DNA from: an uncultured Paracoccaceae bacterium
GTDB lineage: Bacteria > Pseudomonadota > Alphaproteobacteria > Rhodobacterales > Rhodobacteraceae
NCBI GenBank assembly: GCA_947493335.1
Contig: CANLQO010000005.1
Location: 1 to 64,000 of the forward strand
DNA: 64,000 nt
Direction: 5' to 3'
A program made the position numbers and the translations under genes. This document shows positions 1 to 64,000 of this stretch, piece after piece. The notes below the pieces were generated by a model that searched no databases, had not been told where the DNA came from, and saw only the letters and a program-made list of their open reading frames with translations. Position 1 is the first letter of the stretch; every line of letters starts with the position of its first letter.

Positions 1-218
1 TTGACCGTCTCGGCCACCGCCGCCTCGCGCGAGGACAACCCCGATTCCCCCCAGCCCACCAGCCCATCTTCGGTCTCAACCCGCACCAAAAGCTGATTGC
101 GCCCCCCAACACGCGCAGGAATCGCCTCAATCCGCGAAAGGGCGGCAGGCGTGGAAACAGATTTGAGGCGTGTGACAGCGGCTTGCGGATGGCTGACATC
201 TTTGCGGTGGGTGGTCAC
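1..218 (-). CDS. Enolase-superfamily (mandelate racemase/muconate lactonizing type) dehydratase, N-terminal fragment
   Basis: This is the 5' end of a gene that runs off the left edge. The chosen start is GTG at 218, preceded by GGAGGCG about seven bases upstream. The translation contains a stretch RIEAIPARVGGRNQLLVRV followed by ETEDGLVGWGE, the usual N-terminal capping-domain pattern of the enolase superfamily, whose members dehydrate sugar acids or racemise hydroxyacids. The catalytic barrel lies outside the window, so the substrate cannot be read. It is divergent from a sulfatase and close to a lactonase, a dehydrogenase and a sugar transporter, so a sugar-acid dehydratase is the most likely role (inference). 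Confidence 0.7.
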   Translation of the reverse strand, partial: MTTHRKDVSHPQAAVTRLKSVSTPAALSRIEAIPARVGGRNQLLVRVETEDGLVGWGESGLSSREAAVAETV

Positions 219-250
219 GACTTCGCCTCCAGATCGAATCTCTGAAAGCA

Positions 251-287
251 ACTGTACGTCAGAAATTATAAATCGTACATTATTTTT
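251..287. promoter_or_regulatory. Paired GTAC operator, copy 1, in the divergent dehydratase/sulfatase promoter
   Basis: GTAC cores at 254-257 and 275-278, 21 bp apart. The right half lies in the 18-mer AAATCGTACATTATTTTT at 270-287, which recurs exactly at 9283-9300. Proposed target of the GntR/FCD regulator at 2726-3430 (inference). Confidence 0.5.
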
Positions 288-349
288 TGAATATCACGTT
301 TTAAAAATCCGGTAGAGAGAGTAGGATCAGACAAAAGTCGGAGAAAACC

Positions 350-1747
350 ATGACGGACCGCAAGAACATGATCCTCTTTGTTACGGATCAATGGCGCTGG
401 GACACACTCAATGCGTTGGGCCACCCGGCCAAGCTGCCGCATCTCAAGGCGTTTCAAAAAAAGGCCACATCCTTTCCCAACGCCTTTACGACGGTGCCCC
501 TGTGTACGCCTGCACGCGCCAGCCTGTTCACCGGCAAACTGCCGCATCAACATGGCACCATGGACAATGTGCAGGGTAAGTCCTTCTTTCCCCATGGCAA
601 ACTGCACCCTGCGCAGCGCACTTATCTGGAAGGGTTGCAGGCCGAAGGCTATCATGTTGCCTTTGTCGGCAAGTGGCATTTGGGCGATGGCACCCTTCTG
701 GATCGGGGTATCACAGATGTCACGCTTTCGGACGGGGGCGATACGCCACTGACGGCTGGCACGGATGTTACGTTCGACGCACCGCGCCACTCGCCTTACT
801 ACGGGACGATCACCAAGGGACAGCCGCTGGACGCGCAGCGGGTTGATGCTGCCATCGCGATGCTTCCGAAACTGGCACAGAGTGACAGGCCTTTTTGTCT
901 GGTCCTTGCACTTCATGCACCACATTTCCCCCATCATGTCCCTGCGGAATATGTCGCACTTTATGACGATCTGCCTGAAGATTTCACACCGGCGAACTGG
1001 TGCCCTCCGTTTCGGGAACAGGGTAAGCCCGCTGCCCAATCAGCGCCTTGGCATTCCAGTCACGCGACAGCGGATATGACAATGCAGGACTGGCGGCGCA
1101 CGACACAGCATTACTGGGCGTTCTGTTCCTGGGTCGACGCGCAATTTGGGCGCTTTGATGCTGCCGTCAGCGACGCGGGTCTGGAGACATCAACCGTAAT
1201 GGTCGTCACATCGGATCACGGCGAAATGCTGGGCGCACATGGCTGGTTTGACAAGGGGCCGTTCTTTTACGAAGAGGTCATACGCATTCCCATGATGATC
1301 CGCGATCCCGCGACCGCCGGCGGCACGGAGAGGCAGAACTTCGTGAGCTTTCATGACCTTTTTCCAACACTGATGGAGCGGGCAGGGGCGACCACAGGCG
1401 ATCCCGATCGATCATTTTGGAAGACACAGGCCGAACATGCCTTCTATGTCTACGATGCCTATCAGGGGCGCCAGTTTCGTTTTCGCGGCATACGGGGCGC
1501 GCGATACAAATATGCGTGGAGCCCGCACGACACCGAAGAACTTTACGATCTGAAATCCGATCCCGGAGAGCGGAGCAATCGCGCAGGTGATCCTGCACTG
1601 GCCGCAGTCCAGCAGGACCTGAAAGCGCGTCTATTTGCGTGGATGAAAGCAAATGACGATTGGCTCTTGGGCCCCGCGCATCACCCACCGGTCGGCAGTT
1701 ATATCGACGGACGCGACACATCAGAGCACCACGTTCAGCCGGGATAG
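350..1747 (+). CDS. Sulfatase (formylglycine-dependent, S1 family)
   Basis: A 465-residue arylsulfatase-type hydrolase that should remove a sulfate ester from an organic sulfate. The N-terminus carries the metal-site pattern ILFVTDQWRWDTL. The activation motif CTPARASLFTGK has its Cys at residue 52, the residue converted to formylglycine. A second metal-site segment reads TSDHGEMLGAHGWFDKG. The C-terminus has the usual ELYDLKSDPGE segment. No signal peptide is visible, so the enzyme is probably cytoplasmic and acts on imported substrate. A formylglycine-generating enzyme lies four bases downstream in convergent orientation. The sulfated substrate is unknown; a sulfated sugar fits the neighbours. 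Confidence 0.9.
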   Translation: MTDRKNMILFVTDQWRWDTLNALGHPAKLPHLKAFQKKATSFPNAFTTVPLCTPARASLFTGKLPHQHGTMDNVQGKSFFPHGKLHPAQRTYLEGLQAEGYHVAFVGKWHLGDGTLLDRGITDVTLSDGGDTPLTAGTDVTFDAPRHSPYYGTITKGQPLDAQRVDAAIAMLPKLAQSDRPFCLVLALHAPHFPHHVPAEYVALYDDLPEDFTPANWCPPFREQGKPAAQSAPWHSSHATADMTMQDWRRTTQHYWAFCSWVDAQFGRFDAAVSDAGLETSTVMVVTSDHGEMLGAHGWFDKGPFFYEEVIRIPMMIRDPATAGGTERQNFVSFHDLFPTLMERAGATTGDPDRSFWKTQAEHAFYVYDAYQGRQFRFRGIRGARYKYAWSPHDTEELYDLKSDPGERSNRAGDPALAAVQQDLKARLFAWMKANDDWLLGPAHHPPVGSYIDGRDTSEHHVQPG

Positions 1748-1750
1748 CCG

Positions 1751-2707
1751 TCACGCTGGAGGCCGGTCATAGACGACGCGAAATCCAGTGTGCCCGCTGC
1801 TGCTATCGGGCGTATTGCCGGTTCGCGCGGCGATACGGTATCGATAGCAATAGCTGGCATGGCACAGGAACGAACCGCCCTTCAGCAATCGGCGTCCCTT
1901 GCTGGCCGCGTTTATGGCGCGTGCCTTTGCACTGGCAGAACGGACGCGAAAAGCGTCTGCCGTCCATTCCCAAACATTGCCAACCATCTGGTGCAGCCCA
2001 AATGCGTTGGGGTCGAAGGCCAGGACCGGGGCAGGGCCGGTATAGCCGTCAACACCCAAGTCCTGATCGGGAAAGCGCCCTTGCCAGATGTTGCATGGTG
2101 TGAAGCCGCGATCGTCAGGTTCGTCGTTCCCCCACGGAAACCGAACATCACCCAACCCGCCGCGCGCCGCATGTTCCCATTCCACTTCGCGCGGAAGTCG
2201 GCCACCAGCCCACTTTGCAAAGGCTTTGGCATCGTGCCAGGTCACATGGGTCACAGGGGCCTCATCTGATGCTTCACGGCCCGCGGGCCCACAGGGCTTG
2301 GCCCAATAGGCACCGTCAATCTTGCGCCACCATTCCAGCCCTTCAACACCAAGGGTTCCTTCCGCACCTCCGGGCACATGGCTGTGAAACACGAAAGACC
2401 AGCCAATCTTTTCTGACATCGTGCGATAGCCTGTTGCGGCCACGAACTGCCGGAACTGCGCCACAGACGTCGCACCCTTTTCCCACCAGAGCGGTTTGAC
2501 CTTTCGGATCGTCAGGGGCCCCTCGAAGTCATCGGCGATGAAAGGCGCATCTGTGCCCAAAAGCGCGCGCCCACCAGGCACAAGGACACAGTCGCGCAGA
2601 TGTGTCGTGCCCTGATCCATGGCCGGGTGATCGGTTTGCACCGATGCCACGGCGTTATCGGCATTTGGCGTGCAGCATTGAGCTTTGGGTCTGGGTTCAT
2701 CGTGCAT
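1751..2707 (-). CDS. Formylglycine-generating enzyme (sulfatase-modifying factor)
   Basis: A 318-residue SUMF1/FGE-type protein that oxidises the sulfatase active-site Cys to formylglycine. The diagnostic C-terminal segment is clear: GGSFLCHASYCYRYR, with the two catalytic cysteines spaced as in known FGEs, followed by NTPDSSSGHTGFRV. Upstream are MVGNVWEWT and GGRLPREVEWEHAARGG, typical of the fold. The N-terminal 40 residues are cysteine-rich and poorly conserved in look, and the start codon at 2707 has no obvious ribosome site, so translation could begin later (for example at Met30). It faces the 350-1747 sulfatase tail to tail and probably serves both sulfatases in this island. Confidence 0.93.
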   Translation of the reverse strand: MHDEPRPKAQCCTPNADNAVASVQTDHPAMDQGTTHLRDCVLVPGGRALLGTDAPFIADDFEGPLTIRKVKPLWWEKGATSVAQFRQFVAATGYRTMSEKIGWSFVFHSHVPGGAEGTLGVEGLEWWRKIDGAYWAKPCGPAGREASDEAPVTHVTWHDAKAFAKWAGGRLPREVEWEHAARGGLGDVRFPWGNDEPDDRGFTPCNIWQGRFPDQDLGVDGYTGPAPVLAFDPNAFGLHQMVGNVWEWTADAFRVRSASAKARAINAASKGRRLLKGGSFLCHASYCYRYRIAARTGNTPDSSSGHTGFRVVYDRPPA

Positions 2708-2725
2708 GGCTAAAGCGCCACAGGA

Positions 2726-3430
2726 TCAGGCCTTGCGAGCAGCGCGCGTTGCTTTGATCCTGAGTTGATCGACAAGGTGACGGCCAGCATCACCGATATG
2801 CTGACCCAGGACCTTAACAGCGCGCTCGACATCCTGATCCTTGATGGCTTCGATGATGGCGCGGTGTTCGTTCAGGATCGCCTCTTGTCGGCCGATGGCA
2901 ATTGGAATGCGGGCACTTATCGAACCCATGATTTCACGGTGCTGCTTCCAAACGCCAAATGCCACACGATTGTAGTGACGTTCATACATCGTCTCGTGAA
3001 AGGCGTTGTTCAGATCTGTATGCCGGGGTTTGTCGTCAAAATTCAACGCTTCAATTTCGCTCTGAATCCGCTCCAGTTCGGCAATGTCGTCGGCACTGGC
3101 CGTTTCGACGAAAAGCCGCATCAAATAGGGCTCCAACTGGTAACCGACCTCGGCCACATCCCGCACAAACTCCATGTCAATGGGACGTACGCGGGCACCT
3201 TGATTGGGCGTGAACAGCACCAGACCTTCGCCCCGCAACTGTTGCAGGGCCTCGCGGACGGGGTTGGTAGACGTATTGTGCATCCGCGCCAGCTCAGAAA
3301 TCTTGAGACGCGCGTTGGCATCAAGCACCCCGGCAAGGATGTCGTGACGGATTTTTTCGTAAATAGAATTAGACGAGGTCTCGGTCTGATCTCTGTCAGC
3401 CGCTAGGGAAAGGGGGCTTAATCTGCTCAT
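2726..3430 (-). CDS. GntR-family transcriptional regulator with FCD domain
   Basis: A 234-residue regulator. The N-terminal winged helix spans about residues 20-90, with KISELARMHNTSTNPVREAL as recognition region. It is followed by an all-helical FCD ligand domain with metal-binding-type residues in NNAFHETMYERHYN, the HREIM segment and EHRAIIEAIK. A strong AGGAGG ribosome site precedes the ATG at 3430. It is divergent from the lactonase gene. FCD regulators usually repress sugar-acid or organic-acid catabolism and are released by a pathway intermediate. The paired GTAC motifs at three divergent promoters of this island are its likely operators (inference). Confidence 0.9.
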   Translation of the reverse strand: MSRLSPLSLAADRDQTETSSNSIYEKIRHDILAGVLDANARLKISELARMHNTSTNPVREALQQLRGEGLVLFTPNQGARVRPIDMEFVRDVAEVGYQLEPYLMRLFVETASADDIAELERIQSEIEALNFDDKPRHTDLNNAFHETMYERHYNRVAFGVWKQHREIMGSISARIPIAIGRQEAILNEHRAIIEAIKDQDVERAVKVLGQHIGDAGRHLVDQLRIKATRAARKA

Positions 3431-3480
3431 TGGCAGATCGTCCTCCTTTTACCTGTTCGGGTCAAGTAGATTGCAACCAA

Positions 3481-3510
3481 ATAGTACGCTATAATCGCCA
3501 TATAATACAT
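3481..3510. promoter_or_regulatory. Paired GTAC-like operator, copy 2, in the GntR/lactonase intergenic region
   Basis: GTAC at 3484-3487 and ATAC at 3505-3508, again 21 bp apart. The pair overlaps two TATAAT hexamers (3490-3495 and 3501-3506) just upstream of the lactonase start, which suits repression. Confidence 0.4.
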
Positions 3511-3526
3511 TTTGTGAGGATAGGAA

Positions 3527-4384
3527 ATGCATCAGGTGGACTGCGTCGTTCCGGCAAAAGCGCTGTGCGGCGAGGGGTTGTTGTGGGACCCGCAGATAGA
3601 ACGGCTTTGGTGGGTCGATATCGCCGCAGAGATGTTGCACTGCTTTGATCCTGCGAAAGATCTGGCAACATCGGTCGCGATGCCTTGCCTGATCAGCGCA
3701 CTTGCGTTGCACAAGCGTGGCCTCTTGATCGCATCAGCGCGCGGGCTCGGGATTGTTGATCCGCAAGCAGGCACCATTGCCATTCTGGATGATCCGGAGC
3801 CTGACATGCAGGGCAATCGATTAAACGACATCATCGCAGGACCCCACGGCACGCTTTGGGCCGGCACCATGTCTGAAGGGGCCAAAGGGTCAACGGGTGC
3901 GCTTTATCGTTACGAAGCAAGCGGCGCGACGCAGATCCGCAGCGGCACCACAATTTCCAACGGATTGGGATGGAGCCCGGATGGGGGCACCCTCTATTTC
4001 ATCGACTCTGTGCCGGGAACACTGCACGCTTATGACGGGTCAGGCTGGCGCTTGATACGGTCCTTTGACGACACGACCGGCAAGCCCGATGGCATGACGG
4101 TGGACACCGACGGGACGCTTTGGATCGCGATTTGTGACCGGGGCCAAGTGATCGGCATGACACCAGAAGGTGAAATCACGGCGCAAATTGATGTGCCGTG
4201 CGAGATTGTGACCAATTGCACTTTTGGCGGGGTGGATATGAAGACCCTCTACATCACCACTGGCACATTCAGCATGAGCGCGGCAGAGCGTGCCTCCAAC
4301 CCGCTTGCGGGCGGGCTGTTCGCAGTGCCGATGACGACGCCCGGCCTGCCGCCGTATACGGCAGCATGGCCAGACGAAACCTAA
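3527..4384 (+). CDS. SMP-30/gluconolactonase-family lactonase
   Basis: A 285-residue six-bladed propeller protein of the SMP-30/gluconolactonase/LRE family, which hydrolyses sugar lactones to sugar acids using a divalent metal. Expected metal-site regions are present: CGEGLLWDPQIERLWWVDI near the N-terminus (Glu), NRLNDIIAGPHGTLWAGTM, ISNGLGWSPDGGTLYFIDS and KPDGMTVDTDGTLWIA. GAGGATAGG sits just ahead of the ATG. The product would feed the enolase-superfamily dehydratase at the left edge. The stop codon overlaps by three bases the stop of the convergent transporter ATPase gene. Confidence 0.9.
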   Translation: MHQVDCVVPAKALCGEGLLWDPQIERLWWVDIAAEMLHCFDPAKDLATSVAMPCLISALALHKRGLLIASARGLGIVDPQAGTIAILDDPEPDMQGNRLNDIIAGPHGTLWAGTMSEGAKGSTGALYRYEASGATQIRSGTTISNGLGWSPDGGTLYFIDSVPGTLHAYDGSGWRLIRSFDDTTGKPDGMTVDTDGTLWIAICDRGQVIGMTPEGEITAQIDVPCEIVTNCTFGGVDMKTLYITTGTFSMSAAERASNPLAGGLFAVPMTTPGLPPYTAAWPDET

Positions 4385-5466
4385 CGGATACGCAGCCCGC
4401 TTTCGGGATCAAACAAAAGCGCAGATGATGGATCAAACGCGACTGTAACGTCACCCCCGGTGCGTGGGCGATCCTTGCCGCGCCATTCGACGATCACAGG
4501 CAGATCACTGCCCGCCTGCGATGAATAGGCGTAAGACACGCCGCCAAGATTCTCGATGACGTCGATGGACAGTTGCGCCTGAACCGACCCCTCTGGTTCA
4601 AAGTGTTCGGGGCGCACGCCGACGGTGACAGCCGCACCTGCGGCTGGCAGATCAGCGACGGCGATCGGGACTTCAACGCCGCCCAGTTGGGTCAATGCAA
4701 CAATCGCCTTGCCGTCCTCGATCCGCGCCACCTGGCCGGTAAAGAAATTCATCCGCGGACTGCCGATGAAGCCTGCCACAAACAGATTGTCCGGGTTTTC
4801 ATAAAGCTCGACCGGCGGACCCGCCTGTTCAATGATGCCGTCACGCAGGACGACGATTTTGTCTGCCATGGTCATCGCTTCGACCTGATCGTGGGTCACA
4901 TAAACCATGGTGGCGCCCAGCTGCTTGTGCAGGCGCGCGATTTCGACGCGCATTTCAACGCGCAGTTCCGCGTCAAGGTTTGACAGCGGTTCATCAAACA
5001 AAAACACTTCCGGTTGACGCACGATCGCGCGCCCGATGGCGACCCGCTGGCGTTGACCACCTGACAAGGCCTTCGGTTTGCGATCCATATAGGGATCAAG
5101 CTTGAGGATGCGTGCGGCCTCATCCACCTTTCGCTTGATCTCTGCCTTGTCTTCCTTGCCGATCTTGAGGCCAAAGCTCATGTTTTCGCGCACCGTCATA
5201 TGTGGGTAAAGCGCATAGGTCTGGAACACCATGGACACGCCACGCTTGGCCGGATCGGCGTGGGTGACGTCCCGCTCTCCTATCGTCATCCGCCCTTCTG
5301 TCGTCTCTTCCAACCCTGCGATCATGCGCAACAGTGTGGATTTCCCACAGCCAGATGGGCCGACAAACACGCAAAAATCGCCATCATCGACCTTGAGGTC
5401 GACACCATGGATCACCTGCGTGGCACCATACCGTTTGATGACGTCTTTCAGTTCGAGTTCTGCCAT
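4381..5466 (-). CDS. Sugar ABC transporter ATP-binding protein (UgpC/MalK type)
   Basis: A 361-residue ATPase with Walker A GPSGCGKST, signature LSGGQRQRVAIGRA, Walker B VFLFDEP and the switch-region ATMVYVTHDQ. The C-terminal ~120 residues form a TOBE/MalK-like regulatory domain with VGVRPEHF. It is the last gene of a minus-strand operon that also encodes the binding protein and both permeases, lying only three bases after the SDR gene. It should energise import of a carbohydrate, here probably a sulfated or oxidised sugar. Confidence 0.95.
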   Translation of the reverse strand: MAELELKDVIKRYGATQVIHGVDLKVDDGDFCVFVGPSGCGKSTLLRMIAGLEETTEGRMTIGERDVTHADPAKRGVSMVFQTYALYPHMTVRENMSFGLKIGKEDKAEIKRKVDEAARILKLDPYMDRKPKALSGGQRQRVAIGRAIVRQPEVFLFDEPLSNLDAELRVEMRVEIARLHKQLGATMVYVTHDQVEAMTMADKIVVLRDGIIEQAGPPVELYENPDNLFVAGFIGSPRMNFFTGQVARIEDGKAIVALTQLGGVEVPIAVADLPAAGAAVTVGVRPEHFEPEGSVQAQLSIDVIENLGGVSYAYSSQAGSDLPVIVEWRGKDRPRTGGDVTVAFDPSSALLFDPESGLRIR

Positions 5467-5469
5467 CGT

Positions 5470-6228
5470 TCAATCCCTTCTTGTATCGTTGACGCCCAAA
5501 AGCGCCGACATGGCACGGTCGGCAACAACGTCGGCACCGTTCAATGCGGCTGCTGCATCGGACAAAAGAAAAACGGCGGCGTCGCCGACCTCTTCAACCG
5601 TGTTGACTTCATGATCTGCCGCCCAGCCACGAAAATTTTCGGCGTTCGCGGGATCATTCATGGCTTCGATCACGATCTCGGTCTGGGTCATGCCGGGACA
5701 AAGCGCGTTGACGCGGATCTTGTGGGGGCCCAGCGACCACGCCATCGCGCGCGTCATCGCAACAATTGCACCTTTGGTCCCGGCATAGCCCTCGTGCCCC
5801 GGGTTCGTCGCGCGCGCGTGGTTCGAGGCGACATTAACAATCGCACCGCCGCCATCTTCTGCCATCAACCGCCCCGCAACCTGACAGCCGACAAGAACGG
5901 AGCGCTGATTGACAGTCCAGAGCGTTTCCATCTGTTCGTGGGTCATCTCAAGAAATGGGACTTTGATCGTGACGCCGGCATTGTTGACCAGACCGTCAAG
6001 TCGGCCAAGGCGCTGGTGGGCGGCAATGATCGCGGCCTCAAACGGAGCGACATCCGCGACATCCACCTGCGCATAGACAGCGCCGGTTTCCTCAAGCCGC
6101 GTGCGGCCTGTCTCGACCAGATCGAACCCTGTCACCTCTGCCCCGGCGGCGCGACACTGGCGGGCGATGCCCAACCCAATCCCCGCACCCGCGCCAGTGA
6201 CGATGATGTGGCGTCCTGCAAGGTTCAT
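5470..6228 (-). CDS. Short-chain dehydrogenase/reductase
   Basis: A 252-residue classical SDR: NAD(P) motif VTGAGAGIGLGIAR, structural motif NNAGV, and active-site YAGTK (Tyr-x-x-x-Lys). It overlaps the upstream permease gene by four bases and so is translationally coupled to the sugar transporter. With the lactonase and the dehydratase, the likely role is oxidation of the imported sugar to a lactone, the first step of a non-phosphorylative pathway like that for fucose or galactose. The Asp in the segment EVTGFDLVE after the second strand suggests preference for NAD over NADP (inference). Confidence 0.9.
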   Translation of the reverse strand: MNLAGRHIIVTGAGAGIGLGIARQCRAAGAEVTGFDLVETGRTRLEETGAVYAQVDVADVAPFEAAIIAAHQRLGRLDGLVNNAGVTIKVPFLEMTHEQMETLWTVNQRSVLVGCQVAGRLMAEDGGGAIVNVASNHARATNPGHEGYAGTKGAIVAMTRAMAWSLGPHKIRVNALCPGMTQTEIVIEAMNDPANAENFRGWAADHEVNTVEEVGDAAVFLLSDAAAALNGADVVADRAMSALLGVNDTRRD

Positions 6229-7106
6229 TTGACCGCCCCCGCAGTCGCGCCCGCCATGATCTTGCGCTGGAAGACCGCAAACATGACCAAAAGCGGCAAG
6301 GAACCAAGGACAGCAGCCGGAAACAGCTTGGTCGGATCAATGCCGGTATTGCCCACGAATTTGTAAACCGCGATCATTACTGTCAGCTTGTCCTTGTCCG
6401 TCAACAAAAGCAGCGGATAGATAAAGTCGTTCCAGACCATGATCATGACGAAAAGGCTCAGCGTCGCAGTCACAGGGGCCAGCAAGGGCCGGATGACATG
6501 CCAGAACACCTGCCAGTTGTTGCAATTGTCCAGCCGTGCGGCCTCTTCCAGCTCCACCGGAATTGCGGCGATGAAGCCGGTATAGAAGAACACCGCCAGC
6601 GGCAGTTTCAATGCGGCAAAGGCCAACACGATACCCAGGCAGCTGTCGAGCAGACCGAGGTCGCGGAAGATCACGTAAATTGGTGTGATGGTGACAAAGT
6701 TCGGCGTGGCCAGACCCAGCGCCATGATCATCACGATGATCCGGCTGACACGGTTCTGCAGCCGCGCCAAAGGATAGGCCGCCATGGCGCCAGCCAAGAC
6801 GACCACGAGAATGACGCTCACCGTGATGCCCATCGAATTGAGAACCGAGCGCGCATAGCCCATCGAAGACAGCGCCTCCATATAGTTTCCCCAATAAAGG
6901 CTGGCGGGCAGTCCAAGCGGGTCATTGGCAATTTCGGTCGATGTTTTGAACGACATCATCACCATGTAGAACAGCGGCAAAAGCATGATCGCGACCAGCA
7001 AAAGCACAAGCCCATGCGCGAAATAGCTTTTCGTCTTGCGGCGGATCAGATCCCAGTCCAGCGATGGACCGGAGGCTGCGGCGTGGGTATCGGCAGTTGA
7101 TGTCAT
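6225..7106 (-). CDS. Sugar ABC transporter permease (MalG/CUT1 type)
   Basis: A 293-residue inner-membrane permease with six predicted spans. The first is GLVLLLVAIMLLPLFYMVMM, after a ~35-residue cytoplasmic lead. The EAA-loop segment ELEEAARLDNCNNWQVFWHV identifies a CUT1 carbohydrate permease. Start and stop overlap the adjacent permease and SDR genes by four bases each. Confidence 0.93.
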   Translation of the reverse strand: MTSTADTHAAASGPSLDWDLIRRKTKSYFAHGLVLLLVAIMLLPLFYMVMMSFKTSTEIANDPLGLPASLYWGNYMEALSSMGYARSVLNSMGITVSVILVVVLAGAMAAYPLARLQNRVSRIIVMIMALGLATPNFVTITPIYVIFRDLGLLDSCLGIVLAFAALKLPLAVFFYTGFIAAIPVELEEAARLDNCNNWQVFWHVIRPLLAPVTATLSLFVMIMVWNDFIYPLLLLTDKDKLTVMIAVYKFVGNTGIDPTKLFPAAVLGSLPLLVMFAVFQRKIMAGATAGAVK

Positions 7107-7972
7107 GTCACGTTCTCCCGGTCACGCAGGACCTTGTTCTGAATGAAGGACACCGCCAGCACGATAATCAGCATCACAATCGAAAGCGCCGAAGCGAAAC
7201 CGAATTTGTACTGGCCAAAAAGGTTATTGATGATCTCGATCGACAGCATCCGCGTGGCCCCGTCCGGGCCGCCGTTGGTCAGGATGAATGGCAACTCAAA
7301 GGTTTTAAGCGTACCGATCGTGGTCAGGATGACCGAGACAGTGATGGATGGCCCAAGCAGCGGCAGTTCAAGATAGCGAAAACGCTGCCAGCTTGTTGCA
7401 CCTTCCAGCTTGCCCGCCTCACCGATCTCTTCGGGAATGCCTGCAAATCCGGCCAGAAAGATCGCACAGGTGAAACCCGTGAACATCCAGATCTGTGTAA
7501 AGGCCACCGAATAAAGCGCGAGGTCAGGATTGCCGAGCCAGTTCTGCTCCCACGCACCAAGTCCAAGGTCGCGCAGCGCGACATTGATGCCGCCGTTCAG
7601 GGGTGAATAAAGAAACTGCCAGATATAGCCGACAACCACGAAAGACATCATCGCAGGTGTATAAAGTGCCGCGCGGCTGAAATTGCGGATGGCGGGAAGT
7701 CTGTGCAGCACAGCGGCAAAAAACATGCCGGTAATTGTCAGTGCGGTGACCACGATCACCGTGTACCAAAGGGTGATCCAGATCGCATCAAGATAGCGGT
7801 CGCGGCTGACAATCCGATCATAGTTCTTCCAACCGACCGGTTCGGCGGCGCCAATGCCCTTGAAGCTGGTAAAGCTCATGTCGGCAGTCAGGATAATCGG
7901 GTGAATAAAGAAGAGCGTGAGAACGGCAAGCGCCGGTATGGTGAATATGTATAGCGAATTGCGTGCGCGCAT
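7103..7972 (-). CDS. Sugar ABC transporter permease (MalF/CUT1 type)
   Basis: A permease of 289 residues when started at the ATG at 7972, which follows GGGGGAGG. An upstream in-frame start at 8029 would add 19 residues unlike a membrane protein and is rejected. About six membrane spans are seen, starting with YIFTIPALAVLTLFFIHPII. The EAA motif reads EEIGEAGKLEGATSWQRFRY. It pairs with the MalG-type permease that follows it. Confidence 0.93.
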   Translation of the reverse strand: MRARNSLYIFTIPALAVLTLFFIHPIILTADMSFTSFKGIGAAEPVGWKNYDRIVSRDRYLDAIWITLWYTVIVVTALTITGMFFAAVLHRLPAIRNFSRAALYTPAMMSFVVVGYIWQFLYSPLNGGINVALRDLGLGAWEQNWLGNPDLALYSVAFTQIWMFTGFTCAIFLAGFAGIPEEIGEAGKLEGATSWQRFRYLELPLLGPSITVSVILTTIGTLKTFELPFILTNGGPDGATRMLSIEIINNLFGQYKFGFASALSIVMLIIVLAVSFIQNKVLRDRENVT

Positions 7973-8032
7973 CTGTGCCTCCCCCGACTGCGGTGATTGA
8001 CCCGGCGCACGACGCGCGCCGGGTCGCATTGT

Positions 8033-9262
8033 TTACAGGTTATCTTCGATCGTATCGTCCCAACGCTGCAGTGTTGTCTCATTGGGCTGATCAATATCAA
8101 GCAAGAAGCCCGTGATGCTGTCCTCCCACTCCGACTGCAGCGGCTTGGGGAATTCCAGCGTTGAGAAGGGCCACAGGATCAGGCTGCCTTTTTCGCGTGC
8201 CTCTGTGTAGGGCGTCGCCAAATCGGGCATGGTAGCCTTGCCGCCCATAAACGGGCTGTATGCGCCCTCGGCTTCGAGGAAGACATTCAGGTTTTCCTCT
8301 TCTGCAAAGAAATCCACCCACTTGCGTGCGGCTTCCGCGTTTGCTGCTTCGGTGGGGATGGCCCAGCCGGGCCCAACCAGATCCAGCGCCAGACCATATT
8401 CGGTAAAGCTCGAGGGCATCGGCGCAAATTGGTAGTTCAACCCATCCACGGAAGAGAACCCGCCGATGTTCCATGCGCCCTGCGGCAGGATCGCAACGTT
8501 GCCCGACTTGAATTCCTGCGGAGCCGTTGCCCAAGGATCAAGACCGGCTTGCAATTCGGGGTCAAAGCACTCTGCTGCAACCAGATCACGCACACCGTCT
8601 AGCGATGCGTTGAAATTTGCGTCTTCAACAAATGACATCTCGCCCATGCCGAATTTGGCCGATGTGTTGTTGGCCGGATCAATGCCGTTTGCCCCGACGA
8701 AAAGCATGGCAGGGAAGGTGCCCGCAAAGATCATCGGCGCGATGCCTTCCGCCGACAGAGCCTGACAGGCAGCCGTGAGTTCATCGATTGTCACAGGTGC
8801 CTTGTCGATCCCGGCTTGCGCCAACAGGTCCATGTTCACAAAGTTCCCCATCCCGATCACTTCAAGCGGAAAGACCATGATCTTTCCATCCGTGGTCATC
8901 ACGTTCTGAACGGCCGGAATCATGTTGCCGTACCAATCGCTTTCGGTGCTCAGATCTTTCAGAAAACCAGCGCCGCCCCAAAGCTCCACAAGACTGGAAT
9001 CAACCATTGTCACATCTGGCGGATTGCCTGACTGCAGGCGGGGCGGGATGACTTTGTCCACATCCTTGCGGGCGACATAGGTCAGTTCGACGTCGATATC
9101 GGGGTTCGCTGCTTCGAATTTTTCAATCAGTTCGGGCAGACCGGCGGGCTCTGCTTCGTTACCCTTCCATGCAACAACGTCGAGCACGGTTTGTGCCTGC
9201 GCCGTGCCTGCAAGGACAAACGCGAGGGCGGAGGTGGTGAAAAAAGTACGGATCATGTTCAT
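8033..9262 (-). CDS. Extracellular sugar-binding protein of ABC transporter
   Basis: A 409-residue family-1 solute-binding protein. A clear signal peptide is present: MNMIRTFFTTSALAFVLAG, then TAQAQ with an Ala-x-Ala cleavage site. The mature part has the typical LPELIEKFEAANPDIDVEL opening and the DVTMVDSSLVELW segment. AGGGAG lies before the ATG. As first gene of the operon it receives its own promoter, with a paired GTAC operator upstream, and probably sets substrate specificity for the whole island. The ligand cannot be told from sequence; a sulfated mono- or oligosaccharide fits. Confidence 0.93.
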   Translation of the reverse strand: MNMIRTFFTTSALAFVLAGTAQAQTVLDVVAWKGNEAEPAGLPELIEKFEAANPDIDVELTYVARKDVDKVIPPRLQSGNPPDVTMVDSSLVELWGGAGFLKDLSTESDWYGNMIPAVQNVMTTDGKIMVFPLEVIGMGNFVNMDLLAQAGIDKAPVTIDELTAACQALSAEGIAPMIFAGTFPAMLFVGANGIDPANNTSAKFGMGEMSFVEDANFNASLDGVRDLVAAECFDPELQAGLDPWATAPQEFKSGNVAILPQGAWNIGGFSSVDGLNYQFAPMPSSFTEYGLALDLVGPGWAIPTEAANAEAARKWVDFFAEEENLNVFLEAEGAYSPFMGGKATMPDLATPYTEAREKGSLILWPFSTLEFPKPLQSEWEDSITGFLLDIDQPNETTLQRWDDTIEDNL

Positions 9263-9284
9263 CTACTCCCTAATGATTTCCAAA

Positions 9285-9313
9285 TCGTACATTATTTTTA
9301 CAGATTGTACATC
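9285..9313. promoter_or_regulatory. Paired GTAC operator, copy 3, in the transporter/sulfatase divergent promoter
   Basis: Direct repeats ATCGTACAT (9285-9293) and ATTGTACAT (9305-9313), 20 bp apart start to start. The left one lies in an 18-mer identical to that at 270-287. Confidence 0.5.
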
Positions 9314-9385
9314 AAAAAGGCTTGAGTCATACTCGATTTCAGAAAATCCGAAGCCAGAAACCAGAAAAACAAGGGAAATTTGCCG

Positions 9386-10915
9386 ATGTCACGCCGCCCC
9401 AACGTCATACTCATCACAACAGATCAACAGCGCGGAGACTGCATCGGCCCCGAAAATCGCGGCGTTCGCACACCAAACATGGACAGAATCGCGCGCGAAG
9501 GTGTTCGGTTTTCAAATTGCATCACACCGCATCCGATGTGTCAGGCTGCGCGGGCATCGATCCTGACGGGCAAGCTGCCCTATAGCCACGGCGTGCGGGA
9601 CAATGGGCGCGACCTGGATGAAGCGCTTGGCGCGGCGGGTCTGGGCGGCACCTTTGCAAAGGCCGGATATGCCACGCACTTTATCGGCAAAGCGCATCTG
9701 TCGAGCCAGCAGACATTCGCACCGACAGGCAGGCCTGAATGCTACAAAAGCGCCAAGGATTTCGCGCCCGATTGGCGCGGCAGCTATATGGGGTTTGAAG
9801 ACGTGCAAATGATGCTGCGCCCGCATCACCACACACAATGGTCTGAACCGCCCGAGGCGCTGAACTACGAATACTGGCTTGATTCACAGGGCCGTGGGCG
9901 CGAACGCTGGGATCGCGCCAATGAACGCCTAGAGCCGGACACCGCGCATTTTCAGGCATGGCGGTCAGCGTTGGACGACCCATGGCATTCCTCCCCTTGG
10001 ATCGGCGACCGGGCAGTCGAAATGATTGTCGAAAAGACAGACGCACCGCTGATGGCCTGGGTGTCCTTCCCTGATCCGCATCCCCCATTTCTGTCGCCCC
10101 GACCCTGGTGCGACATGTATGGCCCTGACGATGTGACGATTGCGAAAAACCCGACACTTGATCTGGATCGCCGTCCGTGGTGGCACAAGGCCTTTGTCGA
10201 AGATCGCGCCAAACCGATCAAACAAGGGGCTGAACACAACGCGGGCGGGATCGATTGGGGCCAGAAAGGGGAGCTGACCGAGACCGCCCTGCGCGACATC
10301 ACGGCAATCTATTTCGCCATGATTACCGCCGTCGATTACCAAATCGGACGGATCCTTGCGACGCTGGAGCGCACGGGCGAGCTGGACAACACCTATATCA
10401 TCTTCACCAGCGATCACGGTGAATGGTTGGGCGATCATGGACTGCTTTTGAAAGGGCCGATGCTATATGACGGGCTGCTACGCGTGCCCTGCCTCGTATG
10501 CGGGCCCGGCGTGCCCTCGGATGTGGTCAGGGACGATCCTGTGAACACTATCGACATCCTTGCCACCGCCTCTGATCTGGCCGGTATTGCGGCCCCGGAA
10601 ACGCACGGCGCCAGTTGGCGTCATCTGTGGAACGGTGATGAAACCCGCGACTTTGCCTTGTCGGAGTATGAGGTCGACAGTCTGCGCTCTGCCGTGGATA
10701 TGGATCTGACCACGGTCAAAACGCGCCGCTATCGCATGTCCGTCGACCTGAAGACGGACACTGGGGAGCTTTATGACCTTCAGGAAGACCCTGACGAAAT
10801 GCACAACCTCTTCGACGACAGGGGGCGCCAGCCGGTCCGAGCGGAACTCATGGATATGATCCGCCAGCGTCCCGACGATATCATTCCTGTCGCCCCCAGG
10901 GTGGGATGGCATTAG
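9386..10915 (+). CDS. Sulfatase (formylglycine-dependent, S1 family)
   Basis: A sulfatase of 509 residues from the ATG at 9386 (AAGGGA nine bases upstream; an in-frame TTG at 9380 is possible). N-terminal metal site NVILITTDQQRGD. Activation motif MCQAARASILTGKLP with Cys52, so a C-x-A-x-R variant in contrast to the C-x-P-x-R of the 350-1747 enzyme. A second metal-site segment reads TSDHGEWLGDHGLLLKG. The C-terminus has GELYDLQEDPDEMHNLF. No signal peptide is seen, so it likely acts in the cytoplasm after import. It is divergent from the binding-protein gene and shares its operator. The two sulfatases probably attack differently placed sulfate groups. Confidence 0.92.
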   Translation: MSRRPNVILITTDQQRGDCIGPENRGVRTPNMDRIAREGVRFSNCITPHPMCQAARASILTGKLPYSHGVRDNGRDLDEALGAAGLGGTFAKAGYATHFIGKAHLSSQQTFAPTGRPECYKSAKDFAPDWRGSYMGFEDVQMMLRPHHHTQWSEPPEALNYEYWLDSQGRGRERWDRANERLEPDTAHFQAWRSALDDPWHSSPWIGDRAVEMIVEKTDAPLMAWVSFPDPHPPFLSPRPWCDMYGPDDVTIAKNPTLDLDRRPWWHKAFVEDRAKPIKQGAEHNAGGIDWGQKGELTETALRDITAIYFAMITAVDYQIGRILATLERTGELDNTYIIFTSDHGEWLGDHGLLLKGPMLYDGLLRVPCLVCGPGVPSDVVRDDPVNTIDILATASDLAGIAAPETHGASWRHLWNGDETRDFALSEYEVDSLRSAVDMDLTTVKTRRYRMSVDLKTDTGELYDLQEDPDEMHNLFDDRGRQPVRAELMDMIRQRPDDIIPVAPRVGWH

Positions 10916-11048
10916 GTCGGTCACCAACGGACCGGTGCGAGCACGGCGTCCACCCCTGTGCCAATTTCCGATTGACGCTCAGGCCGCGTAAATCCGGCCC
11001 GAGCCCCGGACGGAAATCGGCAGGCTGATTACCCCGTGCCTCTTCGGC

Positions 11049-11483
11049 CTAAAGGTCCGCGATGCGGGCAAGGCATTTCCGCAAAAGCTGTTGTTCTTCT
11101 TTGGTCATGTCTTTGACCAGTTTCCGGTCAAAGTCGCGCGCGGCACCGTAAAGATCATCAAAGACTTCCCGACCATAGGGCGTCAAAACTAGGTCTTCAT
11201 GCCGCCGGTCCTTGTCAACACGCCGACGGATCAAAAGCCCCTTTTTCTCCAATTCTGCGACAGCGCGGCTGACCTTGGTTTTGTGAATGCGCGCACGGTC
11301 ACAGATCTCTTTCGCCGTCATGTGATCGTACCGCCCAAGATGAAACACCACGCGCCATTCTGTGCGCAACATGCCGTACTTGGATTTGTAATAGCCCTGA
11401 AACTCGACGCTTGAAGCCTCAGCCGCTTGATTAAGCAGGTAAGGCAGGAAGTCCTTGAGATCGAAGTCGGCCATTTTTGTCAT
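11049..11483 (-). CDS. MarR-family regulator of the homogentisate operon (HmgR-like)
   Basis: A 144-residue MarR-type winged-helix protein when started at the ATG at 11483; a longer frame reaching into hmgA is not credible. Recognition region ICDRARIHKTKVSRAVAELE, wing RRRVDKDRRHEDLVLT. It is divergent from the homogentisate operon with only 69 bases between the starts, and an 8-bp inverted repeat lies between them. By analogy with HmgR-type control, it probably represses hmgA and is released by homogentisate (inference). The 133 bases between it and the convergent sulfatase show no gene. Confidence 0.88.
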   Translation of the reverse strand: MTKMADFDLKDFLPYLLNQAAEASSVEFQGYYKSKYGMLRTEWRVVFHLGRYDHMTAKEICDRARIHKTKVSRAVAELEKKGLLIRRRVDKDRRHEDLVLTPYGREVFDDLYGAARDFDRKLVKDMTKEEQQLLRKCLARIADL

Positions 11484-11511
11484 ATCACGAAAATAGCTCT
11501 TGATAGTTACA

Positions 11512-11542
11512 TTTGCAACCAATAAACAGAGATAGTTGCAAA
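11512..11542. promoter_or_regulatory. Inverted repeat between the MarR regulator and hmgA
   Basis: Perfect 8-bp arms TTTGCAAC (11512-11519) and GTTGCAAA (11535-11542) with a 15-bp spacer. A partial direct repeat GATAGTT begins at 11502 and 11531. The right arm abuts the hmgA ribosome site, a good place for MarR repression. Confidence 0.5.
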
Positions 11543-11552
11543 GGAAACCATT

Positions 11553-12914
11553 ATGAACACGCAAGCAAAGAAGACCGAACTTGTCAGTGCTTCGTCGCCT
11601 GTCGGGACGACCGCGGGTTACATGCCCGGTTTTGGCAATGACTTTGAAACCGAAGCGCTCCCCGGCGCTCTGCCGCAGGGCATGAATAGCCCGCAAAAAG
11701 TGAATTATGGCCTTTATGGCGAACAGCTCTCGGGCACCGCTTTTACAGCACCCAGCCACCAGAATGAGCGGACGTGGTGTTACCGCATCCGTCCTTCCGT
11801 AAAGCACACACATCGATTTCAAAAAATCGACCTGCCGTACTGGAAATCCGCGCCACATGTGGACCCGGATGTCACCTCACTTGGCCAATATCGTTGGGAC
11901 CCGGTCCCACATGCGGACGAGGGTCTGACCTGGTTGACCGGAATGCGCACCATGACCACGGCGGGCGATGTGAATACGCAAGTCGGCATGGCAAGCCACA
12001 TCTATCTTGTGACTGAAAGCATGGTCGACGCCTATTTCTACTCTGCCGACAGCGAACTTCTGGTTGTGCCGCAGGAAGGCCGGCTTCGCTTTGCGACCGA
12101 GTTGGGCGTGATCGACCTTGAGCCTCAGGAAATCGCCATTCTCCCACGCGGTCTGGTCTACCGCGTCGAAGTGCTGGATGGCCCTTGTCGTGGATTTGTC
12201 TGCGAAAACTACGGCCAGAAATTTGACCTGCCGGGCAGGGGGCCCATCGGGGCGAACTGCATGGCCAATCGCCGTGATTTCAAGACACCTGTAGCAGCAT
12301 TTGAAGATCGCGAGGTGCCCTCAACCGTCACAGTCAAATGGGCGGGCCAGTTCCACGAAACCAGGATTGGGCACAGCCCGCTGGACGTGGTCGCCTGGCA
12401 CGGCAATTACGCGCCGGTGAAATACGATCTGCGCACCTATTGTCCGGTTGGCGCCATCCTCTTTGATCATCCTGATCCCTCGATCTTTACCGTCCTGACA
12501 GCGCCCTCCGGCGTCGAAGGAACCGCAAATATCGATTTCGTTCTATTCCGTGACCGCTGGATGGTGGCCGAAGATACGTTCCGCCCGCCATGGTACCACA
12601 AGAACGTCATGTCCGAACTCATGGGCAATATCCATGGGATCTATGACGCCAAGCCCAAAGGCTTTGTTCCCGGCGGAATGTCCTTGCACAACATGATGCT
12701 GCCCCATGGCCCGGACAAGAACGCATTTGAAGGCGCTTCCAACGCAGAGCTGGGGCCGGAATATCTGGCGAACACCATGAGTTTTATGTTTGAGACACGT
12801 TTCCCGCAGCATCTGACTGATTTTGCAGCGAACACAGCGCCCTTGCAGGACGATTACATCGATTGCTGGGCCGATATCGAAAAGAAATTCGATGGGACAC
12901 CGGGCAAAAAATGA
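11553..12914 (+). CDS. hmgA: Homogentisate 1,2-dioxygenase
   Basis: A 453-residue enzyme that opens the homogentisate ring to maleylacetoacetate using non-haem Fe(II) and O2. Recognisable segments include [19 protein letters not shown] near the N-terminus, [34 protein letters not shown], the [16 protein letters not shown] segment, [18 protein letters not shown] and [19 protein letters not shown]. The last two carry the Fe-binding His and Glu residues. Length and motif order match the family. It is the first gene of a six-gene operon and its stop overlaps the next start (ATGA). Confidence 0.97.
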
Positions 12915-13870
12915 AAATCGCAAGCCTTGATGACGGAATGCCCGACGGCCAAATGGTGATTGTCACTGACGGTCTGGAAACCTGTGTACCCGCACCCAGC
13001 CCGAACCTGCGCAGCTATTTTGATGGTGTTGATACCGGCGGTGATCAGCATGTTGATCCAGGCAATTTGGCCCGCATTTGTGCGCCACTTCCGCGCGCGA
13101 CGCAGTTTCTGGATGGGTCGGCCTATGTGAACCACGTTGATCTGGTCCGCCGCGCCCGTGGCGCCGAAATGCCGGAAAGCTTCTGGACTGATCCGCTGAT
13201 GTATCAGGGCTGTGCGACCTTTCTGGGTCCGCAGGATGACATCACCGGTGATCCCGCCTGGGGTATCGATTTCGAGGCGGAGGTGGCCGTCATTACGACA
13301 GATGTGCCGCAGGGTGTGGCCGCGACGCAGGCCGCAGGATTTATCGCCTTCATCATGCTGCTCAATGACATTTCCCTGCGGAATCTGATCCCTGATGAAC
13401 TCGCCAAGGGGTTCGGCTTTGTGCAATCCAAACCGCCCTCGGCCTGTTCGCCCTTTGCGGTGACGACGGATGATTGTCCCGGCTGGGATGGGCGCAAGGT
13501 GAACGGTATTCTGCGGGTGGATTTGAATGGTCAACCCTTTGGGCGCGCCGATGCAGGCGTGGACATGACCTTTGACTTTGGTGATCTGATCGCCCATGCC
13601 GCGAAAACGCGGCCCTTGCCTGCGGGCACGGTGATCGGCTCTGGCACGGTTTCGAACCGTGATGCCTCTGGCGGGCCGGGCAAACCGGTGGCGCAGGGTG
13701 GCGCGGGCTATTCCTGCATCGCCGAACAGCGCATGGTCGAGATGATCGAAACGGGCGCGCCTATCACGCCCTTCCTGCAAAACGGTGACACAGTGAAAAT
13801 CTGGATGGAGGACGACGCGGGCCGCTCGATCTTCGGCGCAATCCATCAGACTGTAAGGACCACGGCATGA
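12911..13870 (+). CDS. Fumarylacetoacetate hydrolase-family protein
   Basis: A 319-residue FAH-superfamily enzyme, started at the ATG that overlaps the hmgA stop. It should cleave fumarylacetoacetate to fumarate and acetoacetate, the last step of the pathway. It is of the shorter FAH type, not the ~420-residue mammalian-like form. Recognisable parts are the acidic metal-site region [37 protein letters not shown], the [14 protein letters not shown] segment and [15 protein letters not shown]. It overlaps the next gene by four bases. Confidence 0.88.
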
Positions 13871-14817
13871 GCAAATCCTTCGCGTCCCAAGGGGACATGA
13901 CCGAAAAGCAAATCACCTTCGACGAAATCGGCGAGGGCCTATACGCCTTCACCGCCGAAGGTGACCCCAATTCGGGTGTCATCATCGGTGACGATTCGGT
14001 CATGATCGTCGAGGCGCAGGCCACACCACGATTGGCCCACAAGGTGATCGAAAAGGTGCGCACAGTCACCGACAAGCCGATCACGCATCTGGTCCTGACC
14101 CACTATCACGCGGTCCGCGTGCTGGGTGCATCGGCCTATGCGGCGGATCAGATCATCATGTCCGATGCCGCACGCGCCATGGTCGTCGAGCGCGGGCAAG
14201 AGGATTGGGACAGTGAATTCCAGCGTTTCCCGCGCCTCTTTGAAGGCCATGAAGGCATTCCCGGCCTGACATATCCCACCACGACCTTCAGCGACGCGAT
14301 GACGGTCTATCTGGGCAAACGCCGCGTTGACATCAAACACATTGGCCGTGCCCATACCGCCGGCGACGCGGTGATCCATGTGCCCGACCAGAACGTGATG
14401 TTCACCGGCGACATCGTCGAAGACCACTCGGCCTGCTACTGCGGTGATGGGTATTTCGGCGCGTGGGGCCAAACGCTCGACAACATCGCGGCCTATGATG
14501 TTGACGCCATCGCGCCGGGTCGTGGCGCTGCCCTTGTCGGCAAGGACGCCGTCGCCCGCGCCATCGAAAGCACACGCGACTTTGTCTCTTCCACCTATAC
14601 GCCAGCGGCGAAAATCGCCGCGCGCGGTGGCAGCCTGAAAGAGGCATGGGACGCCGTGCGCGCGTCCTGTGATTCAAAATTCAAAGACTACGCCATCTAC
14701 GAACATTGCCTGCCGTTCAACGTCAGCCGCGCCTATGACGAAGCGCGCGGCATCGATACGCCCCGCATCTGGACCGACAGGCGGGACCTGGAAGTGTGGG
14801 AACAACTGCAAGGGTAA
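13867..14817 (+). CDS. MBL-fold hydrolase-like protein with an incomplete second metal site
   Basis: A 316-residue metallo-beta-lactamase-fold protein embedded in the homogentisate operon. The fold is clear from LVLTHYHAVRVLGASAYAAD, RAHTAGDAVIHVPDQNVMF, TGDIVE and APGRGAAL. The canonical HxHxDH reads H79-Y-H81-A-V-R84, and the usual late PGHG reads PGRG (Arg219). His79, His81, His163 and the bridging Asp182 remain, so one metal site is preserved while the ligands of the second are gone. Its job here is unknown. Possibilities are a thioesterase or lactonase-like accessory enzyme, or a non-hydrolytic ring-related step. Confidence 0.8.
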   Translation: MSKSFASQGDMTEKQITFDEIGEGLYAFTAEGDPNSGVIIGDDSVMIVEAQATPRLAHKVIEKVRTVTDKPITHLVLTHYHAVRVLGASAYAADQIIMSDAARAMVVERGQEDWDSEFQRFPRLFEGHEGIPGLTYPTTTFSDAMTVYLGKRRVDIKHIGRAHTAGDAVIHVPDQNVMFTGDIVEDHSACYCGDGYFGAWGQTLDNIAAYDVDAIAPGRGAALVGKDAVARAIESTRDFVSSTYTPAAKIAARGGSLKEAWDAVRASCDSKFKDYAIYEHCLPFNVSRAYDEARGIDTPRIWTDRRDLEVWEQLQG

Positions 14818-14841
14818 TCGCAAGACCAAAGAGGACACGCC

Positions 14842-16473
14842 ATGGTCGCGGTAAGGTACGAAACCGCATTCAAGCTTTACCCCTACACGCCGGTTCCTGC
14901 TGCGACGTCGGGCACGGTGGCCCGGCATCCGGTGGTCATCATTGGAGGTGGGCCGGTCGGCCTGGCGCTTGCGCTCGATCTGGGTCGGCGCGGGACACCT
15001 GCGCTGGTGCTGGATGATCATGACGGCGCCGGTTTGGGATCAAAGGCGATCTGCTTTGCGAAACGCACGCTCGATATCGCGACACGGCTTGGGGCAGGGG
15101 CGTCCATGGTCGACAAGGGTGTGATCTGGAACGTCGGCAAAGTGTTTCATGGCGACGGGAAACTCTTTGAATTCAACCTGCTGCCGGAAACCGGTCACCG
15201 CAATCCGGCCTTTATCAACCTGCAGCAACCCTACTTCGAAAAATTCCTCGTCGACGCCATTCGCACGGCTCAGGGCCATGGCGCACCAATTGAAATTCGC
15301 GGTCGCAATCAAGTCACCGCTGTCACTCCCGGCAAAGATCACGCAATTCTTGACATCGCCACACCCGATGGCCCCTACAAGATCAAGGCGGACTGGGTTG
15401 TCGCCTGCGACGGCGCGCGGTCCGCGACCCGCGACATGCTGGGGCTCAGCTTTGACGGTCGCGTGTTTGAGGAAAACTTTCTGATTGCCGATGTCAGAAT
15501 GAAGGCCGACTTCCCGACCGAGCGCTGGTTCTGGTTCGAACCACCTTTCAAAGACAGCGGACAATCGGCGCTCTTGCACAAGCAGCCCGACGACATCTGG
15601 CGGATCGATTTCCAGCTTGGCTGGGACATTGACCGCGACAAGGAGTTGGATCCGGGCCGGATCCGCGCCCGCGTCGATGCGATGTTGTCGTCGCAAACCG
15701 GATCGGTGCCGGATTATGAACTGGCATGGACCTCGATCTATACGTTCCAGTGCCGCCGGATGGAAAGCTTCCGTCATGGCAACGTCTTTTTCGCAGGTGA
15801 CAGCGCCCATCAGGTGTCACCCTTCGGCGCGCGCGGCGCGAATTCCGGGGTTCAGGACGCGGAAAACCTCGCCTGGAAACTCGACCTTGTTCTGAAGGGC
15901 TTGGCACCCGAGGCCTTGCTGGACAGTTATGCAAGCGAACGCGAATACGGTGCCGACGAAAACATTCTGAACTCGTCGCGCGCCACAGACTTCATGACAC
16001 CCAAATCCGAGATCAGTCAGACGTTCCGAAATGCTGTATTGGATATGGCTGCCCGCGCACCCTTTGCGCGACCATTTGTGAATTCGGGGCGCCTGTCGGT
16101 CCCCTGCAATTACGATGGCTTCCCGGGTTTTGGGGTCGATGCCTTGAAGGGCCCGGCTGTCACGCGACCCGGTGCGCCCTGTCCTGACGCGCCGGTGGGC
16201 CAAGACTTCCTACTTGATCATCTGACAGGAGATTTCACGCTCCTGTCGATCGGGGGTGTTGCGCCTGCGCCTGTTACGCAGGGCGAGATATCGACCCGTG
16301 TCGTGCATATCGCTGATCCATCGCCCGACCTCGCAGCCCGCTATCTTGGTGACGCCGACCGCGCGGTCTACCTCATCCGGCCGGATCAACATGTGGTCGC
16401 GCGATGGGCAAAGTTCGATGCACAGGCGGTGAAGGATGCACTCCACGCATCTTTGTGGGGGGCCCATGCATGA
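14842..16473 (+). CDS. FAD-dependent aromatic hydroxylase (PheA/MhpA family)
   Basis: A 543-residue flavoprotein monooxygenase of the p-hydroxybenzoate hydroxylase class. FAD motif VIIGGGPVGLALALDLGRRG, the DGARSATRD (DG) motif, and the second FAD motif FFAGDSAHQVSPFGARGANSG in two adjoining parts. A C-terminal thioredoxin-like tail follows from about residue 410. AGAGGA precedes the ATG. In a homogentisate operon the natural guess is hydroxylation of a monohydroxylated phenylacetate (for example 3-hydroxyphenylacetate) to homogentisate, but the substrate is not proved by sequence. The stop overlaps the next start. Confidence 0.85.
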   Translation: MVAVRYETAFKLYPYTPVPAATSGTVARHPVVIIGGGPVGLALALDLGRRGTPALVLDDHDGAGLGSKAICFAKRTLDIATRLGAGASMVDKGVIWNVGKVFHGDGKLFEFNLLPETGHRNPAFINLQQPYFEKFLVDAIRTAQGHGAPIEIRGRNQVTAVTPGKDHAILDIATPDGPYKIKADWVVACDGARSATRDMLGLSFDGRVFEENFLIADVRMKADFPTERWFWFEPPFKDSGQSALLHKQPDDIWRIDFQLGWDIDRDKELDPGRIRARVDAMLSSQTGSVPDYELAWTSIYTFQCRRMESFRHGNVFFAGDSAHQVSPFGARGANSGVQDAENLAWKLDLVLKGLAPEALLDSYASEREYGADENILNSSRATDFMTPKSEISQTFRNAVLDMAARAPFARPFVNSGRLSVPCNYDGFPGFGVDALKGPAVTRPGAPCPDAPVGQDFLLDHLTGDFTLLSIGGVAPAPVTQGEISTRVVHIADPSPDLAARYLGDADRAVYLIRPDQHVVARWAKFDAQAVKDALHASLWGAHA

Positions 16474-16652
16474 ACCTGAACCTTGACCCAAACATCGATG
16501 ACCCGGACGGGTTCTATCAAGAACTGCTTGCGGCGCATGAAGGGCTCGACAAGCAACAAAGCGACGCCCTCAATGCGCGGTTGATCCTGACGCTGGCCAA
16601 TCACATCGGGGATCGCGGCGTGCTGCGGGAAGCGCTGGAGATCGCAAAGTGA
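16470..16652 (+). CDS. DUF2783-family small protein
   Basis: A 60-residue acidic protein, started at the ATG overlapping the upstream stop. Its content is LDPNIDDPDGFYQELLAAHE, then an Asn-rich helix ending LANHIGDRGVLREALEIAK. It resembles the DUF2783 family, which I recall accompanying FAD hydroxylases in such operons. It is coupled on both sides by 4-base overlaps, so a stoichiometric partner of the FAD hydroxylase is plausible (inference). No catalytic motif is visible. Confidence 0.75.
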   Translation: MNLNLDPNIDDPDGFYQELLAAHEGLDKQQSDALNARLILTLANHIGDRGVLREALEIAK

Positions 16653-17269
16653 GCGATGTTGTGCTTTGGGATTATCCCAAATCTTCCGCCAGCTACCGGG
16701 TGCGTATCGCACTAAACCTTGCAAACATTACCTACCGGATCGAAACGGTCAACTTACTGGAAAAGCAGCATAAAAGCGCTGAACATCTTGCACTAAATCC
16801 GCAAGGTTTCGTGCCGGTGCTGGATATCGACGGCCACCGGTTCACGCAATCGCTGGCCATCCTTGATTACCTTGATACAACGCGCGGCTTGGGGCTGGCC
16901 CCAAAAGACCCTGTCATGCGCGCAAAAGTCCAAGCGCTGACCTACGCAATCGCCGTTGACCTTCACCCGGTGTGCAACCTGTCGGTTGCCACCTACGCAA
17001 CTAAAGGAAATGAACCAGCCCGCACCAATTGGATGCGGCATTTCATCGAGCCGGGGCTCGCCACAATCGAGGCTTTGCTGGCCGAATTCACGCCAGCCCC
17101 ATTTGTAACCGGCGATAAGCCGGGGTTTGCGGATGTCTGTCTGATACCCCAGCTCTACAACGCGAAAAAATGGGGCGCCGACTATTCCACTTGCACCCGC
17201 ATCAAAGCGATTGAGGCGGCCTGCTCCGCATTGTCCGCCTTTCAAATGGCACATCCCGATCAGGTTTAA
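16649..17269 (+). CDS. maiA: Maleylacetoacetate isomerase (zeta-class GST)
   Basis: A 206-residue glutathione S-transferase of the zeta class that isomerises maleylacetoacetate to fumarylacetoacetate. The zeta motif SSASYRVRIALNL is close to the start, followed by LNPQGFVPVLDIDG and TQSLAILDYL for glutathione binding. The C-terminal domain has VDLHPVCNLSV and TGDKPGFADVCLIPQLYNA. Translation starts at a GTG overlapping the upstream stop (GTGA). It completes the homogentisate to fumarate and acetoacetate route with hmgA and the FAH gene. Confidence 0.93.
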   Translation: MSDVVLWDYPKSSASYRVRIALNLANITYRIETVNLLEKQHKSAEHLALNPQGFVPVLDIDGHRFTQSLAILDYLDTTRGLGLAPKDPVMRAKVQALTYAIAVDLHPVCNLSVATYATKGNEPARTNWMRHFIEPGLATIEALLAEFTPAPFVTGDKPGFADVCLIPQLYNAKKWGADYSTCTRIKAIEAACSALSAFQMAHPDQV

Positions 17270-17278
17270 ATGGCACCG

Positions 17279-17307
17279 CGAAATGGTCGGGATTGCAGCC
17301 CATTTCG
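17279..17307 (+). repeat. Hairpin after the homogentisate operon
   Basis: Perfect 8-bp arms CGAAATGG and CCATTTCG with a 13-base loop, ten bases after the maiA stop. No U-run follows, so it is either a 3'-end stabiliser or a weak terminator. The rest of 17308-17478 shows no gene. Confidence 0.35.
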
Positions 17308-17478
17308 TTCAGTTTCGCCCTCTGTCCAGCAGTCCTGAAAGGCAAACTACCGCTCAGCAACCGCATCAACCGATGCCCCATTCACTTTGACAGGCCATCG
17401 GTCCTGCAACCGCCTCGGGCAACTGGCAAATCCGCCTTTAGGCTTTCATTTTTCTGAAATGGCGGCATCCTGCGCCAT

Positions 17479-20115
17479 ATGTATAAGCCGCGATTGTCCC
17501 CTCGAGAAACCGAAGTCCTCGGGCAGATCGTCGACGGCAAGCAGGTCAAGGTCATCGCGCATGAGCTTTCGATCTCATCTGAAACGGTCCGCCACTACAT
17601 CAAACGCATCTACAAGGAACTGGATGTGCACAATCGTGCGGATGTCGTGCGTGTGGCGCTTGAAACGCCGGGCCTGCTGAATTCGCGATCAGCGACACAC
17701 GAAAGCCTTGGAAGCCGTGGGCTGATTGGGCGCGACAATGATCTTCAAAAAATCCGAAAGCTGCTGGATCAATCCCGGCTTGTTTGCATCGTGGGCATGG
17801 GCGGTATCGGCAAAACCAGCGTCGCGCGGATGCTTGCAGACGACACGGGTCACGCTGACCGGCAGGCAAGGCTACTCGACCTGCGCAATACGGCCACCAG
17901 CGATGATCTGTTCTTCCAGATCGGGCAGGCATTTGACCACAAGCAGCAGACTTCGACGGGCGATGTCAAAGCGGCCGTCTTGCGGCAGATATCCAATGAG
18001 TCAGGCACCCTGATCCTCGATAATTTTGAGCAGCTGTCCAGCGAAGCGGCCGTACCTGACGACATCATCAAGGCGTCTCCAAATCTTTCGATCGTTGTAA
18101 CCAGCAGGGTCGAGCTTGATGGCAGTTCGGCTGTTCACTACCCGCTTGGAGGTCTGAACATAGACGCTGCGTCGACGAACGGATTATCCTCAGCCTCCAC
18201 CCTGTTCCAGATGGCATCAAAACAGGTCGCGCCAGACATCGTGTTTGATGATCAGACCACTCTGATCGCAGATCAGATTTGCCAAAGATTGGGCGGCTCT
18301 CCTCTGGCCATCAAACTGGCAAGCTCATGGCTGGATACGCTGACCATTGACCAAATGCGCGATGCGCTTGAGGCAGGATCGGACATCCTCACCTCCCCAT
18401 GGGCCGACCGATCTGACCATCGCAACATGCTCAATGTCATTCAGGCCACGCTGGACCTACGAACACCGGCAGAGCGAACCGTGCTCGAGAAGTTGTCGGT
18501 CTTTGCAGGGCCTTTCGACGCAGCAGCAGCCTTTGCGGTGACCGGATGTTCCGCGGTGACCATGGCAACACTTTTGCGCGCGGCATTGGTACAGACAGAA
18601 CCCGGGCCCGCAAACAGCTTTTCGCTGCACCCGCTTTTGAAAGACACTTTGCGCGCAGCATCACAAGCAGCGCGGGATCACAAGGACACCTTGGATCGGT
18701 TCTGTGAATACTACCTCAGCCCCCGGCCAAACGAGGCCAACACCGCCGTTCCCCCACTGAACACTTTTCCCTGTCGGGGACGCAATCACCTGCATGCATG
18801 GGACATCTGTGTTCACCATCAGAATTTTGACACTTTGGTGGCTTGCGCGCCCGCACTGGCAGAACAAATGCTGCTTGCGGGTCGGGGCGCGGAAGCGCTT
18901 GCCAAACTCGACGCGGGCGTAAATGCGGTCCTGTCTTCAGGTCATCCTGATTATGCGCAATACGAGTTGGACCTCCGCCTCGCATTGGTGCCGATCCACA
19001 TGACCGCGCGAGGCCACTCCGCCACCGAAACCGGTCAAAACGCGCAGCGGGCCGTCGCATTGGCCCGCTCACAACCGGACCAGCGCAAACTTTTCCGTGC
19101 GCTCTGGTCAGCCGCCAGGTTTGAGATGGTTCGTCAGGAAAAGGGCCAGCGCATCCTGTCGCTCGCCCAGGAATGCCATAGCGTGGAGCATGAAGCCGGA
19201 CGCGACGATGAACAGGTTCTTTCGGAAAACCTTCTGGGCGGGGCCTTCTTCTTCGTGGGTCGCTTTGCCACCGCCGAGCGGCATTTCAGTGCCTGCGCTG
19301 CGATCTACGATCCGGATCGGCATCGGCCATTACGCAATGTCCTTGGTCAGGACATCGGCGCGCTCAATTATATCCAGCAAAGTTGGACACTCTTTTATCT
19401 GGGACGTGATGCCGATGCCCTTCGTGCCGCGCGACAAGCCGAGGCATTGACGTTCCGCTTGGGCGATGAGGCCAGCCACGGCTGGTATCTGGTCAACGCC
19501 GCATGCCTCCATTTCTTGCGCGGCGATTTTCAGCGAGTTCATGACTTGGCAAGCGAGGGGCTGTCGTTCGCGAAGGCTGCGAAAATCGAACAGATGATTT
19601 CTGGCCTTTGCCTTCTTAATGGCGGCGCGCGCATCATGCTTGGCGATGCGGACGGCGGCCTTGCAGAAGTGGACGAGGGCATGGACCTGCGGCGCAAGCA
19701 CGGGTTGGGACCTGTCACGAGTTGGGTGGCTGATCTGCTGTGCACATGTCACCTCCAGATTGGAAACCTGGACGCAGCCGAACGTTACCTGCGCTTTGGC
19801 ATCGACCATGCAGACGCTTCGGGGTGCGGGCCGTCGCATTCTGAACTTGAACGGCACTTGGGTCAGATCCTGCAGGATCGGGGCGATTTCAAACAGGCCG
19901 CCGCCGCATATAGCCGCGCACTGGAAATTGCAGACGGGCAGGGGGCCAAGTCCCTGTCATTGCGGGCGATACGCAACCTTCTCGATCTGAATATCCGCAC
20001 CGGGGAAAGCCATGCTGATCTGGCGTCGCTCGCCGGAAGGCTGACAGGCGATCTGCAAAGCGTCGATACAAAAGAGGCAGCAGCGGCGCGGGATCTGGCG
20101 ACGTCATTCATGTGA
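17479..20115 (+). CDS. LuxR-HTH / STAND ATPase / TPR regulator
   Basis: An 878-residue regulator. Residues 1-65 are a LuxR/GerE helix-turn-helix (LSPRETEVLGQIVDG, then SISSETVRHYIKRIYKELDV). Residues ~80-350 are an NB-ARC/STAND ATPase: Walker A GMGGIGKTS at 106-114, Walker B TLILDNFEQL near 177, VVTSRVEL, and the GGSPLAIKLASSW helix. Residues ~400-870 are TPR-like helical repeats that probably sense a ligand or partner. The DNA-binding domain is at the N-terminus, the reverse of MalT-type proteins. The next two genes, small ABM-like proteins on the same strand, are the likely targets or partners. Confidence 0.85.
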   Translation: MYKPRLSPRETEVLGQIVDGKQVKVIAHELSISSETVRHYIKRIYKELDVHNRADVVRVALETPGLLNSRSATHESLGSRGLIGRDNDLQKIRKLLDQSRLVCIVGMGGIGKTSVARMLADDTGHADRQARLLDLRNTATSDDLFFQIGQAFDHKQQTSTGDVKAAVLRQISNESGTLILDNFEQLSSEAAVPDDIIKASPNLSIVVTSRVELDGSSAVHYPLGGLNIDAASTNGLSSASTLFQMASKQVAPDIVFDDQTTLIADQICQRLGGSPLAIKLASSWLDTLTIDQMRDALEAGSDILTSPWADRSDHRNMLNVIQATLDLRTPAERTVLEKLSVFAGPFDAAAAFAVTGCSAVTMATLLRAALVQTEPGPANSFSLHPLLKDTLRAASQAARDHKDTLDRFCEYYLSPRPNEANTAVPPLNTFPCRGRNHLHAWDICVHHQNFDTLVACAPALAEQMLLAGRGAEALAKLDAGVNAVLSSGHPDYAQYELDLRLALVPIHMTARGHSATETGQNAQRAVALARSQPDQRKLFRALWSAARFEMVRQEKGQRILSLAQECHSVEHEAGRDDEQVLSENLLGGAFFFVGRFATAERHFSACAAIYDPDRHRPLRNVLGQDIGALNYIQQSWTLFYLGRDADALRAARQAEALTFRLGDEASHGWYLVNAACLHFLRGDFQRVHDLASEGLSFAKAAKIEQMISGLCLLNGGARIMLGDADGGLAEVDEGMDLRRKHGLGPVTSWVADLLCTCHLQIGNLDAAERYLRFGIDHADASGCGPSHSELERHLGQILQDRGDFKQAAAAYSRALEIADGQGAKSLSLRAIRNLLDLNIRTGESHADLASLAGRLTGDLQSVDTKEAAAARDLATSFM

Positions 20116-20239
20116 CTGTGGCCATGGGGGATACCGCCCCACCCAAACAGGGGAACAGACGCGTGACACTTCCGGTGCCAATCATAGGGCATCGCAGGCG
20201 GCCCAATTCCGGGCACGCCGCATGCAAACGGAGAATACG

Positions 20240-20617
20240 ATGCGCAACACACCCCTAATTGCCGCCAAAACCGGTCCAGTTGGCCTGATGTACAAAGTCG
20301 AAATCCACGACGACGCCAGCATGGACGACGTCTACCAACTCACCGAAGAGATGCGGCAACAAGCCGAAAGTCAGGACGGTACCCTGCTGTGGGAACTCTC
20401 AATCGCAGGCCGGGCCGCTTATGGTTATGAACGCTATCGCGACACAGAAGCCTTCAAGGCACATCTGGCGGACCTTGCCCCACTTTTCCCCCGGATCGGT
20501 CCTCTATGGAAAACGACCATGATGGTCCCAACGACGCCACTCAGCCCCGAGGTCACGGAAATGCTCTCAGGATTTGGTGCAACCATCCCGGATGGCAACG
20601 CGGGCATTGAAGGGTGA
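20240..20617 (+). CDS. Small ABM-like (dimeric alpha-beta barrel) protein
   Basis: A 125-residue protein if started at the ATG at 20240, which follows CGGAGA; an in-frame ATG at 20222 has no ribosome site. The sequence suggests a ferredoxin-like dimeric barrel of the antibiotic-biosynthesis-monooxygenase type: a beta strand GLMYKVEIHDDASMDD, a helix VYQLTEEMRQQAE, a strand LLWELSIAG, then YERYRDTEAFKAHLADLAPL. This last is the usual field-helix pattern in which a named strand is followed by a body-contact helix. Function unknown: monooxygenase, haem-binding or sensing are all possible. Confidence 0.6.
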   Translation: MRNTPLIAAKTGPVGLMYKVEIHDDASMDDVYQLTEEMRQQAESQDGTLLWELSIAGRAAYGYERYRDTEAFKAHLADLAPLFPRIGPLWKTTMMVPTTPLSPEVTEMLSGFGATIPDGNAGIEG

Positions 20618-20678
20618 TCTGGCAGCAATCCCAGACCAACATGCAGAGGCATAGCCCGGCCGACCGAAAGGATGCCTT

Positions 20679-21065
20679 ATGATTTTCTACAACATCTACG
20701 CCACGATCAGATCAGGGCAGGGCGCAAACCTCACAGCTGGCATCAAGAAAGTATTTGATTTCGCGGAAAGAAATCAACCGGATTATGCCGCCTTCGCGAA
20801 CATCGATGCGGAGAAACGTAAGGTCGTCTTCTTCAATGTTTTCTCCGACGCCGCAGCAATGCGAACCCATTACGCTCTGATCCCCGAACTCCCCGGATTT
20901 CAACAGATCGTCGCATCTATGGATGTTACACGACGCGAAATATTCGGGGCATTGCCATCTGATCTGGAAGCACAGGTTGCGGGACCAGATTTGACCTATC
21001 GGCCAATGACCTTGGGCATGATCAACCGCCAGATCGCGTCAACTTCGCACGCGGGGGACTTTTGA
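20679..21065 (+). CDS. Small ABM-like protein, second copy in tandem
   Basis: A 128-residue protein with AAGGATGCC before its ATG. Its pattern, IYATIRSGQGANLTAGIKKV then KVVFFNVFSDAAAMRTHYAL, again suggests a ferredoxin-like ABM fold, although identity to the preceding protein is low. The two follow the STAND regulator on the same strand with short gaps (61 bases between them). They could form a heterodimer. No catalytic residue can be named. Confidence 0.5.
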   Translation: MIFYNIYATIRSGQGANLTAGIKKVFDFAERNQPDYAAFANIDAEKRKVVFFNVFSDAAAMRTHYALIPELPGFQQIVASMDVTRREIFGALPSDLEAQVAGPDLTYRPMTLGMINRQIASTSHAGDF

Positions 21066-21180
21066 CAAGGCCTTTGATCGCCTCGATCTGAGCAAAAAAG
21101 AACGCCGCCTTCCACGGCCCATCACGTGTGGGTTGCGCGCATTCGTTTTTGTCGGGCAATGTCGTCGCTGGCCATCTATA

Positions 21181-21203
21181 CATGATCACGAAAACTGATC
21201 ATG
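21181..21203. promoter_or_regulatory. Perfect palindrome overlapping a LysR start codon
   Basis: CATGATCA (21181-21188) and TGATCATG (21196-21203), perfect 8-bp arms around a 7-bp spacer. The right arm contains the ATG at 21201. It may be an autoregulatory operator or an RNA hairpin hiding the start. Confidence 0.45.
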
Positions 21204-22148
21204 GGACCGAAAATGATAAAAAGCCGGATCACACTCAAACAGCTCGAAGCCTTCTCGTTTGTCGTGGATACCGGGACATTCCGTGCCGCCGCCTCTGCCC
21301 TCGGAACCACGCAACCCAACATTTCATCGCGGATTTCCGCGCTTGAGGCGGCTTTGAAGGTGACACTGCTTTATCGCGACGCCGGTTCAGTGCGTTTGAC
21401 CGCAAAGGGCCAGGAGCTTCTGGAAAAAACGCGCGACATCCTGCGGGCGGGCGAGGCGATGCTGGAAACTGCAGACCGGCAGGACCTCATCGAAGAACGG
21501 TTGCGGCTCGGCGTGACAGAACTTGTGGCCTGCACCTGGCTTCAATCCTTCCTGCGTCAATTGCGCCGCGAATATCCCAACCTGCGCGTCGAACTTCAGG
21601 TCGACCTGTCCCGCCAGATCGAAGAGCGTCTGCGCGAGGGCCAGCTCGATCTCGCTTTGCAAAACGGCCCATTTGCGGCGCGGGCAACGGGCGAACGGAT
21701 GCTTTCCAGCGAAACATATGTCTGGGTTGCCAACAAAGAGGTTGCCGATGGCCTTGCGAATGGTGACTCCGTCGGGCGCTTCTTTGAACGGGGCGTCCTC
21801 ACACACGCGCGCCACACTGCCGCTGGAAATGCCTTGCATGAACTGGCGAAGTTGCGTGGTTACGATGCGGGCAAGATCGTTCATTCCAGCGCGCTCTCCG
21901 CTTGCCTGCCGATGGTCAACGAAGGGTTGGGCGTGGCGCTTCTGCCAAAATCGCTTGTTCAAGGTGAACTGGACGGGGGCAGGTTAGTATCACCGGAGGC
22001 GGATTGGATTGCGCCGCCCTTGGCCTTTTTTGCGCGCTACAACGCGGATCGCGCCCCGCGCTTTGTTGTCAAAGCAAGTGAACTGGCTGCGGGTCTCCGG
22101 CCATGCGCACCGGACGATAACCAAAATTTATCGGGTAGAGTAAATTAA
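21201..22148 (+). CDS. LysR-family transcriptional regulator
   Basis: A 315-residue LysR-type regulator; the ATG at 21213 is an alternative start. The N-terminal winged helix reads LKQLEAFSFVVDTGTFRAAA then TTQPNISSRISALEAALK. The effector domain follows from about residue 90, with RLRLGVTELVACTWLQSFLR as its first strand-helix unit. It lies just upstream of the hydantoinase genes in the same direction and probably controls them. The C-terminal tail of ~30 residues is polar and unremarkable. Confidence 0.9.
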   Translation: MGPKMIKSRITLKQLEAFSFVVDTGTFRAAASALGTTQPNISSRISALEAALKVTLLYRDAGSVRLTAKGQELLEKTRDILRAGEAMLETADRQDLIEERLRLGVTELVACTWLQSFLRQLRREYPNLRVELQVDLSRQIEERLREGQLDLALQNGPFAARATGERMLSSETYVWVANKEVADGLANGDSVGRFFERGVLTHARHTAAGNALHELAKLRGYDAGKIVHSSALSACLPMVNEGLGVALLPKSLVQGELDGGRLVSPEADWIAPPLAFFARYNADRAPRFVVKASELAAGLRPCAPDDNQNLSGRVN

Positions 22149-22210
22149 TTGATTTGATCTTTGATCCATCATGGCTCCATGTCGATCAGTGAAGCCATGT
22201 GGAGATGCAG

Positions 22211-24298
22211 ATGAAGTCCGGTTCCATTCGTATGGGCGTCGACATCGGTGGCACGTTCACAGATGTCGTTCTGGAAAATGCTGGCGAACAGCATTCGGTG
22301 AAAGTTCTGACCACCTATGCGGCCCCCGAAAACGCGATTATTGACGGGATGCATCAGGTTTGCGCCAAGGCCGGAATAGCGCCATCTGCGATTGAGCAGA
22401 TCATTCACGGCACGACGCTGGCCACAAACGCACTGATTGAACGGCGCGGAGCAAAGACCGCTTTGATCACAACCGAAGGCTTTCGTGATGTGATCGAAAT
22501 GCGGACCGAAAGCCGCTTCGAACAATATGACCTGAACCTCAACCTGCCCGATCCTCTTTTGCCGCGACAGATGCGCTATACGGTTCCGGGACGGGTGAAT
22601 GCCAAAGGCGAAATTCTTGTGGGTCTCGACCGCGCCGATGTCGAAGCCGTGGTGGACCGCATTGCAAATGCAGGGTTCGAAAGCGTGGCGGTCGGATTGA
22701 TCCACTCCTACCTTAACCCCGCGCATGAGCTTTTGGTACGCGAGGTGTTGGCCGAAAAACTGCCCGATGTCGCGGTATCAATCTCGTCCGAGGTGTCGCC
22801 GCAAATGCGCGAATACGAACGGTTCAACACCGTTGTCGCAAACGCTTATATCAAACCGCTCATGGCGTCCTACCTTGGGCGGCTCGAGGACAGATTGCGC
22901 GGCGAAGGTGTCGATTGCCGCATCTTCCTGATGCATTCTGGTGGCGGGATCATTTCGATCCAGAATGCCGCAGATTTCCCGGTGCGGTTGGTCGAAAGCG
23001 GGCCCGCCGGTGGCGCGGTCTTCGCGGCGCATATCGCGGCACGCTATGGCCTCGACAAGGTGCTGTCCTTCGACATGGGTGGCACAACCGCCAAGATTTG
23101 CCTTATCAAGAACCAGACTCCAAAGACCAGCCGCGTGTTTGAGGTCGCGCGCACCTACCGGTTCAAGAAGGGGTCAGGCATGCCGATCTCCATTCCGGTC
23201 ATCGACATGGTTGAAATTGGGGCAGGGGGCGGCAGCCTTGCCCACGTGGATGGTATGCGCCAAATCCGCGTTGGTCCGGAAAGCGCAGGGTCAGAACCCG
23301 GGCCCGCGTGCTATGGCCGGGGCGGTGAACGCCCGGGCGTGACCGATGCCGATCTGGTGCTGGGCAAACTGGACCCGGACAATTTCGCCGGTGGCTCAAT
23401 CGCGCTTCATCCCGATCAATCGAAAGTGGCACTCACAACTCACGTAGGCGAAACATTGGCCATGGACCCGGTGGAGGCGGCTTTCGGGGTCGCAGAAGTG
23501 GTCGATGAAAACATGGCAAACGCCGCCCGCGTCCACGCGGTAGAAAACGGCGAAGACCTAAGCGAATACACAATGATCGCCTTTGGCGGCGCGGCTCCGC
23601 TGCATGCCGGGCGCCTGTGCGAGAAACTGGGGGTTGAGCGTCTATTGGTGCCACCGGGTGCCGGGGTCGGCTCTGCCATCGGCTTCCTGCGCGCGCCGTT
23701 CAGTTTTGAGGCGAACCGCTCGGTCTATATGAAGCTCAGCGATTTTGACGCTGGGAAGATCAAGACCTTGCTGGCCGACCTTCAGGCCGAGGCGTCGGGC
23801 TTTGTGCGCACATGTGATGAGGTCAGTCCGATCCTGTCAGAGTTCAAAGTTTACATGCGCTACACCGGGCAGGGCTGGGAAATCCCCATCGAACTGACCG
23901 AAAAGCAAGCCATGAACCCCGATCCCGCAACCTTCGAAGCGCGGTTCGAGGAAGATTATACCAAACTCTTTGGCCGCCCCGTTGCCGGTATGGATATCGA
24001 GATCACCGTCTGGTCAGTCAACGCCACGACACCGCCCGAAAAGGTCACCCAAATCTCAGAGATCGGGGGCAGTGCCCCTGCACCCGTCAGCGGCACGCGG
24101 CAGCTGTTTGACGCAGCACGCGGCACCTATCTTGATGCCAATGTCATTGACCGAAACGCCATGGAAAGCGGGCAACGCGCCCATGGCCCGGCGGCTGTGA
24201 CCGAAGCGGAAACCACAATCATCGTGCCCGCAAGCCGGGATGCAATCCGTCAACCGGACGGGTGCATCGACGTGGTGACAAAGGAAGCAACCCAATGA
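22211..24298 (+). CDS. hyuA: Hydantoinase/oxoprolinase subunit A (HyuA type)
   Basis: A 695-residue ATP-dependent amidohydrolase subunit, from the ATG at 22211 with GGAG six bases before; upstream in-frame GTG/ATG codons are less well placed. The N-terminal actin/kinase-like fold is marked by MGVDIGGTFTDVVLENAG and HGTTLATNALIERRGAKTAL. Further on are FDMGGTTAKICLI, the IDMVEIGAGGGSLAHVD segment and the GGAAPLHAGRLCEKLG segment. The family opens five-membered cyclic amides such as N-methylhydantoin or 5-oxoproline with ATP. It is coupled by ATGA to subunit B. An amine-oxidase-like gene follows, so a route from an N-methylated cyclic amide to sarcosine-like amines is conceivable (inference). 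Confidence 0.92.
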   Translation: MKSGSIRMGVDIGGTFTDVVLENAGEQHSVKVLTTYAAPENAIIDGMHQVCAKAGIAPSAIEQIIHGTTLATNALIERRGAKTALITTEGFRDVIEMRTESRFEQYDLNLNLPDPLLPRQMRYTVPGRVNAKGEILVGLDRADVEAVVDRIANAGFESVAVGLIHSYLNPAHELLVREVLAEKLPDVAVSISSEVSPQMREYERFNTVVANAYIKPLMASYLGRLEDRLRGEGVDCRIFLMHSGGGIISIQNAADFPVRLVESGPAGGAVFAAHIAARYGLDKVLSFDMGGTTAKICLIKNQTPKTSRVFEVARTYRFKKGSGMPISIPVIDMVEIGAGGGSLAHVDGMRQIRVGPESAGSEPGPACYGRGGERPGVTDADLVLGKLDPDNFAGGSIALHPDQSKVALTTHVGETLAMDPVEAAFGVAEVVDENMANAARVHAVENGEDLSEYTMIAFGGAAPLHAGRLCEKLGVERLLVPPGAGVGSAIGFLRAPFSFEANRSVYMKLSDFDAGKIKTLLADLQAEASGFVRTCDEVSPILSEFKVYMRYTGQGWEIPIELTEKQAMNPDPATFEARFEEDYTKLFGRPVAGMDIEITVWSVNATTPPEKVTQISEIGGSAPAPVSGTRQLFDAARGTYLDANVIDRNAMESGQRAHGPAAVTEAETTIIVPASRDAIRQPDGCIDVVTKEATQ

Positions 24299-26004
24299 CC
24301 CAGGACCACTCAAAAGTCGCCTACCAAGTCATGTGGAACCGTCTGATTTCGGTGGTTGAGGAACAGGCGCAGGCTTTGGTGCGTACTGCGTTTTCGACCT
24401 CTGTACGGGAAGCCGGGGATCTCTCCGCTGGCGTCTATGACACCCATGGCAACATGTTGGCGCAGGCGGTGACCGGCACACCGGGGCACGTCAACGCCAT
24501 GGCCGACGCTGTCGCTCATTTCATCCGCCGGATCGGGCGGCAGAATATGTTCGAAGGGGATGTCTATATCACCAACGATCCGTGGGAAGGCACCGGCCAC
24601 CTGCACGACATCACGATGGTCACCCCATCCTTTCATAACGGCGCGTTGGTGGGCTTTTTTGCCTGTACAGCGCATATCGTGGACATCGGCGGTCGTGGCT
24701 TTGGTGCGGATGCGCAAAGCGTCTACGAAGAGGGCCTCTATATCCCGATCATGAAGTTCGCGGATCGCGGAAGTGTCGACGAAACACTTGTCCGTATCAT
24801 CCGCGGCAACGTGCGCGAGCCGGACCAGTTGATCGGGGATATCTATGCGCTTGCCACCTGTAACGAGATTGGCCACCGCCGCCTAATTGACATGATGGAA
24901 GAATTCGAGCTCGACCATCTGGACAGCATCGCAGACTTCATCCTCAGCAATTCCCGACGCGCCACAATCGACGCCATTGCGGCACTTCCTCAGACCTCTG
25001 CAACGGGCGAAATGACGATGGACGGGTTTGACGTTCCGATCACGCTCAAGGTCAAAGTCAGTGTAAAAGGCGACCGCATCGTCACCGACTTCACCGGAAC
25101 TTCCGGTCTCGACAAAAAGGGCATCAATTGCCCGCTCGTCTACACAAAGGCTTATGCCTGCTATGCGCTGAAAGTAGCCATTGCGCCGGAAATTCCCAAC
25201 AATGCAGCTTCGCTTGCGCCGTTCGAAATTGCCGCACCTGACAACACCATCGTAAACGCGCTGCACCCCGCACCCGTGGCCCTGCGTCACATCGTAGGAC
25301 ATTTTGTGCCCGACGCGGTCTATGATGCCTTTGATAAAATCGTGCCCGGTCTGGTGCCCGCCGAAGGGGCGGGATGCCTGTGTAACTTCCAGGTCAGTCT
25401 GCGCCCGCGCAGCGATGCGCCCGCCCCGGACGACGCCCGTCGGTCCGAAGTGCTGACTTTCAATTCAGGCGGTTCGGGCGCGCGGCCCGACCATGACGGC
25501 ATGAACGCCACGGCATTTCCATCAGGGGTCATGACCATGCCAATCGAGGCCACGGAACATGCAGGCCCGGTCATCATCTGGCGCAAGGAATTGCGCCCGG
25601 ACAGTGGCGGCGCAGGCAAGACCCGTGGTGGTTTGGGTCAGTACATGGAAGTCGGCGCGCAAGAGGGCCACGAGTTTGACTTTCAGGCCATGTTCGACCG
25701 CAGCCAGCATCCCGCTCGGGGCCGCAGGGGCGGTCAAAATGGCGCGCCGACGACGATCGCGCAAGATGACGGAGCGGCGATGCGGGTCAAAGGCAAGCAA
25801 TTCGTACCACACGGCCGCAAGGTGGTCATGGCTTTCCCCGGTGGGGCTGGCTATGGCGATCCTTCAGAACGCCCAAAAGAGCTTGTGAAACGCGATCTGG
25901 CACGTGGGTATATTTCCGAAGAGACCGCGCAACGGGACTACGGACTTTTGGCCGAAGACATCGCATCTGTCCGGTCCGCAATCGCAAGGGGGGAACAGAT
26001 TTGA
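24295..26004 (+). CDS. hyuB: Hydantoinase/oxoprolinase subunit B (HyuB type)
   Basis: A 569-residue partner of the preceding subunit, started at the ATG overlapping its stop. Characteristic parts are WNRLISVVEEQAQALVRTAF, then TSVREAGDLSAGVYDTHGNM, GTPGHVNAMADAV, TNDPWEGTGHLHDITMVTP, and late GGAGKTRGGLGQYMEVG and AFPGGAGYGDPSERP. Length is normal for the family. Subunits A and B usually work as a complex in the cytoplasm. The end overlaps the next gene by four bases. Confidence 0.92.
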   Translation: MTQDHSKVAYQVMWNRLISVVEEQAQALVRTAFSTSVREAGDLSAGVYDTHGNMLAQAVTGTPGHVNAMADAVAHFIRRIGRQNMFEGDVYITNDPWEGTGHLHDITMVTPSFHNGALVGFFACTAHIVDIGGRGFGADAQSVYEEGLYIPIMKFADRGSVDETLVRIIRGNVREPDQLIGDIYALATCNEIGHRRLIDMMEEFELDHLDSIADFILSNSRRATIDAIAALPQTSATGEMTMDGFDVPITLKVKVSVKGDRIVTDFTGTSGLDKKGINCPLVYTKAYACYALKVAIAPEIPNNAASLAPFEIAAPDNTIVNALHPAPVALRHIVGHFVPDAVYDAFDKIVPGLVPAEGAGCLCNFQVSLRPRSDAPAPDDARRSEVLTFNSGGSGARPDHDGMNATAFPSGVMTMPIEATEHAGPVIIWRKELRPDSGGAGKTRGGLGQYMEVGAQEGHEFDFQAMFDRSQHPARGRRGGQNGAPTTIAQDDGAAMRVKGKQFVPHGRKVVMAFPGGAGYGDPSERPKELVKRDLARGYISEETAQRDYGLLAEDIASVRSAIARGEQI

Positions 26005-27212
26005 GCAACCAAAACCCAAAGCAGCAAAGCTATGACGTCGTCATTGTGGGGGGCGCAATCATGGGTGCTTCCACCGCATGGTTTCTGTCGGACAACGCCG
26101 ACTTTGACGGCTCCGTCCTCGTTGTTGAACGTGACATGACGTTCGAGAATTGCTCCACAACGCACACAAACTCATGCATGCGACAGCAGTTCTCGACCGA
26201 ATTGAATGTCCGGATCAGCCAGTTCGCCGCCGATTTCGTCAAGAACATCCGCAGCTATATGGGCGGGGACGAACGCGTGCCGCAACTTGGTATCCGCTCT
26301 TATGGCTACATGTACCTCGCCGATAACGATGGTTTTGCCGATGTTCTGCGCGAAAGCCAGCAGGTGCAACTGGCCGCCGGTGCCGCAACCCAACTGATGA
26401 CGCCCGAGCAGATCAAGGCGGCATATCCGTTCTACAACGTTGACGATATCGTGCTGGGATCAATCAATCTGGTCGACGAAGGGTATTGGGACGGTGCCGC
26501 CGTCAACGATTGGTGGCGACGCCAAAGCCGTGAACGCGGTGTCGAATGGATTCAGAACGAAGTCGTGGCAATCACCCGCAGTGCCGCCGGTACCAAAGTC
26601 GAAAGCGTGACGCTGGCGTCAGGCGACGTTGTCGCTTGCAGTCAGGTCGTCAACGCCTCGGGACCGCGCGCTGTGCGCACCGCCCGGATGGCAGGGATCG
26701 ATGTGCCGGTTGAGCCACGCAAGCGCTATTCCTGGATCTTCAAAGCCGAACAGCCGCTTGATCGGGACCTGCCCCTCACCATCGATCCGTCAGGCGTTCA
26801 CGTGCGCGAAAACGGCGGCGGCACCTATCAATGTGGCGGGCATTCTGATGTCGACCCCGCTGTGGACTATGATGACTACGCCATGGACCATTCCATGTGG
26901 GAAAATCATATCTGGCCCATCCTCGCCACCCGCATCCCGCAATTCGAGGCGATCAAGGTTCAGTCCGAATGGGGCGGGCACTATGCCATGAACACTTTTG
27001 ATCACAACGCGATCATGGGGCCGCACACAGAACTGTCGAACTTCATCTTCCTCAATGGCTTCTCGGGCCACGGCTTACAGCAAGCTCCGGCCATGGGCCG
27101 CGGCACCGCCGAATGGCTCACATATGGTGAATACCGGGCCCTTGATATGTCACCTTTCAATTATGAACGGATCCCGGCGGGCAAACCAATCATCGAGAAA
27201 GCGGTGATCTGA
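26001..27212 (+). CDS. FAD-dependent amine oxidase (DAO/sarcosine oxidase-like)
   Basis: A 403-residue DAO-family flavoprotein with TTG start overlapping the hyuB stop (TTGA) and GGGGGAACAG upstream. N-terminal FAD motif DVVIVGGAIMGASTAWFLSD; C-terminal FAD contact HNAIMGPHTELSNFIFLNGF then SGHGLQQAPAMGRG. The N-terminal region has a CSTTHTNSCMRQQF segment in the flavin-site area where related enzymes carry a covalent or contacting residue. It likely oxidises a secondary or tertiary amine such as sarcosine, dimethylglycine or a related product of the hydantoinase. The exact substrate is unknown. Confidence 0.85.
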   Translation: MSNQNPKQQSYDVVIVGGAIMGASTAWFLSDNADFDGSVLVVERDMTFENCSTTHTNSCMRQQFSTELNVRISQFAADFVKNIRSYMGGDERVPQLGIRSYGYMYLADNDGFADVLRESQQVQLAAGAATQLMTPEQIKAAYPFYNVDDIVLGSINLVDEGYWDGAAVNDWWRRQSRERGVEWIQNEVVAITRSAAGTKVESVTLASGDVVACSQVVNASGPRAVRTARMAGIDVPVEPRKRYSWIFKAEQPLDRDLPLTIDPSGVHVRENGGGTYQCGGHSDVDPAVDYDDYAMDHSMWENHIWPILATRIPQFEAIKVQSEWGGHYAMNTFDHNAIMGPHTELSNFIFLNGFSGHGLQQAPAMGRGTAEWLTYGEYRALDMSPFNYERIPAGKPIIEKAVI

Positions 27213-27260
27213 CAAAGCTTTCTGCCGGTCAGGCAAACTCCCGACAGACGGCGATCGCGG

Positions 27261-29023
<1,763 letters not shown>

Positions 29024-29091
29024 TCACAGGCTCGCAAATCTGTGTCATAAGGACAAATTAGATATTCGTGGATCAAGGGTACGTGTCGCTA

Positions 29092-29946
29092 ATGGATAAA
29101 ACGCCGTTCAGAATGCCGCCGCTGGAATGGATCCGCGCCTTCGAAGCTGCCGCGCGCTGTGGCAGTTTCACAGCGGCGGCGGCAGATACCGGGCTCACGC
29201 AATCCGCGATCAGCCAGAGGATTGCCCATCTCGAAAAAAGCATTGGCACCAAATTGTTCTACAGGCGGGCCCGGTCGATTGGGCTGACCGTGGAAGGCGA
29301 GATTTGGCTGCCCCATGTGCGTGCGGCGCTGAGCACCCTGCAGGACAGCACCGAGGCCCTGTTTGGATCAGGCAGCAGGCGCATGACGATTTCTGCCAGC
29401 CAATCAATGATCGACCTATGGCTGATGCCGCGACTGGCGCAGATGCATCAGGTCGTGGGCGGGCAAATTTCGGTTCAGACACTGGTTTTGGGCGCTTATC
29501 AGGTCGCAGATAATGATGTTGTCCAAATCCGCTACGGAACGGGCGACTGGCCTCATTCCTACAAGAAACAGCTCTTTGATGAACAGATCGCACCCTTGGC
29601 ATCGCCCGGGCTTGCCCGGCAAGGCGGGCATTGGACCGACTGGCCCCGCATAGCCTGCGCGGGCGCGCGACCGGGCTGGCAAAGCTGGGTTGCGCAGTTT
29701 GGCATCCCATCCACACCAGTCGCCCATCTCAGGTTTGATACCTTTCTGTCGGCCCTTGGTGCGGCACGGTCTGGCCTAGGGGTCATTCTGGGCTCTCTGC
29801 CGCTCTGCGAAAAAGATCTGGCAGAGGGTCGGCTCGTTCAATTGGGGGACGATGTCCTGTCACACCATGAAAGCTACTGGGCCATCGCCGGGGCAGAGGC
29901 TTTCCGCCGGTCCGATTGGACCCGGATCGCCGAGGTCCTGACCTGA
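29092..29946 (+). CDS. LysR-family regulator (GcvA type) beside the phosphonate genes
   Basis: A 284-residue LysR regulator from the ATG at 29092; a GTG at 29068 would add eight residues and cannot be excluded, as neither start has an ideal ribosome site. The helix-turn-helix reads LEWIRAFEAAARCGSFTAAA then TGLTQSAISQRIAHLEKSIG. The effector domain contains MTISASQSMIDLWLMPRLAQ. It is divergent from tmpA across ~95 bases, the usual arrangement for a LysR activator of that operon. The 250 bases that follow hold only the operator at 30168. Confidence 0.9.
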   Translation: MDKTPFRMPPLEWIRAFEAAARCGSFTAAAADTGLTQSAISQRIAHLEKSIGTKLFYRRARSIGLTVEGEIWLPHVRAALSTLQDSTEALFGSGSRRMTISASQSMIDLWLMPRLAQMHQVVGGQISVQTLVLGAYQVADNDVVQIRYGTGDWPHSYKKQLFDEQIAPLASPGLARQGGHWTDWPRIACAGARPGWQSWVAQFGIPSTPVAHLRFDTFLSALGAARSGLGVILGSLPLCEKDLAEGRLVQLGDDVLSHHESYWAIAGAEAFRRSDWTRIAEVLT

Positions 29947-30167
29947 CCAAAGCCACAATCGCTACTCTCCGACGAGACCCAATTGTCCCTCAAGGTTGCG
30001 TATTCGTGTCAACGCAAGCCGCTGACGCCAGAGGTGATAGCGCTACATCGCGTAATCAGGGTTATGTCACATTAACGCTCCAGCCCCCCACATGTGCACG
30101 AGCGCCTGACGTCGGGTCCTTCTGGGTGACCCGTCAAACTGATTGCCCGAGGAATCGAAGTGAACTA

Positions 30168-30184
30168 GTTCTGTAATACGAAAT
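30168..30184. promoter_or_regulatory. IclR-type operator, copy A (autoregulatory)
   Basis: GTTCTGTAATACGAAAT matches 13 of 17 bases of the palindrome GTTCCGTAATCCGGAAC at 31340-31356. It ends just before the ribosome site of the IclR gene at 30197. Confidence 0.5.
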
Positions 30185-30196
30185 AGGAACGCACCG

Positions 30197-30970
30197 ATGG
30201 CAAAACCCTCTGAGAGCTCAATCGTTGCAAAATGTGCGCTGGTGCTGGATGTTCTGGCAGCGTCGCGATCCCCCATGACGTTTTCCCAACTCGTTGAAAA
30301 AACTGGGTTTGTCAAAAGTTCCTGCCACCGCATCCTGTCCGTCCTGATGACCGAGCGCATGGTGACCTTCGACAAGGACACCCGAAGATATGAAACCGGA
30401 GAGCGGCTGAACCAATGGGCCCGGCTGGCGTGGCGCAGGGTTGATCTGCAAGACGTCGCCATCGCCGAAATGCGGAGGCTCAGCGACGATCTTGCAATGA
30501 ATGTCGCACTTTCGGTGTTGGACGGATTGACCCTCCTCTATCTGCGCACTGTCGATCACGAACCGTTGCGCTATGCCTTTGTCATGCGCGATCACGCGCC
30601 GCTGCATTGCACGGCGGCAGGCAAGGTGTTCCTTGCCCATATGACCGAAGCCCGCCGCAACCGGTTTCTGGACGACCTCACGTTCGAAAAATTGACCGAA
30701 AAAACCATTTCCAGCCGGGCTGAGCTGACCAAGGAATTATCAATCGTCTCAAAAAACGGATACGGTCTGTCGCTCGAAGAAGAGTTCACCAACGTGTTTG
30801 GCATCGCCGCTCCAATCTGGAACGAAGACAATTCCGTCGCAGCCTGCCTGTCGCTTTGGAAAAGCGCGACACAAGCAGATGCCAGGGAATCGCTTCTGGC
30901 CTGTGAAGGCGCGCTTCGCGCCGCCTCTGACCGCATCTCAAATGGCCTTGGGTGGCGCGGAAACGCGTGA
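30197..30970 (+). CDS. IclR-family regulator upstream of taurine-type operon 1
   Basis: A 257-residue IclR protein. N-terminal winged helix: SIVAKCALVLDVLAASRSPM, then TFSQLVEKTGFVKSSCHRIL. The effector domain has LHCTAAGKVFLAHM and GYGLSLEEEFTNVFGIAAPI. AGGAAC precedes the ATG. It sits ~430 bases upstream of the first transporter operon in the same direction. Two matching motifs (before its own gene and before the transporter) suggest it controls both. It resembles the IclR at 36433 only at family level. Confidence 0.9.
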   Translation: MAKPSESSIVAKCALVLDVLAASRSPMTFSQLVEKTGFVKSSCHRILSVLMTERMVTFDKDTRRYETGERLNQWARLAWRRVDLQDVAIAEMRRLSDDLAMNVALSVLDGLTLLYLRTVDHEPLRYAFVMRDHAPLHCTAAGKVFLAHMTEARRNRFLDDLTFEKLTEKTISSRAELTKELSIVSKNGYGLSLEEEFTNVFGIAAPIWNEDNSVAACLSLWKSATQADARESLLACEGALRAASDRISNGLGWRGNA

Positions 30971-31387
30971 CGGGTCGGACCCGGCCATCCCATCGTCAAA
31001 AGTGGTCCATGAATGACGTCTTGCGGGGCCATTCTGACAGGGACCGGGCCCCCGTGATGCATCCCACTTGGTTCGGCTCCCGATGCGACGTCGCCCAAGG
31101 ACACCCGATGTTCGCGATTGGACCAAGAGCAGACCCATCGCCGTGCAAAATTATCGGTGAGCGACCGTCTGAGTCTTGCTTTGATGCAGGCCGATATCGG
31201 CCGTTTCAATTACACTTGCGCCTTTTCTTACAGCACAACGCCCGGGCGCGCACAATTGTTGCTCTGCGGGGTGTTATGTGGAAAGAAAGCAATTGACGTC
31301 GAGACCTCATGGCTCGTAGTCTCGTGTTGCGGGATTTTTGTTCCGTAATCCGGAACACAGGGCGGATCAACCGCTCGCATATGATAA
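30971..31387. other. Intergenic leader before transporter operon 1
   Basis: About 417 bases without a convincing gene; short frames here lack ribosome sites and family features. The last 50 bases hold the IclR-type palindrome and a TATGAT (31380-31385) that could be a -10 element. Sequence identity with the second copy begins only at 31388, so this leader is unique to copy 1. Confidence 0.6.
31339..31357. promoter_or_regulatory. IclR-type operator, copy B, before transporter operon 1
   Basis: TGTTCCG-TAATC-CGGAACA: perfect 7-bp arms with a 5-bp spacer. The central part resembles IclR-family operators of the PcaU kind. It is absent from the promoter of the second, otherwise identical, operon. 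Confidence 0.6.
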
Positions 31388-31402
31388 CTGGGAGATTAAT
31401 CA

Positions 31403-32401
31403 ATGAAGAGAACTGCACTGGGGATTGTTGCCGGTTTGGCGACTGCATTATCCACAACTGTTGCCACGGCGGATGGTCATGGCGAGATCACGGTGGCTTA
31501 TTTTCTGGAGTGGCCGATGCCGATGATGGCGGCCAAGGCGTCTGGGGCCTATGACGAGGCGCTTGGCATGAAGGTCAACTGGGTGTCCTTTGAGACCGGG
31601 ACGGCGATGTCGGCGGCGATGGCGTCGGGCGATGTTCAGATCGCGCTGTCGCAGGGTGTGCCGCCCTTCGTTGTGGCCGCATCGGGTGGTCAGGACATTC
31701 AGATCGTTGACGTGGCCGTCAGCTATTCTGACAACGACAACTGCGTCGTGCACGCCGATCTGGAGATCGACAAGATGTCCGCAGGCGAACTGGCCGGCAA
31801 GAAGGTCGCCGTGCCGCTGGGAACAGCTGCGCATTATGGCTTCCTGCGCCAGATGGATCACTTTGGCGTCGACCTGGCCAGCCTGTCCATCGTTGACATG
31901 CCTCCGCCCGAAGGTGCCAACGCACTGGGCCAGAAGGCCGTTGACTTTGCCTGTGGCTACGGCGGTGGTCTGACAAGCATGAAAGAGCACGGCAACGTCC
32001 TGCTGACCGGTTCTGAAAAAGAAGCGCTCGGCATCCTGGTGTTCGACGTGACCTCGGCGCCGGCAGAGTTCATCGCCGAGAACGGTGACGTTGTTGCCAA
32101 GTTCCTGAAGGTGACGGCTGACGCCAACGCCGAATGGGCCGCAAACCCGTCCGACGAGATGCTGGCGGTGATCGCCGAGCAGGCCGGGATGGATCTGGAC
32201 GCCGCCAAAGGCGCGATTGCGACCATGGCGTTCCCATCGATCGAAGAGCAGCTGTCGAGCGCCTGGTTTGGCGGTAACGCAGCCCCCTTCCTGAAAGGTG
32301 TCGCTGACGTCTTCGTCGAAGCCGGTTCCATCGACAGCGCGCTGGACAGCTATGAGGACGCGATCAACACCGGGCCGCTGGAAGCCGCAGGCGCGATGTA
32401 A
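31403..32401 (+). CDS. tauA: Taurine-type ABC substrate-binding protein, copy 1
   Basis: A 332-residue periplasmic binding protein. Signal peptide MKRTALGIVAGLATALSTTV then ATADG, with Ala-x-Ala cleavage. The mature protein follows the TauA/SsuA pattern: TVAYFLEWPMPMMAAKASG, NWVSFETGTAMSAAMASGDV, QIALSQGVPPFVVAASGGQD, VAVSYSDNDNCVV. It closely resembles taurine-binding proteins I recall from Paracoccus and Roseobacter, but ligand choice among taurine, other sulfonates or related amines is not certain. GGGAG precedes the ATG. Protein identical to the one at 48580. Confidence 0.85.
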   Translation: MKRTALGIVAGLATALSTTVATADGHGEITVAYFLEWPMPMMAAKASGAYDEALGMKVNWVSFETGTAMSAAMASGDVQIALSQGVPPFVVAASGGQDIQIVDVAVSYSDNDNCVVHADLEIDKMSAGELAGKKVAVPLGTAAHYGFLRQMDHFGVDLASLSIVDMPPPEGANALGQKAVDFACGYGGGLTSMKEHGNVLLTGSEKEALGILVFDVTSAPAEFIAENGDVVAKFLKVTADANAEWAANPSDEMLAVIAEQAGMDLDAAKGAIATMAFPSIEEQLSSAWFGGNAAPFLKGVADVFVEAGSIDSALDSYEDAINTGPLEAAGAM

Positions 32402-32408
32402 GCCCATC

Positions 32409-32436
32409 AAAGGCGCAGCCCACGGGTTGCGCCTTT
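32409..32436 (+). terminator. Intercistronic hairpin between binding protein and ATPase, copy 1
   Basis: AAAGGCGCA and TGCGCCTTT, nine-base arms around ten bases, followed by TTCCTTTC. Likely attenuates or stabilises mRNA so that the binding protein is made in excess. Present unchanged in copy 2. Confidence 0.6.
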
Positions 32437-32501
32437 TCCTTTCAGACAGCACAGACCTGACGATCAGGCTTTGCGCAAACATTCGATCATGAGGGGTAGC
32501 C

Positions 32502-33308
32502 ATGACTGGTCTTGTACTGACGGACGTGTCCATGCGGTTCGACCTGCCCAATGGAACATTTGTTCAGGCGCTCGAAAACGTCTCCCTGGACATGAAGGCC
32601 GGCGAATTGCTGAGCGTGCTGGGGCCATCGGGATGCGGGAAAACCACCCTTCTCAATATTGTTGCGGGCTTTCTGGCGCAGACCAGCGGCAAGATTGAAC
32701 TGAACGGCCACGAAATCCACGGCCCCGACGCCGAGCGCGGCATGGTGTTCCAGAAGGGCGCCCTGTTCGAGTGGATGTCGGTGCGCGAGAACGTCGGCTT
32801 TGGCCCTTCGATGAAGGGCATGCCGCGGGGCGAAAAGACCGAAAAGGTCGACCATCTTCTCGATATTGTCGGCCTGCAGGACTTCAAGGAAAAGGCCGTC
32901 TACGAATTGTCGGGCGGGATGCAGCAGCGCGTGGCCCTGGCCCGCTGTCTTGCGAATGAACCGGACGTGATCCTGATGGATGAACCGCTGGGCGCGCTGG
33001 ATGCGCTGACCCGCGAAAAGATGCAAAGCCTGGTGCTGAAGCTCTGGAAAGAGACCGGCAAGACGATCATCCTGATCACCCACTCGGTTGAAGAGGCGCT
33101 GTTGCTGGGCGAACGCCTGATCGTGATGGCCCCGCGTCCGGGCCGCATTCACAAGGAATACCGGCTGCCCTTTGCCGAACTTGGCGTGGGCGCGGATTTG
33201 CGCGAGGTCAAGAAACACGCAGAGTTCGGCCCGCGCCGCGAAGAGATCCTGGCGATGATCTGGGATATGGAAGAAGAAATCATGGGACGTACGGAGAACG
33301 CATCATGA
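32502..33308 (+). CDS. tauB: Taurine-type ABC ATP-binding protein, copy 1
   Basis: A 268-residue ATPase: Walker A GPSGCGKTT, Q-loop MVFQKGALFEWMSVRENV, signature LSGGMQQRVALARCLANEPD, Walker B VILMDEPLGALD, switch His in IILITHSVEEALLLGERLIV. This is the SsuB/TauB subgroup. It overlaps the permease start by four bases. The C-terminal ~40 residues after the core are a family-typical tail. Protein identical to copy 2 at 49679. Confidence 0.92.
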   Translation: MTGLVLTDVSMRFDLPNGTFVQALENVSLDMKAGELLSVLGPSGCGKTTLLNIVAGFLAQTSGKIELNGHEIHGPDAERGMVFQKGALFEWMSVRENVGFGPSMKGMPRGEKTEKVDHLLDIVGLQDFKEKAVYELSGGMQQRVALARCLANEPDVILMDEPLGALDALTREKMQSLVLKLWKETGKTIILITHSVEEALLLGERLIVMAPRPGRIHKEYRLPFAELGVGADLREVKKHAEFGPRREEILAMIWDMEEEIMGRTENAS

Positions 33309-34579
33309 CCGGCCTATTCGTACTGTTTATCTATGTCGGCATCTTTGTCGGCTCGTTCTTTGTGGTCACAAAGGTGGTCCAGAAGGCCACGCCGCAGGAT
33401 TACACCTCGCTCAAGACCGTCACCTTTGGGGATGAAAGCGCGGTGCGGCCCAACCGGTTCGCCGGGGTGCTCTCGATCCTGACGCTGTTTGTCATCTGGG
33501 GGATGTTCACCGGCTCGTCGCTGCTGCCAAGGTTCCTGCATGCGCCCGCGCCTTTTGTCGGCACCACCGAATTTACCTATACCGCCGAAGCAGATGGCAG
33601 TCAGGATGACGGCACCGTCACCGTGGTGGTCTACCCGCGCGAGGTCGAAACCGACGCGCCAGAGGTCGACCCCGGCGACGGCTTTGCCAAGAACGACAGC
33701 GCCGCGATCGCGCAGTGGCGGACCGGCCTGATCCGCGTCGACAGCAATGACGAGATCGGCCGCGGCGACGGCGCGACAGTGGTCGCCATCAACGGCACGC
33801 CGATTGCGCCGGGGGAAACCGTGCAGGTCGACAACGGCGCCGTGACCCTGTCGGACAAGGGCACGCCCAACTTTGCGCCCTACCGCGGATGGCAGATGGA
33901 ACCGCTGTATCTGCCGCCCCCCGAAGAGGTCTGGAAGCGGACGATGAACGTGATCAGTGACGGCTTCCGGAACTTCACGCTCTGGCAGCACCTGGGCTAC
34001 TCGCTGTTCCGCGTGATCGCAGGCTTCCTGCTGGGCGCGCTTGTGGGGATCCCGCTTGGCTATGCCATGGGCCTGAGCAACTGGTTCCGCGGCTGGTTCG
34101 ACCCGATCGTCGAATTTATGCGCCCGGTGCCGCCGCTGGCCCTGATCCCGCTGGTCATCATCTGGTTCGGCATTGGTGAGGTCGGCAAGATCATCCTGCT
34201 CTTTCTGGCCGCGCTCTGGATCATGGCCATCGCGGCCCGCTCGGGGGTCTCGGGGGTCAATATTTCCAAGGTGCACGCGGCCTACTCGCTGGGCGCCAGC
34301 AAGTGGCAGATCATGCGCCATGTGATCGTGCCCAACTCCCTGCCCGAGATCTTCACCGGTGCGCGGGTGGCCATGGGCGTGTGCTGGGGCACCGTTGTCG
34401 CCGCAGAGCTCGTCGCCGCCGAACAGGGCGCCGGAATGATGATCATGGTCGCCTCGCGCTTCCAGAACACCGACATCGTCATCCTCGGCATCATCCTCAT
34501 CGGCATCATCGGCTTCGGCATCGACATGCTCATGCGACAAGCCGAAAAATGGCTCGTACCTTGGAAAGGTAAGGCGTAG
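33305..34579 (+). CDS. tauC: Taurine-type ABC permease with large periplasmic insert, copy 1
   Basis: A 424-residue permease, much longer than the ~275 residues usual for TauC/SsuC. Residues ~3-23 and ~52-72 are two membrane spans. Residues ~80-205 form an acidic, soluble stretch (for example ADGSQDDGTVTVVVYPREVE) with a strand-rich look, probably periplasmic. The standard permease domain follows from ~215, with EAA loop AYSLGASKWQIMRHVIVPNS. It ends LVPWKGKA with stop TAG, whereas copy 2 has the same residues with different last codons and TGA. Confidence 0.88.
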   Translation: MTGLFVLFIYVGIFVGSFFVVTKVVQKATPQDYTSLKTVTFGDESAVRPNRFAGVLSILTLFVIWGMFTGSSLLPRFLHAPAPFVGTTEFTYTAEADGSQDDGTVTVVVYPREVETDAPEVDPGDGFAKNDSAAIAQWRTGLIRVDSNDEIGRGDGATVVAINGTPIAPGETVQVDNGAVTLSDKGTPNFAPYRGWQMEPLYLPPPEEVWKRTMNVISDGFRNFTLWQHLGYSLFRVIAGFLLGALVGIPLGYAMGLSNWFRGWFDPIVEFMRPVPPLALIPLVIIWFGIGEVGKIILLFLAALWIMAIAARSGVSGVNISKVHAAYSLGASKWQIMRHVIVPNSLPEIFTGARVAMGVCWGTVVAAELVAAEQGAGMMIMVASRFQNTDIVILGIILIGIIGFGIDMLMRQAEKWLVPWKGKA

Positions 34580-34602
34580 AGCTAGAGGCCTGCCAAAAAA
34601 AG

Positions 34603-34631
34603 AAAACGCCGGGATTTTGTCCCGGCGTTTT
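34603..34631. terminator. Rho-independent terminator after transporter operon 1
   Basis: AAAACGCCGGGA-N5-TCCCGGCGTTTT: 12-bp arms with A and T runs on both sides, so it can work in both directions for this operon and the convergent dhaL. Confidence 0.85.
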
Positions 34632-34659
34632 GCGTTACAAAGGTGCGCAGGATTTGTGA

Positions 34660-35268
34660 CTACGGCGTCTCAAAACAATCGATCATGCGCGCGATGGCCA
34701 TCATGCCGGGATCGTCCAATCCAATGGATTTCTCAGCATAGACGCGCGCGCGCCCGATCTTGTTGGGCTGATCGCGAAAGGAATCAAGGGTTTGTTCTGC
34801 GGCCGTTTTCGCGGCGGGCAGCATCTCTGCCGGGGTCTGCAATCCACTTAATGCACTGATCAAACTGTCCATCATGTCCAGCATGGTCTTGTCGCCAAGA
34901 CTGGCACCGCCACGCGCGACCATGGCGTCCTGAGCAGCCTGAAGCATGCCCGGAAGTTCCGACCATGCGACGTTGGACTGGTCTTTGACCTGCTTTCCCG
35001 CAGCCATCAAAGCCGTCGCCAGCAGCGTTCCAAAACTGGACCCGGATACCGCCGTCACGGATTTCGCCATCGCAAACAAGGCTCGCCCCAGATCATCAGG
35101 CAAATCGTCCTTGATGCCTTGAAGATTTCTGAAACCGTTAACAAGCGTCACACCCAGATCACCATCGCCCAATTGGCCATCCAGGCGGTTCATTTCATCG
35201 CCAATCGGGTCAATTTTCTCGGCAATCTTTTCAATCGCCAGCTTCAGAGTGTTCTTCGAAATGCCCAT
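34660..35268 (-). CDS. dhaL: DhaL-type kinase subunit (ATP-binding)
   Basis: A 202-residue all-helical Dak2-type protein, started at the ATG at 35268, which has GGAAGG eight bases upstream; a GTG at 35274 overlapping the dhaK stop is possible. The metal/nucleotide motif reads LDGQLGDGDLG, with Leu where dihydroxyacetone kinases usually have His. Other conserved parts are SGSSFGTLLATALMAAGKQV and ASLGDKTMLDMMDSL. It should hold ATP or ADP and phosphorylate the ketose bound by the DhaK subunit. No DhaM-type phosphotransferase gene is nearby, so direct use of ATP is likely. Confidence 0.9.
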   Translation of the reverse strand: MGISKNTLKLAIEKIAEKIDPIGDEMNRLDGQLGDGDLGVTLVNGFRNLQGIKDDLPDDLGRALFAMAKSVTAVSGSSFGTLLATALMAAGKQVKDQSNVAWSELPGMLQAAQDAMVARGGASLGDKTMLDMMDSLISALSGLQTPAEMLPAAKTAAEQTLDSFRDQPNKIGRARVYAEKSIGLDDPGMMAIARMIDCFETP

Positions 35269-35270
35269 CT

Positions 35271-36266
35271 TCACACCTTCCAGAACGGGCAGTTGGCCGG
35301 AGCGGTCAACAGCGTTTCCAGTTCCTCGTCGAGGTGCAGGACAGAGATCGAGGCACCCGCCATTTCCATTGAAGTCGCGTAGTTGCCGACCAGATGCATC
35401 GCGATCACGGCACCCGCAGATTCAAGCCGGGCCTTTGCTTGGCGAAATACCAGATACAATTCTTCGATCGGCGTGGCACCCAATCCGTTGATCAAGACCG
35501 CGATGCGACCGCCAGCCTCGACCGGCTTGTCTGCCAGCAGCATGTCGATCATTTCGTCGGTGATCTCATCAACTGGCCGCAGTTTTCCACGACGCACGCC
35601 GGGCTCTCCGTGGATGCCCATACCAATTTCCATTTCGTCGTCCGCGATTTCAAATGTCGGCTTGCCCGCTTGCGGAACGGTGCAGGACGAAAGGGCGACG
35701 CCAACTGACCGCACGTTATCCGCCGCACGCTGCGTGACAGCCACGACGTCATCCAGCGTCTTGCCCTGTGCGGCTGCGGCGCCCGCAATCTTGGTGACAA
35801 AAACAAAGCCAGCGACGCCGCGCCGCTTCTCGGCCTCGTCCGGACCCGCTGCGGCGACATCATCCGCCACGATGACCTTGCGGGCCTCAATATCATCCAT
35901 TTCGGCCATTTCGCAGGCCATATCAAAGTTCATCCGGTCGCCGCCATAATTGCCCACGACACACAGCACCCCCCTGCCCTGATCGGCAAACTGAATGGAT
36001 TCCAGCATTGGGTTCATGTCTGGCGACGCAAAAACATCGCCCACCGCGCAGGCATCCAGCAACCCGTCACCGACGTATCCCGCAAAAACCGGAATGTGAC
36101 CAAAACCGCCGCCAGACACCACACCGACCTTTTCAGGCACAGGTGCGGGACGGTGCAGCATCCGACCCGTCGCACCCCCAATCCGATAGGTTTCAGGGTG
36201 AGCGGCCTGCATACCGGCCAGCACCTCATCCACGTAGTTTTCCGGTGTGTTGATCAGTTTTTTCAT
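35271..36266 (-). CDS. dhaK: DhaK-type hydroxyketone kinase, substrate-binding subunit
   Basis: A 331-residue Dak1-type protein started at the ATG at 36266, nine bases after GGAAGG; the ATG at 36275 directly abuts that site and is unlikely. The substrate His in GMGIHGEPGVRRGKLRP, which bonds covalently to the ketone in DhaK, is kept, as is the Asp in VVGNYGGDRMNFDMA. The first substrate loop is SGGGFGHIPVFAGYVGDG, whereas dihydroxyacetone kinases have GGGSGHEP. The pocket thus differs, and a C4 ketose such as erythrulose or another hydroxyketone is a fair alternative to dihydroxyacetone. Divergent from its probable IclR regulator. Confidence 0.9.
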   Translation of the reverse strand: MKKLINTPENYVDEVLAGMQAAHPETYRIGGATGRMLHRPAPVPEKVGVVSGGGFGHIPVFAGYVGDGLLDACAVGDVFASPDMNPMLESIQFADQGRGVLCVVGNYGGDRMNFDMACEMAEMDDIEARKVIVADDVAAAGPDEAEKRRGVAGFVFVTKIAGAAAAQGKTLDDVVAVTQRAADNVRSVGVALSSCTVPQAGKPTFEIADDEMEIGMGIHGEPGVRRGKLRPVDEITDEMIDMLLADKPVEAGGRIAVLINGLGATPIEELYLVFRQAKARLESAGAVIAMHLVGNYATSMEMAGASISVLHLDEELETLLTAPANCPFWKV

Positions 36267-36304
36267 CGTTTGCATCCTTCCAATTGACCGTGGGGTCGCG
36301 AGTC

Positions 36305-36315
36305 TTGCATTGCAA
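36305..36315. promoter_or_regulatory. TTGCATTGCAA site before dhaK
   Basis: An 11-bp palindrome with TTGCA/TGCAA arms in the dhaK-IclR intergenic region. A near copy, TTGCATTACAA, lies at 37262-37272 before the amine oxidase gene. Confidence 0.35.
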
Positions 36316-36432
36316 AAGCGTAGTTTTATAAAGTGGGATAAGCTCGTGCCGCTTGGCTGTCAACATTGCGGTTGCGGCGCAGTAAGATAGTCTGCGACAT
36401 GGCGCAGGTGAATGATCGGAGGGGTCACAGAA

Positions 36433-37203
36433 ATGTCGCGAGAGATCCAAAGCTCGATCATCCAGAAAAGCGTAGAGGTGATCAACCTTCTGGCGCGGCA
36501 CAAAGGGCGTCTGACACAGACCGATATCGTGCATGCGACCGGGTTCAACAAAAGCTCCACCCATCGCATTCTATCGATCCTAATCGGCCAGGACCTCGTC
36601 GAATTTGACGAACGCGACCGGACCTATTCGACCGGGCCTTTGCTGATCAGCTGGGCAAGGGCCGCTTGGGGAAAGATGGATCTGGGTCTCGTCGACGATC
36701 AGGACCTGCGTGATCTGGCCACCGAGACGGGCATGAACGTTGCACTTGCGGTGCGGATCGAACACACCGTGACCTTCATTCGGACCAACATTCCACACCC
36801 CTACCGTCTCGCCGTTAAGGCCGGCGGCCAATCAGAGCTGCACAACACAGCCGTGGGTAAGGTGTTCTTGGCTCATATGAGCGACGATGAAAGAGACGCT
36901 TATTTCAAAGTCGCGGAACTCGAGAAGTTCACAGAAACCACACTCACCAACAGGAAAGACATCGAAGCCGGGCTCGCCAAGATCAGGGACACAGGATTTG
37001 CCGTGTCAGATCGCGAAGAATTCTATCAGGTCGTTGGTATCGCCGCTCCGATCTTCGATCACGACGGGCGCATTCTTGCAGCCATCAGCCTTTGGATTCC
37101 ATTGCGTGTCGCCTCCCTTAATGACTTGCTGTCCTGTGCGCCTGCGCTGCTGAAAAAGACAAAGCAGATATCGGCCCGCTTTGGTCAGCTTGTTGGCGGA
37201 TAG
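36433..37203 (+). CDS. IclR-family regulator of the dhaKL / amine-oxidase region
   Basis: A 256-residue IclR protein from the ATG at 36433, with GGAGGGG about eight bases upstream; an earlier in-frame start at 36412 is less likely. Helix-turn-helix: SVEVINLLARHKGRLTQTDI then VHATGFNKSSTHRILSIL. The effector domain has HNTAVGKVFLAHMSDDERDA and GFAVSDREEFYQVVGIAAPI. It is divergent from dhaK and lies 74 bases ahead of the amine oxidase operon, so it may control both sides. Confidence 0.9.
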   Translation: MSREIQSSIIQKSVEVINLLARHKGRLTQTDIVHATGFNKSSTHRILSILIGQDLVEFDERDRTYSTGPLLISWARAAWGKMDLGLVDDQDLRDLATETGMNVALAVRIEHTVTFIRTNIPHPYRLAVKAGGQSELHNTAVGKVFLAHMSDDERDAYFKVAELEKFTETTLTNRKDIEAGLAKIRDTGFAVSDREEFYQVVGIAAPIFDHDGRILAAISLWIPLRVASLNDLLSCAPALLKKTKQISARFGQLVGG

Positions 37204-37261
37204 ATCCGCAATCAGGGTCAAGCGGAAGAAGTCAGAAGTTGTGTATTGTGAAACGATGATT

Positions 37262-37272
37262 TTGCATTACAA
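37262..37272. promoter_or_regulatory. TTGCATTACAA site before the amine oxidase operon
   Basis: Ten of eleven bases match the palindrome at 36305-36315, and it sits just ahead of the start at 37278/37290. Candidate site of the IclR at 36433. Confidence 0.3.
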
Positions 37273-37277
37273 TTGCG

Positions 37278-38639
37278 GTGCGTCCAATCATGGCGCTGAG
37301 TCTCATCCACAAGGACCCGCAAGTGATACCAGAAGGCATCCATTGGCATCGAACCGCGCCACCGCCACCCAAGTGTGAAAGAATTGACGGCGACCAAAGC
37401 GCCGATGTCGTGATTATCGGCGCCGGCCTGACGGGGCTGCGCACGGCAATCACCCTGGCAGAGGCCGGGGTCGATACCGCGGTTCTTGATGCCGAGAAAA
37501 TCGGGTTTGGATCATCGGGGCGGAGCGGCGGACAGTGCAACCCAATCTGGCGCGCAACGCCCGAAGATCTTCGCAAAAAGTTCGGGGATGCGCAGGCAGA
37601 ACGGTTGATCCGGACGACGCTCAGCTCTGCCGATGATCTCTTTGATGACATCCGGCGATATGAAGTGGACTGCGGGGCCGAACAGAACGGCTGGATTCAG
37701 GCCGCACACACGCGAAAGGCGTCTGACGGGCTCAAGCGGCTGCATGAATCCTGGGCCGCAGTCGGTGCGGAGATTTCCGTCATGCCCAAAGCCAAAACAC
37801 ATGCTGCGGTTGGGTCCGACGCCTACGATTTTTCCCTGCATCACGCGAAAGGCGGCTTTGTGCAGCCATTGGGGCTGACGCGCGGATATGCCAAAGCCGC
37901 CAAGGCCGCGGGTGCGCGGCTCTACGAACAGGCACCAGCGCTGAAAGTCGACAAAACGGGATCAAAATGGCGCATTGAAACGCCCCAGGGCAGTGTGACG
38001 GCCGACACCGTGATCCTCTCGACCAATGCCTATACCGATGACCTCTGGCCGGGTTTGCGGCAGACGATGCTGCCAATGTACTCCATCTCACTGGCGACAG
38101 CGCCGCTTTCGCCAGAACAACAAGCTACGGTTTTGCCCGGCCGCAAGACCATCTCGGACACGCGGCTGGCAATCTATTATGCGCGCTACGATGCCAATAA
38201 CCGGTTGATCTTTGGCTGCGTCGGCAGCAACGACAGCCCGCGCACTCTGGGCGGCATCGGACGATTACTGACCGGCCTGCACACTGTCTTTCCCCAGCTC
38301 AAAGGCATAGAGATCGAATGTAGCTGGGCCGGGCGCATCGGTGTCACGCAGGACATGATGCCCCGCATGTTCGAGCCCGCCCCCGGTGTTCTGGCCGGCG
38401 TTGGCTATAGCGGGCGCGGCATTGCCATGACCTCGGTCATGGGGCGCAGTCTGGCGCGCAAGGTTCTTGGCGGACATAACGATGACCTGCCCTTCCCCGT
38501 CTCAACAATCCAACCCATCCCATTCCATGAGCTGTCGCGCCGTCTGGTGCCTCTCATGGCACCGTCCTTGTCGATGAAAGACAAGGCGGGCGTGATCTGG
38601 GACCGCATGCGGCCCGGCCATTCAGAGAAAGAGACCTGA
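37278..38639 (+). CDS. FAD-dependent amine oxidase (PuuB/OrdL-like)
   Basis: A 453-residue DAO-family flavoprotein. The GTG at 37278 or ATG at 37290 may be the start; neither has a clear ribosome site. The FAD motif is ADVVIIGAGLTGLRTAITLA, followed by GFGSSGRSGGQCNP as in gamma-glutamylputrescine oxidases. Later parts are VILSTNAYTDDLWPGL and GVGYSGRGIAMTSVMGRSLA. It probably oxidises a primary or secondary amine to an aldehyde plus ammonia or amine. It heads a five-gene same-strand run with cupin, hydroxylase, PanB-like and reductase genes; the cupin starts two bases after its stop. Confidence 0.85.
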   Translation: MRPIMALSLIHKDPQVIPEGIHWHRTAPPPPKCERIDGDQSADVVIIGAGLTGLRTAITLAEAGVDTAVLDAEKIGFGSSGRSGGQCNPIWRATPEDLRKKFGDAQAERLIRTTLSSADDLFDDIRRYEVDCGAEQNGWIQAAHTRKASDGLKRLHESWAAVGAEISVMPKAKTHAAVGSDAYDFSLHHAKGGFVQPLGLTRGYAKAAKAAGARLYEQAPALKVDKTGSKWRIETPQGSVTADTVILSTNAYTDDLWPGLRQTMLPMYSISLATAPLSPEQQATVLPGRKTISDTRLAIYYARYDANNRLIFGCVGSNDSPRTLGGIGRLLTGLHTVFPQLKGIEIECSWAGRIGVTQDMMPRMFEPAPGVLAGVGYSGRGIAMTSVMGRSLARKVLGGHNDDLPFPVSTIQPIPFHELSRRLVPLMAPSLSMKDKAGVIWDRMRPGHSEKET

Positions 38640-38640
38640 C

Positions 38641-38988
38641 ATGCAATTCGTGAATTTTGCCGAAATGACGACCGAACCGTTCGACAAGGAATTTGCCGAC
38701 GACATCATCGAGGGCAATCCCAAGCAAAAGGTCTGGAGCCATTTTGTCGGCGCCGACGGGGCATTCAAATCCGGCATGTGGGACAGCACCGCTGGCGTAT
38801 TTCGCGGGCCGATGAACAACCAGATCGAATTCTGTCACATCCTTGAAGGCGAAGCGCGCATCGAAACGGCCGATGGCACCTCCCGAACCGTGAAAGCCGG
38901 TGATGCCTTTGTGATGGACAACGGTTTGCAGCCCGTCTGGCACGTCGAGAATTATGTCCGCAAACACTACGTGATCGTCGCGGTCTAG
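38641..38988 (+). CDS. Cupin-domain protein (DUF861 / ureidoglycine aminohydrolase-like)
   Basis: A 115-residue single cupin starting directly after the oxidase stop. The barrel shows WDSTAGVFRGPMNNQIEFCH, ILEGEARIETADGTSRTVKA and GDAFVMDNGLQPVWHVENYV, the signature of the DUF861 group that often sits next to PuuB-like oxidases. The first cupin motif keeps a Glu and a His (EFCHILEGEA) that could bind metal. It may be a small isomerase or hydrolase, or a protein handling the reactive aldehyde product. Confidence 0.82.
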   Translation: MQFVNFAEMTTEPFDKEFADDIIEGNPKQKVWSHFVGADGAFKSGMWDSTAGVFRGPMNNQIEFCHILEGEARIETADGTSRTVKAGDAFVMDNGLQPVWHVENYVRKHYVIVAV

Positions 38989-39017
38989 GGTGCGTTTCAA
39001 ACGCAAGGGGTATCGTG

Positions 39018-40034
39018 ATGGCAAAACGGGATGAAAGGTCGACAGTAGACGTGCCTCCGGGTGCGTCGCGGGCCTGGAACTTTCACCCCCGGCTGCCCAT
39101 CGGTATGTCTCCGGTGTTTGATCTGCCTCCAAAACCACGTGCCGCCTTTGCATGGCTGATCGGAACCTGGTTCAAACTGGCCCCACCACTCAGCCATATC
39201 GTGCTGGCCGTGATCACGGTGATGTTCCTTTTCCCGGCCACCTCAGCGATGCAATCGCTTCAGGCCGGATGGATGCTGCAGATTGCAGCGATCAACTTTG
39301 GCTTCGCGATCCTGCTGGGAACCGCCTTGCACCTTTATCTATACACCTTTGCCGGTCAGCAGATGCGGCTTAAGTTTGATGCGCGCCCGATGGAACGATC
39401 CAGCCGCTTCACTTTTGGATATCAGGTCTGGGACAATGTTTTCTGGACGCTGGCTTCGTCGGTGGTGTTCTGGACGCTTTGGACAATTCTGTATTTTCAC
39501 GTCGCGGCCAACGGCTGGGTACCCACACTCAGCAGCATCGGGCAATCACCGGTGTGGTTTGTGGCCTTCTTCTTCGTGATCCGGTTCTGGCAGTCCTTCC
39601 ACTTCTACTGGATTCACCGGCTGATCCATCTGCCGATCCTGTTCAAGCACGTGCATTCCCTGCACCACCGCAACGTCAATGTCGGCCCTTGGTCCGGCCT
39701 CGCAATGCATCCCGTAGAAGGGTTCCTCTATTTCTCAGGCATCCTCATCCATTTTGTCCTGCCCTCTCATCCACTGCATGTGATCTTCCACATGTATGCG
39801 CTCAGCCTTGGCGCGATCTATTCGCATTCCGGCTTTGAAAAGCTGCTGATCAAAGACACAGAAACCATGAAGGCTGGTTCATTCCACCATCAGCTTCATC
39901 ACCGGTATTTTGAATGCAACTATGGCTCCGAAGAGATGCCGCTGGACCGTTGGTTTGGCAGTTTTCACGACGGGACAGAGGCGGCATCCAAACGCATCCG
40001 CGCGCGAAAGAAGCTTATCTTTGCGCCAAAATAG
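39018..40034 (+). CDS. Membrane di-iron hydroxylase (sterol desaturase / fatty acid hydroxylase superfamily)
   Basis: A 338-residue integral membrane protein from the ATG at 39018 (AAGGGG seven bases before). At least four hydrophobic spans are visible, for example LSHIVLAVITVMFLFPATSA and FGFAILLGTALHLYLYTFAG. The His-box set of the superfamily is present: HFYWIHRLIH, HVHSLHHRNVN and HHQLHHRYFECNYG. It should bind two irons and use O2 to hydroxylate a lipid-like or hydrophobic substrate at the membrane. The 2Fe-2S reductase at the end of the same operon is a candidate electron donor (inference). Confidence 0.87.
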   Translation: MAKRDERSTVDVPPGASRAWNFHPRLPIGMSPVFDLPPKPRAAFAWLIGTWFKLAPPLSHIVLAVITVMFLFPATSAMQSLQAGWMLQIAAINFGFAILLGTALHLYLYTFAGQQMRLKFDARPMERSSRFTFGYQVWDNVFWTLASSVVFWTLWTILYFHVAANGWVPTLSSIGQSPVWFVAFFFVIRFWQSFHFYWIHRLIHLPILFKHVHSLHHRNVNVGPWSGLAMHPVEGFLYFSGILIHFVLPSHPLHVIFHMYALSLGAIYSHSGFEKLLIKDTETMKAGSFHHQLHHRYFECNYGSEEMPLDRWFGSFHDGTEAASKRIRARKKLIFAPK

Positions 40035-40043
40035 GCCCCGTCA

Positions 40044-40883
40044 ATGAAACACATCTACACCTATGGTGGACAATACGCCCAACGTCACCTGACTGTCGGC
40101 TGCATTCAAAAGAACAAGGCAGCAGGTCGGCGGATGACACAAGTCACCGCCTTTGACGCAGAAGAAGCCGCCGCCGCGGCAGACGCGCAGATCGACACGC
40201 TGACTATCGGCACCGAAACCGTCGCAGAAATACGCGCCGCCGCGCCGCACATCTTCATCACCGCAGCACAGACCATGCGTCAGCATGTGACAGAAGACGA
40301 TGCACTCGGCGGGGCAATTGACGCGATGACGCAAGGGGCCGACGCGATCTACACGCCGCGCTCTTTGTCCCATATCGCACGCATCGCGCGCGAAGGGATC
40401 AGCGTGCAGGGGCATTCCGGGTTGTTTCCGGCCCGCTCCACCCAGTTGGGCGGGCTGCGCACAGTTGGCAAAACCGCAGCAGAGGCACTCAAGCTGATGC
40501 AGTATTTCCGACAATTGGAAGATGCAGGCGCCTATTCGGTCGAGGCCGAATGTGTCGCCGAGGAAGCTCTGGCAGAAATCAGCAAGCACTCCAGCCTCGT
40601 GACCGTCACCATCGGCTCAGGTTCCTCTGGTGACATCATCCTGTCCTATATGTCCGACCTCAGCGGCGACACGCCAAATCCGCCACGCCACGCCCGCGCA
40701 TTTGGCGAGGTTGGTCGCATCCGCGAGGCACTGCGCGCAGAACGGGCCAAAGCCTTGCAAGGCTATCGCGCAGCGGTCATGGACAGATCCTTCCCGGATG
40801 CAGAAACGACCGTCTTCATGCCCAATGACGAATTGGAAAGACTGCGCGAAGGCCTCGACAAACTGCAGCCCGTGCACAGGTAA
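40044..40883 (+). CDS. PanB-like (ketopantoate hydroxymethyltransferase fold) protein lacking metal ligands
   Basis: A 279-residue protein that aligns by eye with PanB over most of its length: RRMTQVTAFDAEEAAAAADA, GHSGLFPARSTQLGGLRTVG, KTAAEALKLMQYFRQLEDAG, and EAECVAEEALAEI with the catalytic-type Glu169. The PanB metal-binding Asp in GDSLG is replaced here by IGTET (55-59), and the second Asp region reads FITAAQTM. A normal Mg-dependent aldol reaction with methylenetetrahydrofolate is therefore doubtful. In this operon it may catalyse another aldol or retro-aldol step on the hydroxylated or oxidised substrate. The start has no strong ribosome site. Confidence 0.7.
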   Translation: MKHIYTYGGQYAQRHLTVGCIQKNKAAGRRMTQVTAFDAEEAAAAADAQIDTLTIGTETVAEIRAAAPHIFITAAQTMRQHVTEDDALGGAIDAMTQGADAIYTPRSLSHIARIAREGISVQGHSGLFPARSTQLGGLRTVGKTAAEALKLMQYFRQLEDAGAYSVEAECVAEEALAEISKHSSLVTVTIGSGSSGDIILSYMSDLSGDTPNPPRHARAFGEVGRIREALRAERAKALQGYRAAVMDRSFPDAETTVFMPNDELERLREGLDKLQPVHR

Positions 40884-40888
40884 AATCA

Positions 40889-41848
40889 ATGGCTCTGATC
40901 AACGTCCGAGTTGAAAAAATCACGCAAGAAGCCGAAGGTGTCCGGTCCTTTGTGCTGGCCAAAAAGGGCCTGTTCAAGCGGCCCGATTATACCCCCGGCG
41001 CGCATATCGATGTGCATTGCGGTGAGGGGATCATCCGCCAGTATTCGCTCTGTGGCGATCCGTCCGACAAGCGACGGTTGATGATAGCCGTGCGGCAAGT
41101 CCACCCGTCGCGCGGCGGTTCTGAGCTGATGCACCACAACGTGGCAGAGGGCGACCTGATGGAAATCGGCGCACCACGTAACAAATTTCCTTTGGACGAA
41201 ACCGCATCACACAGCGTCATGCTGGCCGGTGGTATCGGCATTACGCCCATCATCGCGATGACGGACCGCCTGCATGTCCTTGGCCGATCTTTTGAGCTGC
41301 ATTATTTTTCGCGCGCGCCGGAACATACCGCCTTTCGTGCGCGGCTGGCGCAGGGAGACTACGCAGACCGTGTCTCTTTCCACGAAGGATTGGACATTCA
41401 GGAAACCGGTCAGACGCTCGACAATATACTTGCGCAGCCCGTTGCGCGCGGACAGGTCTACATCTGCGGACCGGCCCCGTTCATGGACCGCGCAGAGGCT
41501 GCAGCAAGACCGCATTGGCCCGCGGATGCCATCAATCTTGAAAGGTTCGCGGCCAAACCTGCCTTGGCCGGGACACCGACAGAACCCTTCATGGTAGAGC
41601 TTGCCAGACGTGGTATCAGCCTAAAGGTCGGCGCGAACGAGACTATTCTTGAAGTGCTGGAAGCTCATGACATCGACGCGGCCTTTTCCTGTGAACAAGG
41701 GGTCTGTGGAACATGTGTGACTGATGTGCTCAGCGGCACGCCGCAACACCGCGACAGCTTTCTGACACCCAAACAGCGCAGCAGTGGAAAAATGATGTGT
41801 CTTTGCGTCTCGCGCGCCCAGGGCGGGACACTGGTGTTGGACCTTTAG
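40889..41848 (+). CDS. FMN/2Fe-2S oxidoreductase (phthalate dioxygenase reductase / VanB family)
   Basis: A 319-residue class IA reductase: flavin domain with IIRQYSLCGDPSDKRRLMIA (RxYS motif), NAD domain with MLAGGIGITPIIAMTDRL and YICGPAPFM, then a C-terminal plant-type ferredoxin domain with CEQGVCGTCVTDVLSG and a final Cys in MMCLCV. It moves electrons from NADH through FMN to a 2Fe-2S centre and usually serves a Rieske oxygenase. No Rieske oxygenase is present in the window, so the membrane hydroxylase 850 bases upstream is the likely client. Confidence 0.9.
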   Translation: MALINVRVEKITQEAEGVRSFVLAKKGLFKRPDYTPGAHIDVHCGEGIIRQYSLCGDPSDKRRLMIAVRQVHPSRGGSELMHHNVAEGDLMEIGAPRNKFPLDETASHSVMLAGGIGITPIIAMTDRLHVLGRSFELHYFSRAPEHTAFRARLAQGDYADRVSFHEGLDIQETGQTLDNILAQPVARGQVYICGPAPFMDRAEAAARPHWPADAINLERFAAKPALAGTPTEPFMVELARRGISLKVGANETILEVLEAHDIDAAFSCEQGVCGTCVTDVLSGTPQHRDSFLTPKQRSSGKMMCLCVSRAQGGTLVLDL

Positions 41849-42005
41849 ATCACGACCACCTGCGCAGTAACCGTTGCCGCAGGCTCTTCAACCGGGGCCA
41901 TGGAATTGGGCCAAGGCGTCCGGTCTTTGGCCCCTGCCCCGGCCAGCCCTATTGGACCGGCAGTGCGCCGCACACCTTCATGGTATGCGGCGCGTTTCTT
42001 GTCCG

Positions 42006-42422
42006 TCAGGTTTTCGCCCAATGGTAGTGAGGTGCGCGTTCGCCGCTGATGTACCGGTAGGCGTCGATCGCATCGACCGCAAAGGACACCACGTTCGTTG
42101 CCAACAGCACGATCAGCCAATTCGAAAGGCTCTCGAATTGCGCGATATGATCGATGCGCGTGCCCATCCATGCAAACATCGGGATCCACATAAGGTGCGC
42201 GCTGCCCAGAATGCGGACAAACCCCAGCCGTTGATAGATCACCGTTTGGATCACCACAGCGATGCCAGTCACGGCAAGCACAACTTGCGCCTCGATATGG
42301 CTCATGAAAAACAGACAGGCGGCGTTCACGGCGACCAGCCAGACACACCAGATGCGCGGCACCGGTCTGAACCGCAAATAGATGACGCCAAACAGTTCCA
42401 AAACGTTCTTGATAAAGGTCAT
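42006..42422 (-). CDS. Small integral membrane protein of unknown function
   Basis: A 138-residue protein from the ATG at 42422, with AGGAG seven bases upstream; longer in-frame starts have no support. Four hydrophobic segments are apparent: near FIKNVLELFGVIYL, IWCVWLVAVNAACLFFM, VVLAVTGIAVVIQTVIY and SLSNWLIVLLATNVVSFAVD. No enzyme motif is seen. It is divergent from the HxlR regulator across a symmetrical operator, so it is the obvious target of that regulator. The 157 bases after it hold no convincing gene. Confidence 0.7.
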   Translation of the reverse strand: MTFIKNVLELFGVIYLRFRPVPRIWCVWLVAVNAACLFFMSHIEAQVVLAVTGIAVVIQTVIYQRLGFVRILGSAHLMWIPMFAWMGTRIDHIAQFESLSNWLIVLLATNVVSFAVDAIDAYRYISGERAPHYHWAKT

Positions 42423-42488
42423 TTCAATTCTCCTGATTTGATGTTCAGGGGATATGCCACCTGCTGCGTTGGAAAAACTCTCGCGCAT

Positions 42489-42515
42489 GTAGTAAACCAC
42501 TACGGATTACGTAGT
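42489..42515. promoter_or_regulatory. Triple half-site operator between HxlR gene and membrane protein
   Basis: GTAGT (42489) - AAACC - ACTACG (42499) - GATTA - CGTAGT (42510): three alternately oriented half-sites with 5-bp spacers. Lies 32 bases before the HxlR start. Confidence 0.6.
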
Positions 42516-42546
42516 ATGCGGATCAATGCAGCGGAAAGGGTGGCGC

Positions 42547-43248
42547 ATGACGAAGTACGGACAATTCTGCCCCATCGCCAAATCGTCCGAAATTTTGGGC
42601 GATAACTGGTCGATCCTCATTGTCAGAGAGATGTTGCTGGGCAGCTCCCGGTTTTCCCAGTTGCAAAGAGGTTTGCCCAAAATCTCGCCGACGATCCTGA
42701 CCAAGCGGCTGCGAGAGCTTGAGACACATGGCGTCATCGTCAAACGCAATGCCAGCGGGCAAAAGGGGCATGATTACCGGCTGACACCCTCGGGGCGCGA
42801 GTTATCAAACGTCGTCGAAGCGCTTGCGGTTTGGGGGATGCGTTGGGCGCGGGACGAAATGGAACCAGACGATCTGGACGTGACATTTCTGATGTTTGAC
42901 GTGCAGCGCAACATCGTCACCGAGGAACTGCCCGACGGCGAGAATGTGATCTGTTTTCAGTATCCCGATCTGAATGAATTTGGAAAGTGGTGGGTCATCT
43001 GCGAAGGCGGCTCCACCGATCTGTGCTATCAGGATCCGGGCAAAGACGTCGGCGCATATGTGACGGCCAAATCTGCGGACATGATCGGTGCATGGATGGG
43101 TGACATCGCCTTGTCGACAGCGCTCAAAGATGAACGGATCATGCTTCTGGGAGAGCCGTCAATATGTGACCGTTTCCGGAAATGGTTTCCCCTGTCATCA
43201 GCTGCAGGCGTGCCCCGACCGACACCAGATGAACGGCGCGCGCTCTAG
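42547..43248 (+). CDS. HxlR-family transcriptional regulator
   Basis: A 233-residue regulator from the ATG at 42547 (GGAAAGGG upstream). Residues ~1-100 are an HxlR winged helix: FCPIAKSSEILGDNWSILIV, LGSSRFSQLQRGLPKISPTI, LTKRLRELETHGVIVKR. HxlR proteins are usually ~110-130 residues; here an extra ~120-residue C-terminal domain follows, resembling a small lipid-carrier-like (SCP2-type) ligand domain, with DLCYQDPGKDVGAYVTAKSA. It therefore probably senses a small hydrophobic molecule. The operator just upstream implies autoregulation and control of the divergent membrane protein. Confidence 0.87.
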   Translation: MTKYGQFCPIAKSSEILGDNWSILIVREMLLGSSRFSQLQRGLPKISPTILTKRLRELETHGVIVKRNASGQKGHDYRLTPSGRELSNVVEALAVWGMRWARDEMEPDDLDVTFLMFDVQRNIVTEELPDGENVICFQYPDLNEFGKWWVICEGGSTDLCYQDPGKDVGAYVTAKSADMIGAWMGDIALSTALKDERIMLLGEPSICDRFRKWFPLSSAAGVPRPTPDERRAL

Positions 43249-43283
43249 GCAGTCCGTCTGATCCAGACCCCTTTGCGTGGCCT

Positions 43284-44822
43284 TCAAATTCCCAACCCCT
43301 CCAATGTGCTGACCAGTGTCTCCAACCGGTCCTGTCGCCTCAGGTTGAAATGGGTCAGAAACTCACGCGTGCCAAACGGCACCTGTTTGGCGCGGATGGC
43401 GTCAACGCAGCTCTGCGCCTTCGCCGTCTCGCCTCTGTGGGTGTGAATGGCGGCGGCAATGATAAAGACATAAAGATGAGGATTGGGCGATTTCATCGCC
43501 CGTTCGGCGTAGCCATGCGCCGCCTCAAAGTCCTCTCCGATCCAGGCCGCAAGGGCCCGTGTGCCAAACATGGATTGCAAATGCGGATCCAGAGGGCTGA
43601 GCGTCAGGGCCCGATCTACGTTCTGGTCGGCAAGGTCCGCATTGCAAAGAACGGTGTTAAGTGTCGCGTTGTTGTAATAGCCAAACGCGTAATTCGGGTT
43701 CAGTTCCAGCGAGCGATCCACCCAGATCAACCCGTCCTCGGCATCGCCTGACAGCCATTTGGCACGTCCGTAAATCAGGTTGCAAAACGGATCCAACGGG
43801 TCAAGCCTCATCGCCTCTTCCGCATGGGTCAGGGCAAGACGCCGGTGATGATCCACATCCTGTCCAAAATGCTGAAAGGCGTTTTGAAACTCGGTGTATG
43901 ACAAGCCGCCATAAGCGCGGGCAAAACCCCTGTCCAAGGCAACGGCCTGCATGAAATGCCCGGCCGCAATCTCGTTATCGGCGCGGTTGTAGCGGTACAT
44001 GTGCCGGATACCCAAATGGTAGTGGCCCCAGGCATCCAGATTTTCAGACGGTACATGCGCCAGTCGGTCCGCTTCATGCATTGGCAGCCGCAATTCCAGT
44101 GCGATGGTCAGGTCCCGCGCAATCCGCGCCCGCATCTCGTAAATATCGCTCAGCGTACCGGTGAAACGGTCCGTCCAGATCACCTGCCCATTTCGGGCAT
44201 CAGACAGTTCGGCGAAAAACGCGACCCCCCGCGCGTGCCATTCGACAAGCCCTGAAACCACATATTGCGCGCCAAGTTGCGCCCCCATGTCGGCGGTGTC
44301 ACGTCCGTCTGCGCTGAAGCGAAAGCTTGACCCACGCGCAATAACATTGACCCACCGCAGACGCGATAATGTCGCGATCAGTTCAGCCGGGATCGCCTCT
44401 GCCACCGCTTTGTGCGCCGGATCAGACCCAAGCAACTGAAACGGGCGGATCGCGATGGTCGGTTTGGTCCCCGGCCCAACGGGACGTTCCTGTGCCGCAG
44501 GTTTCGCTGCGCCGGTTTCGCGAACCTCCGCAACAAAACGAAACCCGTGTCCCCGGATGGTCTTGATGATGTCCTGCCGTTCTCCATCATCGCCAAGCGC
44601 TTTGCGAATTTGCCGCATCGCAGTCGAAAGAGACGCATCCGTCACGAATATGCCGGGCCAGATCGCGTCAAAAATCTCTTCCTTTGAAACCGCGCGGCTT
44701 CGTTCCGTAACCAACAGATGAAGAAGCGCCAGCGCCTTGGGTTCCAACGCAATCACACCCGACGCACCGCGCAATTCGTGCCGCTCAGGGTCAAGCTGAA
44801 ATTCTCGGAACGCATACACCAT
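43284..44822 (-). CDS. CadC/OmpR-type winged-helix regulator with TolB-like and TPR domains
   Basis: A 512-residue one-component regulator. Residues ~1-100 are an OmpR-type winged helix (LEPKALALLHLLVTERSRAV, then FVTDASLSTAMRQIRKALGD and IKTIRGHGFRFV). Residues ~125-260 form the TolB-like domain found in adenylate-cyclase-linked regulators (TIAIRPFQLLGSDPAHKAVA). The remainder is TPR-like helices. No membrane span is visible, so it is cytoplasmic. It is divergent from the methyltransferase operon, and four 11-bp direct repeats lie between them, the spacing typical of OmpR-type binding. Confidence 0.88.
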   Translation of the reverse strand: MVYAFREFQLDPERHELRGASGVIALEPKALALLHLLVTERSRAVSKEEIFDAIWPGIFVTDASLSTAMRQIRKALGDDGERQDIIKTIRGHGFRFVAEVRETGAAKPAAQERPVGPGTKPTIAIRPFQLLGSDPAHKAVAEAIPAELIATLSRLRWVNVIARGSSFRFSADGRDTADMGAQLGAQYVVSGLVEWHARGVAFFAELSDARNGQVIWTDRFTGTLSDIYEMRARIARDLTIALELRLPMHEADRLAHVPSENLDAWGHYHLGIRHMYRYNRADNEIAAGHFMQAVALDRGFARAYGGLSYTEFQNAFQHFGQDVDHHRRLALTHAEEAMRLDPLDPFCNLIYGRAKWLSGDAEDGLIWVDRSLELNPNYAFGYYNNATLNTVLCNADLADQNVDRALTLSPLDPHLQSMFGTRALAAWIGEDFEAAHGYAERAMKSPNPHLYVFIIAAAIHTHRGETAKAQSCVDAIRAKQVPFGTREFLTHFNLRRQDRLETLVSTLEGLGI

Positions 44823-44875
44823 GGGCGCAAACTTAAACCGAATTTGGCGCGTCGCGCAAAGGCGGCCAAACCACC

Positions 44876-44919
44876 CCTCAGCTAATCCTCAGGAAACCTT
44901 CAGGCAACCCTCAAGCGAC
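44876..44919. promoter_or_regulatory. Four tandem 11-bp direct repeats in the regulator/methyltransferase intergenic region
   Basis: CCTCAGCTAAT, CCTCAGGAAAC, CTTCAGGCAAC, CCTCAAGCGAC, end to end at 44876, 44887, 44898 and 44909. Eleven-base spacing places all units on one DNA face, as in Pho boxes bound by OmpR/PhoB-type proteins. Confidence 0.65.
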
Positions 44920-45001
44920 AGCGATCTTCTTGGCGCATTTCGGACAGGACCGGCGATCAGGCCGGCCCATCCAACCGAAACCCCTATCGGAGATCTCAAC
45001 C

Positions 45002-45757
45002 ATGAAACGTCCCGGCCTCCTCATCTATGGCGCAACGGCCTATGTCCTGTTCAACGTCGCCTTCCTCTACATGATCGGCTTCCTGCTCGAATTACCGGTC
45101 CCCAAGACCATCAACGACGGCCCCGATACAGCAGTCGTCACCGCCGTTGCGATCAATGTTGGCCTCATCTTCCTTTTTGGTTTCTTTCACTCCCTGATGG
45201 CGCGCGAAGGTTTCAAACGCTGGTGGACCAGGATTGTCCCCGCTGAAGCCGAACGCAGCACCTATGTCATCCAGTCTGCGGTCTTCCTCAGCCTCGCCAT
45301 GTGGCAATGGCAACCCCTTCCAACCTCGCTTTGGGCGTTTGACGGGGCGCTGGCCTGGGCCATGTACGGCGTCCATGTCCTTGGCGTGGTGCTTGTCCTG
45401 CTCTCGACCTTTCTGATCGACCACTTCGAACTTTTTGGCCTCAGCCAGATCTGGAACGCCAACAAAAAGCGTGCACAGCCGAAACCCGTTTTCAAAGCCC
45501 CGTTTCTCTATCGCTTTGTCAGGCACCCGATGCAGCTCGGTGTGATCCTTGTGTTCTTTGGCACGCCGCACATGACAATTGGTCACGCGCTCTTTGCCGG
45601 TCTGATGACGCTTTACGTGATGATTGGCCTTTGGTTCGAGGAACGCGCGCTGGTGCGCGAATTCGGGGAAACCTACCGCGCCTATCAGCGTCAGGTGCCA
45701 ATGCTCATTCCGCGTTTCAAGCCGATCCAGCCGATGCGCGCAGACAGCCTGAGCTGA
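45002..45757 (+). CDS. Membrane methyltransferase (isoprenylcysteine methyltransferase / MddA-like)
   Basis: A 251-residue membrane protein from the ATG at 45002 (CGGAG upstream). Five or so spans are visible, for example LLIYGATAYVLFNVAFLYMI and VVTAVAINVGLIFLFGFFHS. The C-terminal S-adenosylmethionine region reads YRFVRHPMQLGVILVFFGTP, then MTIGHALFAGLMTLYVMIGL and WFEERALVREFGETYRAYQR, as in ICMT-fold enzymes. Overall length and layout resemble MddA, which methylates methanethiol to dimethyl sulfide, but an NnrU-like or other S/O-methyltransferase is possible. First gene of an operon controlled by the divergent CadC-type regulator (inference). Confidence 0.7.
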   Translation: MKRPGLLIYGATAYVLFNVAFLYMIGFLLELPVPKTINDGPDTAVVTAVAINVGLIFLFGFFHSLMAREGFKRWWTRIVPAEAERSTYVIQSAVFLSLAMWQWQPLPTSLWAFDGALAWAMYGVHVLGVVLVLLSTFLIDHFELFGLSQIWNANKKRAQPKPVFKAPFLYRFVRHPMQLGVILVFFGTPHMTIGHALFAGLMTLYVMIGLWFEERALVREFGETYRAYQRQVPMLIPRFKPIQPMRADSLS

Positions 45758-45790
45758 CCCCCAACACTTTTGATAAAGGACTGATTTAAA

Positions 45791-46576
45791 ATGTTTTTCT
45801 ACCCCGAATTCAAACCCGTCGTGCTGGCCATTCACGGCTCCGCCAGCACCGCCAAGCAATGGCGCAGCCTCTCTGCGAAACTGGACCCGTCCGTGACTTT
45901 CATCGCCCCCGACCTTCCGGGCTACGGGCAGGCTGCCGCTGACAGCGGCACGCGCCTTGCGGCCCTAAGCCACGCCACCGCAGGGCGAACCGCGCGCATC
46001 CACCTGATCGCGCACAGCTTTGGCGGGGCCGTCGCGCTGAAGTTTGCAAACTCCTTTCCCATGCGCGTGGCCTCTGTCACCCTCTATGACCCGATCGCCG
46101 CGACCGAGGACGCAACCGGACACACCGGGCTTCCCCCGGCATTGGCGGCGATCTGGGACGGGTTTCGGAACGACACGGATTCCGCCCTGATGCAGGCATT
46201 TCTGACCTTCTGGGGCGACAAGGGGGCATGGTCTGCCCTCACCGGCGCGCAACGCGCCCGTCTTGTGGCGCATGCAAGCGGCCTGCGCCGCGACATGTCC
46301 GAGGTTGCCACGGGGCAATGGTCGCTTGACGAAATCAGGTATCACGGTCCGCTCGCGATTTTGCGGGGCGGACGCTCTCCAGCGGTCACCCGGCATATGG
46401 CGCGCGCAATCGCATCCCGACACCCTCAGACGATCCTGAAAGACATCGACGGCCTCGGCCATCTGGCCCCACTGACACATCCCGATGTGGTCAACCAATG
46501 GCTTTGCCAAATGCTCACCGCGCAGGGTGTCGACCTGGATCAACCGTCACATCAGCAAGCCCCGCTTGCCGCCTGA
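45791..46576 (+). CDS. Alpha/beta hydrolase
   Basis: A 261-residue hydrolase. Oxyanion region VLAIHGSASTAKQW, nucleophile elbow HLIAHSFGGAVAL (Ser in AHSFGG, where Gly is more usual before His-Ser), and the catalytic His in GLGHLAPLTHPD. The acid residue may be the Asp in VASVTLYDPIA or a later one. No signal peptide. It lies 33 bases after the methyltransferase and 20 before an ABM gene. Substrate unknown: ester, thioester or haloalkane type cannot be separated by sequence. Confidence 0.85.
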   Translation: MFFYPEFKPVVLAIHGSASTAKQWRSLSAKLDPSVTFIAPDLPGYGQAAADSGTRLAALSHATAGRTARIHLIAHSFGGAVALKFANSFPMRVASVTLYDPIAATEDATGHTGLPPALAAIWDGFRNDTDSALMQAFLTFWGDKGAWSALTGAQRARLVAHASGLRRDMSEVATGQWSLDEIRYHGPLAILRGGRSPAVTRHMARAIASRHPQTILKDIDGLGHLAPLTHPDVVNQWLCQMLTAQGVDLDQPSHQQAPLAA

Positions 46577-46596
46577 AACAAAGAAAGGAGACCGCC

Positions 46597-46938
46597 ATGA
46601 TTACCAGAATTTGGCAGGCCTGGACGACGCCAGAACAGGCCGACACTTACGATAATCTGCTGACCGCAACCATCTTCCCCGCAATCCGGGCCAAGAAGAT
46701 CAGCGGTCTGAAAACCATGGAACTCTTGCGCCGCAGCACCGATCAAGAGGACGAATTCGTCGTGATCTTCCGCTTCACCGATCTGGCAAGCATCCACCAG
46801 ATGGCCGGACCTGACGCCGAACGCGCCTTTGTCCCGGACATGGCCCGCAAAGTGCTGATGCGGTTTGAGGATCGCGCGCGGCACTTTGATCTCCGGTTTG
46901 TCTCATCCCCAACAACGGAGATGGCCGATGCCCGATAA
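46597..46938 (+). CDS. Antibiotic-biosynthesis-monooxygenase-like small protein
   Basis: A 113-residue protein from the ATG at 46597 (AAAGGAG upstream). The sequence ITRIWQAWTTPEQADTYDNL, then FPAIRAKKISGLKTMELLRR and DEFVVIFRFTDLASIHQMAG, fits the ABM dimeric barrel. Such proteins can be cofactor-free oxygenases, haem-degrading enzymes or binding proteins. Its 3' end overlaps the GFA gene by 11 bases, so the two are translationally linked. Confidence 0.7.
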   Translation: MITRIWQAWTTPEQADTYDNLLTATIFPAIRAKKISGLKTMELLRRSTDQEDEFVVIFRFTDLASIHQMAGPDAERAFVPDMARKVLMRFEDRARHFDLRFVSSPTTEMADAR

Positions 46939-47458
46939 TCTGCACATGGGGGGATGTTCCTGCGGCCGGGTCAGATACCGGCTCTGCGACACACCTTTGA
47001 TCGTTCACGCCTGTCACTGCCGCATGTGCCAGCGCCTCACCGGATCAACAAATGTGATCAACGTGCTGCTCGAAGCCGAAAAGGTTGTGCTTGAACAGGG
47101 TGAGGTTGCCAGTCAGCTGGCCCTGACACCATCCGGCGAGGGTCAGTCGATCACACGCTGCACCACCTGCCAGGTCGCAATCTGGAGCGAATATCACGTC
47201 TTCTCAAAAATGAGCGGTGTTGCCACTCGTTTTGTCAGGGCCGGAACGCTGGACAGGCCCGACCACTTCCCGCCGGATGTTCATATCTTCACCGACACCA
47301 TGCAACCGCACTTCTTGGCCAGGCCAGACGTGCCGCAGTTCCCAAGATTCTACGATCTGGCACGGGTCTGGTCCCAATCCAGTCTGAAGCGGTTGTCGCA
47401 AACAAAGCGCAGCACGCAACAGCGCGACCGGCAAGGAGCAGCAACATGCGTCACCTAG
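46928..47458 (+). CDS. GFA-family (glutathione-dependent formaldehyde-activating type) zinc protein
   Basis: A 176-residue protein from the ATG at 46928. It has the CENP-V/GFA zinc pattern: GGCSCGRVRY near the N-terminus, then ACHCRMCQRLTGS, and CTTCQVAIWSE. These Cys residues bind structural and active-site zinc. Family members include formaldehyde-glutathione synthases and proteins of unknown role. The C-terminal ~40 residues are basic and variable. Overlaps both neighbours. Confidence 0.85.
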   Translation: MPDNLHMGGCSCGRVRYRLCDTPLIVHACHCRMCQRLTGSTNVINVLLEAEKVVLEQGEVASQLALTPSGEGQSITRCTTCQVAIWSEYHVFSKMSGVATRFVRAGTLDRPDHFPPDVHIFTDTMQPHFLARPDVPQFPRFYDLARVWSQSSLKRLSQTKRSTQQRDRQGAATCVT

Positions 47459-48396
47459 ACTGGATCATCATTTTCGCGGCCGGAACCGCCTTTGGCGCGT
47501 CCTTCGGCCTGAACGAAGTTCTGTTGCGTGAGCTTGGGCCGCTCACGATCTCGGCCCTAAGGATCGGGATCGCCGCGCTTGGCTGCTGGGCCTGGATGCT
47601 TGCCCGCGAAAGATCCGCAATGGTTCTCGACCTCACAGGTACGCGTCTTGTTGCCCTCGGCCTCTTCCAATTCGCCCTGCCCTTTGCACTTTTGCCCTAT
47701 GCGCAGATGCATATCACCTCTTCTGTTGCGGGCATCGCCAATGCACTGACCCCCGTTGCCACGACCTTGCTGTCACTCCTCTGGTTCACGAGTGACCGCA
47801 TAAGCCCTGCAAAGGCTTTGGGTCTGGGTTTCGGCGCCATGGGCACAATTGTCCTGCTGTCGGGAAGTGGCGCGGAGACAGAATCAAACCCGATCTTTGT
47901 GATCTTGGCCATTGTGGCGACCTTCAGTTATGCCCTTGCCCTCAACATCGCCAAAAATTTGGGGGCAGTACCCGCCACCGCGGCCATCACGTGGGCGCTC
48001 ACTTTCGGTTTTGCCCTGATCGCCCCGACCGCAGTGTATTTTGAAGGCATGCCGCACGCGTTGAGCTTTTCAACCATCACATCCATCACTGTTTTGGGCC
48101 TTGGTCTGACGGCACTCCCCTTCATGGTCCTGTACACCCTGATGAAAAGAATCGGTGCCATGAATGTGTCGCTCGTCACCTTTGTTGCGCCCGTCTCCGC
48201 ACTATTGATCGGGGTTTTGTTCTTGGGCGAAGCCGTCACGACAGCAAATCTTGTCGGCGTGGTCTTGATCATGTTCGGTCTCGCCAGCATTGACGGCCGA
48301 TTGGTGAACAGATTGCGCTTGGCAGGCGCGAGGACCGACCGGACAAGGGCGCGTCTGGCGTGGGGTGCATACCCGCAAAACAGCAACCACCCGTGA
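47446..48396 (+). CDS. DMT-superfamily (EamA) transporter
   Basis: A 316-residue protein with about ten membrane spans in two EamA repeats: IIIFAAGTAFGASFGLNEVL, then LRIGIAALGCWAWMLARERS and AGIANALTPVATTLLSLLWF in the first, AAITWALTFGFALIAPTAVY and VSLVTFVAPVSALLIGVLFL in the second. Likely an exporter of a small metabolite. GGAG precedes its ATG, which overlaps the GFA stop region. It is last in the operon. The 169 bases to the second transporter operon hold only the promoter and operator described next. Confidence 0.88.
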   Translation: MRHLDWIIIFAAGTAFGASFGLNEVLLRELGPLTISALRIGIAALGCWAWMLARERSAMVLDLTGTRLVALGLFQFALPFALLPYAQMHITSSVAGIANALTPVATTLLSLLWFTSDRISPAKALGLGFGAMGTIVLLSGSGAETESNPIFVILAIVATFSYALALNIAKNLGAVPATAAITWALTFGFALIAPTAVYFEGMPHALSFSTITSITVLGLGLTALPFMVLYTLMKRIGAMNVSLVTFVAPVSALLIGVLFLGEAVTTANLVGVVLIMFGLASIDGRLVNRLRLAGARTDRTRARLAWGAYPQNSNHP

Positions 48397-48537
48397 ACTT
48401 TCCTCGGCCTCTCGGGCTTCAGCATGACGCGGGGGCCTAGTATCTCCGACCCTCTCCATCCGCCTGGGAACAAGCCGTCAACAAAGCCATTGACCTCACA
48501 TCAGTTGTGCCATTAGGTTCAATTTGTAAAACTTAAG

Positions 48538-48560
48538 TCCTGTATAATGACACTACAGGA
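48538..48560. promoter_or_regulatory. Inverted-repeat operator over the -10 box of transporter operon 2
   Basis: TCCTGTA (48538-48544) and TACAGGA (48554-48560), perfect 7-bp arms with a 9-bp spacer. A TATAAT hexamer at 48543-48548 lies inside, so binding would block transcription. No comparable element precedes operon 1. Confidence 0.6.
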
Positions 48561-48579
48561 GCAGCTGGGAGATTAATCA

Positions 48580-49578
48580 ATGAAGAGAACTGCACTGGGG
48601 ATTGTTGCCGGTTTGGCGACTGCATTATCCACAACTGTTGCCACGGCGGATGGTCATGGCGAGATCACGGTGGCTTATTTTCTGGAGTGGCCGATGCCGA
48701 TGATGGCGGCCAAGGCGTCTGGGGCCTATGACGAGGCGCTTGGCATGAAGGTCAACTGGGTGTCCTTTGAGACCGGGACGGCGATGTCGGCGGCGATGGC
48801 GTCGGGCGATGTTCAGATCGCGCTGTCGCAGGGTGTGCCGCCCTTCGTTGTGGCCGCATCGGGTGGTCAGGACATTCAGATCGTTGACGTGGCCGTCAGC
48901 TATTCTGACAACGACAACTGCGTCGTGCACGCCGATCTGGAGATCGACAAGATGTCCGCAGGCGAACTGGCCGGCAAGAAGGTCGCCGTGCCGCTGGGAA
49001 CAGCTGCGCATTATGGCTTCCTGCGCCAGATGGATCACTTTGGCGTCGACCTGGCCAGCCTGTCCATCGTTGACATGCCTCCGCCCGAAGGTGCCAACGC
49101 ACTGGGCCAGAAGGCCGTTGACTTTGCCTGTGGCTACGGCGGTGGTCTGACAAGCATGAAAGAGCACGGCAACGTCCTGCTGACCGGTTCTGAAAAAGAA
49201 GCGCTCGGCATCCTGGTGTTCGACGTGACCTCGGCGCCGGCAGAGTTCATCGCCGAGAACGGTGACGTTGTTGCCAAGTTCCTGAAGGTGACGGCTGACG
49301 CCAACGCCGAATGGGCCGCAAACCCGTCCGACGAGATGCTGGCGGTGATCGCCGAGCAGGCCGGGATGGATCTGGACGCCGCCAAAGGCGCGATTGCGAC
49401 CATGGCGTTCCCATCGATCGAAGAGCAGCTGTCGAGCGCCTGGTTTGGCGGTAACGCAGCCCCCTTCCTGAAAGGTGTCGCTGACGTCTTCGTCGAAGCC
49501 GGTTCCATCGACAGCGCGCTGGACAGCTATGAGGACGCGATCAACACCGGGCCGCTGGAAGCCGCAGGCGCGATGTAA
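48580..49578 (+). CDS. tauA: Taurine-type ABC substrate-binding protein, copy 2
   Basis: A 332-residue protein identical to the product at 31403, including signal peptide and ribosome site. The gene is driven by a different promoter, with a TATAAT -10 box inside an inverted repeat. Because proteins are identical, the second copy adds dosage or a different induction signal, not a new specificity. It follows a DMT exporter gene on the same strand but probably has its own promoter. Confidence 0.85.
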   Translation: MKRTALGIVAGLATALSTTVATADGHGEITVAYFLEWPMPMMAAKASGAYDEALGMKVNWVSFETGTAMSAAMASGDVQIALSQGVPPFVVAASGGQDIQIVDVAVSYSDNDNCVVHADLEIDKMSAGELAGKKVAVPLGTAAHYGFLRQMDHFGVDLASLSIVDMPPPEGANALGQKAVDFACGYGGGLTSMKEHGNVLLTGSEKEALGILVFDVTSAPAEFIAENGDVVAKFLKVTADANAEWAANPSDEMLAVIAEQAGMDLDAAKGAIATMAFPSIEEQLSSAWFGGNAAPFLKGVADVFVEAGSIDSALDSYEDAINTGPLEAAGAM

Positions 49579-49585
49579 GCCCATC

Positions 49586-49613
49586 AAAGGCGCAGCCCAC
49601 GGGTTGCGCCTTT
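49586..49613 (+). terminator. Intercistronic hairpin between binding protein and ATPase, copy 2
   Basis: Same AAAGGCGCA/TGCGCCTTT hairpin as in copy 1, at the constant offset. Confidence 0.6.
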
Positions 49614-49678
49614 TCCTTTCAGACAGCACAGACCTGACGATCAGGCTTTGCGCAAACATTCGATCATGAGGGGTAGCC

Positions 49679-50485
49679 ATGACTGGTCTTGTACTGACGG
49701 ACGTGTCCATGCGGTTCGACCTGCCCAATGGAACATTTGTTCAGGCGCTCGAAAACGTCTCCCTGGACATGAAGGCCGGCGAATTGCTGAGCGTGCTGGG
49801 GCCATCGGGATGCGGGAAAACCACCCTTCTCAATATTGTTGCGGGCTTTCTGGCGCAGACCAGCGGCAAGATTGAACTGAACGGCCACGAAATCCACGGC
49901 CCCGACGCCGAGCGCGGCATGGTGTTCCAGAAGGGCGCCCTGTTCGAGTGGATGTCGGTGCGCGAGAACGTCGGCTTTGGCCCTTCGATGAAGGGCATGC
50001 CGCGGGGCGAAAAGACCGAAAAGGTCGACCATCTTCTCGATATTGTCGGCCTGCAGGACTTCAAGGAAAAGGCCGTCTACGAATTGTCGGGCGGGATGCA
50101 GCAGCGCGTGGCCCTGGCCCGCTGTCTTGCGAATGAACCGGACGTGATCCTGATGGATGAACCGCTGGGCGCGCTGGATGCGCTGACCCGCGAAAAGATG
50201 CAAAGCCTGGTGCTGAAGCTCTGGAAAGAGACCGGCAAGACGATCATCCTGATCACCCACTCGGTTGAAGAGGCGCTGTTGCTGGGCGAACGCCTGATCG
50301 TGATGGCCCCGCGTCCGGGCCGCATTCACAAGGAATACCGGCTGCCCTTTGCCGAACTTGGCGTGGGCGCGGATTTGCGCGAGGTCAAGAAACACGCAGA
50401 GTTCGGCCCGCGCCGCGAAGAGATCCTGGCGATGATCTGGGATATGGAAGAAGAAATCATGGGACGTACGGAGAACGCATCATGA
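49679..50485 (+). CDS. tauB: Taurine-type ABC ATP-binding protein, copy 2
   Basis: A 268-residue ATPase identical to that at 32502, with Walker A, signature and Walker B intact, so the copy is not decaying. Four-base overlap with the permease gene. ATPases of the two operons are interchangeable by sequence. Confidence 0.92.
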   Translation: MTGLVLTDVSMRFDLPNGTFVQALENVSLDMKAGELLSVLGPSGCGKTTLLNIVAGFLAQTSGKIELNGHEIHGPDAERGMVFQKGALFEWMSVRENVGFGPSMKGMPRGEKTEKVDHLLDIVGLQDFKEKAVYELSGGMQQRVALARCLANEPDVILMDEPLGALDALTREKMQSLVLKLWKETGKTIILITHSVEEALLLGERLIVMAPRPGRIHKEYRLPFAELGVGADLREVKKHAEFGPRREEILAMIWDMEEEIMGRTENAS

Positions 50486-51756
50486 CCGGCCTATTCGTAC
50501 TGTTTATCTATGTCGGCATCTTTGTCGGCTCGTTCTTTGTGGTCACAAAGGTGGTCCAGAAGGCCACGCCGCAGGATTACACCTCGCTCAAGACCGTCAC
50601 CTTTGGGGATGAAAGCGCGGTGCGGCCCAACCGGTTCGCCGGGGTGCTCTCGATCCTGACGCTGTTTGTCATCTGGGGGATGTTCACCGGCTCGTCGCTG
50701 CTGCCAAGGTTCCTGCATGCGCCCGCGCCTTTTGTCGGCACCACCGAATTTACCTATACCGCCGAAGCAGATGGCAGTCAGGATGACGGCACCGTCACCG
50801 TGGTGGTCTACCCGCGCGAGGTCGAAACCGACGCGCCAGAGGTCGACCCCGGCGACGGCTTTGCCAAGAACGACAGCGCCGCGATCGCGCAGTGGCGGAC
50901 CGGCCTGATCCGCGTCGACAGCAATGACGAGATCGGCCGCGGCGACGGCGCGACAGTGGTCGCCATCAACGGCACGCCGATTGCGCCGGGGGAAACCGTG
51001 CAGGTCGACAACGGCGCCGTGACCCTGTCGGACAAGGGCACGCCCAACTTTGCGCCCTACCGCGGATGGCAGATGGAACCGCTGTATCTGCCGCCCCCCG
51101 AAGAGGTCTGGAAGCGGACGATGAACGTGATCAGTGACGGCTTCCGGAACTTCACGCTCTGGCAGCACCTGGGCTACTCGCTGTTCCGCGTGATCGCAGG
51201 CTTCCTGCTGGGCGCGCTTGTGGGGATCCCGCTTGGCTATGCCATGGGCCTGAGCAACTGGTTCCGCGGCTGGTTCGACCCGATCGTCGAATTTATGCGC
51301 CCGGTGCCGCCGCTGGCCCTGATCCCGCTGGTCATCATCTGGTTCGGCATTGGTGAGGTCGGCAAGATCATCCTGCTCTTTCTGGCCGCGCTCTGGATCA
51401 TGGCCATCGCGGCCCGCTCGGGGGTCTCGGGGGTCAATATTTCCAAGGTGCACGCGGCCTACTCGCTGGGCGCCAGCAAGTGGCAGATCATGCGCCATGT
51501 GATCGTGCCCAACTCCCTGCCCGAGATCTTCACCGGTGCGCGGGTGGCCATGGGCGTGTGCTGGGGCACCGTTGTCGCCGCAGAGCTCGTCGCCGCCGAA
51601 CAGGGCGCCGGAATGATGATCATGGTCGCCTCGCGCTTCCAGAACACCGACATCGTCATCCTCGGCATCATCCTCATCGGCATCATCGGCTTCGGCATCG
51701 ACATGCTCATGCGACAAGCCGAAAAATGGCTCGTACCATGGAAAGGTAAAGCGTGA
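50482..51756 (+). CDS. tauC: Taurine-type ABC permease with large periplasmic insert, copy 2
   Basis: A 424-residue permease with the same protein sequence as the one at 33305, but silent differences in the last codons (CCA for CCT, AAA for AAG) and a TGA instead of TAG stop. These changes mark the end of the identical tract and suggest that the two operons were once more different. A terminator follows 25 bases later. Confidence 0.88.
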   Translation: MTGLFVLFIYVGIFVGSFFVVTKVVQKATPQDYTSLKTVTFGDESAVRPNRFAGVLSILTLFVIWGMFTGSSLLPRFLHAPAPFVGTTEFTYTAEADGSQDDGTVTVVVYPREVETDAPEVDPGDGFAKNDSAAIAQWRTGLIRVDSNDEIGRGDGATVVAINGTPIAPGETVQVDNGAVTLSDKGTPNFAPYRGWQMEPLYLPPPEEVWKRTMNVISDGFRNFTLWQHLGYSLFRVIAGFLLGALVGIPLGYAMGLSNWFRGWFDPIVEFMRPVPPLALIPLVIIWFGIGEVGKIILLFLAALWIMAIAARSGVSGVNISKVHAAYSLGASKWQIMRHVIVPNSLPEIFTGARVAMGVCWGTVVAAELVAAEQGAGMMIMVASRFQNTDIVILGIILIGIIGFGIDMLMRQAEKWLVPWKGKA

Positions 51757-51781
51757 AGCTGACCGTGATGGAGCATCAAAC

Positions 51782-51814
51782 AAACCCCCGCCGCAGATCG
51801 TCGGCGGGGTTTTT
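51782..51814. terminator. Rho-independent terminator after transporter operon 2
   Basis: AAACCCCCGCCG-N8-CGGCGGGGTTTTT, a GC-rich stem with T-run, unrelated to the terminator after copy 1. Confidence 0.85.
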
Positions 51815-51871
51815 GTTGGGCCCGATGAGGCCCACGGCCGCAATGTCATCGACCCCATGCGGCCCAGCCGC

Positions 51872-54800
51872 CTAGAATTCCAGCGCGTATTCGGCGGTCG
51901 CGTTCATGCGGACCTGATCGCCGCCGCTGTCACTGGCCGTCGCCCCCATGCTTAGCATGCCCGGCCCACCCAGCGAGGTGCGATACCCCAGCCGCAGCGT
52001 TGTCGTCCGCGCGTCATCGGCGTCAATCTCATAAGACAGGGCAACATCAAACGTGCCGCCATTGGCAAACGCCATTTCTGTTCCAAATTCGACGGCACCG
52101 CCAAGCCCGCCAAGCCCGTCTTCTGTCACCACAAAGGTGGGCGCCAAGGGGCCAGCAGCCGCGAACGACGATGTCACGGATCGCACCCGATCCAAAAGCT
52201 CTCCGTTGACGGAGAGGCTGCCGTAGGCCGTCGACCGGACATTGTCCATCAGGTGAATAGGTCGCGAAGCCTTGACCCCCAGCACCAAAAGCAGACTGTC
52301 GTATTCTGAGGCATCAGTCGTCAGCGCCAGCCCATCACCGCCTGTTTCGGTGTAGCCATCAATCTTCATGTGCAGATAGTCCAGCCGTGTGAACCACGTC
52401 AGCAGCAGATCGTGGCGAATGTCCGCACGGCTCAGGCCGGTTTGATCGACCAGACTGCTGTAAGACAGCTGGGGCGCAATATTGATAAAGCGGGCATCAA
52501 AATCGGCAAAGGCCACCGTATCGACCGAGGTCGTGCTTAGATCGAACCGGATCACACGCTCTGAGGATAACTGCACTTTCCCGAACGCGGCAAAACCATC
52601 CAGGGTCAGGCCGGGGCGCAGGAAATCCTGCTGGCTGCCGTAAAGGATGTATTGCAGGCCAGACCCGGAAAGCGACCCCCCGTCAGAAAATGCGGTTTCG
52701 GTCTGGGAATATCCGATCGCACCGCCGATCACGCGGCCCCCTCCTGCGTCATAATCGGCCCCGGCCACCACATTGGTCGCCGTGATATCATAGCCCGATC
52801 GCGTCGCACTTTGCCCGCGTGTGGTCAGCGCAATCTGCCCCGAGACGAAGCCGCCCCAGACAGGATCAAACTGCGCCGTGCTGCCGATGCCATTTTCATC
52901 CAGCGACATGCCTATGGCGGCGCGCGCCACACGTGACAGGACATCAAGCGGCAGCGCTTCGCCATCAGCGATGATGCTCAACCCGCGGCCGTCAAACCCG
53001 CGCCCCGCGCCGCCACGCACTTGCGTCAGACGTTGATGCACCGCGCGCCCGATCCCGCGCGAAATGCGTTTGACCGCATCAACAGCGGCAAAGTGTTCCT
53101 CGTTCTGCAGGGCGCGGATGGTCTGTGTCAGATCCTCGCCCGCCTCGGCTGCAGCGATGATATTGCCGCAATGGGCCAGAAAGGCCTGACGGTCCGCCGT
53201 CTGCGCAAGGCCAGAGACGATAAGACAGCTTTCATCAAGAACCCCGGCAACCGCCTTCAACTCTGGCGCAGCGACAGCGTCGGACAGCACACCGCTGCCG
53301 AATTTGGTCAGTTGCAACCGGACCACCGCCGACGACCCGTTCACGCCATCAATGTCGGGGTTGCGGGCGGTGTATCCGATGAACACGTCGGAATTCAGCG
53401 CCTCGCTCGCTGTGAACTGGATGGTTTGGCCGACCACTCGTGTGGCCCCCTGCCCTTCACCCGGAGGCGCAGAGACCGTGACGGTTGTGCCATCGCCTGC
53501 GTTTGCGTCGTTCTCCAGCACCCGGATCGTGACCGTCTGCCCCGGTGCCACCGTGCCAAAGTCATCTGCCGCCAAAAGCCCCCCGGGCTTGACGACAGTC
53601 ACCGTCACCGTCGCCGTGGCACTGCCCACCGGATTGCGCGAGGTCGAGGTGTATTGAAAGCTGTCGGACCCGGTGAAACCTGCGTTCGGCGTATAAAGGA
53701 TTTGTTGGCCCTGTACCTTTGCTGTGCCATTGGCGGGCGCGGTTGTGGTCAGATCAACCTCCAGATTGCCGCGATCATTCTCAAGCACCGGCAAAAGCGT
53801 CGCCTTGCCGCCCTCGACATTGAACGTATCCGCCACCGCAATCGGCCGATCCTTTGACACCTCAACCACGATGCGGGTCGGCCCACTGGCCTGCGGGTAG
53901 AAACCCGGTACCTTTCGGATCTCACCACTCGCCGTTTTCGCACCCGAAATGTTCATCGGATAGGCCTCCAGCACGTAGCGGCCCGCTGGCACGGATTTGA
54001 CCAGACGCACCTGCCCGGCGGCGGTCACTTCAAAAGATCCGCCAAAATCATCGCGCAAATAGACGCTGTGCAGGGTTGAGACGTCACCATCCACGGTCAG
54101 GCCCGGCGAGTGCCGGATGGGCGTTTCATCGACAAAGCCGGGTTCATCGCTGGTCGACAGATACCGGACGATATCGCGTTCCAGAAACCGGGGCGCATAC
54201 TTCGGCTCGATCCGCTCAAGCCGCGCGCCGATATTGCCGCCCCGATCATCATTGCACAGGTCGCTACCAAACGGCGAAAAGTCCTTGGCAGCGTCGCAAT
54301 TCGGTTTGGCCGACAATAGGACGGTGGTGATGTTGTGGCAGGTAAAGCAGGCCGCCGGTTGAGAAGAGGCCATCTGGAAATCCGCAAGCGGATAAAGCTC
54401 TGCCAGACTATTGGCATAAAGCCCTGCAAGCGTGGTATGACTGACCGCTTGGCCAACAATTGTCAGCGTGCCCCTGACCGTCTTTGTCGACCCATTTCCG
54501 TCCGTGACGTCAAAGGCCACGACCACCGTCGCCACATCGCCCTCGGACAGGTCGCTTTCAAACTCCGGCGTCAGTTTCAGCGTCGTTCCGGCATTGATGA
54601 TCGACATTGTGCCATTGTCAAAAAGCGGCGCGCTTTGGCTTACAATGCTCAGGTTCGTGGCGGACAGCACATCGCTTGTGTCCGGATCGCTCCACATGGT
54701 TTTGGCCGCCAGATCAATCAGGACGGCACCATTGCCTTCATCCAGCGTGGCGGTGAAATCCTGCGCCGTCAGCGGGTCGTTCACGCCGGTGACCGTCACC

Positions 54801-56095
54801 GTCAGGCTGTTGGTAATCAGGTAAGTCTCACCCGTAACGGGCCGTGTCTGCACAATGTCATAGTCAAAGCTTTCGGTCGCAATCTGCCCGGCTGCAAGGC
54901 TGGTAAAAACTGCTGCATCCGCGATGCCAAAATCATTCCCGGTCAACGTGAACTGCGGCGTGCTGCTCAGATCGGGGCGAATATCACCCACCGACAATGC
55001 GTCGCCGTCGGGGTCGTTAAACGGCGTGCCGCCATCGCTTTCGGTCAGGTCTGTTGATGTGGGCAGCGCGCCTGCCGAAACGCTCAGCGTCCGGGCCGAG
55101 ATTGCGGGCTGCACGTTTGTGCCGGTCTCAGGCACCCCATCCACTTTGATTTTCACTGTCCCGCTTGCGGTATCTGTGCCGTCGGTGACGTCAAACGCAA
55201 AGGTGACCGTGCGGCTTTCACCGGCGTTAAGCGCGTCAAACCCGGTGGGCAAAAAGCTTAGCACACCAGCCGATGACAAGGCCGGTGACAACGCATAGCT
55301 ACCCGTATCCAGCGCGTTCGTCTCGGTGCGGATTTCCTGCACGGTGACGCTGGTGGTGACACCCGTCAGCGTGTCACCGTCAGGGTCCGAAAAGCTGCCA
55401 AGCAAGATCGCGGTTTGATATCGCCCGGTCTGATTGTCGTCGGTATCCGGCTGCGCAGGGATTCCGCCGCTCAACACCGGCACCCGATTAACGGTCAGGG
55501 TCAACTGATTTGGAAACGTCGCACTGTTCCTGTAGTTGGCCGTATTCTTTGCAATGATGCGAAACGTTGCCGTGGCGCCGGGCGTCAGGGTGCCAATCGT
55601 CAGATTGCCGTTTGTCTTTGCACTGACAAGGCTTGTAGCCGGGGAAACCGTCGCTTCATTGATGCTGGCATTGCCACCGGTCGGGAACCGTCCGCCCGTC
55701 GTCAGGATGCTGATATCGCCGGTCCGGCTTGGTGAAATCTTCAGACTTTGGTTGCTGGTTTCTGCGAATGCGTTCGCGGTTGGCTCAAAGCCATCCAGCT
55801 CTCCGACTTCGCGAATGTGCGCCCGTAAAGTTGAAGTATCAAAGGGCTTCGGCCACCGCGCGACAAGACTGGTGCCAAAGTTGTTTCGCGTGGGTTTGCC
55901 ATCGCTGTCAAAGACACTGCCCGCGTTGACATGGCAGCCATTGCAGGTCGGGCTTGCACTGCCGAAATCCGGGTAGACCGCGTTGAATTCACTATTGAAC
56001 GACGACAGGGCCGTTGCAATTTGCGGCATGACCATGACGGCAAGCACCGCGACAACACGCGGCATGCGGGAAAAGGCGCGCCAAAAATCAGACAT
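51872..56095 (-). CDS. Exported autotransporter-like protein with two c-type haem motifs and cadherin/Ig-like repeats
   Basis: A 1407-residue protein. Signal peptide: MPRVVAVLAVMVMPQIATA at residues 11-29 (Met1 or Met11 may be the start). The haem-binding motif CNGCH is at 51-55 and a second one, CFTCH, at 583-587 (DNA 54335-54349). Between them are cadherin-like repeats (FSDPDGDTLTG, FNDPDGDALSVGD, MWSDPDTSDVLSATN). From ~745 to ~900 there are two Ig-like units of the tandem-95 kind (AVADTFNVEGG; LAADDFGTVAPGQ). A helical linker follows. Residues ~1125-1407 form an autotransporter beta-barrel (ADYDAGGGRVIGGAIGYSQT), ending in Phe. This implies outer-membrane insertion and a surface passenger with covalent haem. 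The function is unknown: electron transfer, redox sensing or peroxidase are options. Confidence 0.75.
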   Translation of the reverse strand: MSDFWRAFSRMPRVVAVLAVMVMPQIATALSSFNSEFNAVYPDFGSASPTCNGCHVNAGSVFDSDGKPTRNNFGTSLVARWPKPFDTSTLRAHIREVGELDGFEPTANAFAETSNQSLKISPSRTGDISILTTGGRFPTGGNASINEATVSPATSLVSAKTNGNLTIGTLTPGATATFRIIAKNTANYRNSATFPNQLTLTVNRVPVLSGGIPAQPDTDDNQTGRYQTAILLGSFSDPDGDTLTGVTTSVTVQEIRTETNALDTGSYALSPALSSAGVLSFLPTGFDALNAGESRTVTFAFDVTDGTDTASGTVKIKVDGVPETGTNVQPAISARTLSVSAGALPTSTDLTESDGGTPFNDPDGDALSVGDIRPDLSSTPQFTLTGNDFGIADAAVFTSLAAGQIATESFDYDIVQTRPVTGETYLITNSLTVTVTGVNDPLTAQDFTATLDEGNGAVLIDLAAKTMWSDPDTSDVLSATNLSIVSQSAPLFDNGTMSIINAGTTLKLTPEFESDLSEGDVATVVVAFDVTDGNGSTKTVRGTLTIVGQAVSHTTLAGLYANSLAELYPLADFQMASSQPAACFTCHNITTVLLSAKPNCDAAKDFSPFGSDLCNDDRGGNIGARLERIEPKYAPRFLERDIVRYLSTSDEPGFVDETPIRHSPGLTVDGDVSTLHSVYLRDDFGGSFEVTAAGQVRLVKSVPAGRYVLEAYPMNISGAKTASGEIRKVPGFYPQASGPTRIVVEVSKDRPIAVADTFNVEGGKATLLPVLENDRGNLEVDLTTTAPANGTAKVQGQQILYTPNAGFTGSDSFQYTSTSRNPVGSATATVTVTVVKPGGLLAADDFGTVAPGQTVTIRVLENDANAGDGTTVTVSAPPGEGQGATRVVGQTIQFTASEALNSDVFIGYTARNPDIDGVNGSSAVVRLQLTKFGSGVLSDAVAAPELKAVAGVLDESCLIVSGLAQTADRQAFLAHCGNIIAAAEAGEDLTQTIRALQNEEHFAAVDAVKRISRGIGRAVHQRLTQVRGGAGRGFDGRGLSIIADGEALPLDVLSRVARAAIGMSLDENGIGSTAQFDPVWGGFVSGQIALTTRGQSATRSGYDITATNVVAGADYDAGGGRVIGGAIGYSQTETAFSDGGSLSGSGLQYILYGSQQDFLRPGLTLDGFAAFGKVQLSSERVIRFDLSTTSVDTVAFADFDARFINIAPQLSYSSLVDQTGLSRADIRHDLLLTWFTRLDYLHMKIDGYTETGGDGLALTTDASEYDSLLLVLGVKASRPIHLMDNVRSTAYGSLSVNGELLDRVRSVTSSFAAAGPLAPTFVVTEDGLGGLGGAVEFGTEMAFANGGTFDVALSYEIDADDARTTTLRLGYRTSLGGPGMLSMGATASDSGGDQVRMNATAEYALEF

Positions 56096-56256
56096 GATAA
56101 AATCAATTCTCGTGCGAGGACGTCGACCGGAAACGGCAATTGAAAATAGATACGAACAAAAACTCCGTTGAGGTTAGCAGCAGAGACGAAGCTGAGTCAA
56201 AACGGCCAGATCCAACATGATTTGGTGTGCGGCCCCCGGACGCTGCGCAGCACCTG

Positions 56257-57783
56257 TCAGATTGCCTGCCTCAAGAAGTCGCGGTGCCGCAGCGCGACGC
56301 GGGCCGCCGCACTGAATTCAGCATCCAATCCCGCAATCGCCGTGCGGGCCAGTTTGCGGTTCTGCGCAGTTCCCAACGCCGCTTTGCTGGGCCCTTTCGG
56401 CAACAGGCCCAGACCGTCAAGAACCGGCGTATATAACTGTTCCTCCACATGCGGCAGACCCCGCGGCAACGGGGTGAAATCCGCGCGCGAAATGGCGCGG
56501 TTGTGCCATTGCGCGATGCGGTCGCGCTGTGCGGGCGCAATGCCATTCTGCGTCACCTCCCGCCAGAAATCGGTGTCCGTGCGACCCCCGGCATAGTGCA
56601 GGTTGATGAACTGGGCAAAATCGTCGACCTGTCGGGCCACAGTCTCGTTGAAATCGCGTATGGCACCCGGTGAAACGCCTTCCGCCAGCTGCCTTGGCTG
56701 GTGCCGCAACAGCAACAGCAACTGCACCAATGTGCCGTGGATCGACGTCGCCTCCAGCGGTTCAAGAAAACTTTGCGCCAGTCCCAGCGCCACGCAATTC
56801 CCGATCCACGCGTGGCGCAGCCGACCGGGGTTGATGTCGATCACCCGCCGCACGTCAATCGGGCGGCGCAGCTTTGCCTCGATCTCGGCCTGTGCCGTCT
56901 CTGGCGTCAGATATGCGTCTGAAAACACATAACCACACCCCATCCGGTCCTGCACGGGAATACCCCACATCCAGCCCGCCCCCATGGCCTGCGCCAACGT
57001 ATAGGGTGCGATGTCCGCCTGTGGGTCGTGATCAAGCCAGAACGGCATCGCCTTATTCAGTGGCAACATGTCGGCATAGGACACCCAAGTGCTGCCCATC
57101 TGGCTGATGATGGCGCGCCGAAACCCGGTGCAGTCAACCACAAGATCGACCGGTATCCGTAGCTCATCGGTGCAGCGCAGCGCCGTGATCCGGCCGCTGT
57201 TGGTGTCGCGGTCCAGCGCCTCAACCTCGGTCTTGATATGCCGGATGCCCTTGGCCTTGCTGGCCAAAAACCGGCCCAACCGCGCCTGATCGAAATGATA
57301 GGCGTGGTGATAGGCGCTCAGCGCAAGAAGCCGCCCCCCCTTCTGCGCAAAGGCCGACCTGTTGCCGCGCATCAGCCGGGTGAAAAGATGCAGATCGGCG
57401 ACGTTCCTGCCGCCCGCAATCTGCGCGTGATGCAGCCAATTCGCTGGCAGACCAGCGGGCACCGGGCCCATCACATTGGGATCATCAATGGGCCCAAAGT
57501 AGTCTTTGCCATCCTTGCGCCAACCCGCATGCCTGATCCCGAATTTCAGCGTCGCCCCGGTCTCGCGCAGAAACGCCATCTCGTCGATGCCAAGGTCCAG
57601 CAGGACCTGTCTGAAAACAGAGGTCGACCCCTCCCCCACCCCCACGGTCGGAATATTGGGGCTTTCGATCACAGAGATGCGCGGGCCATTGGCACCTTGC
57701 GATGCCTTTTGCAGCATCAGGGCGGCCAGCCAACCGGCCGTGCCGCCGCCGACAATGGCGATGTGCGTCTCTTTTGGCGTCAT
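56257..57783 (-). CDS. FAD-dependent tryptophan-halogenase-like protein
   Basis: A 508-residue flavoprotein from the ATG at 57783, which overlaps the stop of the glycosidase gene (TGATG); upstream in-frame starts lie inside that gene. FAD motif HIAIVGGGTAGWLAALMLQ, VGVGEGSTSV, the conserved Lys in ETGATLKFGIRHAGW (the Lys that holds hypohalous acid in halogenases), and the halogenase signature GWMWGIPVQDRMGCGYVFSD (Trp-x-Trp-x-Ile-Pro). It should need a flavin reductase, none of which is adjacent. The substrate is unknown. In carbohydrate-use clusters of other bacteria, such genes occur without known halogenation, so the actual reaction is open. Confidence 0.85.
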   Translation of the reverse strand: MTPKETHIAIVGGGTAGWLAALMLQKASQGANGPRISVIESPNIPTVGVGEGSTSVFRQVLLDLGIDEMAFLRETGATLKFGIRHAGWRKDGKDYFGPIDDPNVMGPVPAGLPANWLHHAQIAGGRNVADLHLFTRLMRGNRSAFAQKGGRLLALSAYHHAYHFDQARLGRFLASKAKGIRHIKTEVEALDRDTNSGRITALRCTDELRIPVDLVVDCTGFRRAIISQMGSTWVSYADMLPLNKAMPFWLDHDPQADIAPYTLAQAMGAGWMWGIPVQDRMGCGYVFSDAYLTPETAQAEIEAKLRRPIDVRRVIDINPGRLRHAWIGNCVALGLAQSFLEPLEATSIHGTLVQLLLLLRHQPRQLAEGVSPGAIRDFNETVARQVDDFAQFINLHYAGGRTDTDFWREVTQNGIAPAQRDRIAQWHNRAISRADFTPLPRGLPHVEEQLYTPVLDGLGLLPKGPSKAALGTAQNRKLARTAIAGLDAEFSAAARVALRHRDFLRQAI

Positions 57784-59156
57784 CACGCCACTTTGGCAGC
57801 TTTCTTCAACCTTGCCCACTGCGGCAGCCAGTCCGCGTGGGCGGCCCTCAGATCGTCCACAAGCTCCCAAATCTGGTCGAGGTCCAGTTCAGCCGCAGTA
57901 TGGGGGTCCATCATGGCGGCGTGATAGATGTGGCGCGGGTCTTCGGTCATCAACGCCTCAACCACAAGGCCCTGCACTGTCACGTTTGATTGCATGATCG
58001 CGGCCAGTTGCGGGGGCAATGTGCCGTAGCGGGTGGGTTGAACACCGTTGCCATCGACAAGGCAGGCGACTTCAACCGCGCAGCCCTGCGGCAGGTTGTC
58101 GATCAGCCCTTGGTTGGCAACATTGCCATGGATCACGGACGGCACCCCGGTCCAGATCGAATTGATGATCTCTGACGCATATTCGTGGCTCTCCTTCAGC
58201 TCCATCTTGTCTTCGGTCGACAACCGCTCACGCTCCTCGGCCCAATTTGCGATCTGCTCGACGCACCGTTCGGGATATTCATCCAGCGGGATCTGGAACC
58301 GATCAAGGATGTCCTCGCGGCCGTCCTTGATGAACCACGGGACGTATTCGGCAAAATGTTCCGAGCTTTCGGTGACAAAATACCCCAGCTTCTTCATCAT
58401 CTCGTAGCGGACAAAGTTGGGGCAGCGCGGGTTGTGCCGATTTTCCTTAGGCGCCCGTCCGTCGCGGTAAGCGGCGTGCAGATCAGGGTATAGATCACGG
58501 CGACTGCCGTCAGGCATCTGCTGCTCGAACTTGGTGAAGAACGCGATGTGATTGATGCCCGCGCATTCATAGCGCAGCGTCTTGGGATCAAGATCAAGAT
58601 CATGGGCAAGTTCTTCACAGGTGCCTTGCACCGAATGGCACAGGCCGACCTGCCGGATCGCGGGAAACTTGCGGGCGATCGCCCAGGTATTCATCGCCAT
58701 CGGGTTAACGTACTGCAGCATCGTGGCGTTGGGGCAAACCTCGGACATGTCCTCGCAAATGGACCACAAATGCGGAATCGTTCGCAGGCCGCGCATGATG
58801 CCGCCGATGCCAAGTGTGTCGGCAATCGTCTGACGCAATCCAAACTTCTTGGGCAGTTCGAAATCGGTAATCGTGCAGGGATCATAGCCCCCGATCTGAA
58901 AGGCCACGACGACGAAATGCGCGTCCTGCAACGCTGCCCGCTGGTCGGTGTGACTGGTGATCCGGGCACCACAGCCAAGGGTTTCGACCATGCGGTCCGC
59001 GATGGCCTTGGATTCGGCCAGCCGTGTTGCGTCGATATCCATCAGTGCCACATGCGCGTCGCGCAATGCAGGCCGCTGCAGGACGTCGCCCACGATATTG
59101 CGCATGAACACGGCTGAGCCTGCGCCGATAAAGGTGATCTTGGGTGTCTGGGTCAT
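57783..59156 (-). CDS. Family 4 glycoside hydrolase (alpha-galactosidase MelA-like)
   Basis: A 457-residue NAD- and Mn-dependent glycosidase from the ATG at 59156; a longer frame to 59276 has no start support. N-terminal NAD motif TFIGAGSAVFMRNIVGDVL. The GH4 metal-site residues are in GLCHSVQGTCEEL (Cys-His) and AGINHIAFFTKF (His). VNPMAMNTWAIAR is also typical. The CHSVQGT form is that of alpha-galactosidase or glucuronidase-type members rather than 6-phospho-glucosidases (CN motif). It works in the cytoplasm on intact sugar brought in by the adjoining Opp-type transporter. Confidence 0.9.
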   Translation of the reverse strand: MTQTPKITFIGAGSAVFMRNIVGDVLQRPALRDAHVALMDIDATRLAESKAIADRMVETLGCGARITSHTDQRAALQDAHFVVVAFQIGGYDPCTITDFELPKKFGLRQTIADTLGIGGIMRGLRTIPHLWSICEDMSEVCPNATMLQYVNPMAMNTWAIARKFPAIRQVGLCHSVQGTCEELAHDLDLDPKTLRYECAGINHIAFFTKFEQQMPDGSRRDLYPDLHAAYRDGRAPKENRHNPRCPNFVRYEMMKKLGYFVTESSEHFAEYVPWFIKDGREDILDRFQIPLDEYPERCVEQIANWAEERERLSTEDKMELKESHEYASEIINSIWTGVPSVIHGNVANQGLIDNLPQGCAVEVACLVDGNGVQPTRYGTLPPQLAAIMQSNVTVQGLVVEALMTEDPRHIYHAAMMDPHTAAELDLDQIWELVDDLRAAHADWLPQWARLKKAAKVA

Positions 59157-59244
59157 CTCACTTGATCCTCGAGCATTGTCCGCCCCTTTATGTCGCGACC
59201 CGTGGCCCGGGTCTTGCCAATGAAGGTCAATTGTTTCCGGAAAA

Positions 59245-60858
59245 TCACGCGACGACCTTAAAGGCAGCATCCACAAGCCGCTGCGTATAGGCCGTGCGGG
59301 GTGCGGTCAGAACCTCATCGGTCGGCCCCGCCTCCATCACCTTGCCGTGCTGCATGACAATCACGTTGTGGCACAGCGCCTGCACGACCTTCAGGTCGTG
59401 GCTGATGAACAGATAGCTCAGCCCCCGCTTGCGCCGCAAATCACGCAACAGTTCGATGATCTGCGCCTGAATCGACAGATCAAGCGCCGAGGTCGGCTCG
59501 TCCAGCAGAATGAACTCCGGGTCAAGCGCGATGGCTCGGGCAATCGCCAGACGCTGCCGCTGCCCGCCCGAAAATTCGTGCGGGAACCGGTCCAGCGCGC
59601 TGTGCGGCATCTTCACGTCATCAAGCGCCTGCCGGATCACGGCGTCACGCTCTTTCGCTGATGCCATGCCGTTCACCACCAGCCCCTCCTCCAGAATCTG
59701 GCGGATAATCATCCGTGGATTCAACGATGAAAACGGGTCCTGAAACACCACCTGCATCCGGGTGCGATAGGGCTGCAGCTGTTTGCGGTTCAGCGCTTCG
59801 ATCCGGTCGCCCTGAAAGGTGATCTGGCCCGACTGAAAGACCCCCAGCCGGATCAGCGCCATGGCGAACGTCGTCTTGCCTGATCCGCTCTCACCCACGA
59901 CACCGACGGTTTCTCCCTTTCGCACACAGGCTGACACCTGATCGACCGCCTTCAGGTCGACCGACATGGGGTTGAAGAACCCGCCGGTCTTCAGCTTGAA
60001 AGTCACGCACATATCGCGCCCCTCCAGAACCGGCGGGGCGTCCGGGTCCAGCGGATCGGGCAGACCCTTGGGTTCGCTTGCAATCAGGTGCTTTGTGTAG
60101 GGATGCTGCGGATTGGCAAAAACCTCTTGCGTGATGCCTCGTTCCACAACCTCACCCCGGCGCATCACCACCACCCTGTCAGACACCCGGCTGACCACCG
60201 TCAGATCATGCGTGATCAGGATCACCGCCATATTATGCTTTTGTTGCAATTGCTTAAGCAGCGACAAGATTTCTGCCTGCACGGTAACATCCAGCGCCGT
60301 TGTCGGCTCATCCGCGATCAGAAGATCAGGATTGTTGGCCAGCGCCATTGCAATCATCACCCGCTGCCGCTGCCCGCCTGACATCTCGTGCGGGTATTGA
60401 TCGTGCCGCCGCTCTGGGTCGGGCAATTGCACCTCTTTCAGCAGACGGATCACCTCTGCCCGCAGGTCCTTTTTCGAAATGTCGCGATGCACGCGGATGA
60501 TTTCGCCCACCTGATCGCCGATCTTGTAGATCGGATTGAGACTGGTCAGCGGTTCCTGAAAGATCATCGAAATGCGCTTGCCCCGGATCTTTTGCAGTTC
60601 AAGCTCTGACCAGGTGGCCAGATCATCGCCGTCAAAGATCACTCGGGTATCGTCACCCACAATGGCATTTGGCGCCAGCATTCCCATGATTGCCCGCGCC
60701 GTGACCGATTTGCCGGACCCGCTTTCGCCCACAACGGCCAGAGTTTCGCCCCGGTTCACCGCATAGCTGACGTCCTTGACGGCCTGGGTCGTGCCAACAG
60801 CGGTGCGGAATGAGACCGCAACATTTTCAACAGAGAGCAGAGGATCAGTCATTTGCAT
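59245..60858 (-). CDS. Opp/Dpp-type ABC transporter, fused dual ATPase
   Basis: A 537-residue protein with two ATPase domains in tandem. First: GESGSGKSVTARAIMGML, LSGG-type MSGGQRQRVMIAMALANNPD, Walker B LLIADEP. Second (from ~270): GESGSGKTTFAMALIRLG, FSGGQRQRLAIARAIALDPE, FILLDEP. This DppD-DppF fusion is common in alphaproteobacterial peptide/opine/alpha-galactoside importers. It overlaps the upstream permease gene by 14 bases. ATG at 60852 is an alternative start. Confidence 0.93.
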   Translation of the reverse strand: MQMTDPLLSVENVAVSFRTAVGTTQAVKDVSYAVNRGETLAVVGESGSGKSVTARAIMGMLAPNAIVGDDTRVIFDGDDLATWSELELQKIRGKRISMIFQEPLTSLNPIYKIGDQVGEIIRVHRDISKKDLRAEVIRLLKEVQLPDPERRHDQYPHEMSGGQRQRVMIAMALANNPDLLIADEPTTALDVTVQAEILSLLKQLQQKHNMAVILITHDLTVVSRVSDRVVVMRRGEVVERGITQEVFANPQHPYTKHLIASEPKGLPDPLDPDAPPVLEGRDMCVTFKLKTGGFFNPMSVDLKAVDQVSACVRKGETVGVVGESGSGKTTFAMALIRLGVFQSGQITFQGDRIEALNRKQLQPYRTRMQVVFQDPFSSLNPRMIIRQILEEGLVVNGMASAKERDAVIRQALDDVKMPHSALDRFPHEFSGGQRQRLAIARAIALDPEFILLDEPTSALDLSIQAQIIELLRDLRRKRGLSYLFISHDLKVVQALCHNVIVMQHGKVMEAGPTDEVLTAPRTAYTQRLVDAAFKVVA

Positions 60859-61978
60859 AAGGGTCCATTGCGTCGCGCATTCCGTCTCCCAACGCGTTAA
60901 ACGCCAGCACCGACAGGATAATCATGCCCACCGGGGCCAACAGCCACGGGGCCGCCGCGAGTGATTGAAAATCGCGCACTGCATTCAGCATGACACCCCA
61001 GCTGACCAGCGGTTGCTGGATGCCAACCCCAAGGAAGGACAGAAAGCTTTCCAGCAGGATCACCTCTGGCAGGACATAGGTGGCCCAGACGATGATATGC
61101 GACGACATGTTGGGAATGATGTGGCGCAGAATGATACGCTTGTCGCTGGCCCCCACCGCCACGGCAGAGCGGACAAATTCGACCGACCGGATCGCGATCA
61201 CCTTGCCGCGCAATTCTCGTGCCAGATTGGCCCATTGCAGCAACACCAGAATGCCTGCGAACATGATGAACGTCGTCATCGGGTCGGCATTGCGTGGCAG
61301 CACCGCAACCAGCGCCAGATAAAGTGGCAGATCGGGGAATGATTTTACAAACTCGATCACCCGCTGAATGACGGTATCGGTCCGCCCCCCGAAATAGCCC
61401 GAGGCGGTGCCGATCAGCGTTCCGATCAGACAGGCGCAGCCCATGACCAGAAACCCCATCATCAAGGTGATCCGCGCGCCGTAAACCATCCGGCTGAACA
61501 CATCCCGGCCAAGCCCGTCGGTCCCCAGCAGGTGAATAAATTCACCCTCCGCCCCACCAAACAGATGGGTCGTGAATGTCATGCCTAGAAAGGTATAGGC
61601 AGGGCCCTGCGCAAACATCTCCAGCTTGACGGCCTTGTCGTAAGACGGCGCAAACGTGATCTCGAATGTATTGGGGTCCATGACCTCTTCAAAGCCCAGC
61701 ACAAAGGGCGTTGTCAGGCTGCCGTCTTCGGTGAAGATGCGCAGGGTCTGCGGCGGGCTATAGATCGCCGTGCGGTCCTTGGTGTCGACCGCATAGGGCG
61801 CGATGAAGCCGGCAAAAATGGCCATGACCAAAATCAGAAGCGACATGATCAGCCCGGCCATACCATAGCGGTTGCGCCGGAACCTGCGGCGCACAAGTTG
61901 CCAGTATGACAGGGACGGGCCGGTGGCGGCCTCGGCATTCATATCCAGATCAAGCGGGTCGGGTGTGATATCTGTCAT
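60845..61978 (-). CDS. Opp/Dpp-type ABC permease (DppC-like)
   Basis: A 377-residue permease, longer than the usual ~300 because of a ~90-residue periplasmic stretch between the first span (GMAGLIMSLLILVMAIFAGF) and the core. Core spans follow, with EAA loop AVAVGASDKRIILRHIIPNM and the GTDGLGRDVFSRMVYGARIT segment diagnostic of DppC. Starts three bases after the DppB-like gene. Confidence 0.92.
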   Translation of the reverse strand: MTDITPDPLDLDMNAEAATGPSLSYWQLVRRRFRRNRYGMAGLIMSLLILVMAIFAGFIAPYAVDTKDRTAIYSPPQTLRIFTEDGSLTTPFVLGFEEVMDPNTFEITFAPSYDKAVKLEMFAQGPAYTFLGMTFTTHLFGGAEGEFIHLLGTDGLGRDVFSRMVYGARITLMMGFLVMGCACLIGTLIGTASGYFGGRTDTVIQRVIEFVKSFPDLPLYLALVAVLPRNADPMTTFIMFAGILVLLQWANLARELRGKVIAIRSVEFVRSAVAVGASDKRIILRHIIPNMSSHIIVWATYVLPEVILLESFLSFLGVGIQQPLVSWGVMLNAVRDFQSLAAAPWLLAPVGMIILSVLAFNALGDGMRDAMDPYAND

Positions 61979-61981
61979 GAC

Positions 61982-63001
61982 CTACCCCGACACCGTCGCA
62001 CGGCGCACCCGCGGATCAATCAGCGCAAGAATGATATCGGCAATCAGATTGCCAATCACCAGCAGCACGGCCACCAGCAGAAAGATCGCGGCGATCACAT
62101 ACATATCGCGGTCCGTCACGGACGAGATAATCAGCGGCCCAAGTGTCGGGATGCCCAGCACCAGCGCGATCTCAATCTCGCCCTTGATCATGTAGTCAAA
62201 GCGATTGCCAATATTCATCACCACCGGATGCAATGCATTCGGGACGGCGTGGCGGAACAACACCTTGCGCCGCCCCAATCCCTTGGCCCGTGCGGTTTCA
62301 ATGTATTGCGCGTTCATCACGTCCAGCAGGTTGCCGCGCATCATACGGGTCGTATAGGCCTGCCCGGCCCAGATCGAGACCAGCAGGATCGGCCAGACAT
62401 GCAGAAACAGGTTCCACAGCTTCGCAAGCGACATGCCTTCCTGCACCTGAAACTGCGGTGAATAAAGCGCGCCGATATAGGGAGAGTGCCAGACAAAGGC
62501 CAACAGATAGAGCAGGATCAGCGCGATCACGAATTTCGGGATCACAATCCCCAGAAAGGCCACAAGCGTCGCCACCGTGTCGCCCCAGCGGTACTGGTTG
62601 GTGGCGGCATAGATGCCCAGAAAGACACCAATGGTCTGCCCGACGACAAGCGTGACAAGTGCGATGCCAATCGTGCGCCACAGCCGCAGGTCGATCACCT
62701 CGGTGACGGGTCGGTTTTGGGTAAAGGACATGCCGAAATCACCGGCAAAGACGATGTTCTTGATCCAGACCCAGTATTGCACATAAAGCGGCTGATCGAG
62801 GCCAAGCCGTTCGCGCATCAACTCTGCCTGCGGCATCAGCGCCTCTCGGCTTTGTCCTGTCTGCGCCATCGTGCGGCCCAGCCAGCCATCGACAAAATCG
62901 CCCGGCACGGCAGTGATGATCAGAAATGTCGCAATGGATATGCCGATCAACAGCGGAATCGTGATCAGGATCCGATACGCAATGAATTGCAGAAATGCCA
63001 A
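61982..63001 (-). CDS. Opp/Dpp-type ABC permease (DppB-like)
   Basis: A 339-residue permease. It begins with TTG at 63001 behind GGAGGG; no ATG is suitably placed. The first span is ILITIPLLIGISIATFLIIT, followed by PGDFVDGWLG as usual in DppB. Core spans and an EAA loop ETARAKGLGRRKVLFRHAVP are present. Follows the binding-protein gene by 76 bases. Confidence 0.92.
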   Translation of the reverse strand: MAFLQFIAYRILITIPLLIGISIATFLIITAVPGDFVDGWLGRTMAQTGQSREALMPQAELMRERLGLDQPLYVQYWVWIKNIVFAGDFGMSFTQNRPVTEVIDLRLWRTIGIALVTLVVGQTIGVFLGIYAATNQYRWGDTVATLVAFLGIVIPKFVIALILLYLLAFVWHSPYIGALYSPQFQVQEGMSLAKLWNLFLHVWPILLVSIWAGQAYTTRMMRGNLLDVMNAQYIETARAKGLGRRKVLFRHAVPNALHPVVMNIGNRFDYMIKGEIEIALVLGIPTLGPLIISSVTDRDMYVIAAIFLLVAVLLVIGNLIADIILALIDPRVRRATVSG

Positions 63002-63077
63002 TGAACGCCCTCCCCAGCGGCCATAGAGGCGCGGCCATCAGTCATGACAGCCGCGCCAATCCCACGATAGTTACGGA

Positions 63078-64000
63078 TCAGTATTCCGCAATCGTATCAG
63101 GGAGGACCTCTTCTTCCTGCATCGCGGCAGGTGTCCACAGACGTTCACGGATCACACCATCCTCGGCCCATTCGTACATAAAGACAGGCGTGCCGGGGTG
63201 CGCGTTCTTGATCCGCTTGTTGACCAGCAGGGCCGCAGGCACCTGCACCGAACCGATGGTATAGACATTTTCGGTTGCGATCCGTTGCAGATCACGGGCC
63301 AGCGCGGCCTGCTCTTCTGCATCGCTGGTGGACTGGAATGCCGCCAGTTTCGCCGCCATTTCCTCTTCGAACGGCAAGCGATCACCGCCGTCGTTGAAGT
63401 GCGGACAGCTTGGACCCGCAGGCCAGCTGCGGCAGCTTTCACGCGTCGGCAAGATCACGTTTTCGCGGCCCATCACGGCCGTAAAGGCCCCACCGGTAAA
63501 GTTGGTATCGGCTGTGGTCTGGTCCACCGTGCGGATGTTGATGCGAATGCCAATCTCTTCCAGCTGCGACGCAATGGCCTCAAGCTGTTTGCGGTCAGCA
63601 TTGGCGTTGTCACCGACCTCGACCGAGATCACGACATTGTCGCCGCCGCCGGGCAGGTTGCGCACGCCATCACCGTCCGTGTCTGTCACGTCCAGACCGT
63701 CCAGCAGTGCCATGGCACCTGCCTGATCGTAGGGCGTGAAGACGGAAGAGGCGGCGTCATAATACGGCGACCCCGTCGCAAAACCGCCCACATAGGGATA
63801 GGCAAACGGCCCACGGGCCAGCGCCTGACCGATCGCATCACGATCCAGCGCGTGGCTCAGCGCCTTGCGGAAATCAAGCTCCCGGAACAGCATCCGCAGC
63901 GCCTTTTCGCCCTCATCCTCGGCACCTGCGGCATCAAGGTTCAGTGTCAGACGCCAGGCCAGAACGCGGGGGCCAAAGTTCGCCCGCACCGGGCTTGCAT
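63078..64000 (-). CDS. Family 5 extracellular solute-binding protein, C-terminal part
   Basis: The 3' ~307 codons of a gene entering from the right edge; the N-terminus with signal peptide lies outside. Family 5 (DppA/OppA/AgpA) features are visible: FRELDFRKALSHALDRDAIG, then GPFAYPYVGGF, and EEIGIRINIRTVDQTTADTN. An Asp-rich loop DVTDTDGDGVRNLPGGGD resembles a calcium-binding segment. With the GH4 enzyme it may bind an alpha-galactoside, as AgpA does in rhizobia, rather than a peptide (inference). Confidence 0.88.
   Translation of the reverse strand, partial: ASPVRANFGPRVLAWRLTLNLDAAGAEDEGEKALRMLFRELDFRKALSHALDRDAIGQALARGPFAYPYVGGFATGSPYYDAASSVFTPYDQAGAMALLDGLDVTDTDGDGVRNLPGGGDNVVISVEVGDNANADRKQLEAIASQLEEIGIRINIRTVDQTTADTNFTGGAFTAVMGRENVILPTRESCRSWPAGPSCPHFNDGGDRLPFEEEMAAKLAAFQSTSDAEEQAALARDLQRIATENVYTIGSVQVPAALLVNKRIKNAHPGTPVFMYEWAEDGVIRERLWTPAAMQEEEVLPDTIAEY

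Follow-up and report, generated by a model that had tools for sequence, protein, structure and literature searches.

The window, a stretch of 64,000 nucleotides, carries on its minus strand a frame of 1407 codons that opens with an ATG at 56095 and ends at 51872 (Table 1). When 51872..56095 is translated on the plus strand, many stops are encountered. The GC content at the three codon positions is 0.605/0.506/0.688, and its order, with the minimum at position 2 and the maximum at position 3, is common to the gene and the seven neighbouring genes compared; relative to all seven, GC3 is slightly lower and GC2 slightly higher. This pattern supports the gene being coding. Terminator-like patterns of the kind found between the gene and the convergent permease gene number 7 in the region, against 5.1 expected. 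Seven neighbouring proteins were also scanned, revealing no cytochrome and no electron-transfer partner. Short pieces of the window match plasmids of Pantoea, Rhizobium, Ruegeria, Sulfitobacter and other genera.

Table 1. Features of the autotransporter gene and its 3′ flank, in window positions.
Feature	Positions	Strand	Basis
Entire autotransporter gene with both CxxCH, 1407 aa	51872..56095	minus	Frame and Pfam
Signal peptide, residues 1–29	56009..56095	minus	Sequence, by eye
Segment D1, residues 30–110, first CxxCH, without significant family match	55766..56008	minus	Boundaries drawn by the authors
CNGCH, residues 51–55	55931..55945	minus	Motif search
His93, sole further His of D1, candidate distal ligand (putative role)	55817..55819	minus	Residue position
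Ig/cadherin-like repeats, residues 111–544, without Cys or His	54464..55765	minus	Pfam and residue count
Segment D2, residues 545–680, second CxxCH, without family match	54056..54463	minus	Boundaries drawn by the authors
CFTCH, residues 583–587	54335..54349	minus	Motif search
Cys600–Cys614, possible disulphide loop in D2	54254..54298	minus	Residue positions
Big_9 Ig domain, residues 749–833, best of four stretches	53597..53851	minus	Pfam
Cys957–Cys976, linker ahead of barrel	53168..53227	minus	Residue positions
PF03797 autotransporter β-domain, residues 1091–1351	52043..52825	minus	Pfam
Terminator-like inverted repeat with 8 G-C pairs, lying between gene and convergent permease gene	51786..51809		Pattern only

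The N-terminus reads by eye as a signal peptide, with an Arg/Met-rich start, a hydrophobic VVAVLAVMV and A-T-A ahead of L30. At the other end, the autotransporter β-domain scores 97.6 bits against a cut-off of 26 (E 1.3e-27), and no porin family is listed for the protein in Pfam at E up to 10. The barrel of L003, one of the comparison frames described below, is also preceded by a cysteine pair, with 21 residues between its members compared to 18 for Cys957/Cys976. Between signal peptide and barrel, Pfam places Big_9 (PF17963, E 4.1e-22), together with Cadherin_5 (27.4 bits, cut-off 26.5) and Cadherin_4 (25.9 bits, cut-off 25.1), both barely above their thresholds, while the NCBI ‘tandem-95’ model remains under its cut-off at 41.2 bits versus 90. 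The initial annotation had described a 1407-residue frame with a C-terminal autotransporter barrel, CNGCH at residue 51, CFTCH at residue 583, and cadherin-like and tandem-95-like repeats. Frame, barrel and both motifs were found as described; the cadherin-like repeats hold by the small excess over the Pfam cut-offs, and the tandem-95-like match stays below the NCBI cut-off. The combined architecture of a by-eye signal peptide, two CxxCH motifs, Ig-like repeats and a classical autotransporter barrel is real.

The two CxxCH motifs are very unlikely to have arisen by chance: composition shuffles of the protein yielded at least one in 68 of 200,000 cases and two in none. Nor does any CxxCH occur in the 31 further autotransporter frames compared (28,096 residues), which come from 19 related genomes; three of these frames contain a CxxC without the following histidine, and several have short-spaced cysteine pairs. 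The set comprises the stop-to-stop frames of 30 refetched places plus L003; five of the 36 PF03797 places were left out, namely the gene itself, two in G051 and one in G021 (internal stop), and one in G018 (below cut-off), and L185, a weak place in G012 that is also below the cut-off, was retained. Within residues 30–930, all six cysteines and all six histidines lie inside the two CxxCH segments, and the Ig and Big_9 stretches are free of both. The eight cysteines of the protein can form four short-spaced pairs: 51/54 and 583/586, with 2 residues between, 600/614 with 13, and 957/976 with 18. Clustering of histidines near CxxCH gave a weak signal in a post hoc test (p 0.13 within ±40 residues, 0.18 within ±50, 0.08 within ±80 and 0.015 within ±95).

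Cytochrome c family models in Pfam and NCBIfam returned sub-threshold, CxxCH-driven matches only: Paired_CXXCH_1 (E 0.34) and GSu_C4xC__C2xCH (E 0.5). Searching the PDB with D1 gave four chance-level matches (E 0.82 or worse), three of them cytochromes, and with D2 no match. Two structure models reached pLDDT values of 38 and 37, too low for use or for ligand inference. An internal duplication linking D1 and D2 was considered and dropped: the two share 30–35% identity in a two-row gapped alignment, but shuffles scored as high in 2960 of 5000 cases (gap cost 11/1) and 1385 of 5000 (8/1) with the motif kept, and in 4426 and 1899 of 5000, respectively, with the motif masked. Both segments have YP ahead of the motif and FG behind it. 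A loose YP-before-CxxCH pattern is present at 14 of 104 CxxCH of the collected frames, many of these being members of the A3 family or copies of the gene itself, and it supports no claim.

Temptin_C was likewise rejected, a consensus for it scoring E 0.0021 and 19 bits against a cut-off of 27; neither D1 nor D2 matched this consensus, and the cut-off was reached in none of 249 genomes. Its sole use was as the route to the A3 family of secreted CxxCH-[FY]G-DSDGDG domains, from which a profile was grown that comprises 40 domains, most of them secreted and 39 with CxxCH. By eye, these include at least three outsiders: one stretch lacking CxxCH, a dihaem protein of peroxidase-like type (L135) and an end resembling cytochrome c′ (L136). 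Against this profile, D1 scored above 980 of 1000 CxxCH-keeping shuffles, with 20 of 1000 at or above it, and D2 no better than shuffles (435 of 1000 at or above). Of the 926 window frames, the whole protein ranked first at E 0.0055, its best stretch reaching E 0.18. A search of its own genome with A3 gave no match at E ≤ 0.01.

Relatives proved elusive. D1 and D2, each searched in 295 genomes of the family, matched their own genome alone, and no relative was found in 398 genomes of the phylum with either the whole protein (up to 2 candidates scored per genome) or A2, a two-row D1 + D2 profile (up to 14 per genome). In the same 398 genomes, 81 matched A2 at E ≤ 1 and only its own at E ≤ 0.001; 29 A2 matches fell at new loci (L056–L084), where the few CxxCH nearby are due to chance or to an unrelated multihaem protein. 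Two scans of a genome contig collection gave no orthologue; since these scans require an exact peptide, distant orthologues may be missed. Whole-protein searches of the genus, phylum, relatives, plasmids, and genome and viral contigs, together with a D2 search of the genome contigs, recovered only generic Big_9, cadherin and barrel matches plus antisense or chance ones, and no full-length relative. Two candidates were discarded by eye as antisense, G001:C1 (L012) to a TRAP-transporter region and L085, the sole match of one contig scan, to a pyrD-like gene. Among plasmids, D1 matched 7 records at E up to 10, two under features annotated as cytochrome c (E 0.4 and 4), and D2 matched 5 (best E 0.3), none beneath a cytochrome.

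The closest general likeness is to type Va autotransporters with Ig/cadherin-like passengers, which share the repeat passenger, linker cysteine pair and C-terminal PF03797, as well as the signal peptide read here by eye; the two CxxCH of this passenger set it apart from those compared. MtrC/OmcA and porin–cytochrome complexes place haem at the surface, with β-domains adjoining haem domains. They are multihaem, with porin and cytochrome on separate chains, unlike the two isolated CxxCH and autotransporter barrel seen here. The haemoglobin protease Hbp takes haem from haemoglobin and is not known to bind it through a CxxCH. It too is an autotransporter, called haem-binding in the title of a paper, but is a serine protease and not an Ig-repeat protein. 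Cyc2, as described in excerpts of PMC8406198, likewise combines a signal peptide, an N-terminal CxxCH and an outer-membrane barrel in a single chain; it is a 16-strand porin with one haem, AXPXFAR[Q/K][T/Y] before CXXCH and PXL four residues after. By eye, neither Cyc2 motif is present at D1 or D2, and the barrel here matches PF03797 and no listed porin family. IcsA-type autotransporters resemble the protein in having few cysteines in short-spaced pairs, although IcsA itself, according to excerpts of PMC9769942, has one pair (375/379, three residues apart and not CxxC) and one lone cysteine. Finally, there are secreted proteins with a CxxCH + [FY]G + DSDGDG domain and sorting-like C-terminal tails, which occur in genus g392 of family f61 (eight genomes) and in G399. 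D1 resembles their domain in its position behind the signal peptide and in its F-N-x-x-Y...CxxCH pattern. The DSDGDG-like acidic end is absent from D1 and D2 by eye, the hhalign probability was 13% and the search similarity was not significant (E 0.0055 whole, 0.18 best stretch).

The genome encodes haem-attachment proteins: two PF01578 matches of CcmF/CcmC type, in frames of 656 and 245 codons, and one PF03918 match for CcmH. An exported CxxCH in a Ccm-bearing genome is a likely haem site, and haem binding by the gene product is plausible because of these Ccm proteins and the histidines near both motifs. In the general model of autotransporter secretion, the passenger crosses the outer membrane starting from its C-terminal end. 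The chain would be exported by Sec, as the by-eye signal peptide suggests, and Ccm would join haem to Cys51/Cys54 and Cys583/Cys586 in the periplasm while the chain is still unfolded. DsbA-type oxidation would close the short Cys600–Cys614 and Cys957–Cys976 loops. After insertion of the PF03797 barrel, the passenger would exit C-terminal end first, so that haem 2 would be out before haem 1. Outside the cell, D1 would lie at the tip and D2 mid-stalk, both carried by Ig-like spacers, with His93 and either His553 or His662 as candidate distal ligands. We tentatively favour this reading, a type Va autotransporter displaying at the surface two separate c-type haems, each covalently attached ahead of its passage through the outer membrane. 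With rather more reserve, the protein may be a c-type cytochrome naturally secreted by the type V route, its two covalent haems attached periplasmically to an unfolded passenger and both carried through the outer membrane.

Haem attachment and type V secretion had been flagged as mechanistically at odds. The tension is milder than claimed: Ccm is understood to work on unfolded chains, small disulphide loops pass, and there is a case of a haem enzyme displayed via an autotransporter. Excerpts of PMC9769942 describe the passage of such loops, and those of PMC4736170 the engineered display of an active enzyme with haem b. Direct electron transfer between D1 and D2 within one molecule, or a role as an electron wire, is unlikely, given the roughly 430 residues of Ig-like repeats, perhaps amounting to four domains, that lie between the two; local chemistry at the surface, whether redox, peroxide or small-ligand, seems more likely than an electron conduit.

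A somewhat doubtful alternative, yet one of real weight, is that the protein is an Ig/cadherin-repeat surface protein of adhesin type, its CxxC forming tight disulphide or metal loops that hold no haem. All eight cysteines fit the four short-spaced pairs, DsbA oxidises periplasmic CxxC and short loops cross the outer membrane; short-spaced pairs and non-histidine CxxC (3 of 31) are found among the comparison frames, and cytochrome family matches are absent from Pfam and NCBIfam. It leaves the histidine after both CxxC unexplained, a combination with no counterpart in the 31 frames, and runs against the general expectation for exported CxxCH where Ccm is encoded. Excerpts of PMC9769942 add in its favour that the Cys375/Cys379 disulphide of IcsA persists after translocation. 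It is unlikely that haem is attached and its part of the chain stays periplasmic, through stalled translocation or because D1 is never exported, leaving an outer-membrane-anchored periplasmic cytochrome. D1, far N-terminal, would be last across; Hbp transport, in excerpts of PMC3521207, is largely incompatible with rigid bulky structure, one side-domain disulphide pair being tolerated; and the Cyc2 fusion puts haem and an outer-membrane barrel on one chain (PMC8406198, in part). Against this, the Ig/cadherin repeats between the sites would be typical of surface stalks, and excerpts of PMC1533851 report crossing for some at least partly folded passengers.

It is very improbable that this is an accessory gene of recent acquisition or in decay, with little or no expression and no current role. 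Such a history would suit the only PF03797 match among six genomes of the genus, a gene missing beside the same operon in the relative G002, the failure of genus, phylum, plasmid and contig searches to find a full-length relative, and a GC3 slightly under that of seven neighbours, but the 1407-codon frame is intact with a coding-type GC pattern, and the barrel scores far above the PF03797 cut-off. The surface-displayed cytochrome proposed in the initial annotation is partly supported: the architecture, the absence of CxxCH from the 31 other frames and the plausibility of haem speak for it; the HMM search for a cytochrome c domain gave nothing above threshold, and the searches described above yielded no orthologue. 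If haem is bound, the protein would be a cytochrome displayed at the cell surface by an unexpected route, a reading built on a single orphan gene.

Should no haem be bound, the gene illustrates how readily CxxCH counting misnames surface proteins. If the protein is a type V secreted c-type cytochrome, the translocating barrel would let a covalent-haem-bearing chain through. The tolerance of autotransporters for folded or bulky structure has, according to excerpts of PMC1533851, been debated largely from engineered passengers, and a native covalent-haem passenger would offer a probe of its limit that is both natural and easy to stain. Haem would then reach the cell surface on a single chain, without a porin–cytochrome complex.

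The autotransporter is encoded by one intact minus-strand gene of 1407 codons (56095 to 51872), exactly where the initial annotation had placed it. The two CxxCH motifs described there, CNGCH and CFTCH, are both present in this frame and together exceed chance: among 200,000 composition shuffles of the sequence, which contains eight cysteines, none carried two CxxCH and 68 carried at least one. HMM searches matched the proposed autotransporter barrel to PF03797, while the cadherin-like repeats barely passed the Pfam cut-offs and the tandem-95 match fell below its own. The signal peptide, also claimed earlier, looks present by eye.

Layout of the autotransporter in residues; borders other than those from Pfam were drawn by us.
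Feature	Residues or position	Strand	Content	Basis
Signal peptide	N-terminal end	minus		by eye
D1, first CxxCH segment	30-110		CNGCH, 21 residues past the presumed cleavage site	our border
Ig/cadherin-like repeats	111-544	minus		our outer border unless Pfam's
D2, second CxxCH segment	545-680		CFTCH; Cys600-Cys614 pair	our border
Big_9-domain stretch	after D2, to ~930	minus		Pfam
Linker	between Big_9 stretch and barrel		Cys957, Cys976	
PF03797 barrel	C-terminal			Pfam

None of 31 further PF03797-barrel frames, read from stop to stop in 19 of 41 searched genomes (28,096 residues), contained CxxCH; three of these frames contained CxxC, and they held 0 to 10 cysteines each. Between residues 30 and 930 of the autotransporter, all six cysteines and six histidines fall within D1 and D2, and the Ig and Big_9 stretches contain neither residue. 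Histidine clustering around CxxCH gave p values of 0.13, 0.18, 0.08 and 0.015 at ±40, ±50, ±80 and ±95 residues, respectively, in a post hoc test that varies with the distance chosen, the pattern having been spotted beforehand.

The autotransporter is most likely a surface protein with two haems, a reading we hold tentatively, and an Ig-repeat surface protein without haem is a serious though less probable competitor. The observation behind the initial annotation stands, and its interpretation as a surface cytochrome is partly supported. In favor of haem binding, the genome encodes CcmF/CcmC-type and CcmH proteins, so an exported CxxCH would meet haem-attachment machinery. Besides the histidines of the motifs themselves, D1 contains a single one (His93), and D2 contains His553, His662, His676 and Met575. 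Against haem binding, no Pfam or NCBIfam cytochrome family fits the autotransporter, including in the cytochrome c search proposed earlier, and PDB matches were at chance level. Single-sequence structure predictions around the CxxCH sites, likewise proposed earlier, yielded models too poor to use (pLDDT 38 and 37).

D1 weakly resembles a set of secreted CxxCH domains reached via a Temptin_C search. Scored with the profile of these domains, it exceeded 980 of 1000 shuffles retaining CxxCH; a search with the same profile was marginal (E 0.0055 for the whole autotransporter, 0.18 for its best stretch, among 926 frames), and profile-profile comparison gave 13% probability. D2 showed no likeness to this profile past the motif itself, and the D1-D2 alignment scored no better than shuffles. 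At E ≤ 0.01, the secreted family is matched in 12 of 239 genomes, three of them weakly, with up to five matches in any one. In genus g392 (family f61) and genome G399, loci L118-L122, L126-L134 and others up to L155 encode short, exported-looking, often clustered proteins that combine a single CxxCH with [FY]G and a DSDGDG-like motif. Sorting-type C-terminal tails are visible by eye in several, and the proteins resemble surface-sorted monohaem proteins; L120 is also reminiscent, by eye, of the Cyc2 cytochrome motif.

Across 295 family genomes, separate searches with D1 and D2 each matched nothing but the genome they come from. The whole autotransporter matched 36 of 398 phylum genomes at E ≤ 1e-5, its own included, and matches apart from its own gene were confined to the Big_9, cadherin-type or barrel stretches. 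A two-row D1+D2 profile found nothing at E < 0.001 beyond its own genome in the same 398, with 29 weaker matches inspected. Plasmids gave no whole-protein match at 1e-5; at E up to 10, D1 and D2 had weak matches only, two of those to D1 lying within cytochrome c annotations (E 0.4 and 4). Two genome-contig scans and one viral-contig scan revealed no true relative. No natural autotransporter cytochrome appeared among the titles and abstract openings listed for openly accessible journal papers pairing autotransporters or type V secretion with haem, CXXCH or cytochrome terms. Relevant passages of PMC3543383 handle autotransporters and CXXCH as separate topics. By term search, "cytochrome" occurs zero times in the main text of two reviews of autotransporter function (PMC9289746, PMC6555100), where haem concerns the haem-binding autotransporter Hbp.

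The gene begins 161 bases past a tryptophan-halogenase-type gene, which comes after a GH4 glycosidase and a peptide-type ABC transporter. This operon (56257-64000), whose halogenase-type product is an FAD protein, looks like a glycan-uptake operon in which the halogenase has no clear role. A relative, G002, keeps the operon at 75-78% DNA identity, adjoined by a GH42 gene (opposite strand) and a MalK-type gene, without the autotransporter, which is therefore accessory and not bound to the GH4/halogenase operon. The autotransporter is the sole PF03797 match in its own genome and in the six genus genomes searched. Its overall GC resembles the flanks; GC3 is slightly lower (0.688 versus 0.694 to 0.849 in seven neighbors) and GC2 a little higher than in all seven, which hints at foreign origin weakly at best. 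Between the gene and a convergent permease gene lies a terminator-like hairpin. A 3190-bp direct duplication (31388-34577 and 48565-51754; 2 mismatches, flanks unlike) encodes an NMT1-type binding protein, an ABC-type ATPase (by eye) and a permease, and its second copy stops just short of this terminator-like repeat. Elsewhere in the genome, a 2515-codon frame (G000:C1:1338566-1339522) has similar Ig/cadherin-like repeats (E 9e-4); the genome-wide PF03797 search reported no barrel there.

In a two-haem protein, haem would be loaded before outer-membrane passage. Ccm works on unfolded chains. Autotransporter passengers also stay unfolded (PMC4736170), and the two properties together favor this order. 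The same source describes the haem b enzyme cytochrome P450 1A2 as active on the surface via an autotransporter unit; relying on the cell's own haem supply worked far better than adding haem. Short disulphide loops are described as passing autotransporters (PMC9769942) and rigid bulky structure as largely barred (PMC3521207); an unfolded chain with haem at CxxCH is intermediate between them. Direct electron transfer between both haems of one molecule appears implausible because ~430 residues of Ig repeats lie between D1 and D2. This distance, and the fact that nothing found here suggests a path for electrons across the barrel, disfavor electron export; the protein more probably takes part in redox or ligand chemistry local to the cell surface.
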